Position numbers and translations under genes: made by a program. A stretch of DNA of 29,524 bases from a virus: positions 1-29,524 of the IMG/VR virus record IMGVR_UViG_3300031951_014640; one strand, given 5' to 3'. The notes beneath the pieces are model-generated. The model saw only the letters and a program-made list of their open reading frames with translations. It ran no database searches and was not told where the DNA came from. The stretch's first letter is position 1, and each line of letters begins with the position of its first letter. Positions 1 to 29,524 of the stretch are shown here, in pieces.

Positions 1-51
1 CTCGCAATCATAGTTGCATCGTTTGCCAATATTCCACTCAACTTTAATCAT
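1..51 (-). CDS. Radical SAM protein, N-terminal fragment (cut by window edge)
   Basis: Reading the minus strand from the ATG at 51 gives 17 codons running off the left edge, MIKVEWNIGKRCNYDCE. The CNYDC stretch (Cys12, Cys16) is the beginning of a CX3CX2C radical SAM cluster motif, and the preceding hydrophobic beta-strand pattern is typical of the first strand of the radical SAM barrel. It resembles the beginning of the core in the radical SAM gene at 15529-16512 (ILGRFCNYKC). It lies 28 bases downstream of the next radical SAM gene on the same strand, so it is probably in the same operon. No clear ribosome binding site is visible. The third cysteine and the rest of the protein lie outside the window, so the family cannot be named. 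Confidence 0.6.
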   Translation of the reverse strand, partial: MIKVEWNIGKRCNYDCE

Positions 52-79
52 GTGTTGGTGATTATATGCACTGGTAACT

Positions 80-1348
80 TTATACATAATTTTTAAATTC
101 TGGTATTATATTTTCTATAGGCCCTTGCTTTCTATTTAAATCAAGTTGCCGATTAAAATTTACAAAATCAGACCATAAGTGAAATTGATCTTTAGCCTTT
201 ATATAATTAATATTATCTTTAATCTGTTGTTGCGTAACGTTTTCAAGTATGGGATATTTTGTAACATTGGGAAATGTCCATAATCTTTTACTAACTTCTT
301 CAAGTCTTTGTATTGCTAATTCTTTTAATTCTTGTGGTAAAACTTGAGCAGAAAGACAGTTTGGATAACTGACTCTATGACTGTAAAACACAATGTTCAT
401 TTCATTGATAAAATAATCAATACAGTCTGCTGCTTGAAGTATGTTGCCTGCTTGCGCAGTAAATGCTCCCACTATTCTAGTAATGTTTGGTAATGTTTGT
501 ATCTCTTTGATATTTTTTTCTACGTCAGCAAAATTGCTATTGCTTCTAATATAATTATAAACATCATGTATGCCATCTAAACTAACATTAACTGCTATAC
601 TTTTAAAATATGGCCAATAATCATGTATGGTTCTACCCTTACTTATACCTAATGTTGTACCGTTAGTAGCGTATTTCAATTCAATATATTTGCCGTATGG
701 TTTTAACATATCTAGAATTTTGTAATGTTGTGGATCCATCAGTGGTTCTCCACCTGCAAACTCTACTCTACGAAAGTGTGGCAATAATTCTTCGAAACTA
801 TTCCACCAGTTTTGACTATCATCAAATTCTTTTAGATGTGGTCTATCAATTAAGTTTAATGTTTTAATCTTATTTGGCAAGAAGTTATTTTCTTTGACAT
901 AATATTTTTCTATACTATCCCAATCATTCCAACTAGTGCTATCCATTGGATGACACATTCTACATTTAAGATTACACAAATTATTAAGTTTAATTTCCAT
1001 TGTAGGAATTTCAAAAGGCATTGTATAATCTTCAGTCAAATCTTGTAATGCATTAGGGTATAGATTTATTCTTGCTTCAGGAATAACTCCTTTGATATGT
1101 CTTTGTCTTAAACTTTCAACACCCTGATCTTCTAATGTAAAACAAGGCTCACACTCTTTAGGACGTATATCGTTTAATACTTCAAAACGTATTTTACGCA
1201 TTGTTTCGTTATTCCAAATATCTTTTAAACTTTCGTTTTGAATATATCCTATAGGATGGCTTCTGCAACAAACTTTAATTGCACCATCTTCACGTGTTGC
1301 TAATCCTGTAAATGGATGCATACAGAATGTTTTACTTTGATTGTTCAA
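80..1348 (-). CDS. Radical SAM protein with N-terminal SPASM/twitch-like cysteine domain
   Basis: The radical SAM motif LCNLKCRMC (CX3CX2C at about residues 125-132 from the chosen start) is clear. It is followed by EFAGGEPL, the usual GGEP SAM-binding strand, and later by a SLDG strand. The N-terminal 70 residues carry further cysteines (C, CC, then CXXC), as in SPASM/twitch auxiliary-cluster domains, but placed before the core. The only in-frame ATG upstream, at 1399, would overlap the neighbouring gene by 68 bases. The ATG at 1321 would drop the first cysteine. A TTG at 1348, 7 bases after AAGGAAG, keeps that cysteine and overlaps by only 17 bases, so I chose it. The substrate is unknown; the neighbours suggest peptide or small-molecule modification. 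Confidence 0.8.
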   Translation of the reverse strand: MNNQSKTFCMHPFTGLATREDGAIKVCCRSHPIGYIQNESLKDIWNNETMRKIRFEVLNDIRPKECEPCFTLEDQGVESLRQRHIKGVIPEARINLYPNALQDLTEDYTMPFEIPTMEIKLNNLCNLKCRMCHPMDSTSWNDWDSIEKYYVKENNFLPNKIKTLNLIDRPHLKEFDDSQNWWNSFEELLPHFRRVEFAGGEPLMDPQHYKILDMLKPYGKYIELKYATNGTTLGISKGRTIHDYWPYFKSIAVNVSLDGIHDVYNYIRSNSNFADVEKNIKEIQTLPNITRIVGAFTAQAGNILQAADCIDYFINEMNIVFYSHRVSYPNCLSAQVLPQELKELAIQRLEEVSKRLWTFPNVTKYPILENVTQQQIKDNINYIKAKDQFHLWSDFVNFNRQLDLNRKQGPIENIIPEFKNYV

Positions 1349-2087
1349 TTGCCCACTTCCTTTCTTTACACCAAAAGCAATTGCCACAAGTAGGAACATT
1401 CATTCCTAATCTGTAGTTAAGATAATTGATATTTTCGAATTCGCCCTCACAACTTCTTGTCAAATCAAACAAATTTAATAAATTTAGTCTTTGATATTGT
1501 TTAACTACCCATTTTTTTTCAACAAACCTAAATGGATGAATAGCAAATTTATCCATGTGTGTCATAATTCTTAAATGTTTGTTCGTATCTGTTTCTTCAA
1601 TATCACGCTCTACCATTCCCTTAAATTCTACATTTTTTGGATTTCTTGTTACTGCGTTATAGTATGCTTGTACTTTAAATTTATGGCAAATGTATTCACT
1701 ATATGAACGTATTTGTATATTATCTCCGCTAACTTTTTTACCATACTCATCTGTCAATGAGGGCCCTGTAGTACCATACTCAAGATCAGGTGCTATAAAA
1801 TTTACATGTCTATGCCAATTGAAAAAATTAAATTTTTTACTTATAAATTCGTATACCTGATAACTGTCATATTCTTGCCATGGTTTAGTTTTCCAACAAC
1901 GTATATGACTTATCACGTGTATAGATAATTTTGGGTTGTGTTCTTTTGCTAGTTGACACAGTAAATAGAGCAACAATGCACTATCGGCACCACCACTCAC
2001 GCTTACTGCAATACGTGACCAATTTTTATCAAATGGTATGCTTACTTGATCAATAGTATATTCTTTCATTGGATTTGTATATGTCAT
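1332..2087 (-). CDS. QueC-like PP-loop ATPase (paralogue 1 of 3)
   Basis: An N-type ATP pyrophosphatase loop SGGADS lies at residues 31-36 after a beta strand, and the C-terminus has a cysteine set C213, C234, C237, C240 (CX20CX2CX2C) followed by KERKW. This layout matches the QueC superfamily, in which ATP adenylates a carboxylate and the four cysteines bind zinc. The first spacing is longer than in the paralogues at 11076 and 24914 (CX9CX2CX2C). No queD, queE, folE or tgt-like gene is in the window, so 7-deazaguanine synthesis is not shown. The gene overlaps the radical SAM gene downstream. The ATG at 2087 sits next to, or just inside, the predicted late promoter start; an alternative ATG is at 2069. 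Confidence 0.8.
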   Translation of the reverse strand: MTYTNPMKEYTIDQVSIPFDKNWSRIAVSVSGGADSALLLYLLCQLAKEHNPKLSIHVISHIRCWKTKPWQEYDSYQVYEFISKKFNFFNWHRHVNFIAPDLEYGTTGPSLTDEYGKKVSGDNIQIRSYSEYICHKFKVQAYYNAVTRNPKNVEFKGMVERDIEETDTNKHLRIMTHMDKFAIHPFRFVEKKWVVKQYQRLNLLNLFDLTRSCEGEFENINYLNYRLGMNVPTCGNCFWCKERKWAIEQSK

Positions 2088-2088
2088 T

Positions 2089-2100
2089 TATTTATAAATA
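2089..2100. promoter_or_regulatory. Overlapping divergent T4-type late promoters
   Basis: The plus strand reads TATAAATA at 2093-2100 and the minus strand reads TATAAATA at 2096-2089. Both are exact matches to the T4 late promoter octamer and overlap by four bases. They sit in the 22-base gap between divergent genes starting at 2087 (minus) and 2110 (plus). Predicted transcription starts, about six bases past each octamer, would leave almost no leader on either message, and no Shine-Dalgarno sequence is visible for either gene. Confidence 0.65.
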
Positions 2101-2109
2101 AATATTCAC

Positions 2110-2784
2110 ATGTTACTTAAAACTCAGTTTACCGTTCCAAAAGAAATAATAAATATGGCACTCAACAACTTACCAAACATAAATGGGAAATTTGCTTTAA
2201 ATAGACCGTTAGGCGATTTCTTTTACGATTCATGGGAAATTAAAGAAAACTTTAAGAACACTGTTTGGGAAACTATTCTAAACTCTTTACCATTTTCTTT
2301 CGGAGAAGCAAGAATTATAATTTTAAATTCAAAAACTGCTTATGTTGCCCATTCAGATATAGATGATCGATATCATTTAAATATTCAAGGTGAAAATTCG
2401 TTTTTGCTTGATGTAGATAATTGCATAATGCACAAAACAGAATGTGATGGTATTTGGTATGAAATGAACGCAGGAAAATTACACAGCGCAGTAAATTTAA
2501 GTGGTATGGAAAGAATACAACTTGTTGTTAGAAAATTGTTAAATCGAAACAATCTTATAGATCCTCAGCACATTAAAGTAATAGCATTAAAAAGTTTAGA
2601 TGAAAACAATAGATACATATTTGATCAAATTACAAGCAAATGGTTAAATCAAGCAAATAAAGAAGGTAAAATTAATAATTTCAAATATATTAATGAGAAT
2701 GAAGTTACTCTTAATATTGAAAAAGATAGTTTACAAGAATTTAAAAATAATGTTCCTTCTATTTTTGAGGTTATTGAGTCATGA
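2110..2784 (+). CDS. 2-oxoglutarate/Fe(II) oxygenase-like protein (Asp/Asn hydroxylase type)
   Basis: The metal triad is visible as H81-S-D83 and H125 (in KLHSAVN), with R135 ten residues on (MERIQLVVR) as the likely 2-oxoglutarate carboxylate ligand. The order HXD, a double-stranded beta-helix stretch, H, then R, together with the HLNIQGENSF segment, resembles the aspartyl/asparaginyl beta-hydroxylase branch. The C-terminal 80 residues are charged and unassigned. The gene starts an operon just downstream of a late promoter and its stop overlaps the next start (ATGA). The substrate is unknown. Its position beside radical SAM genes suggests tailoring chemistry, but that is inference. Confidence 0.7.
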   Translation: MLLKTQFTVPKEIINMALNNLPNINGKFALNRPLGDFFYDSWEIKENFKNTVWETILNSLPFSFGEARIIILNSKTAYVAHSDIDDRYHLNIQGENSFLLDVDNCIMHKTECDGIWYEMNAGKLHSAVNLSGMERIQLVVRKLLNRNNLIDPQHIKVIALKSLDENNRYIFDQITSKWLNQANKEGKINNFKYINENEVTLNIEKDSLQEFKNNVPSIFEVIES

Positions 2785-4316
2785 ACCATTGCTTATTTTT
2801 CTCACTTACAGGAAAACGATGGGAGAGAGCTTTATGGCCACATAGAGTTGCATCTTTTTTACGTAAACATGATTGGGATGCTGAGGTTATAGATTTTACT
2901 GCTTTTTGGAAATTAGAAGAATTACAAGAATTAGTTATATCACGTACTACAAATAAAACAGTTATGTTTTGTTTTGGTACAGCTTTTTTAAATCCATGGA
3001 GTCCTTATCTTAATGATTTTATTAGTTGGCTTAAAGAAAAATATCCTAATATTCCTGTCGTAGTAGGCGGGCAAAATGCACTAGTAACAAAAGCAGATAA
3101 CGTGGATTATTGGGTAGATAGTTATGGAGAAAATGCTATATTAGCATTATGTAAACATTTATTAGGAACATTAGGCTCACAACTTTTAACAGATCCTTCT
3201 TTCTTTGGTAACAAAAAAGTTATAAGGGGATTACATCATTATCCTAGTGCACCTCTTGAATCATATTTAATAGACTATGAAGCAAGAGATTTTATGGATC
3301 CATTTGATTGCCCACAAATTGAAACTGCACGTGGTTGCATGTTTAGTTGTAGCTATTGTAACTTTCCGATAATTGGTCAAGCAAAAGATGTTAGTGTAAG
3401 TAAACAGGAATTTAAACAACAATTACAAACTGGATTTGAAAAATGGGGTATAGTTAACTGGAGAATTATGGATGAAACAACAAATGATCGTCCAGAAAAG
3501 ATTCGTAAATATGCCGAAGCTGTTGATGAATTAGGATATAATCCATGGATTTGTGGTTTTGCTAGAGGTGATTTAGTAGTCAAACATCGTGAACATTGGG
3601 ATGATTATATACGCTTAGGATTTTTAGGTCATTCAATGGGAATAGAAACATTTAACAGAGAAGCAGGAAAATTAGTACGTAAGGGAATGGATCCTGATCA
3701 ATTAAAAGAGGGATTACTTGATTTTCAATCTTATACTGACACACATGCACCACGTAGGTATAGAGCTAACATTCAAATGATTTGTGGCATACCAGGAGAA
3801 ACAGTTGAATCTTGGTATGATTCAATGGAATGGCTTAATACTTATTGGGCAAGACAAAGTGCAAGTGCATGGATATTAGAAGTGAGTGATTACGACGAAT
3901 CTCTCACAAATCAAAGTCGCTTTACAAAAGAACTTGTAAAAAATGGACTTAAGAAATTAGATTCTAAAGAACATCCTGGTTATAATGTGTATAAAGATGA
4001 AAAAGGAGATATTGTTTTTAAATCTATTCAAGGAGGGGGAGTAGGTACAACTAGAAAGGATGTTGTTATTTGGAAACATAATGATATGGATTGGTTCAAA
4101 GCAGAGGCTTTAGTTAAAGAATTTTATTCAACCGAAGGCTATAAAGGAAGAAAAGGAGGGAATCCATTTTTGACTGATAGGCTTTTTAGATATTACGAAA
4201 CATCTACATACGAAGATATTTACGATAAGAACATTTCAGACATAGATACAAATGATATTAAATTTAAAGAATTTGTGCAGAGTTATATCAATAAAAAATT
4301 AAGTTGGCAAAAATGA
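2781..4316 (+). CDS. B12-binding-domain-type radical SAM protein
   Basis: The radical SAM motif ARGCMFSCSYC gives C186, C190 and C193. About 180 residues precede it, with alternating strands and helices and a PVVVGGQNA segment that resembles the Rossmann-like cobalamin-binding domain of class B radical SAM enzymes. The DXHXXG base-off motif is not seen, so cobalamin may be bound base-on or not at all. The middle contains a MICGIPGET strand typical of Elp3/B12-type cores. At 511 residues it is normal for this class. It is translationally coupled to both neighbours by 4-base overlaps. Methyl transfer to an unreactive carbon is the common activity of the class, but the substrate here is unknown. 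Confidence 0.8.
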   Translation: MNHCLFFSLTGKRWERALWPHRVASFLRKHDWDAEVIDFTAFWKLEELQELVISRTTNKTVMFCFGTAFLNPWSPYLNDFISWLKEKYPNIPVVVGGQNALVTKADNVDYWVDSYGENAILALCKHLLGTLGSQLLTDPSFFGNKKVIRGLHHYPSAPLESYLIDYEARDFMDPFDCPQIETARGCMFSCSYCNFPIIGQAKDVSVSKQEFKQQLQTGFEKWGIVNWRIMDETTNDRPEKIRKYAEAVDELGYNPWICGFARGDLVVKHREHWDDYIRLGFLGHSMGIETFNREAGKLVRKGMDPDQLKEGLLDFQSYTDTHAPRRYRANIQMICGIPGETVESWYDSMEWLNTYWARQSASAWILEVSDYDESLTNQSRFTKELVKNGLKKLDSKEHPGYNVYKDEKGDIVFKSIQGGGVGTTRKDVVIWKHNDMDWFKAEALVKEFYSTEGYKGRKGGNPFLTDRLFRYYETSTYEDIYDKNISDIDTNDIKFKEFVQSYINKKLSWQK

Positions 4317-5023
4317 CAGATATATCTAATTGGAATTATTATTATAAATTGACACCAAGCAGAGTGTTGAATGATAGTAATATGTTATACAGTCCTAAAG
4401 TAAACCCTGAGGGAAATGTAATGTGTATGCACTACTGTCAAGATCAAGTATATAGACCCGGCAGAGAATTAATAGATCAAGAATTAATAGGTTGGTTTTT
4501 TAATAGAGAAATACGTTTTCTGCAAGAGTTATCTAATCTAAATTCAACACCAAAAATTTATGAAATAGATACAAAAAATAAATGTGTGTTTATTGAATGG
4601 AACAAAGAAACGTTGTCTCAAATTATTTTTGATGATAATAGAAATATTGACAATGAACTACCAAATTGGAAAACTCAAATTTATAATATATTAAAAGATT
4701 TTAAACAAAAAGATTATTATAAACTAGCTTTATATCCTCATTGTTTTTATATTTCTATTGACGGTGAATTAAAAACTATAGACTACTATTCTGTTGTCCC
4801 AGTAAATGAAAGATATATAGAAAGAAAAATAATAGAAAGCATTATTGGAAAAGAGGGAGCATATCGCTTTGACCAGTCTACTGAAAATGGCATCATAGAT
4901 TTTAAAAAGTTTTTTGAAATTACAGTAAGACAGCACTTAACAAACTATTGGCCTAATTCGCCCTTCCCTAATTTTTTTGAAGAAATATATTTAAATGATC
5001 AACTGGAACAAAGTAATATCTGA
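4313..5023 (+). CDS. Kinase-like protein of unknown function (paralogue A)
   Basis: I do not recognise a named family with confidence. This 236-residue protein is related along its length to the product of 9849-10535. Both start with an aromatic run around Tyr-Tyr, have an NWK/QXQI segment followed by a short helix, a PXXXF motif, then a D/NXKLKXI(D/N)Y strand. That last pattern loosely recalls the catalytic loop and DFG region of protein-kinase-like folds, but the catalytic Asp and metal-binding Asn are not convincing. The ATG at 4313 overlaps the upstream stop (ATGA), so I prefer it to the TTG at 4304. Its 3' end overlaps the next oxygenase gene by 29 bases. It could be a degenerate or specialised sugar or small-molecule kinase. 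Confidence 0.6.
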   Translation: MTDISNWNYYYKLTPSRVLNDSNMLYSPKVNPEGNVMCMHYCQDQVYRPGRELIDQELIGWFFNREIRFLQELSNLNSTPKIYEIDTKNKCVFIEWNKETLSQIIFDDNRNIDNELPNWKTQIYNILKDFKQKDYYKLALYPHCFYISIDGELKTIDYYSVVPVNERYIERKIIESIIGKEGAYRFDQSTENGIIDFKKFFEITVRQHLTNYWPNSPFPNFFEEIYLNDQLEQSNI

Positions 5024-5486
5024 GCTTAAAAATGGTAAAGTAGTTACTGTAGATCCTTCGCAATGGAATATGGATAATCCAGAATACGCTAAAATGTTAG
5101 AATTATGGAGATCAAATAATTTTAACACAGATAGTGTCAGATGGGTGAACTATTATGATTGCAAAGATATACAAAATACAGTAGCAGAAAACTTGAATGT
5201 AACACCATTGCGTAGTTGGATAAGTTGTGTAGAGCCAGGATATATGACAGGATATCACTATGACATTGATGATTATGAATCAGAATATTTAAAACATGGC
5301 AAGTTAAAAAGATATTCAATCTTTATAAGTGAGCCTAATTTAGGACATATTTTTATATTAGGGCAAAAATATTACTATCAACAATCTCAGGGTAAGATTC
5401 TAGAGTGGGATAATCATAGAGAGTGGCACAATGGTATTAATGGTGGGCTTACAAATAAGTATATGTTTAATCTATTAGGATACTAA
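4995..5486 (+). CDS. 2-oxoglutarate/Fe(II) oxygenase-like protein
   Basis: A short 163-residue double-stranded beta-helix candidate. H88-Y-D90 is in the GYHYDIDDY segment, and H145 is in REWHNGINGG ten residues before K155. The usual 2-oxoglutarate-binding Arg is replaced by Lys155, and the sequence ends just after that strand. It is the last gene of the plus-strand operon that begins at 2110. It overlaps the preceding gene by 29 bases and the convergent gene at 5483 by 4. The same HXD...H plan recurs in five other window genes, which share little sequence, so they look like members of one fold recruited repeatedly. Substrate unknown. Confidence 0.65.
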   Translation: MINWNKVISELKNGKVVTVDPSQWNMDNPEYAKMLELWRSNNFNTDSVRWVNYYDCKDIQNTVAENLNVTPLRSWISCVEPGYMTGYHYDIDDYESEYLKHGKLKRYSIFISEPNLGHIFILGQKYYYQQSQGKILEWDNHREWHNGINGGLTNKYMFNLLGY

Positions 5487-6007
5487 TCCCATAAAGTAAT
5501 TTGTAATGTATATCTAGTGTTATATCCAATATTAGCTGGTCCATGTATTGTCATAGGATCACTCCATTCAAATAAATCACCTGCTTTGTAATTAGCAGCG
5601 ACTTTATCATCATATACAAAAACATGTCCAGGTTCCCAGTCTTGTAGAAACATAGTATATCTTACAGGATTTTTTACCTCTGTTAATTGAGGATCAATAT
5701 GCATAGCTTGAAATTCACCTGGATATAAAATTACAAACCACCAAATCGTGTGTTTTCTACTTTCTGTCAAATAAGGAAGATCGAATTTAAAATCTTGCAT
5801 TTCTCTACTTGAAGGATTCATTTGATGAAAGAAAAACTTATTACATGAATAACCAGGTCTAGCCATTTCTTTAAATTTTTCTAATGTTGAATTACCAGTC
5901 CAACGATCCGGTTGCCACACAGGAGTAGTATCTCCTTTGCATGACGTAAGATGTTCCATAATTTTTTGTTCTTTAATCCAATTACTGTAATTCGCTATGA
6001 ACTGCAT
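5483..6007 (-). CDS. 2-oxoglutarate/Fe(II) oxygenase-like protein
   Basis: 174 residues with a complete metal and cosubstrate set: H103-I-D105 (AMHIDPQ), H155 (IHGPANIG) and R165 (NTRYTLQITL). Predicted strands surround the motif. It ends a minus-strand operon that runs from the late promoter at 9808 through 8924, 7836, 6803 and 6007, and its start codon overlaps the stop of the upstream gene. It resembles the Asp/Asn hydroxylase-like proteins common in marine T4-like phages, most of which have no known substrate. Function as an oxygenase is likely from the residues; the substrate is unknown. Confidence 0.7.
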   Translation of the reverse strand: MQFIANYSNWIKEQKIMEHLTSCKGDTTPVWQPDRWTGNSTLEKFKEMARPGYSCNKFFFHQMNPSSREMQDFKFDLPYLTESRKHTIWWFVILYPGEFQAMHIDPQLTEVKNPVRYTMFLQDWEPGHVFVYDDKVAANYKAGDLFEWSDPMTIHGPANIGYNTRYTLQITLWD

Positions 6008-6810
6008 TAATAAGACTCCAAATGATCGATGCCTAATTTTTTTCTAAAAGTATCTGTGAACTTTCCATCAATACGTAAACTATAACTTTGTTCCATAATA
6101 CGCTCACCGCCGTGCCAATCTACATCATTCCACCATGCTGCTCTAGTGTTTAAGTACACTTTATTTTTATTCTTTGGATCCCAAACATAAAAAGCTTTTT
6201 TAGTATTCGGTCTAATATGTATGAATTCGTTTCTGTGCGGTTTTACTACATCAATGCCATTCTTAGCATCTAAGTCTCTATGTTCAAATGGAATACCGTC
6301 TGCTTCACAATGAAAAAATATAACTCTACCTATATGTTCAAAAATGCCGTTTACTTTCATATTTTCTATCCATTGCACTACGTTAGGAAAATATTTTGCT
6401 TCTTCTGTAAGTTGTCGTTCACCTGGTCTATCATTCCAGTCACCTTCTTCATACAAAAAATAATAAATGTATGGATCATATGCTCCCATTGACATTTTTA
6501 AAAATCTAGTAAACTTATTTCGTTGCTTATAGTTCTTTATATCTTGATATAAATCCATTCCTGCAAGTTTTATAGGATCATTGTCTGGTAAAGATAAAAA
6601 TTCTGTCATGGCTTGATATATTGGTTTCCAATTTACTTTGTAACTCATGTCATCAAAACTAAAACCAGGTGCCATCCATGTTCCTTCTTTGGCAAACTCT
6701 CTTGCTTCTGCAAACCCTCTAATAATTTCTGGTTGCAATTTCATGAATGTGTCCATATCAATGTATGGCTCCATATCTATATATGGTTTATCATTGATTC
6801 CCTTAATCAT
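6007..6810 (-). CDS. 2-oxoglutarate/Fe(II) oxygenase-like protein
   Basis: The 267-residue protein has H177-R-D179 in PFEHRDLD, H233 in VDWHGGER and R246 in YSLRIDGK, the standard iron and 2-oxoglutarate ligand order. The N-terminal 110 residues contain many aromatic and acidic residues and no recognised domain. It starts inside the last codons of the tandem radical SAM pair (8-base overlap at 6803-6810), which suggests translational coupling and a shared pathway. A second in-frame Met lies near residue 13 within a duplicated YIDM segment; I keep the first ATG. Substrate unknown. Confidence 0.7.
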   Translation of the reverse strand: MIKGINDKPYIDMEPYIDMDTFMKLQPEIIRGFAEAREFAKEGTWMAPGFSFDDMSYKVNWKPIYQAMTEFLSLPDNDPIKLAGMDLYQDIKNYKQRNKFTRFLKMSMGAYDPYIYYFLYEEGDWNDRPGERQLTEEAKYFPNVVQWIENMKVNGIFEHIGRVIFFHCEADGIPFEHRDLDAKNGIDVVKPHRNEFIHIRPNTKKAFYVWDPKNKNKVYLNTRAAWWNDVDWHGGERIMEQSYSLRIDGKFTDTFRKKLGIDHLESY

Positions 6811-7882
6811 GTTTTGTAAATTCCTTTATTCTTCCATAATTTTCTATCCACTCTTTTGGTATTGTATCTAATAAGGGAAGTCCTTTATTAATTGCACCAT
6901 CTCTTAATAAAACTTGATGAACTAATGGGCTTGGTGGTTTACCTGGTAGTATATCTGCAATAGCTTCTGTTTGTATCTCACTTAAATCAAGAGTTGTTGC
7001 ATCAGGCCATTGAATTATTTTTACAGGAATATCATTAATTTTTATTACATAATGAGCCCTATTACCCTCTTCAGGACATTTTTCAAAACTATATCCATTC
7101 TTTATGCAAACATTTTCTGTTGCTTTCATTAAATCAGATAGATAAATTTGTTCGCCACCTGGTGTTCTTCCTATATCAGCTCCGCATCTTATTCTAAATT
7201 GCTCACAATAACTTGTTCCTAATTCAACTAATTCATTTACGCAATCTTCTAATTGCGTAAGATCAAGTAATGTATAAGAAATATTTTTAATATCCATATT
7301 ATACTTAATGCAGTATTCTATACCTTGCATTTGTTTTTTTCTAACAGCTTCCCCTTGGTAATCTTTGTGATTTAACCCAAATGTCCATTTAACATTTTTA
7401 TATTGTGAAAGAGATTTTGTATATTCTTCATTTGATAAATTTACACCATTAGTCAAAATCATTAGACCTCTAGGCTTTCCCGGTAAATTTTGTATACTTT
7501 CTATAATTTTAGGTAAGTCTTTTCTGACTGTTGGCTCTGCTCCAACTAGAGCGATTGGTAATCCATCATTGGGCCATGATTTAATTTTTTCTAATATTAA
7601 GTCAATCGATGGATCAACTGATTTGTTATCAGGCATTTGATAACAATGAGGACAAGTTAAATTACATCTGTTAGTTAACTCTATGAAATAACTTCCTAAT
7701 GCGTGTCTGTGATACGAATAGCTTAAATAAAACTCAGCATCAGGTTCTATTAAGTGTGTGGATTCTCCATGTTCTTTACATGTTTTTGTGATCCAAATGC
7801 TACCGTCTTTTTCAAATTTATAAGCAGGAATGTGCCTATAGCATTGGTGACATATAGATAATGTTTCGTTTATCAATCTCAT
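6803..7882 (-). CDS. Radical SAM protein, Zn-ribbon N-terminus, MJ0619/Tes-like (tandem copy 2)
   Basis: The core motif RCNLTCPHCYQMPDN gives C73, C77 and C80. An N-terminal module with C11XXC14 and C35XXH38 precedes it, like the zinc-ribbon-like segment at the N-terminus of the MJ0619/Tes branch of radical SAM enzymes. A VGAEPT strand replaces the usual GGEP. The adjacent gene at 7836-8924 is a clear paralogue with the same N-terminal cysteines, core and C-terminal layout. The two reading frames overlap by 47 bases. Members of the MJ0619 branch join or methylate carbon centres in lipids or pterins; whether these phage copies do so is unknown. Both cysteine sets are intact in both copies, so neither is obviously dead. 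Confidence 0.78.
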   Translation of the reverse strand: MRLINETLSICHQCYRHIPAYKFEKDGSIWITKTCKEHGESTHLIEPDAEFYLSYSYHRHALGSYFIELTNRCNLTCPHCYQMPDNKSVDPSIDLILEKIKSWPNDGLPIALVGAEPTVRKDLPKIIESIQNLPGKPRGLMILTNGVNLSNEEYTKSLSQYKNVKWTFGLNHKDYQGEAVRKKQMQGIEYCIKYNMDIKNISYTLLDLTQLEDCVNELVELGTSYCEQFRIRCGADIGRTPGGEQIYLSDLMKATENVCIKNGYSFEKCPEEGNRAHYVIKINDIPVKIIQWPDATTLDLSEIQTEAIADILPGKPPSPLVHQVLLRDGAINKGLPLLDTIPKEWIENYGRIKEFTKHD

Positions 7883-8924
7883 TGTTTCTGTATTTTTTAG
7901 GTATACTATCGTATAAAGGTAGTTTGTTATTTACAAAACGATCTCTTATTATTACTTGATGCAATAATGTTGACATTGGTTGATTTGGTACTAGTGATGC
8001 CCAACTCTCGCTTTGTGTTTCTTCAAAATCAATGGTTTTTACATCACACCATTTTATTAATCTATGTATAATGTTATTAATTTTTACTGCATAATGTGTT
8101 CTATTTGAATTTTCTAAACTATATTCAAAGTTCCAATTTTTAATCTCACATATTTTTTTAGTTTCTTTTACTAAATCAGAAAGATATAATTCTTTTCCGT
8201 GATCGTTTGGAGTTCTTCCTATTTCTACCCCTAGTTGAATTCTCGCATTGTCACAAACATCTTGTTGTTTCCATTTTTGTACTTCATCTAAAACGTCCGG
8301 TAATTCATCCATGCTGCCTAAAGTATATGTAAAATTTTTAATGACAAGTCCTAAATCTACACAATTTTTAATACCCTGTTCTTGTTTTTGTCTAATTGAA
8401 TCGCCATTGTAATTTGGATGATTCAACCCTATAGTCCATTTAAGATTGGGTATACCTTTAAACTTTTTAGCATAATCATGTTTTGCTAAATTTATGCCAT
8501 TAGTGACAACCATAATCATTCTTGGTTCACCCTCTAGTTCTTGTATTTTTTTAATAAGAATATCTAAATCTTTTCTGGTGGTAGGTTCAGCCCCAACTAA
8601 AGAAATAGGATATCCATTATTAGGTAAAGATTTAATTTCATCTATGATATAATCAATGGAAGGGTCTTTTGAATCATTATCTGGCATTTGATAACAATGA
8701 GGACAATCAAGATTGCATCTGTTTGTAATATCAATCCAATATGAACTAGGTTGTCGTTTTACGTAAGTTTGTTGCTTATAAAATTCTACGTCTGTTTCTA
8801 TCAAATCTTCTTGATGTCCATGTACTGGGCATTGTTTTACTAAATATACTCCCGTATCTTTAAACAATTTTGTAGCTGGTATATGCCTGTAACATATGCT
8901 ACACATTGAAAAAGTTTCATTCAT
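7836..8924 (-). CDS. Radical SAM protein, Zn-ribbon N-terminus, MJ0619/Tes-like (tandem copy 1)
   Basis: Paralogue of 6803-7882, with the core cluster at C70, C74 and C77 (RCNLDCPHCYQMPDN) and N-terminal C8XXC11 and C32XXH35. The shared stretches include CYRHIPA, NRCNL.CPHCYQMPDN, PSIDYI/LI, VGAEPT.RKDL, WTIGLNH, EIGRTP and HYA/VIKIN, so the pair arose by tandem duplication and has diverged substantially. Its start abuts the stop of the TauD-like gene upstream. Its last 15 or so codons overlap the start of copy 2. Two diverged copies next to each other could act as a heterodimer or on successive substrates, which is inference. Confidence 0.78.
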   Translation of the reverse strand: MNETFSMCSICYRHIPATKLFKDTGVYLVKQCPVHGHQEDLIETDVEFYKQQTYVKRQPSSYWIDITNRCNLDCPHCYQMPDNDSKDPSIDYIIDEIKSLPNNGYPISLVGAEPTTRKDLDILIKKIQELEGEPRMIMVVTNGINLAKHDYAKKFKGIPNLKWTIGLNHPNYNGDSIRQKQEQGIKNCVDLGLVIKNFTYTLGSMDELPDVLDEVQKWKQQDVCDNARIQLGVEIGRTPNDHGKELYLSDLVKETKKICEIKNWNFEYSLENSNRTHYAVKINNIIHRLIKWCDVKTIDFEETQSESWASLVPNQPMSTLLHQVIIRDRFVNNKLPLYDSIPKKYRNNEIDKRNIIYMSPML

Positions 8925-9778
8925 TATACGGGAGAATCCAAACTATAATCTTGATCTGGATACCAAACTGCAGCTCTGTGCATAACTCTTTTTTCTAACG
9001 ACACAAATTTATAACGCTTATGTATACCATGCCATTGATCAGAAATAGTAATATCACCATCATCCCATTCATGTGTGTAAACATATTTGTCTTGTATTGT
9101 ATATTCTCCTAACCATTTAATAAGTTCAGTTGCCTCATCTTGTGGCATACCAACAAATCCTCTTACTTGTAAGAACGGAAAATACATACCTTCAACACCT
9201 GTCTGTGGACTTACATAAACTAAGGGATGAAAAAATTCTTCATCATCTGCCCAACTTGAGGCTTTTGAACCATCGTGTCTTGTTCCACCTGTTATTATCA
9301 TTTTCAAATCTTTAATAACATTTCTAAAAGTTTTAGGTAAGTCTCTATAAGATAGTATGTTGTTATTGTAACTAGTAGAGGAACCTGCAGTGCCTCTTTC
9401 TCCGTGTAACCAAATAATTGGATCTCTTACTTTACGCCAAGTTAAATTAGCGTGCCAATCAAAATCTCCTGGATTAGCACCCACACCTGGTTTACCATGT
9501 TCATTTAATTCTGCGGTAACACGGCATATTAATCCGTCTGGGTCAAGTCTTGTGTGTTCAAAATTAGGATCATCCTTTTTAAATAATGGAACACAATCCT
9601 TAAACATTTTAAGAATTTCTAATTCTTTGTCCAAACTAAGTTTTTGTTTTTTAACGACAACCAAAGTATAACGACTAATTAACTTAGCTATCTTGTTTAT
9701 GTGTTCCTGAGTCGCATAATTTAAGTCAAAGTCATCAATAATGACAGTCCAACCATTTTCATGCATTCTATAATTCAT
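8924..9778 (-). CDS. TauD/TfdA-family dioxygenase-like protein with HXN in place of HXD
   Basis: At 284 residues this matches the length of TauD/TfdA family 2-oxoglutarate dioxygenases. The metal motif region reads DFDWHANLTW (H109, N111), aligned with the WHTDVTF-type motif, so the carboxylate ligand is Asn. The distal half has DQWHGIHKR (H250 or H253) and an MHRAAVWYP segment with R268, as in the family. The ATG at 9778 follows GGGAG at a spacing of about five bases. It is the first gene of the minus-strand operon behind a CATAAATA late-type promoter. Asn in this place would change or abolish normal Fe(II) chemistry, so catalytic activity is uncertain. Confidence 0.72.
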   Translation of the reverse strand: MNYRMHENGWTVIIDDFDLNYATQEHINKIAKLISRYTLVVVKKQKLSLDKELEILKMFKDCVPLFKKDDPNFEHTRLDPDGLICRVTAELNEHGKPGVGANPGDFDWHANLTWRKVRDPIIWLHGERGTAGSSTSYNNNILSYRDLPKTFRNVIKDLKMIITGGTRHDGSKASSWADDEEFFHPLVYVSPQTGVEGMYFPFLQVRGFVGMPQDEATELIKWLGEYTIQDKYVYTHEWDDGDITISDQWHGIHKRYKFVSLEKRVMHRAAVWYPDQDYSLDSPV

Positions 9779-9807
9779 TTGTACTCCCTATAATCTTTAA
9801 GTTGATT

Positions 9808-9824
9808 TATTTATGCTATAAATA
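9808..9824. promoter_or_regulatory. Back-to-back T4-type late promoters
   Basis: The plus strand has TATAAATA at 9817-9824, an exact T4 late octamer, and the minus strand has CATAAATA at 9815-9808, one base off. They lie in the 70-base gap between the divergent genes at 9778 and 9849. Both genes have Shine-Dalgarno sequences (GGGAG for the minus gene, AAAGGA for the plus gene) downstream of the predicted start sites, so the spacing works for both. Confidence 0.65.
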
Positions 9825-9848
9825 AGTGCGTCTATTTAAAGGATACAT

Positions 9849-10535
9849 GTGGCAAATTTTGAATACTATTACAACAATGTTCCGAATGTTGGTCTCTGCA
9901 GAAACAATTTAATTTACACAAGTTTGATGTCCGAAGATAAAAAGACATTTGTAAAATGGTATCATAATGATACAGATTATCATAAAGGTCAAAATCAAGT
10001 AGTTGATCCAGAAAAAATGCAGGAAAAATGGGAGCGTGAAGTAAAGTTTTTAAAGTTAATGCATGACGCTTATCCAATGCATGTTCCTTTTATACTTGAT
10101 ATAGATTATAACGATAAGAAAATTTACTTACAAGTAGATGGATCAGATTTTTGGGAACAAGCTGAATGTGATATGAAAAACTTTGATAAAGTTTTACCAA
10201 ACTGGCAAGATCAAATGCTTGAAATAATTAAAGCACATAAAGTTTTAGGATTACACAAATATAGTATGCATCCAAGTAGTTATTTTGTGGTTGATAATAA
10301 ATTAAAAAGCATTAATTATTTTTTTACGTATTTCCATACCGAACCATCAATAAGTATTAAGGATGTAGAAAGTCATATACATTTAAATAGACAAGCTGAA
10401 ATTAAGAAACACTTACGCAATTTTGGAATAGAATGGGATAGACCGCAGCCTTGGAGTATAATGGATCAACTTTGTTGGGAAAGTTTCAGAACTAATTATC
10501 CTACAGATTTTATTGAAAAAGCAAAAAGTGTTTAA
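9849..10535 (+). CDS. Kinase-like protein of unknown function (paralogue B)
   Basis: 228 residues starting with GTG at 9849, five bases after AAAGGA; an overlapping ATG two bases upstream is in another frame. It resembles the product of 4313-5023: FEYYYNN near the start, a KWEREVKFLK helix, NWQDQMLEIIK, KYSMHPSSYFVV and a NKLKSINYF strand occur in the same order. The Lys in FVKWYH and the Glu in EREVKF could correspond to the nucleotide-binding Lys/Glu pair of kinase-like folds, and HPSSYFVVDNK to the catalytic-loop region, but key Asp residues are missing or displaced. It begins a plus-strand operon of five genes. No function can be given with confidence. Confidence 0.6.
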   Translation: MANFEYYYNNVPNVGLCRNNLIYTSLMSEDKKTFVKWYHNDTDYHKGQNQVVDPEKMQEKWEREVKFLKLMHDAYPMHVPFILDIDYNDKKIYLQVDGSDFWEQAECDMKNFDKVLPNWQDQMLEIIKAHKVLGLHKYSMHPSSYFVVDNKLKSINYFFTYFHTEPSISIKDVESHIHLNRQAEIKKHLRNFGIEWDRPQPWSIMDQLCWESFRTNYPTDFIEKAKSV

Positions 10536-11085
10536 AGTTATACCTTGGTCTCCAAACTTAGATTTACAGTTGTTCTATAAGGAGGCAGCAAATAGAGGCT
10601 TTACAAATAACTCAAGTGAAAGAGTCTTAGTTGATTGTTTTAGAAATGAAAGAGAATGGGCTGTATGGATATTATATTATAACGATCAGCCTGTAGGAAG
10701 CGTTGCCGCTCATAGCTTTGATGATGTTATGGGAGAAAACAGTTATAGAATTGCAGCAAGAACATGTGTGTTTACGGATAGATTACCTAAACTTAGTTTA
10801 AGAACAAAAAATCAAATAATAACTCATCAACATGCAACTAGTCAATTTTTAATACCTACATGCATCAATTGGGCACCAAAAGGAAGTAAATTATACATCA
10901 CAAGTAACGAAGGAGAAGCAGGTACTCAAAAATTAGTACATAAAATTTTTGCTCCTGCTATGGAAGAGACAGGGCAAATGCGAAAAATTAAAACTGTTTA
11001 TTATAGGGGAGTAGAACAAACAGTTTGGGAAATATTTCCTAATTTATTTTTACAAGAATTAGAAAAATACGAAAAATGGACTTAG
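10513..11085 (+). CDS. GNAT-like acyltransferase-like protein
   Basis: 190 residues from a TTG at 10513, or 185 from a GTG at 10528; neither has a clear ribosome binding site and both overlap the end of the previous gene. The segment EWAVWILYYNDQPVGSVAAH, followed by a strand and a long helix, matches strands 2 to 4 of a GNAT acetyltransferase. The acetyl-CoA-binding Q/RXXGXG/A loop is not obvious; NEGEAGTQKLVHK near residue 140 is the closest. The gene overlaps the PP-loop gene downstream by ten bases, so the products are probably made together. Acetyl transfer is possible but unproven. Confidence 0.55.
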   Translation: MKKQKVFKVIPWSPNLDLQLFYKEAANRGFTNNSSERVLVDCFRNEREWAVWILYYNDQPVGSVAAHSFDDVMGENSYRIAARTCVFTDRLPKLSLRTKNQIITHQHATSQFLIPTCINWAPKGSKLYITSNEGEAGTQKLVHKIFAPAMEETGQMRKIKTVYYRGVEQTVWEIFPNLFLQELEKYEKWT

Positions 11086-11825
11086 ATTATAAAATTTATG
11101 ATGGCATCAAAATTGGACTTTATAAAAAAGGTCCTGTTGGTATTGGTATCAGCGGCGGTGCTGATAGCGCAATATTACTTTACATTTTAATGTCAACTGT
11201 TGTAGAGACAATTCACATATATAATATGATGGCTGAATTTCGTAGACCTGCTTTAGAAAACCATGTTAGAGATGTAATCGACAAATGCTCAGAATTGACT
11301 GGCAACACAAATTTTATTATACATCAAAACTTTGTAGAGCCTGATGAATCTGCTGAATATTATATTAATATGTTACAGAATGCTATTAATAAAAGAGAAG
11401 TCGATATAATTTACTTAGGATTGACTAAATTTCCACCCGCAGAAGAATTTTTACAATGGCCAGTTGAACAACAACCTGACTGGCATAACAAATTTAGATC
11501 GTATGAAGAAGAAAAACCTTTATTTGGATTTACAATACCAGTAGATTTAGCTGAAGATTTTAAAACAGTCCCTTTAACAATAGATGGAAATCCAATTCAA
11601 AATTTATCTATAGGTTCTGAGGCTTATATACCGTTATTCAACCATGACAAAAAAGATATTGCTAAACTTTATAATTTTTTTAATGTAACTGATAAGCTAT
11701 TACCTGTAACTAGAAGTTGCGAAAATGATAAGCACATCGGATCACACTGCAAAAATTGCTGGTGGTGCTATGAAAGAAAATGGGGCTTTGGATATTTTGA
11801 ATCACCATTTGAGGATATAAATTAA
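11076..11825 (+). CDS. QueC-like PP-loop ATPase (paralogue 2 of 3)
   Basis: The PP-loop SGGADS is at residues 26-31, and the C-terminal cysteines C215, C225, C228 and C231 (CX9CX2CX2C) sit in SCEN...HCKNCWWCYERKWGFGY. This matches QueC architecture (ATP-dependent conversion of a carboxylate to amide or nitrile, with a structural zinc). It is most like the copy at 24914-25600, sharing SGGADSA, TRSCE, CWWC and WGFGY, and more distant from the copy at 1332. The start ATG overlaps the upstream stop, and its own stop overlaps the next start (TAATG). The lack of other 7-deazaguanine genes nearby means the substrate may differ from preQ0 precursors. Confidence 0.8.
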   Translation: MDLDYKIYDGIKIGLYKKGPVGIGISGGADSAILLYILMSTVVETIHIYNMMAEFRRPALENHVRDVIDKCSELTGNTNFIIHQNFVEPDESAEYYINMLQNAINKREVDIIYLGLTKFPPAEEFLQWPVEQQPDWHNKFRSYEEEKPLFGFTIPVDLAEDFKTVPLTIDGNPIQNLSIGSEAYIPLFNHDKKDIAKLYNFFNVTDKLLPVTRSCENDKHIGSHCKNCWWCYERKWGFGYFESPFEDIN

Positions 11826-13267
11826 TGGATTATTTAATAAAAAAAGAAAAGAAAATTGTTTACTGTATACTTGATAATATTGAAGAATTTTATAGTACAA
11901 CATCTCAAGAAATTGCTAGAAACGTAAGCGATTTTTTTCTGTCGTTAGTAGTTTCTAAAAACTATGATATAATAATTGATAAGAACACAGATGCTTTATT
12001 AGAAAGAGCCGCACAAGATAATTTTTATACTCATGCAGTTGTAGTCATTACGGGTACCCATACTGGTTTATCCGAAAGATTATTACAAGCAATAGAAAAA
12101 AAATGTAATGAATTTTTTACTTTATCTGGTCATGTACTTGATAGGGGTGACGCTTACTACGAAATTCATAATCAATTTTTCATAGTAAATTTAGATGAAT
12201 ATAAAAGATTAGGAAAACCTAAAATGGGTGAAGTATCTTGGAATGAAGTTCATGAAAAAATAGAACCTATACGAAGTGAAGAATGTGTACGTGGTGATAA
12301 AGAGATACCAGTATGGATTAAAAATGGTTTTACGAACAAAACTTATAAACACAAACGTCATGGTTGGAATTTTTTTAAGGTTGGTTTAGAAAACAATGCG
12401 GTATTTTGTGACGTAGGTGACGAAATTAGAAATGAAAAAAACTACTTATATTATGAATATGATCATGTATTTTACAGACATGTTCCTAATTTATTTGACT
12501 ATCAGTTAATATGCAATAATATGGTAACTCCGTGGAATAGCGATATCATTTTAGAAAATGAAACAATAGAAGAAGATGCACTAGATCATTATGTTACTAC
12601 TGGTACAGGTCTTAATTGGATATACAATATTACACAATTAGGATATCATGAAAATACAAAAGTAACTTTTGTTGACAATAGTTATGCAGTGTTAAATTTT
12701 ATGAAATCTTTAATAGAAACGTGGGACGGCAAAGATTACGATATATTCTATATGGAACAATTAAAATTTGTACCTTACGGGTACAATTTAGATTTAGAAA
12801 AACATAAAGAAAATATAAAAATTTGGTTTACAGATTTTCAAAAAAGATTTGAAAATTTTACTGATGTTTGGAATACAATAAAGAAACTTAAATTCAATTT
12901 TGTGCTTTTAGATTTTTTTGCTAACAAAAACTTATCATTTATTGATCCAAAGGAAATTACATTTGTTAATGTAAGTGATGTTTTTAATCATGTTCCATAT
13001 GCACATATTGCACCAGTTAAATTTAGAGTAGCAAGAGAAAATTTTTTAATTACGACTATTAAAAACATTGGTCCTAAAATTTATTTTCACATATCTTTTA
13101 GACTAGGATTCGTTTATAAAACTAATTTAAGTACAGAAGAAAGAATAAGATTTGGTAGAATTAATGCTTTTGTTCTTTGGGATATAAATGAATTTAATAC
13201 ACCAACTTGGCAAATAAAAAATTGGAAAAGCTTGTGCCCTATAACGGGGGATGTGAGAATATTATGA
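11825..13267 (+). CDS. Large protein of unknown function, possible methyltransferase-like C-terminal half
   Basis: I do not recognise this 480-residue protein. The N-terminal part has alternating strands and helices and a VVVITGTHTG strand-turn. The middle contains several Tyr/Phe-rich strands. From about residue 255 a TTGTGLNWIYN glycine-containing turn, then KVTFVDNSYAVLNF some twenty residues later, resembles motifs I and II (acidic end of strand 2) of a class I methyltransferase, but the match is weak. It is coupled to the PP-loop gene upstream (1-base overlap) and the oxygenase gene downstream (ATGA overlap), so it belongs to the same functional block. No transmembrane segment or signal peptide is seen. 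Confidence 0.55.
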   Translation: MDYLIKKEKKIVYCILDNIEEFYSTTSQEIARNVSDFFLSLVVSKNYDIIIDKNTDALLERAAQDNFYTHAVVVITGTHTGLSERLLQAIEKKCNEFFTLSGHVLDRGDAYYEIHNQFFIVNLDEYKRLGKPKMGEVSWNEVHEKIEPIRSEECVRGDKEIPVWIKNGFTNKTYKHKRHGWNFFKVGLENNAVFCDVGDEIRNEKNYLYYEYDHVFYRHVPNLFDYQLICNNMVTPWNSDIILENETIEEDALDHYVTTGTGLNWIYNITQLGYHENTKVTFVDNSYAVLNFMKSLIETWDGKDYDIFYMEQLKFVPYGYNLDLEKHKENIKIWFTDFQKRFENFTDVWNTIKKLKFNFVLLDFFANKNLSFIDPKEITFVNVSDVFNHVPYAHIAPVKFRVARENFLITTIKNIGPKIYFHISFRLGFVYKTNLSTEERIRFGRINAFVLWDINEFNTPTWQIKNWKSLCPITGDVRIL

Positions 13268-13920
13268 CAAGAGAATATTTTTTTTCAGAAGGAAAGTATT
13301 TAAAGCTTGATATAGAGGTACCCTATAAAGAAATACTAAAAGAAGCTTTTGCATTAATCGATAAGTTCACACCACATCGTCAAGGAGAATATGCTCATGA
13401 TGGTTGGGAAGGATTGACGATACACGGGTTAGAATGGAATAAACATGAAAATTTTGATACATATGGCTATGCAAAAGGAAAAGACGCAAGCAACGATTAT
13501 AGATGGACAGAAATCGCAGACCTTTGTCCTGTAACTACCAATTGGTTACAAAATTATTTCCCATGTAAAAAATATGGTCGAGTAAGATTTATGTTACTTA
13601 GAGCCGGTGGCGAAATAGCAATGCATAATGATTCTCCGAGCGGTATAAAATTGATAGAGAACATCAATGTTGCGTTAAACAATCCAAAAGGATGTAAGTG
13701 GATTTGGGGAGACGGAGAAGAATTAATTATGGAAGAGGGCGGAGTCTACGCAATGAATTTAGCGTATGATCATAGTGTCGTTAACAAGAGTAATGAAGAT
13801 AGAATACATATTATAATTGCACGACATGATGGATTAGATGAATGGAAAACTTTAATGAATGAAGCGGCAGTTAAACAAGGTGTTACAGGACAATATAAAG
13901 TAATAGATGATTTACCTTAG
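13264..13920 (+). CDS. 2-oxoglutarate/Fe(II) oxygenase-like protein
   Basis: 218 residues from the ATG at 13264, which overlaps the upstream stop as ATGA and follows GTGAG seven bases earlier. A longer frame from 13207 would overlap by 61 bases and is unlikely. The metal set is H121-N-D123 (AMHNDSP), H170 (YDHSVVN) and R180 (EDRIHIIIARHD), in family order. The sequence is strand-rich between them, with a GGEIAM strand before the motif and a GGVYAMN strand before the second His. It ends the plus-strand block and overlaps the convergent radical SAM gene by four bases. Substrate unknown. Confidence 0.7.
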   Translation: MTREYFFSEGKYLKLDIEVPYKEILKEAFALIDKFTPHRQGEYAHDGWEGLTIHGLEWNKHENFDTYGYAKGKDASNDYRWTEIADLCPVTTNWLQNYFPCKKYGRVRFMLLRAGGEIAMHNDSPSGIKLIENINVALNNPKGCKWIWGDGEELIMEEGGVYAMNLAYDHSVVNKSNEDRIHIIIARHDGLDEWKTLMNEAAVKQGVTGQYKVIDDLP

Positions 13921-14954
13921 TGTAAGTTTGCACAATTTTTCACACAAATCCAAGGCTTTTGTTTAAAGTCAGTTGTAAGATTCCATACCTCATCATTAAC
14001 TATATCATCTAAAGAATAATTGTTTAAGTTCAATTTACTGAACGAATTAAAATTTGTTTTTGTATTCTCTACCAGTTTATTTCTTAAGTCATGTATAGCA
14101 GAGTTTACCTTTAATGGTTCTTCTAAAATATCTGAACCTACCCAGCAGCAAGGTACAACGTTCCCAACACAATCTATATAAATTTCATTTTTTAATTTAC
14201 ATTTAGGTTCAATTTTAGAAACTGTAACTATCTTATCCCAAATTGTTAAATCTTTTTGAATGTCCTCTAATTTTAACATACTTATTTTTTTATAAGGTTG
14301 TATCGTAGCGGGTTCTAAATTATATTCAAACTCTCCTTTTTTGTTTAATACAGGAAAGTTATTCATATCATAAAATCTTTGGGTCGATTTAAAATTTATT
14401 GATTTAAATCCTATTGTCAACATCTGTTCTTCAAAATCTTTTAATTCATTTTCATTATGTTTAAAAACTAGACAGTCAATTGTTGCAGTTCCACCGTTAT
14501 TGATAAATGATTTAGCATTTTCAATAATTTTATGCCAATCTGTCCCTCGTCTGTATAATACATGGCTATCAGCAAATCCATCGATGCCAAAAACTACTTC
14601 ATGATTGTCCTTCAAAACTTTTGCTAAATTAGACCACCACTGTATTGTTCTAGCACTGCCATTTGTATGAATACCAATTTTTGCGTTGCTATATTGTCGC
14701 ACATATTCCATAATTTCTAAACAGTCCTGAGCAATTATAGGATCTCCGTAATTACCGCATGCGTAGAAATGATCTAATCTTTGCAAAGTTTGAGGATTCA
14801 TCCATTGTTTAAATTTTTCTAAACTAATTTCATTTTTACCGACGAATGGTCTTGCCTCCCCTCCATTATAATTTCTAGCACACATAGGACAACTGGCTTG
14901 ACATTTATCAGTCAATTCAATATGAATACTTGAAAAATTATTAGGATAATTCAT
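13917..14954 (-). CDS. Radical SAM/SPASM protein
   Basis: The radical SAM cluster is C18, C22 and C25 (TDKCQASCPMC). A C-terminal SPASM-like region has CKLKNEIYIDCVGNVVPCCW and then PWICVKNC, enough cysteines for one or two auxiliary clusters. At 345 residues it fits peptide-modifying SPASM enzymes such as those acting on RiPP precursors or on proteins. A CGNYGDP segment takes the place of the GGEP strand. Its ATG overlaps the stop of the methyltransferase gene upstream. Together with the genes at 14951, 15529 and 16484 it forms one minus-strand operon. Confidence 0.8.
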   Translation of the reverse strand: MNYPNNFSSIHIELTDKCQASCPMCARNYNGGEARPFVGKNEISLEKFKQWMNPQTLQRLDHFYACGNYGDPIIAQDCLEIMEYVRQYSNAKIGIHTNGSARTIQWWSNLAKVLKDNHEVVFGIDGFADSHVLYRRGTDWHKIIENAKSFINNGGTATIDCLVFKHNENELKDFEEQMLTIGFKSINFKSTQRFYDMNNFPVLNKKGEFEYNLEPATIQPYKKISMLKLEDIQKDLTIWDKIVTVSKIEPKCKLKNEIYIDCVGNVVPCCWVGSDILEEPLKVNSAIHDLRNKLVENTKTNFNSFSKLNLNNYSLDDIVNDEVWNLTTDFKQKPWICVKNCANLH

Positions 14955-15544
14955 TTATGTTTTCCAATAATCATATATCTGTCATATAATGGTAAACTTA
15001 ATACACTAGAGTGTAAAATTTTTAATTTACTTTGCTCCATAAATTCTTCAATACTATCAGCAGTTCTTATATGCTCATGTATATTGTAATTATTACTTTG
15101 TAATACAATCAAACTGTTATAGTGCAAACAAGTTAACCATTGTTCATATTGGTCCTGTGTTATATGTTCGCAACTAGTGTTAATTGCAACATCAGCATCA
15201 CTGCGTAGATTACACATATCGGCTGTAACTGCATGAAATCTTCCTGCTGTGTGTTCAATTTTATTCATTGTGTTTGCAATTTCTTCACATTTAGGATCTA
15301 TATCTATGCTACGAATTGACTTTACAGGATATGCTGCGTGAAAAAGCATACTAGCCAATACACCGTTCCAACCACCAAATATATCTATAGTGACTGGCTT
15401 ACCTACAAACACACCTAATTCTTTTATTAGCCATTCTTTGCTTTTAATTTGACCCTTCCAAAAACTTTCTAATGTGCGTTTAGGATCTTCGCTATTACGA
15501 ATAGCATCCATCCAAAACATTATATGTTCTAAGTTAATTTGCAT
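14951..15544 (-). CDS. Class I SAM-dependent methyltransferase
   Basis: Motif I reads TIDIFGGWNGVLAS (D54 to G61), a divergent glycine loop, followed by IRSIDIDP (acidic residues D81/D83) and FHAVTADMC (post-II). This order identifies a Rossmann-fold methyltransferase of 197 residues. INTSCEHI takes the position of motif IV. The gene sits between two radical SAM genes with small overlaps on both sides (4 and 16 bases). No target-recognition domain is visible, so small-molecule or peptide methylation is more likely than DNA methylation, as an inference. Confidence 0.75.
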   Translation of the reverse strand: MQINLEHIMFWMDAIRNSEDPKRTLESFWKGQIKSKEWLIKELGVFVGKPVTIDIFGGWNGVLASMLFHAAYPVKSIRSIDIDPKCEEIANTMNKIEHTAGRFHAVTADMCNLRSDADVAINTSCEHITQDQYEQWLTCLHYNSLIVLQSNNYNIHEHIRTADSIEEFMEQSKLKILHSSVLSLPLYDRYMIIGKHK

Positions 15545-16512
15545 TTTGGTATTTTACTGTCTGCACTACTTACACATCGTTGGGTTATACAAGGCATTGC
15601 GTTGCCAAATAAACTGAACCCTTTATCAAGAGTTCCTAATCTAAAATCGCTACAACTGTAGCCTCGCTTTACTTCATCGCCTCTTATTATAACACTTTGA
15701 TAGCCGCTATTACAAGTCCAATTGGTAAATTGGTTAAAGCCGAAAGCATTAAATCTTTCGGCTTGATCAAAATTATATGCAATATTATTAGAATCATACA
15801 ATCGTATTTGATATATGTTTTGTTCATTCACTTGTTGCGGAAAACCATTTTGCATGATATCAATCATTTCACTAGTGTAACCATCTACTATTGCACTAGC
15901 ACTTTCATTACTTTGTGGTTTTAGTGTTACGTTTATTCCTTTGTCTGCAAATCGTTGACATCTTTCATATAATTGATAAAATTCATTTGGAACCATAACT
16001 TGATTGATAGTTACATAAACATTTTCTGCCATCAAATGTAGGCACTTCTCTGCAAATTCATCCTCATTGCTAAACTCATGATGAAAACTTGCTGTTATTG
16101 ATTTTCTTTGTAATAATTCACCTGCTGTTGCCCATTTACTCCACCATTTTTTACTTGGGCTTAAGTTTGTAGTCATATGAATACTTTGATAGGGAGTTAT
16201 ACCATCTTCTAGACACTTTATTAATTCAGTTAAGTGTTTGTAAGCAGTAGGTTCTCCGCCACTAAATGACCAATGAAAATTAGTGAAGTTGTTTTGTCTT
16301 GCTTGAGTTTTAATTTGATTAATTGTGTTTTTGTAAACTTCTAATGATTGATAGTCGGGAGTGCTTGAATTTGCATATGGCCAACAATAACTACATTTAT
16401 AATTGCAAAATCGACCAAGTATCCAACTCACAGAAAAAAGCGGATACTCTAGCATTGTTTGCTGCCCGAACTTAACTATTTTTTCAAACGGGACGTTCAT
16501 AAAATCTGTCAA
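15529..16512 (-). CDS. Radical SAM protein with C-terminal cysteine region
   Basis: C36, C40 and C43 (RFCNYKCSYCWPY) form the radical SAM cluster, and FSGGEPTAYKHL is the GGEP strand. C-terminal cysteines in TCNSGYQ, YSCSDF, MPCITQRC and PKCKLT suggest an auxiliary Fe-S cluster. The first strand (SVSWILGRFCNYKC) resembles the truncated gene at the left edge of the window. It overlaps the glycosyltransferase-like gene upstream by 29 bases and the methyltransferase downstream by 16. At 327 residues it is of ordinary length. Substrate unknown. Confidence 0.8.
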   Translation of the reverse strand: MTDFMNVPFEKIVKFGQQTMLEYPLFSVSWILGRFCNYKCSYCWPYANSSTPDYQSLEVYKNTINQIKTQARQNNFTNFHWSFSGGEPTAYKHLTELIKCLEDGITPYQSIHMTTNLSPSKKWWSKWATAGELLQRKSITASFHHEFSNEDEFAEKCLHLMAENVYVTINQVMVPNEFYQLYERCQRFADKGINVTLKPQSNESASAIVDGYTSEMIDIMQNGFPQQVNEQNIYQIRLYDSNNIAYNFDQAERFNAFGFNQFTNWTCNSGYQSVIIRGDEVKRGYSCSDFRLGTLDKGFSLFGNAMPCITQRCVSSADSKIPKCKLT

Positions 16513-17395
16513 TATCTTCTTGTCTCTTTCCTGCTAAAAATTCTTCTGCACTACGTATAGGTGCTTTATAATTTAATTTAAATTGTGTGCTTTCTTCTGG
16601 GCTTAATATATCAGTGATTAATTTGTAGTTTAGTAGTTTACCAAGCTTATTACATTCTTCTACTATATTGCTGTTTACTAATCCAAAATACTGATTAAAT
16701 ATTTCATCAAGCTGTTCAAAATCATTTAATACTTTAATGTCATGTCCACGCAATAATAAAAATGCTCCTAATCTTGCACCATAAATCGACCAAATACCAT
16801 TCTTAGTATCACTACCAACATGCATCCAATTATAAAGTCTATAAAGATTTCTCCAATCTATCTTATCAAAATCTTTATTACCGCTATCTAATAACTTCAT
16901 ACCATCTCTAAATCCTGCACGAAATGCTTGTAGTGGACTATGATTTATAACTGTGTGACTTGCAATTGCATTTAATTCAAGATATTTATCTAGCTCAAAA
17001 TCAACGCTATCTCCAACTTCATGTGTACGCATTTCTTTCAGTAGATGTACAGGCCAACATTTTACACCACCGTTGCCGTAACAATTATGGTTAACGATAT
17101 TTAGACTGCTCCAACTGAATACATAATCAGTCCAATCAAAGTGTGGCTTAGTCCAAATATTAAATCTCCATAAACTAGATAATACATGATTGTCACCATC
17201 GATAATGATTACCCTATCCGTTTTGGCTAATTCTGCACAAGCTTTATGTGCAGCATCACTGCCTTTCACTCCATGTACTCTTTTTGCTTTGGGTCGTATA
17301 GATAGTAAATGCTGATAATTTTCTTCAGCGTTTGGTTCATCATAACTTAGGAATACTACATCATAGACATTGGGATTCAACGCAAAAGTATTCAT
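16484..17395 (-). CDS. GT-A-like glycosyltransferase
   Basis: The N-terminus has YDVVFLSYDEPNAEENY followed by a strand-helix pattern, GVKGSDAAHKACAELA, and IIIDGDN with D66-G-D68, the DXD metal and nucleotide-sugar motif of GT-A folds. The 303-residue length fits a single-domain glycosyltransferase. It is the first gene of the minus-strand block. A TGTAAATA octamer at 17408-17401 ends five bases before the ATG, giving no room for a Shine-Dalgarno sequence. Similar proteins are familiar from marine T4-like phages. The acceptor is unknown. Confidence 0.65.
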   Translation of the reverse strand: MNTFALNPNVYDVVFLSYDEPNAEENYQHLLSIRPKAKRVHGVKGSDAAHKACAELAKTDRVIIIDGDNHVLSSLWRFNIWTKPHFDWTDYVFSWSSLNIVNHNCYGNGGVKCWPVHLLKEMRTHEVGDSVDFELDKYLELNAIASHTVINHSPLQAFRAGFRDGMKLLDSGNKDFDKIDWRNLYRLYNWMHVGSDTKNGIWSIYGARLGAFLLLRGHDIKVLNDFEQLDEIFNQYFGLVNSNIVEECNKLGKLLNYKLITDILSPEESTQFKLNYKAPIRSAEEFLAGKRQEDIDRFYERPV

Positions 17396-17400
17396 AACAC

Positions 17401-17408
17401 TATTTACA
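17401..17408 (-). promoter_or_regulatory. Candidate late-type promoter with leaderless start
   Basis: TGTAAATA on the minus strand is one base from the T4 late octamer and ends five bases before the ATG at 17395. The expected transcription start would fall on or next to the start codon. The same NNTAAATA-N5-ATG layout occurs at 24901 and 18943. On its own the match is weak. Confidence 0.35.
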
Positions 17409-17431
17409 TGTAGACTATTTTACCCAAACAA

Positions 17432-17461
17432 TTTACAAAAGCTAAATAACTAGATTATAAT
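17432..17461 (+). promoter_or_regulatory. Sigma70-type promoter of the ahpC operon
   Basis: TTTACA at 17432-17437 and TATAAT at 17456-17461 are separated by 18 bases. The transcript would start near 17468, about 36 bases before the ahpC ATG, with AAGGAGA at 17492-17498 as the ribosome binding site. Confidence 0.7.
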
Positions 17462-17503
17462 ATGTCATTTATTATAATTTCATTCACACATAAGGAGACA
17501 CAA

Positions 17504-18037
17504 ATGAAAACAGTTGGTGATACCATTGAAAAATTTGCCGTAACAGGCGTCAACCCAGGTAGTGATCAGTTTTTTGACATTACTGACACAAGTTTTGAAG
17601 GTAAATGGAAAGTTATCGTTTACTACCCAAAAGATTTCACATTTGTTTGTCCAACAGAAATCGTAGCATACGATAAGTTGGCAAATGATTTCAAAGACCG
17701 TGATGCAGTATTATTGACAGGTTCAACAGACAATGAATTCTGTAAATTAGCATGGCAAAAAGCACACCCTGATCTAGCAAAGATTACGCATGTACAATTT
17801 GCAGATACACAACGCGGTGAACTAAGCTTAATCAATCAGCTTGGCATTTTCTTTGCGCCAGCTGGTGCAGCACTCCGCGCAACATTTATCGTTGATCCAG
17901 ACAATGTAATTCAACATGTTACAGTTAACAATCTAAATGTTGGTCGTAGCCCAGAAGAAACATTGCGTGTACTAGATGCACTACAAACAGGTGAACTATG
18001 TGCATGTAATCGTTCAGTTGGTGGCGAGACACTATAA
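17504..18037 (+). CDS. ahpC: Alkyl hydroperoxide reductase C (peroxiredoxin)
   Basis: A typical 2-Cys peroxiredoxin of the AhpC/Prx1 type, reducing hydrogen peroxide, organic peroxides or peroxynitrite in the cytoplasm. The active site PKDFTFVCPTE holds Pro42, Thr46 and the peroxidatic Cys49, and the conserved Arg is in ALRATFIVD. The C-terminus GELCACNR has Cys166 and Cys168, the CXC arrangement of the mycobacterial AhpC that is reduced by AhpD rather than AhpF. The partner ahpD is two genes downstream. The ATG at 17504 is chosen over an upstream one at 17462 because AAGGAGA precedes it at proper spacing and the 177-residue product starts like other family members. Own sigma70 promoter upstream. 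Confidence 0.93.
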   Translation: MKTVGDTIEKFAVTGVNPGSDQFFDITDTSFEGKWKVIVYYPKDFTFVCPTEIVAYDKLANDFKDRDAVLLTGSTDNEFCKLAWQKAHPDLAKITHVQFADTQRGELSLINQLGIFFAPAGAALRATFIVDPDNVIQHVTVNNLNVGRSPEETLRVLDALQTGELCACNRSVGGETL

Positions 18038-18432
18038 TGATAGAGTGCCTTATCTTAGGAGATAGTATAGCTAAGGGTGTAAGCCAAGTACGTACTGAGT
18101 GTGTGGCTTATGCTCAAAGCGGTATTAATAGCAAAGATTGGAACGATGCATATGTTAAAAAAGTTAAGCCAGCCAAAACTACAATTATTAGTTTAGGCAG
18201 TAATGATTTTAAAAACTTAAATACCGAAATAGAATTAGTAGCATTAAGAAGTTTTGTTAATTCTGATCGTGTATTTTGGATTGTTCCTGCTATCAAACCA
18301 GAAAAACAAGAGATAGTAAAAAAGATTGCCAGGCATTACGGTGATACTTTTGTTATTATTCCTGAACTATCTCCTGATAAGGTTCATCCTACATACAAAG
18401 GATATAGACAACTAGGAGCATTAACAAAATGA
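18037..18432 (+). CDS. Small SGNH hydrolase (GDSL-type esterase-like)
   Basis: 131 residues with all four SGNH blocks: Ser10 in LGDSIAKG, Gly29 in AQSGIN, Asn56 in SLGSND, and Asp114/His117 in DKVHPTYKGY. These form the oxyanion hole and Ser-His-Asp triad of GDSL-type esterases and acetylhydrolases. It is shorter than usual (180 or more), so it is a minimal version, with no signal peptide. It overlaps ahpC by one base (TAATG) and ahpD by four. Its insertion inside an ahpC-ahpD operon is unusual; a role in peroxide defence is not established. It could instead deacylate a phage or host metabolite. Confidence 0.75.
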   Translation: MIECLILGDSIAKGVSQVRTECVAYAQSGINSKDWNDAYVKKVKPAKTTIISLGSNDFKNLNTEIELVALRSFVNSDRVFWIVPAIKPEKQEIVKKIARHYGDTFVIIPELSPDKVHPTYKGYRQLGALTK

Positions 18433-18947
18433 CAGTATGGGTAGACACATTGAAAGAAGTAAGTATCCCTGATTACGCTAAGGATACAAAACTAAATTTA
18501 GATGCAGTAATTAAGCGTAGTACATTACCTGCCGAAGAAGCAGAAGCAGTAGCAGTTGCAGCAGCATTTGCAACAGGCAACAGTAAATTTTGGACATGGC
18601 TTCATAGCCAATTAGATAACCGTACTGAGGCTGATGCAGCATTAACAGCAGCAAGCATTATGGCACAAAACAACGTATGGTATCCATTTGTTGAAATGGC
18701 TGATGACGAAAACCTTAAAGGATTGCCAGCGCAATTGCGTATGAATGCAATTACAAGTCACGGTGGTACAACCAAAGCAAGATTTGAAGCATATAGTTTA
18801 GCAGCAAGTATCGTAGGCAAGTGTCATTTTTGTGTTAAGGCACATTATGAAACACTTAAAAAAGAAGGATACACAGTAGAACAGTTACGAGATATTGGAC
18901 GAATAGCGGCAGTTATAACATCAGTATCAAGAGTATTAAGTAACTAA
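18429..18947 (+). CDS. ahpD: AhpD-type alkylhydroperoxidase
   Basis: 172 residues with the AhpD active site GKCHFCVKAHYE: Cys132, Cys135 and His139, plus Glu120, matching the Glu/Cys/Cys/His proton-relay set of mycobacterial AhpD. AhpD has weak peroxidase activity of its own and regenerates AhpC using lipoyl-protein electrons. The CXC C-terminus of the AhpC encoded upstream fits this partnership. The all-helical Ala-rich middle is as expected. The start overlaps the SGNH gene by four bases. Host lipoylated dihydrolipoamide acyltransferase would be needed, since none is seen here. Confidence 0.88.
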   Translation: MTVWVDTLKEVSIPDYAKDTKLNLDAVIKRSTLPAEEAEAVAVAAAFATGNSKFWTWLHSQLDNRTEADAALTAASIMAQNNVWYPFVEMADDENLKGLPAQLRMNAITSHGGTTKARFEAYSLAASIVGKCHFCVKAHYETLKKEGYTVEQLRDIGRIAAVITSVSRVLSN

Positions 18948-18955
18948 ATACTTGT

Positions 18956-19456
18956 ATGAAAAACATAGGCGACATAGTAGGTTCTTATGCTATCAATTGC
19001 ATAAAACCAAACGAATCAAACTTTAACGGTAGAAAACTTGTTACCGAAAAAACCTTTGAGGGTTCTTGGAAAATATTTGTATTTTATCCAAATAACTTTA
19101 CTTATGTACATCCTGCTGAATTAGTAGGATTCCATAGTATTTCACAACAACTGGCTGTAAATGGTGTGATATTAATGATAGGGTCTACGGATAAATTGTT
19201 TTCTGAAAATGCTTGGAAAGCCATCAATGAAAAAGTTGGTACTCCTAGCTTATATATTTTTACGGATAATCCACATCAACAAAATAGTTTGGCAGATAAG
19301 TTAGGATTAGAATTATCAACAGAAAGGTTAACAAGGGTATTGTGTATTGTTGATGATAAAGATACAATACAGTTTATATCTGAGGATGACCTAGACATAG
19401 TGAGTTCAGTCTCAAGGATGTTATCGGGACTGAAACAAATAAGTGGGCAAATTTAA
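18956..19456 (+). CDS. AhpC-like peroxiredoxin paralogue lacking the peroxidatic cysteine
   Basis: 166 residues that align with AhpC throughout (IGDIVGSYAI, FEGSWKIFVFYP, RVLCIVDD). The active site reads PNNFTYVHPAE: Pro45 and Thr49 are kept but the peroxidatic Cys is His52 (codon CAT). The C-terminal CXC pair is also absent, and the protein ends at a SGLKQISGQI tail. The remaining cysteines (Cys15 and the one in VLCIVD) are not in redox positions. The reading frame is intact, so it appears to be kept for a non-peroxidase role such as mixing into the AhpC decamer, chaperone action or redox sensing. No Shine-Dalgarno is visible; ACTAAATA ends five bases before the ATG. Confidence 0.85.
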   Translation: MKNIGDIVGSYAINCIKPNESNFNGRKLVTEKTFEGSWKIFVFYPNNFTYVHPAELVGFHSISQQLAVNGVILMIGSTDKLFSENAWKAINEKVGTPSLYIFTDNPHQQNSLADKLGLELSTERLTRVLCIVDDKDTIQFISEDDLDIVSSVSRMLSGLKQISGQI

Positions 19457-19458
19457 AA

Positions 19459-19487
19459 TTGACATTTATTACTAGAAAAAGTATAAT
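19459..19487 (+). promoter_or_regulatory. Consensus sigma70 promoter
   Basis: TTGACA at 19459-19464 and TATAAT at 19482-19487 with a 17-base spacer, a perfect bacterial consensus. The start would be near 19494. It drives a roughly 200-base unit ending at the terminator at 19667-19700. Confidence 0.85.
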
Positions 19488-19516
19488 ATTTTGCATAAGG
19501 ACTAAATAAAATTACT

Positions 19517-19645
19517 ATGACTAACTTTACTTGTATACATACAACCAAAAAGCAGCCATCACTAATGGGGTGGCTACCTGTAGGGTTTTATGCCTTAACA
19601 AGTGACCGTAATATTATTGAGGGCTTGGGGGGTTTAGGTAAATAG
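19517..19645 (+). CDS. Possible 42-residue peptide or small RNA
   Basis: The unit between the consensus promoter and the terminator contains a 43-codon frame starting MTNFTCIHTTKK and ending EGLGGLGK. The nearest purine-rich stretch, AAGGA, is about 14 bases before the ATG, too far for a good ribosome binding site. The RNA also has a hairpin (AGCCA...TGGCT) inside the frame. It is equally possible that the unit makes a regulatory RNA of about 200 nt and the frame is chance. No homologue recognised. Confidence 0.35.
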   Translation: MTNFTCIHTTKKQPSLMGWLPVGFYALTSDRNIIEGLGGLGK

Positions 19646-19666
19646 TAGCGTGTAGTATGATTATCT

Positions 19667-19700
19667 AAACCCTGGTACTAAAAAAGTCCCAGGGTTTTTT
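19667..19700 (+). terminator. Rho-independent terminator
   Basis: AAACCCTGG (19667-19675) pairs with CCAGGGTTT (19689-19697) in a 9-bp stem with a 13-base loop, followed by a run of T. It closes the unit started at 19459. Confidence 0.85.
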
Positions 19701-19719
19701 GTTATATGGAGAACAACAA

Positions 19720-19872
19720 ATGAATTATCAAAATGATAACTTTGTCAACGACCATATATTATCAGATGAACAACTTGACAAATTGATAAGAGAAAAATTT
19801 GAAAGATTGCGACAGCAATATGGTTATATAAAAACGGTTGACAATAAAGACGATAACGTGTTAGAATCTTGA
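19720..19872 (+). CDS. Small acidic protein of unknown function
   Basis: 50 residues, MNYQNDNF to DDNVLES, with a GGAGA ribosome binding site eight bases before the ATG. It is charged and probably mostly helical (SDEQLDKLIREKFERLRQQ looks like an amphipathic helix). No family recognised. It follows the terminator, and its last codons contain the promoter for the downstream structured RNA. Small accessory proteins of this kind are common in T4-like early regions. Confidence 0.65.
   Translation: MNYQNDNFVNDHILSDEQLDKLIREKFERLRQQYGYIKTVDNKDDNVLES
19838..19867 (+). promoter_or_regulatory. Sigma70-type promoter for the structured RNA and HNH gene
   Basis: TTGACA at 19838-19843 and TAGAAT at 19862-19867 with an 18-base spacer, inside the 3' end of the small gene at 19720. 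Transcription would begin near 19874, at the beginning of the structured region that follows. Confidence 0.65.
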
Positions 19873-19873
19873 T

Positions 19874-20120
19874 ACGTTTAAGTGTGTAGAGAAACGAGGT
19901 CTCAATAGCGCACTTTAAACATGCTATGAACGGGCGGAGCCCCTGATGAAAGTGCTGGCGGTAACAGCAGAGTAAAACGGGAATGATAAAGCAAATTGAT
20001 GAACATGTGTAACCCTATGACCGATGACATAGGATCAGTTTGCTTTACCATACATTTTAATATAAAGTGGAACCATCGTTGCACCCTGACTGCAAAGAGA
20101 TTGAGTACTATATATTAGAG
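19874..20120 (+). ncRNA. Structured RNA upstream of the HNH gene (RNA-1)
   Basis: This noncoding stretch has several strong helices. GTTTAAGTGTG pairs with CGCACTTTAAAC with one bulge around a GAGA/TCTC hairpin (19876-19920). GGGC/GCCC and GCTG/CAGC hairpins follow. A 13-bp helix, AAAGCAAATTGAT (19988-20000) with ATCAGTTTGCTTT (20034-20046), encloses a CCTATG/CATAGG hairpin. TTGCA/TGCAA follows near 20080. It is more GC-rich than the flanking genes. It starts at a promoter, has no terminator, and runs into the HNH gene leader (AAAAGGAGAG before the ATG at 20155), so it may be a 5' regulatory RNA or be processed out. I match it to no known family. Confidence 0.65.
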
Positions 20121-20154
20121 TGTCTAAATACATTTAACTTAAAAGGAGAGAATC

Positions 20155-20715
20155 ATGTCAGTACTAGCGTTGGACATCGGTGGAATCCCTAGACAATGGA
20201 TTTCGCACGAAAATGCAATTACATATCATGCGAAAGATATGGTTGCATGGTCGCTAGGTGAAGTCGTTGCAAAGTTTCGTGGTGGAATTCAAAATGACGG
20301 TCGTTTGAGTTACATCGAAACTCCTAGTATCATTGCAATTAAAGGACATGGATTTGATCCAGCTAAACATGGCAAAGTCGCACTGACAAACAAAACATTG
20401 TTTGGACGTGACCGACATGTTTGCGCATACTGCGGTGGGCATTTTCCAAACTATCACCACCTTAGTCGTGACCATATCGTGCCTAAGAGTAAAGGTGGTG
20501 TTAATACATGGATGAATGTAGTAACTGCATGTACAGCATGTAATAACAAAAAAGACAATAAGACACTTAAAGAAGCAAGAATGGAATTACTTTATGTGCC
20601 TTACGAACCTAATCACTTTGAAAGTATGATTTTGCAAAATAGAAACATTCTTGCAGATCAAATGGAATATTTGATTAGTGGCGTGCCCAAACATAGCAGG
20701 ATCCTACAGTCTTAG
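20155..20715 (+). CDS. HNH endonuclease (stand-alone, bacterial type)
   Basis: 186 residues. A zinc-binding HNH domain is complete: C90XXC93, the catalytic RDHIVPKSKGG (D106, H107), N121 in WMNVV, and C126XXC129N. The N-terminal 75 residues (LALDIGGIPRQWIS, MVAWSLGEVVAKFRGG) and the C-terminal tail (NRNILADQMEYL) match a widespread proteobacterial HNH family of unknown target. It lacks a RuvC domain, so it is not IscB. The gene has a strong AAAAGGAGAG ribosome binding site and a structured leader. It may be a free-standing homing-type nuclease in the tRNA cluster or a host-derived gene. Confidence 0.85.
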   Translation: MSVLALDIGGIPRQWISHENAITYHAKDMVAWSLGEVVAKFRGGIQNDGRLSYIETPSIIAIKGHGFDPAKHGKVALTNKTLFGRDRHVCAYCGGHFPNYHHLSRDHIVPKSKGGVNTWMNVVTACTACNNKKDNKTLKEARMELLYVPYEPNHFESMILQNRNILADQMEYLISGVPKHSRILQS

Positions 20716-20716
20716 G

Positions 20717-20745
20717 TTGACATTAATTCAGAGTTGAGATATACT
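20717..20745 (+). promoter_or_regulatory. Sigma70 promoter of tRNA-Arg(UCU)
   Basis: TTGACA (20717-20722), 17-base spacer, TATACT (20740-20745). The predicted start near 20752 leaves a 7-base leader before the tRNA at 20759. Confidence 0.85.
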
Positions 20746-20758
20746 CTGCTTTTAATAT

Positions 20759-20835
20759 CTGCCCGTAGCTCAGTTGGATAGAGCAACAGCCTTCTAAGCT
20801 GTGGGTCGGACGTTCGAATCGTCTCGGGCAGGCCA
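20759..20835 (+). tRNA. tRNA-Arg(UCU)
   Basis: Full cloverleaf: acceptor CTGCCCG/CGGGCAG (7 bp), D arm GCTC/GAGC, anticodon stem ACAGC/GCTGT with loop CTTCTAA (anticodon TCT), T arm with TTCGAAT, discriminator G, encoded CCA. Confidence 0.95.
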
Positions 20836-20844
20836 GAGTAAAAT

Positions 20845-20920
20845 GGGGGTATAGCTCAGCTGGGAGAGCAGTAGCTTTGCAAGCTAAAGGTCATCGGTTC
20901 GATCCCGTTTACCTCCACCA
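20845..20920 (+). tRNA. tRNA-Ala(UGC)
   Basis: Acceptor GGGGGTA/TACCTCC contains the G3-U70 wobble that marks alanine tRNAs. Anticodon loop TTTGCAA (TGC); the anticodon stem GTAGC/GCTAA has one mismatch. T loop TTCGATC, discriminator A, encoded CCA. It lies nine bases after tRNA-Arg and is probably cotranscribed. Confidence 0.95.
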
Positions 20921-20929
20921 AACAACAAC

Positions 20930-20958
20930 TTGACATTAAATCCAAAACGAGATAAGAT
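20930..20958 (+). promoter_or_regulatory. Sigma70 promoter before tRNA-Glu
   Basis: TTGACA (20930-20935), 17-base spacer, TAAGAT (20953-20958). The 5' part CTTGACATTAAATCC is nearly repeated at 29503, at the right edge of the window. Confidence 0.75.
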
Positions 20959-20996
20959 GTCTGAATATTTTGATTCTTTAACAATTTAAGTTTTAT

Positions 20997-21072
20997 GCAC
21001 CCATCGTCTAGTGGCCTAGGACCCCGCCCTTTCACGGCGGTAACAGGGATTCGAATTCCCTTGGGTGTACCA
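20997..21072 (+). tRNA. tRNA-Glu(UUC)
   Basis: Acceptor GCACCCA/TGGGTGT with a G1-U72 wobble. Anticodon stem CCGCC/GGCGG, loop CTTTCAC (TTC). T arm GGGATTCGAATTCCC, discriminator A, encoded CCA. Confidence 0.95.
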
Positions 21073-21132
21073 TTTAATGATATAACTAACTGTGATACAA
21101 GCACAACATGCTTGGTAGATTATATCATACTT

Positions 21133-21209
21133 GCCCACTTAGCTCATTCGGTTAGAGCATCGTCTTGATAAGGCGGGGGTGCTTGGTTCGATTCCAAGAG
21201 TGGGCACCA
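21133..21209 (+). tRNA. tRNA-Ile(GAU)
   Basis: Acceptor GCCCACT/AGTGGGC is perfect. D arm GCTC/GAGC, anticodon loop TTGATAA (GAT), T arm CTTGG/CCAAG, discriminator A, encoded CCA. The anticodon stem TCGTC/GGCGG uses wobble pairs. Confidence 0.93.
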
Positions 21210-21213
21210 AAGT

Positions 21214-21242
21214 TTGACAATAAATTAGTTTGCTGTTATACT
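21214..21242 (+). promoter_or_regulatory. Sigma70 promoter of the large structured RNA
   Basis: TTGACA (21214-21219), 17-base spacer, TATACT (21237-21242), starting five bases after tRNA-Ile. The predicted start is near 21249. Confidence 0.85.
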
Positions 21243-21248
21243 AGCGGC

Positions 21249-21836
21249 AAATAGAGATTGCAGCAGTAAAGAGCAGAGCCTGATACACATAGGGAAGCCC
21301 ATTCTATGAAATGGTACCTCAGGATGAAGGGATTAAGTTCCTGTGAAAACTGTGTAAGATTTCCGGTTACTACTTTCCATAAAGTAGCGTGTGGCGACGA
21401 GAATTGTCCCGGTGGCTATGGCACCGTTAGCGAAACATAGACTCTGCATTTCGATGTGGTGTCTCCGGTGTTTCAGACAACATGGCAGCGTGGACACTAC
21501 GCGGCACAGTCCTTTTAGTGTTCGGACAGGGCAACAACTCCAGCTTGGGGGCGACCGTGGAAAAGCGTGGCCCAAGCAATTATATTGAAGCATACTTTTG
21601 TCACCCGGGTGTAGCTTCACCCATAATACAGCGAGTTCAGGGGTAATTGCCTGACAGGATTGTATAAAGTTACAGGAACTTTGACAAGTTTCGGAAGTGT
21701 GTTTCAATATAGTTAATATTAGTTTTGTAGCTTGTAAGCTCAGAGGCAAGCGCAGGCGTTATGTAACCGAAACAATAAACAGTAATCACGTGTAAAGCTG
21801 TTGAGTTAGGCATATAGTGCAGGCTACAAAACTAAT
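21249..21836 (+). ncRNA. Large structured noncoding RNA, about 590 nt (RNA-2), GOLLD/ROOL-like in context
   Basis: A stretch with its own consensus promoter, no convincing ORF on the coding strand, and clearly higher GC than its flanks. Many helices are visible: CATAG/CTATG (about 21288-21308), CTACTTT/AAAGTAG (21370s), CGGTG/CACCG (21410s), GTGTC/GACAC, GTCC/GGAC, a 7-bp GCTTGGG/CCCAAGC (21543/21571), GGGTG/CACCC, TCAGG/CCTGA and AAAGTT/AACTTT. A 15-bp long-range helix joins 21581-21595 to 21697-21711 with two wobbles. A 16-bp perfect helix joins 21716-21731 to 21823-21838 and runs into the next gene's ATG. Size, phage setting and tRNA neighbours recall GOLLD and ROOL RNAs, but I cannot confirm either from sequence alone. 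Confidence 0.75.
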
Positions 21837-22301
21837 ATGAAAACATTATTTTTTATTTTACTACTTGTAACACAGAATAGTTTTGCCTGTGATAAATTTG
21901 TTATTGGATTTAAAGGCATCAATGATGTGTTTGACAACCGTGCCTTTAATCAGTATGCAAAGAAACAAAATTCATGTGCAATAACTTATAGGTGGAATCA
22001 AGCACACTTAGCAGTAAAATTTATTAATAAAAATAATAAACAATATCAATTGTATGGCTTTAGTAAGGGTGCAGAAAGTATTAGACAAGTTTTACCTAAT
22101 GTGAAACGAAAGCCTTCATTAGTTATCACGATTGGTGCATATCATACAGCACAGGTTAATTACAGTGTTTATGGTGTGCAGACAAAAAATTATTTTGACG
22201 ATTCAGGTAAGCGTAATGTTGCACCAGGTGTACACATTAAAAATGTAAGTCATCAAGCAATACAGGCTTATGTAAACAAACATTATTTAGGTGTGAAATA
22301 G
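21837..22301 (+). CDS. Exported alpha/beta-hydrolase-like protein (GXSXG)
   Basis: 154 residues starting with a signal peptide (MKTLFFILLLVTQNSFA, cleavage likely before Cys18). A GFSKG nucleophile-elbow motif (Ser76) follows a YQLY strand, and late His residues (HIKNVSHQAIQAYV) could complete a catalytic triad, as in small lipases or cutinase-like esterases. The short length leaves little room for a lid. The first two bases of the start codon are inside the 16-bp terminal helix of the RNA upstream, and no Shine-Dalgarno is seen, so translation may be tied to folding or processing of that RNA. A role in lysis or envelope remodelling is possible. Confidence 0.65.
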   Translation: MKTLFFILLLVTQNSFACDKFVIGFKGINDVFDNRAFNQYAKKQNSCAITYRWNQAHLAVKFINKNNKQYQLYGFSKGAESIRQVLPNVKRKPSLVITIGAYHTAQVNYSVYGVQTKNYFDDSGKRNVAPGVHIKNVSHQAIQAYVNKHYLGVK

Positions 22302-22305
22302 ATTT

Positions 22306-22382
22306 GGCTTGTTAGTTCAGTTGGTTAGAACGCCGCCCTGTCACGGCGGAGGTCAGGGGTTCAAGTCCCCTACAAGTCGCCA
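22306..22382 (+). tRNA. tRNA-Asp(GUC)
   Basis: Acceptor GGCTTGT/ACAAGTC with a G2-U71 wobble. D arm GTTC/GAAC, anticodon stem CCGCC/GGCGG, loop CTGTCAC (GTC), T arm AGGGG/CCCCT with TTCAAGT, discriminator G, encoded CCA. Confidence 0.95.
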
Positions 22383-22385
22383 GAA

Positions 22386-22704
22386 CGTTCTGCTTAGTCA
22401 GCAGATAGTGTGACCCGCACGATGAGAAGTAGTATGACAACTACGGGTGGTACACTTTAAACCGAAAGTGCGCTGGCAATGCGAAAACGAGACCTGTCGT
22501 GGAGAGGGTGGAGGCCGTGTGTGATGGTATTGAGACTACTCCGTGCTTGATGCGGTATAATTACCTCCGAGGTCTGTCAGAGCAGTTTTATTATGGGGGT
22601 TGCCCCGGTCGGCGGTCTGTAAAACCGTTCCCAAAAGATCGGAAGTCGGGTATGTGGAGCGTTACCATCAGCCCCCACCAATTACTTTTAAAGGAGATCC
22701 TGTT
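22386..22704 (+). ncRNA. Structured noncoding RNA, about 320 nt (RNA-3)
   Basis: Between tRNA-Asp and tRNA-Lys lies a GC-rich stretch with dense pairing: TCTGC/GCAGA at the 5' end; a three-part stem AGTGT/ACACT (22407/22452), ACCCG/CGGGT and GTAGT/ACTAC; AGACCT with AGGTCT (22490/22570); GGAGG/CCTCC; CCG/CGG; and an 8-bp helix GGGGGTTG (22595-22602) with CAGCCCCC (22669-22676) enclosing CCGGTC/GATCGG and CGGT/ACCG. A plus-strand frame across it (22499-22732) is rich in Cys, Arg and Trp and looks like a shadow. At the 3' end AAAGGAGA precedes a 12-codon frame from 22705 that runs into tRNA-Lys; its reality is doubtful. No promoter is seen, so it may be processed from a transcript read through tRNA-Asp. 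Confidence 0.65.
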
Positions 22705-22733
22705 ATGGATAGTGACAAGAGTATTAAGATGAC

Positions 22734-22809
22734 GCGGGCATAGCTCAGCAGGTAGAGCAGTAGACTTTTAATCTATTGGTCGTGGGTTCGAATCCCTCTG
22801 CCCGTACCA
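22734..22809 (+). tRNA. tRNA-Lys(UUU)
   Basis: Acceptor GCGGGCA/TGCCCGT with a G1-U72 wobble. D arm GCTC/GAGC, anticodon loop CTTTTAA (TTT), T loop TTCGAAT, discriminator A, encoded CCA. Its 3' end GTACCA is also part of a long stem with downstream sequence. Confidence 0.95.
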
Positions 22810-22896
22810 TATAAAAACACATTCGAATATAAAAATAATGGCGCTCGGGGCTATGGAGGGTTTTACGACAATCCAGGAATGTGTTTCTATATGGTA
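22805..22896 (+). ncRNA. Stem-loop element with 20-bp stem next to tRNA-Lys
   Basis: Bases 22805-22824 (TACCATATAAAAACACATTC) pair with 22877-22896 except for one A-C mismatch. The 52-base interior holds a TGGA/TCCA hairpin. The left arm includes the CCA end of tRNA-Lys, so the stem and the mature tRNA cannot form together. It could be a processing signal, a small RNA or an attenuator. From here to pqqA nothing else is seen apart from the promoter region. Confidence 0.55.
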
Positions 22897-22961
22897 ATTT
22901 TAATGATTTTAATTAGCTATCGTTCATTACTATGCGTATAGTCAGTACCATTTTTGTGTTG

Positions 22962-22997
22962 TATACTATCTTAAATACATGTGCAGTACATGTATTT
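22962..22997 (+). promoter_or_regulatory. pqqA promoter region with 10-bp inverted repeat
   Basis: TATACT at 22962-22967 is a good -10 box, but no clear -35 is present, so an activator may be needed. AAATACATGT (22973-22982) and ACATGTATTT (22988-22997) form a perfect 10-bp inverted repeat with a 5-base spacer at the expected transcript start. It could act as an operator or as a 5' hairpin protecting the short message. TTAAATAC inside it also resembles a late-type octamer. Confidence 0.5.
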
Positions 22998-23015
22998 TAA
23001 TTTAAGGAGAGTAAC

Positions 23016-23087
23016 ATGTGGACAACACCTAGTGCAACTGATATGCGTTTTGGTTTTGAAATCACCATGTACATTGCAAATCGCTAA
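23016..23087 (+). CDS. pqqA: PqqA, coenzyme PQQ precursor peptide
   Basis: A 23-residue ORF beginning MWTTPSATDMRFGFEITM and ending YIANR. It matches the typical proteobacterial PqqA pattern MWTKP..TD.R.GFEVTMY....R, including the Glu15 and Tyr19 that PqqE crosslinks and that supply all carbon and nitrogen of pyrroloquinoline quinone. AAGGAGAG lies before the ATG at good spacing. A promoter-like TATACT lies upstream and a terminator at 23117 closes the unit, so the gene stands alone. No pqqB, pqqC, pqqD or recognisable pqqE is in the window, so the phage would depend on host enzymes. This suggests support for PQQ-dependent methanol or glucose dehydrogenase in the host. The short length leaves some chance of coincidence, but the full-length pattern match makes that small. 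Confidence 0.9.
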   Translation: MWTTPSATDMRFGFEITMYIANR

Positions 23088-23116
23088 TTAGTGATTTACA
23101 ATTAACATGTTTGACG

Positions 23117-23139
23117 AAAGGGTAGCAATGCTACCTTTT
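23117..23139 (+). terminator. Terminator after pqqA
   Basis: AAAGGGTAGC (23117-23126) pairs with GCTACCTTTT (23130-23139) around a 3-base AAT loop, with one G-U pair. The distal T run belongs to the stem, so termination strength is uncertain. Confidence 0.65.
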
Positions 23140-23158
23140 CTTACCTTTGGAGATTTGT

Positions 23159-23308
23159 ATGCCAATGTATGAAACTACTGTAAGAACGCCGCAAGGCGAA
23201 ACTAAAGATCGTGTTTACGCAAAAGATTTACAAGAAGCAAAAATGTTATTTGAGCAGCGTCATGGTCCTAGGAATGTTCCTTATATTCCAAAGATTATAC
23301 CAAGCTAA
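23159..23308 (+). CDS. Small protein of unknown function
   Basis: 49 residues, MPMYETTVRTPQG to PYIPKIIPS, preceded by TTGGAGA at about six bases. The sequence suggests two strands and a helix (YAKDLQEAKMLFEQRHG), a compact fold in which the DLQEAK helix follows a strand, similar in outline to small phage proteins that parse sequence or bind partners. No family recognised. It sits between the pqqA terminator and tRNA-Gln. Confidence 0.65.
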   Translation: MPMYETTVRTPQGETKDRVYAKDLQEAKMLFEQRHGPRNVPYIPKIIPS

Positions 23309-23315
23309 GAACAAT

Positions 23316-23390
23316 TGGGGATTCGTCAAGCGGTAAGACAGCGGATTTTGATTCCGCCATGCGGGGGTTCGAATCCCTCATCCCCTACCA
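23316..23390 (+). tRNA. tRNA-Gln(UUG)
   Basis: TGGGGAT/ATCCCCT acceptor with a U1-U72 mismatch. Anticodon stem GCGGA/TCCGC, loop TTTTGAT (TTG), T arm GGGGG/CCCTC with TTCGAAT, discriminator A, encoded CCA. The weak first pair is also a feature of bacterial tRNA-Gln, which is usually U1-A72. Confidence 0.93.
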
Positions 23391-23397
23391 GTATTAA

Positions 23398-23472
23398 GCC
23401 TCTATCGTTCAACGGATAGGACACTGTGCTACGAACGCAGAAATGGTGGTTCAATTCCATCTAGAGGTACCA
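23398..23472 (+). tRNA. tRNA-Arg(ACG)
   Basis: Acceptor GCCTCTA/TAGAGGT with a G1-U72 wobble. Anticodon stem CTGTG/CGCAG, loop CTACGAA (ACG, needing A-to-I editing by host TadA), T loop TTCAATT, discriminator A, encoded CCA. Confidence 0.93.
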
Positions 23473-23491
23473 GTTGCCTAGGAGATATACC

Positions 23492-23671
23492 ATGGAACAG
23501 AAATTTAAAAAATTTATGCCAATAGGTCAAGTTGCACTAATTAAGATTGATGAACTTGTCAAACGTGGCGGAACTATAATTACCGAAAAACGTGATTATG
23601 TTGAAATTAAACGTATGCAAAGTATTGCACATATTGACCAGCACGGTCGTGTAGAATGGCGTGCGGAATAA
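23492..23671 (+). CDS. Small protein of unknown function
   Basis: 59 residues from the ATG at 23492, which follows GGAGATATACC; a TTG start at 23474 would place this ribosome binding site inside the gene and is rejected. The sequence is basic and strand-rich (FMPIGQVALIKIDELVKRGG, YVEIKRMQSIAHID) and may form a small beta-barrel or nucleic-acid-binding fold. No family recognised. It is followed four bases later by tRNA-His. Confidence 0.65.
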   Translation: MEQKFKKFMPIGQVALIKIDELVKRGGTIITEKRDYVEIKRMQSIAHIDQHGRVEWRAE

Positions 23672-23675
23672 CAAT

Positions 23676-23752
23676 GGTGTTGGTAGCTCAACTGGTAGAG
23701 CCCTGGATTGTGGATCCAGTGGTTGCGGGTTCGAACCCCGTCCTTCACCCCA
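23676..23752 (+). tRNA. tRNA-His(GUG)
   Basis: An encoded G-1 at 23676 faces discriminator C73, the histidine identity pair. Acceptor GTGTTGG/CCTTCAC has two adjacent U-U mismatches at 4-69 and 5-68. Anticodon stem CTGGA/TCCAG, loop TTGTGGA (GTG), T arm GCGGG/CCCCG, encoded CCA. Confidence 0.9.
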
Positions 23753-23770
23753 TTATTTTAAAAGGGTAAT

Positions 23771-24385
23771 ATGAAAGGTTATCAATCTGCAATTTTTGAT
23801 CCTGTCAATTTAGAACATGCTAAGAAAATTGTCTTAACTCCCGATGAAAAATTTCCAAATAGATTTGAGGAGTCAACTAATTATTTTGTTGATATTTTAC
23901 AAAATGAAAACTTAGTTAATCAATATTCTACAGTGTTAGATTTTGGTGTGGGTATGGGTAGAATAAGTAAAGAACTTATTAACCGTTTTAATTGTAAAGT
24001 AGTTGGTAGTGATATAAGTTTAAATATGTTGATTTATGCTACCCAGTATGTAAATAATCCACAAAATTTTGTAACTTGTAATCGGGTAACATATTCTAAT
24101 TCTTTTTATTTATGCATTGCATCTTTCGTATTACAACACGTTGAAAGGCCCATACAAGAAATTGATAATATTTTTGACGTTCTAACACCTAACGGCTATT
24201 TTGTATGCCTCAACAACAGTAAAGAAAGATTAGTTCCCGGCGATTGGAGGGAAGATAATAGTATAATATGGTTCAATGATTATTTTGATGTTTTTTCTTA
24301 CTTAGATAATAGGTTTTTAAAAATTAAAGAGTATTCGTATCCTTTTTTAGAAGATCATAAAATTGTTATTTATAAAAAGCCATAA
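23771..24385 (+). CDS. Class I SAM-dependent methyltransferase
   Basis: 204 residues. Motif I is VLDFGVGMGRISKEL (D57 to G63), the acidic end of strand 2 is VVGSDIS (D81), and FYLCIASFVLQHV corresponds to motif IV, followed by LTPNGYFVCL, the post-motif strand seen in UbiE/Methyltransf_11-type enzymes. Small-molecule methylation is the usual role of this group. AAGGGT precedes the ATG closely. It stands alone between tRNA-His and tRNA-Phe with no operon partner, so nothing points to a substrate. Confidence 0.78.
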   Translation: MKGYQSAIFDPVNLEHAKKIVLTPDEKFPNRFEESTNYFVDILQNENLVNQYSTVLDFGVGMGRISKELINRFNCKVVGSDISLNMLIYATQYVNNPQNFVTCNRVTYSNSFYLCIASFVLQHVERPIQEIDNIFDVLTPNGYFVCLNNSKERLVPGDWREDNSIIWFNDYFDVFSYLDNRFLKIKEYSYPFLEDHKIVIYKKP

Positions 24386-24396
24386 TGTCTAAATAC

Positions 24397-24474
24397 GGAG
24401 AGTGAGCTAGTGTGGTCATTCAGCAGCGGTTTGAAGAGCCGCGGAACTAGGTTCGATTCCTAGACTCTCCACCA
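24397..24474 (+). tRNA. tRNA-Phe(GAA)
   Basis: Acceptor GGAGAGT/ACTCTCC is perfect. Anticodon stem GCGGT/GCCGC, loop TTGAAGA (GAA), T arm CTAGG/CCTAG, discriminator A, encoded CCA. The D arm is enlarged (GTGTGGTCATTC). CTAAATAC directly precedes position 1. Confidence 0.93.
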
Positions 24475-24491
24475 ATATTATAGGAGTAGTT

Positions 24492-24797
24492 ATGTCAGAT
24501 GAAAAAGATAAACTAACACACAGTGAGAGACTACACCAAAAAGAAGTAAAAATCAAAAGACAAATGCAACTTGCAAAGAACTATGGTTATCATAAACTTA
24601 GTTCTAGCATGAGTAAAATGCCTTTTATGCAACAACCTCATCGTCATCACAAAACAAAAATTTTTAATTGTGGTGATCCTAAATGCACTATGTGCGGTAA
24701 TCCTCGCAAGTTTTTTGGTGAAGAAACCATGCAAGAAAAAAAGCACAAACAAGATAAGTTTTACAAAGACGATGGCAAGGACATTGACGAGAATTAA
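24492..24797 (+). CDS. Small conserved phage-type protein with CX4CX2C motif
   Basis: 101 residues. The central CGDPKCTMCGNPRKFFGE segment, followed by a MQEKK stretch, is a motif seen in many small phage and bacterial proteins of unknown function with CXNPR elements. The cysteines may bind zinc or a metal cluster with the His-rich PHRHH stretch just upstream. The ends are highly charged (MSDEKDKLTHSER, HKQDKFYKDDGKD). TAGGAG precedes the ATG. It lies between tRNA-Phe and tRNA(CAU). Confidence 0.7.
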   Translation: MSDEKDKLTHSERLHQKEVKIKRQMQLAKNYGYHKLSSSMSKMPFMQQPHRHHKTKIFNCGDPKCTMCGNPRKFFGEETMQEKKHKQDKFYKDDGKDIDEN

Positions 24798-24801
24798 TAT
24801 T

Positions 24802-24876
24802 GGCAGGATAGCAAAGTGGTAATGCACTTCCTTCATACGGAAGCTATCGGGGGTTCGAATCCCTCTCCTGCTACCA
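24802..24876 (+). tRNA. tRNA with CAU anticodon (elongator Met or Ile2)
   Basis: Acceptor GGCAGGA/TCCTGCT with a G1-U72 wobble. Anticodon stem CTTCC/GGAAG, loop TTCATAC (CAT). T arm GGGGG/CCCTC, discriminator A, encoded CCA. The absence of the three G-C pairs in the anticodon stem argues against the initiator. Met and lysidine-modified Ile cannot be separated by eye. Confidence 0.9.
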
Positions 24877-24900
24877 AATATTTGATTATGTTATATGGTA

Positions 24901-24908
24901 CATAAATA
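24901..24908 (+). promoter_or_regulatory. Candidate late-type promoter with leaderless start
   Basis: CATAAATA, one base from the T4 late octamer and identical to the minus-strand element at 9815-9808, ends five bases before the ATG at 24914. No Shine-Dalgarno sequence fits in between. Confidence 0.45.
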
Positions 24909-24913
24909 ATTTT

Positions 24914-25600
24914 ATGAAAAATATACAATATAACGATTTTACATTTGATATCTATGATGGAAACTTAGGTGCCTATGTATCAGGTGGTGCTGACAGTGCT
25001 TTAATGTTGTATATACTAATGTCTAACATCAAACAACCATTACATATTTTTTCAACTGCTAATGGTAAAAGTAATTATCGTGAACCTATTAATGCACTAA
25101 AAGTCATTAACAGAGTTATGGACATGACAGAGTTTGATCCCAACAATTTGAGATTTCATACACATTGGACAAAACATAAAACAACTGACAATGTTATGTT
25201 GGCTGAATACATGCAAACAATTAAAGTTGATACTTTATATTTTGGTTTTACAAGGCCTCCTCCAAATGGTGCAATAGTTGATTTTGATACAATTGATGTT
25301 GCTGCCCAAGGTGGCATAGATCATGGACTTCAGTTAGATACATATTATGATAATCTGTCTAAGATACCATGGCATTTTTTTCAAAACAAGGAGTTTTCTT
25401 ATCCAAAGTTTACTCAATCGTATAGTTTACCGTTTATAAACATAAACAAACAGAAAATCGCTATGTTATATAAAGAATTGGGTATAGAAGATTTATATAA
25501 GATAACAAGATCCTGTGAGAGTACAACAGTTAATGATCGTCATTGTGGTAATTGTTGGTGGTGCAAAGAACGTATTTGGGGTTTTGGATATTTAGATTAA
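24914..25600 (+). CDS. QueC-like PP-loop ATPase (paralogue 3 of 3)
   Basis: 228 residues with PP-loop SGGADS at 23-28 and C201, C211, C214, C217 (CX9CX2CX2C) in TRSCES...HCGNCWWCKERIWGFGYL. It is closer to the copy at 11076 than to that at 1332, sharing DGN/IYDG near the N-terminus, the ADSA.MLYILMS stretch and the whole C-terminal signature. It stands alone, far from the radical SAM island and just upstream of dnaK, so it is either a dispersed duplicate or has its own role. QueC-type activation of a carboxylate by ATP is expected; the substrate is unknown. Confidence 0.8.
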   Translation: MKNIQYNDFTFDIYDGNLGAYVSGGADSALMLYILMSNIKQPLHIFSTANGKSNYREPINALKVINRVMDMTEFDPNNLRFHTHWTKHKTTDNVMLAEYMQTIKVDTLYFGFTRPPPNGAIVDFDTIDVAAQGGIDHGLQLDTYYDNLSKIPWHFFQNKEFSYPKFTQSYSLPFININKQKIAMLYKELGIEDLYKITRSCESTTVNDRHCGNCWWCKERIWGFGYLD

Positions 25601-25621
25601 CCAACTCTGCTACCACATTCT

Positions 25622-25685
25622 ATTGTTTTTTTATGGAAAACAATGTATAAATATATATATCAGATGCGCCTTACGGGCACTGATA
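25622..25685 (+). promoter_or_regulatory. dnaK upstream region: inverted repeat, late promoter and 5' hairpin
   Basis: A perfect 8-bp inverted repeat, ATTGTTTT (25622-25629) and AAAACAAT (25637-25644), may end the gene upstream. TATAAATA at 25646-25653 is an exact T4 late octamer. TATCAG (25658-25663) pairs with CTGATA (25680-25685) around a bulged TGCGCC/GGGCA stem with loop TTAC, at the predicted 5' end of the dnaK message. Confidence 0.6.
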
Positions 25686-25718
25686 AAAAAATCTTGCTTA
25701 ATTTAAAGGAGAAAAAAT

Positions 25719-27638
25719 ATGTCTAAGATTATAGGTATTGACCTAGGTACGACCAATTCATGTGTAGCCATTGTAGATGGCAAAAACCCAAAAGTAATAG
25801 AGAATAGCGAAGGTGCAAGAACAACACCAAGTATTATCGCCTACATCAACGATGGCGAAATAATGGTAGGTGCTCCTGCTAAACGTCAGGCTATTACAAA
25901 CCCAAAAAATACAATTTACGCATCAAAGCGGCTAATTGGTCGTAAATTTACAGAAGAAGCAGTACAAAAAGATATTGATCTTATCCCTTACAAAATTGTC
26001 AAAGCAGACAATGGCGACGCATGGGTAGAGGTAAATGATAAGAAACTTGCTCCGCCACAAATCAGTGCAGAAGTCTTACGTAAGATGAAGAAAACTGCAG
26101 AAGATTTTTTAGGCGAAGAAGTAACACAAGCAGTTATTACGGTTCCTGCGTACTTTAACGATAGTCAGCGTCAAGCAACAAAAGATGCTGGAAAAATTGC
26201 TGGGCTTGAAGTTTTACGTATTATAAATGAACCAACTGCAGCAGCACTAGCCTACGGAGTAGATAAGAGTGAAAAGAAGGATCGCAAAATCGCTGTTTAT
26301 GATCTTGGTGGTGGCACTTTTGATATATCAATTATTGACATCGCTAATGTGGATGATGATAAACAATTCGAAGTACTTTCCACTAATGGGGATACATTTT
26401 TAGGTGGTGAAGATTTTGATCAGCGCATTATGGACTTTCTAGTTGAAGAATTCAAAAAGGAAAGCGGTGTTGATCTAACAAAAGATGTATTAGCATTACA
26501 AAGACTTAAGGATGCAGCAGAACGTGCTAAGATTGAATTATCCAGTTCAACACAGACTGATGTAAGTTTACCTTACATTACTGCCGACGCATCAGGTCCA
26601 AAGCATTTGAATGTCAAAATTACACGTGCAAAATTTGAGGGCTTAGTTGAAGATTTAATTCAGCGTAGTATCAAGCCTTGCGAAATAGCAGTACGTGATG
26701 CGGGTATACCACTTAATGAAATTGATGAAGTTATCCTTGTTGGTGGTATGACACGTATGCCACGTGTACAAGAAGCAGTAGAAAAGTTTTTTGGCAAAGC
26801 ACCTCGTAAAGATGTAAACCCTGATGAAGCAGTTGCAGTTGGCGCTGCAATTCAAGGTCAAGTTCTTGGTGGTGATCGTAAAGATGTTCTATTGTTAGAT
26901 GTTACACCATTAAGCCTTGGTATTGAAACATTAGGTGGTGTTATGAGTAAACTTATCAAAAAGAATACTACTATCCCTACAAAGGCAAGTCAAACTTTTA
27001 GTACAGCAGATGATAATCAGCCTGCAGTTACAATTAAAGTTTTCCAAGGTGAACGTGAAGTTGTGAGTGGTAATAAAGCACTTGGTGAATTCAATTTAGA
27101 AGGCATTGATCCTGCACCACGCGGCATGCCGCAAATTGAAGTAACATTTGACATTGATGCGAATGGTATCTTATCTGTTAAAGCAGTTGATAAGAAAACC
27201 AACAAAGAAAAAGAAATTACTATCAAAGCTAATTCTGGATTAAGTGACGATGAAATTGACCGCATGGTTAAAGACGCAGAGCTTAATGCAGAAGAAGATA
27301 AGAAAGTAGTTGAACTTGTACAAGCAAGAAATGCATTAGATGGTAACATTAGTAATTTAGAAAATCAAATTACAAATCTTGAAGGTTATATACCTGAAGA
27401 TGAAAAAACTAAATTGCTTGATACATTGACTAAGTACAAAGAAACTGCTAAAGGTGATAGCAAAGAAGATATGGATAAAGCAGCAGAGGAGTTGGGCAAT
27501 CTATATCGTGAAACTATCAAGTATGAAGCAGAAAAGCGTAATAAAGAAATGCCAAATGGTGATCCAAACGCTGAAGTAACGCCAGGTGATCCAACAGTAG
27601 TAGATGCAGAAGTAAAAGAAACAAAAGAAACTAATTAA
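25719..27638 (+). CDS. dnaK: Hsp70 chaperone DnaK, complete
   Basis: 639 residues, full length. The nucleotide-binding domain carries [13 protein letters not shown] (phosphate 1), [23 protein letters not shown] (phosphate 2) and [10 protein letters not shown] (adenosine). The linker [15 protein letters not shown] leads to a substrate-binding domain and a helical lid, and a short tail (PTVVDAEV...) keeps a bacterial-type C-terminus. The sequence reads like a betaproteobacterial DnaK. No dnaJ or grpE is present in the window, so host co-chaperones are needed. AAAGGAG precedes the ATG. A phage-type late promoter and 5' hairpin in place of a sigma32 promoter suggest that an acquired host gene has come under phage control, presumably to aid virion protein folding. 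Confidence 0.95.
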
Positions 27639-27646
27639 GGTTTCAA

Positions 27647-27721
27647 GCGGGTGTAATTCAGGGGCAGAATGTTTGCTTGCCAAGCAAAATGTCAGGAGTT
27701 CGAATCTCCTCACCCGCTCCA
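27647..27721 (+). tRNA. tRNA-Gly(GCC)
   Basis: Acceptor GCGGGTG/CACCCGC is perfect. Anticodon stem TTTGC/GCAAA, loop TTGCCAA (GCC). T arm AGGAG/CTCCT, discriminator T, encoded CCA. It lies eight bases after the dnaK stop and probably shares its transcript. Confidence 0.95.
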
Positions 27722-27726
27722 ATTTT

Positions 27727-27963
27727 ATGATAATTGTTGAAATTTGCGAAACATCAAATCCTTATTATGCTATGCCAGCTAAAGTAAGGATGCATAGAGA
27801 ATTGTTATTAAACTGGCAAGAAAAAAATCCTAGCTGTAAATTTGAAACGTCCGAAAATTCTAGATATATACTTTTCTATGACGAAAAAGATTATGTCTAC
27901 TTTGCGTTAGCATACCCGTATTATCATAAAAAAATAGAAGATAGTCCTTCGTCTAATGGATAA
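27727..27963 (+). CDS. Small protein of unknown function, squeezed between two tRNAs
   Basis: 78 residues from the ATG at 27727, only five bases after the CCA of tRNA-Gly, with no room for a ribosome binding site; its stop lies 22 bases inside tRNA-Arg(CCG). The sequence (VEICETSNPYYAMPAK, RELLLNWQEKNP, YILFYDEKDYVYFALAYP) suggests an alpha/beta fold with a strand-turn-strand end. An earlier in-frame start inside tRNA-Gly is unlikely. Processing of the flanking tRNAs would leave a message without leader and without stop codon, so expression may need unprocessed transcript. No family recognised. Confidence 0.6.
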   Translation: MIIVEICETSNPYYAMPAKVRMHRELLLNWQEKNPSCKFETSENSRYILFYDEKDYVYFALAYPYYHKKIEDSPSSNG

Positions 27964-28016
27964 GATACTGCATTCCGATTGCATTGATGCAGGTTCGATT
28001 CCTGCAGGACTAACCA
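27942..28016 (+). tRNA. tRNA-Arg(CCG)
   Basis: Acceptor TAGTCCT/AGGACTA is perfect. D arm GTCT/AGAT, anticodon stem CTGCA/TGCAT with one end mismatch, loop TTCCGAT (CCG). T arm GCAGG/CCTGC, discriminator A, encoded CCA. Confidence 0.92.
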
Positions 28017-28018
28017 AA

Positions 28019-28258
28019 ATGAGCTATATAATTACATTTTTCGCTGTGTTTCTTACTGATATAGTAAACACCTACTATATAAAAGCAATTGCTGAAAATA
28101 AACCTTTAATTGCCAGCACACTTGCTGCATTGGTTATGTTAATATATAGTTTTGCACTAGTAAGTTTCGTAAAAGATATTAGTCTTTTAATTCCTGCATT
28201 GCTTGGGGCATTTGCAGGAACATATGTAGCAATGATTTTAAAGAGGAAGAATGGCTGA
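28019..28258 (+). CDS. Small membrane protein, about three transmembrane segments
   Basis: 79 residues from the ATG at 28019, two bases after the CCA of tRNA-Arg(CCG); its stop lies 14 bases inside tRNA-Ser. Hydrophobic segments at about residues 3-21, 30-50 and 53-72 (ending GAFAGTYVAMILKRK) predict two or three membrane helices with a basic C-terminus. Similar small membrane proteins occur in phages, but I know of no assigned function. It has no ribosome binding site and, like its neighbour, would be a leaderless message after tRNA processing. Confidence 0.65.
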   Translation: MSYIITFFAVFLTDIVNTYYIKAIAENKPLIASTLAALVMLIYSFALVSFVKDISLLIPALLGAFAGTYVAMILKRKNG

Positions 28259-28334
28259 GTGGTTTAAGGCAGCGGTCTTGAAAACCGTCGAGGGATAAAA
28301 GCCTCCGTGAGTTCGAATCTCACTTCTTCCGCCA
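28245..28334 (+). tRNA. tRNA-Ser(UGA)
   Basis: A class II tRNA with a long variable arm. Acceptor GGAAGAA/TTCTTCC is perfect. Anticodon loop CTTGAAA (TGA) on stem GCGGT/ACCGT; variable arm GAGGGATAAAAGCCTC; T loop TTCGAAT; discriminator G, encoded CCA. Confidence 0.95.
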
Positions 28335-28341
28335 AAATATT

Positions 28342-29487
28342 ATGACACCAGACGAATTAGTACATATAGGAAATAATTATAGGAATAACACTGAGCCTGA
28401 AAAGGCATTAGAGTGTTATGCAGAAGCATTTATAAAAGAGCCATTAAACATACATGCATGGAATAATTATGGTAATGTATTGCGTGAAATGGGTGAACCA
28501 AAACGTGCAATACCTTTCTTACAACATGCAGTTGCATTAGATGAAAATTATGTTACCGCACAATTTAATCTAAGTGTAGCATATTTGTTAGCTGGTGATT
28601 TAGAACGTGGATTTAAACAATATGAGTGGCGCTGGCAATACGAACACTTAGCAGGAACACTGCCCAATTTAGGTAAGCCTATGTGGGAAGGACAAGATTT
28701 ACGTGATAAAAAGTTATTAGTTCTTTGGGAACAAGGATTAGGGGACACCATACAGTTCGTTAGATTTTTTAAAAATGTTTCAGAATTAGGTGGTAAAGTT
28801 TTATTTCATACTCATATGGGTATGAGTGAGTTGTTTGAAAATAATCCTTACGTATATCAAGTTTCTGATAATCGTGACGACCTAATAGATTACGATTACT
28901 ATATTACTACCATGTCACTGGCTAGAGTATTGAACATCACATTAGATAATTTAGATAGTAGACCTTATATTGAAGCAATACCAAAGTATATAGAACCTTG
29001 GCGTGAACGTTTAGGACCTAAAACAAAAATGCGTGTTGGTGTATGTTGGAGTGGTAGAAAAGACAGTTGGATCAATCAACATAAAGGCATGCATGTTGCT
29101 AGAATGTTGCAGCTTGTTTATGAAAGACCTGACATAGAGTGGATTAACTTATTAGCAGATGCAAATGAAGAAGAAACGCCTTATATATTAAATTCTTCAT
29201 TGCGAGTATTTCCTAGTAGCATACGGCACTGGGGAGATACTGCAGGATTATTACATCATTTAGATTTAATTATAAGTGTAGACACTGCTATAGCACACTT
29301 AGCTGGTGCAATGGGTAAACCGTTATGGATTCCACTGAATAATTATGCAGTTGATTGGAGATATTTATTAAACACATCCTTGCATCCTTGGTATAGCTCT
29401 GCTAGAATATTCAGACAACCAGCAATAGGTGATTGGGGTAGTGTGTTGCAAACTATGCAACAATTTTTGGATAAAGTTAAAATTTAG
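28342..29487 (+). CDS. TPR-domain glycosyltransferase-like protein (GT-B type)
   Basis: 381 residues. About three tetratricopeptide repeats occupy residues 1-85 (ALECYAEAFIKEPLNIHAWNN, then RAIPFLQHAVALDE and AYLLAGDLERGF). The rest resembles the heptosyltransferase/GT9-like GT-B fold: EQGLGDTIQF in the first Rossmann domain, RVGVCWSGRK starting the second, and DLIISVDTAIAHLAGAMGKPLW, the family nucleotide-sugar site. The ATG is seven bases after the CCA of tRNA-Ser with no Shine-Dalgarno sequence. Such TPR-transferases in phages may glycosylate virion or host-surface components. Complete at both ends. Confidence 0.8.
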   Translation: MTPDELVHIGNNYRNNTEPEKALECYAEAFIKEPLNIHAWNNYGNVLREMGEPKRAIPFLQHAVALDENYVTAQFNLSVAYLLAGDLERGFKQYEWRWQYEHLAGTLPNLGKPMWEGQDLRDKKLLVLWEQGLGDTIQFVRFFKNVSELGGKVLFHTHMGMSELFENNPYVYQVSDNRDDLIDYDYYITTMSLARVLNITLDNLDSRPYIEAIPKYIEPWRERLGPKTKMRVGVCWSGRKDSWINQHKGMHVARMLQLVYERPDIEWINLLADANEEETPYILNSSLRVFPSSIRHWGDTAGLLHHLDLIISVDTAIAHLAGAMGKPLWIPLNNYAVDWRYLLNTSLHPWYSSARIFRQPAIGDWGSVLQTMQQFLDKVKI

Positions 29488-29503
29488 ATAACACACTTAA
29501 CAC

Positions 29504-29509
29504 TTGACT
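29504..29509 (+). promoter_or_regulatory. Probable -35 element cut by the window edge
   Basis: TTGACT in CTTGACTTTAAATCC is nearly identical to the tRNA-Glu promoter at 20929-20943 (CTTGACATTAAATCC). The -10 box would fall just outside the window. Confidence 0.4.
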
Positions 29510-29524
29510 TTAAATCCTGTTTAG

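Follow-up and report, generated by a model that had tools for sequence, protein, structure and literature searches.

A stand-alone pqqA gene recurring in phages probably supplies the peptide consumed in PQQ synthesis

A complete pqqA gene, encoding the peptide precursor of PQQ, was found in a viral DNA fragment of 29,524 bp (the window, that is, the whole stretch analysed), where it stands alone. The best explanation, in which we have good confidence, is that phage pqqA is an auxiliary metabolic gene providing PQQ synthesis with nothing but its consumable component, and such a substrate-supply role is consistent with all the observations made here.

The 23-residue product of the ORF, MWTTPSATDMRFGFEITMYIANR, matched two PqqA profiles along their whole length, namely Pfam PF08042 (41.3 bits, cut-off 21.1, profile positions 1-19 of 19) and NCBIfam TIGR02107 (40.7 bits, cut-off 20, profile positions 1-21 of 21), and contains E15 and Y19 in the arrangement E-x-x-x-Y. 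Glu15 and Tyr19 of PqqA are the residues turned into PQQ. It was the single PqqA match in the window, and the back-translated, codon-level PqqA motif occurred once there and in none of 100 shuffled versions. As far as sequence can decide, the identification of the entire ORF as true PqqA, put forward in the original prediction, was thus confirmed. The local signals described there fared well too (Table 1). Both the ribosome binding site and the terminator-like hairpin proved real, and the putative 177-nt pqqA transcript folded better than all 200 shuffles (z = -3.7). As for the proposed -10 box with an inverted repeat, the 9-bp repeat held up; TATACT itself was at chance level (3 promoter-like sites seen, 2.0 expected in the scan), though a TATAAT-like box lies just 5' of the hairpin in most of seven sister-phage leaders.

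Table 1. Coordinates of the features discussed (positions refer to the window unless a locus is named).
Feature	Position	Strand	Basis or remark
Window record	29,524 bp		IMG/VR virus record IMGVR_UViG_3300031951_014640
pqqA, 23-codon ORF, 23-residue PQQ precursor peptide	23016..23087	+	PF08042, TIGR02107
Shine-Dalgarno AAGGAG, 6 nt 5' of ATG	23004..23009	+	sequence
5' hairpin AATACATGT-GCAGT-ACATGTATT, 9-bp stem	22974..22996	+	fold -9.0 kcal/mol
-10-like box TATACT	22962..22967	+	promoter scan
Intrinsic terminator hairpin GAAAGGGTAGC-AAT-GCTACCTTTTC, 11 pairs	23116..23140	+	fold z = -3.9
tRNA-Lys(TTT), 5' of pqqA	22734..22809	+	ARAGORN, Rfam
tRNA-Gln(TTG), 3' of pqqA	23316..23390	+	ARAGORN, Rfam
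Sequence resembling tRNA-Tyr(GTA)	~22594-22681	+	not called by ARAGORN
Conserved non-coding element, tRNA-Asp to tRNA-Lys interval	22383-22600, core ~22405-22500	+	
49-residue ORF 3' of pqqA, marker of a large-phage family	23159..23308	+	~84-94% identical in 20 IMG/VR contigs
Full-length DnaK	25719-27638	+	DnaK tree
Radical SAM gene cluster	80-17395		
AhpC-like, AhpD-like and second AhpC-like peroxide-defence genes	17462-19456		
Methanol-oxidation genes of G016	L267:13989-18783, L268:1889-2789		
Opposite-strand hypothetical ORFs over pqqA	L002:7961-8056 (Melnitz), L007:2067-2195 (podovirus)		deposited annotation

The description of the surroundings as a phage-like tRNA cluster was likewise borne out on this virus record: ARAGORN called 14 tRNA genes in the array, and pqqA sits amid them, between tRNA-Lys and tRNA-Gln. 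A general link between pqqA and tRNA genes was considered and rejected, since among 144 phage loci just 5 (3.5%) are less than 300 bp from a tRNA, compared with 2.4% of bases; proximity to tRNA is therefore limited to a few large phages. Two further observations concern the array itself. One segment resembles a tRNA-Tyr, and a tRNA-Tyr was called in the matching interval of a sister contig (G202). In addition, the core of a conserved non-coding element, present in at least 120 IMG/VR contigs, aligned as four helices across 99 distinct phage copies, each pair being formed in 87-99 of the 99 sequences and represented by as many as five standard pair types. No match was found in Rfam 15, and the element has the appearance of a genuine structured RNA, as yet unnamed, that belongs to the tRNA arrays of large phages.

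Around pqqA, the window shares synteny with two sister contigs, G202 (106 kb) and G212 (118 kb), at 84-87% DNA identity, and many proteins encoded elsewhere on these contigs are 64-99% identical to those of the window. Perfect hairpins with another stem sequence occupy the same position in the sister phages G210, G204, G197 and G018, so that the shape is constant and the stem differs by subgroup (ACATACT/AGTATGT versus that of the window). The hairpin is probably located at or near the 5' end of the mRNA, where a terminal stem-loop might stabilise a short, highly translated message; alternatively, it could be an operator site. Leader structure as a general property of phage pqqA was discarded: folds over 124 loci (mean z -1.1) were barely better than shuffles, and the hairpin therefore seems particular to the window's phage group. 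Within this group the gene appears to be dispensable, an accessory, because 11 of the 20 tested records with the 49-residue gene, some of them fragments, lack pqqA, and 9, the window counted, have it. As with other auxiliary metabolic genes, a host-type gene is thus found on a virus record, here together with an HNH endonuclease and a tRNA array, and is missing from some relatives. Apart from pqqA, the window contains a dense cluster, partly retained in sister phages, in which six or more radical SAM proteins are encoded alongside a PP-loop protein and a dioxygenase-like protein; an HMPTM zinc ribbon is present in two of the radical SAM proteins. It also has peroxide-defence genes, the first AhpC-like one being 99% identical to that of G212.

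The claim that no other pqq gene is near was upheld. Profile searches of the window gave no match to PqqB, PqqC or PqqD (the PqqD profile was applied to the window only), and the best match of its radical SAM proteins to the PqqE profile reached 23.4 bits against a cut-off of 381, corresponding to the generic core only. Accordingly, pqqA stands alone, and no pqqABCDE operon is found within the window fragment. None of the 52 phage records tested, many of them incomplete (44 IMG/VR records no shorter than 15 kb, seven phage-collection records and the window), had PqqE, PqqB or PqqC over the cut-off, and all three were positive in the control, a mislabelled Acinetobacter contig. Searches with tblastn for PqqB, PqqC, PqqD and PqqE in the two sister contigs and G018 found none. 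That six or more radical SAM genes lie 6-23 kb 5' of pqqA, one of them with a SPASM domain and three matching the PqqE profile weakly, might suggest that a phage enzyme instead of host PqqE converts the peptide into a phage-specific modified product (a new RiPP). We regard this as highly improbable, given the generic nature of those matches and the absence of PqqD from the window; moreover, 48 of the 52 phage pqqA records, including cultured phages of 35-44 kb, showed no PqqE-profile match of any kind.

When phage genomes were searched, as the original prediction had proposed, pqqA proved to be widespread. A DNA pattern scan detected it in at least 120 IMG/VR contigs, and tblastn of the peptide against 50,697 phage records retrieved nine cultured Methylophilales phage genomes from several lineages (P19250A, Venkman, MEP301, MEP401, MEP402 and four Melnitz strains) and one unhosted podovirus. 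The gene is annotated as pqqA in none of the nine cultured genomes: five have no annotated feature at its position, and in the two Melnitz records inspected, as in the podovirus, a 'hypothetical protein' on the opposite strand overlaps it. In the published descriptions searched, which concern cultured phages other than P19250A, phage pqqA goes unmentioned. The cultured methylophages carry members of the window's peptide family, stand-alone and preceded by a Shine-Dalgarno sequence, and the Melnitz gene also lies near a tRNA gene (26 bp). They differ from the window in their E9 and V16 residues and VMNK, VLNK or IMTR tail, where the window has D9, I16 and IANR, and in having pqqA unannotated or under an opposite-strand ORF. 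A further match, 'Acinetobacter phage MD-2021a' (CAKLQF020000010.1, L004), was rejected as a phage; with its complete pqqABCDE operon and housekeeping genes, it is a bacterial chromosome contig filed as phage.

The 144 phage loci, comprising 126 distinct DNA cores and 54 distinct peptides, bear marks of selection. An SD-like motif precedes all of them, the stop codon falls exactly 22 residues past Trp2 in 143, and pN/pS was 0.17 overall and 0.49 at the residues that the search pattern left free. Because the first pattern required both E15 and Y19, the scan was repeated with these positions left open, and both residues were retained in 120 of 120 contigs. Judged by pN/pS, fixed length and invariant E15/Y19, the sequences indicate that selection maintains phage pqqA. 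These results bear on the possibility that the gene is a chance host-derived passenger without selection in the phage, or that chromosomal contigs have been called viral. Methylophilaceae do hold many scattered, easily acquired pqqA copies, and one 'phage' match was indeed chromosomal; nevertheless, the phage copies are intact and constrained, pqqA recurs in cultured phages and the window has long syntenic sister contigs, making this account very unlikely.

The strongest pointer to function is G016 (IMGVR_UViG_3300025120_009955), a 72-kb phage record in which ribonucleotide reductase genes of phage type, a weak match to a tail fibre and a weak curli-like match were seen. Like the window, it has pqqA, tRNAs and DnaK (68% identical to the window's). 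Beyond these, profile searches detected a methanol-type PQQ dehydrogenase (608 bits, cut-off 480), a formate dehydrogenase alpha subunit (885 bits, cut-off 666) and a quinoprotein dehydrogenase-associated SoxYZ-like carrier (197.5 bits, cut-off 140). Its pqqA, with its own terminator, lies ~110 bp 5' of the carrier gene, and the methanol and formate dehydrogenase genes are found ~3-8 kb from it. This pairing of pqqA with methanol dehydrogenase argues for supply and against a decoy or inhibitor, that is, a phage peptide that occupies host PqqD/PqqE and lowers PQQ. Competition between a lone substrate-like peptide and host PqqA is conceivable, but loss of a reactive residue would then be expected, contrary to the complete retention of E15 and Y19 in the copies free to vary, and we attach very little probability to this role.

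Where the original prediction considered a methylotroph host, the residues of the peptide point elsewhere. PqqA of named Methylophilaceae had E9/V16 with VMNK or VCN[KR] in 56 of 56 cases, and D9/I16 in none of the 56; that of Methylophagaceae was D9/V16/ICNR (22 of 22). Outside Methylophilaceae, Burkholderiales PqqA was mostly D9/I16/IA[NT]R, with D9/I16 in 23 of 27, and the D9/I16/IANR combination is shared by the window and each of the eight records in its sister set. Among 300 genomes from the order containing both Burkholderiales and Methylophilaceae, the closest cellular PqqA was 91% identical to the window's, compared with 78% for the best recognised Methylophilaceae copies. A Burkholderiales-type host is therefore tentatively favoured for the window phage, a signature of 22 residues being weak evidence, and a methylotroph host is not supported. 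The DnaK tree grouped the phage proteins with no host group: those of the window, G202, G212, G016 and G043 formed a single clade, separate from the bacterial DnaKs sampled (99/98 support). Methanol dehydrogenase, proposed as the beneficiary of the extra cofactor, is not supported as the target for the window either, since its gene was absent from the window, from all but one of the 51 other phage records and from the 106-kb and 118-kb sister contigs.

The expectation that such a gene would be unusual was too strong, and phage pqqA is of a kind already known: a Lake Baikal study found PqqA and methanol dehydrogenase in the phage population VP_266 (PMC7678222), and a reservoir study of 2026 listed pqqA, pqqE and pqqD among viral genes (PMC13188868). 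As in the window, PqqA of the VP_266 methylophage is on a phage contig and was proposed to raise host PQQ; in contrast, VP_266 has methanol dehydrogenase and was assigned to Methylophilaceae, whereas the window has no methanol dehydrogenase and a Burkholderiales-type PqqA. The stand-alone extra pqqA genes of methylotroph chromosomes are likewise short, located away from pqqBCDE and a source of additional precursor, differing from the window copy in being chromosomal and not on a phage (PMC9851590). What is new here is the breadth of the occurrence, the stand-alone state, the evidence of selection and the hidden presence in cultured phages; in addition, judging from the peptide sequences, phage pqqA probably extends beyond Methylophilaceae.

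Under the substrate-supply role, an infecting phage would make many PqqA copies from a short, self-contained transcript running from the 5' hairpin to the terminator. The phage peptide would be bound by host PqqD and PqqE and its Glu15 joined to Tyr19 by a cross-link, leaving host PqqB/PqqC and a protease to complete PQQ. The additional PQQ could keep host PQQ-dependent dehydrogenases loaded, which may sustain the energy supply during phage multiplication. As the peptide is used one for one and the enzymes are catalytic and supplied by the host, PqqA would be the least costly component for a phage to encode. Peptide-gene copy number looks like a host strategy too, since pqqA was found in 149 of 150 Methylophilaceae genomes, ~140 of them with 2-12 copies, and PqqE in five of the six tested. 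In one producer strain pqqA is present in five copies, of which three lie away from the operons and two are highly expressed, and PqqA added to cell extract gave PQQ at 70-80% (PMC9851590). PqqA alone may not limit PQQ everywhere, given that overexpression of pqqAB in Acetobacter increased PQQ by 29% only, compared with eightfold for pqqABCDE (PMC7936290).

More broadly, there is perhaps an even chance that phages of PQQ-makers, both methylotrophs and other Burkholderiales, have repeatedly kept only the consumable, gene-encoded part of the pathway and left the enzymes to the host, forming a 'precursor-only' class largely missed because ORFs of 23 codons are passed over by gene callers. Very short genes are overlooked when viral metabolic genes are surveyed, and the nine cultured methylophage genomes with an unnoticed pqqA make the idea testable in existing phage-host systems. 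If true, phages would act on the stoichiometric peptide of PQQ supply and not on the enzymes, suggesting that PQQ-dependent oxidation in abundant aquatic bacteria may be limited by the amount of precursor peptide.
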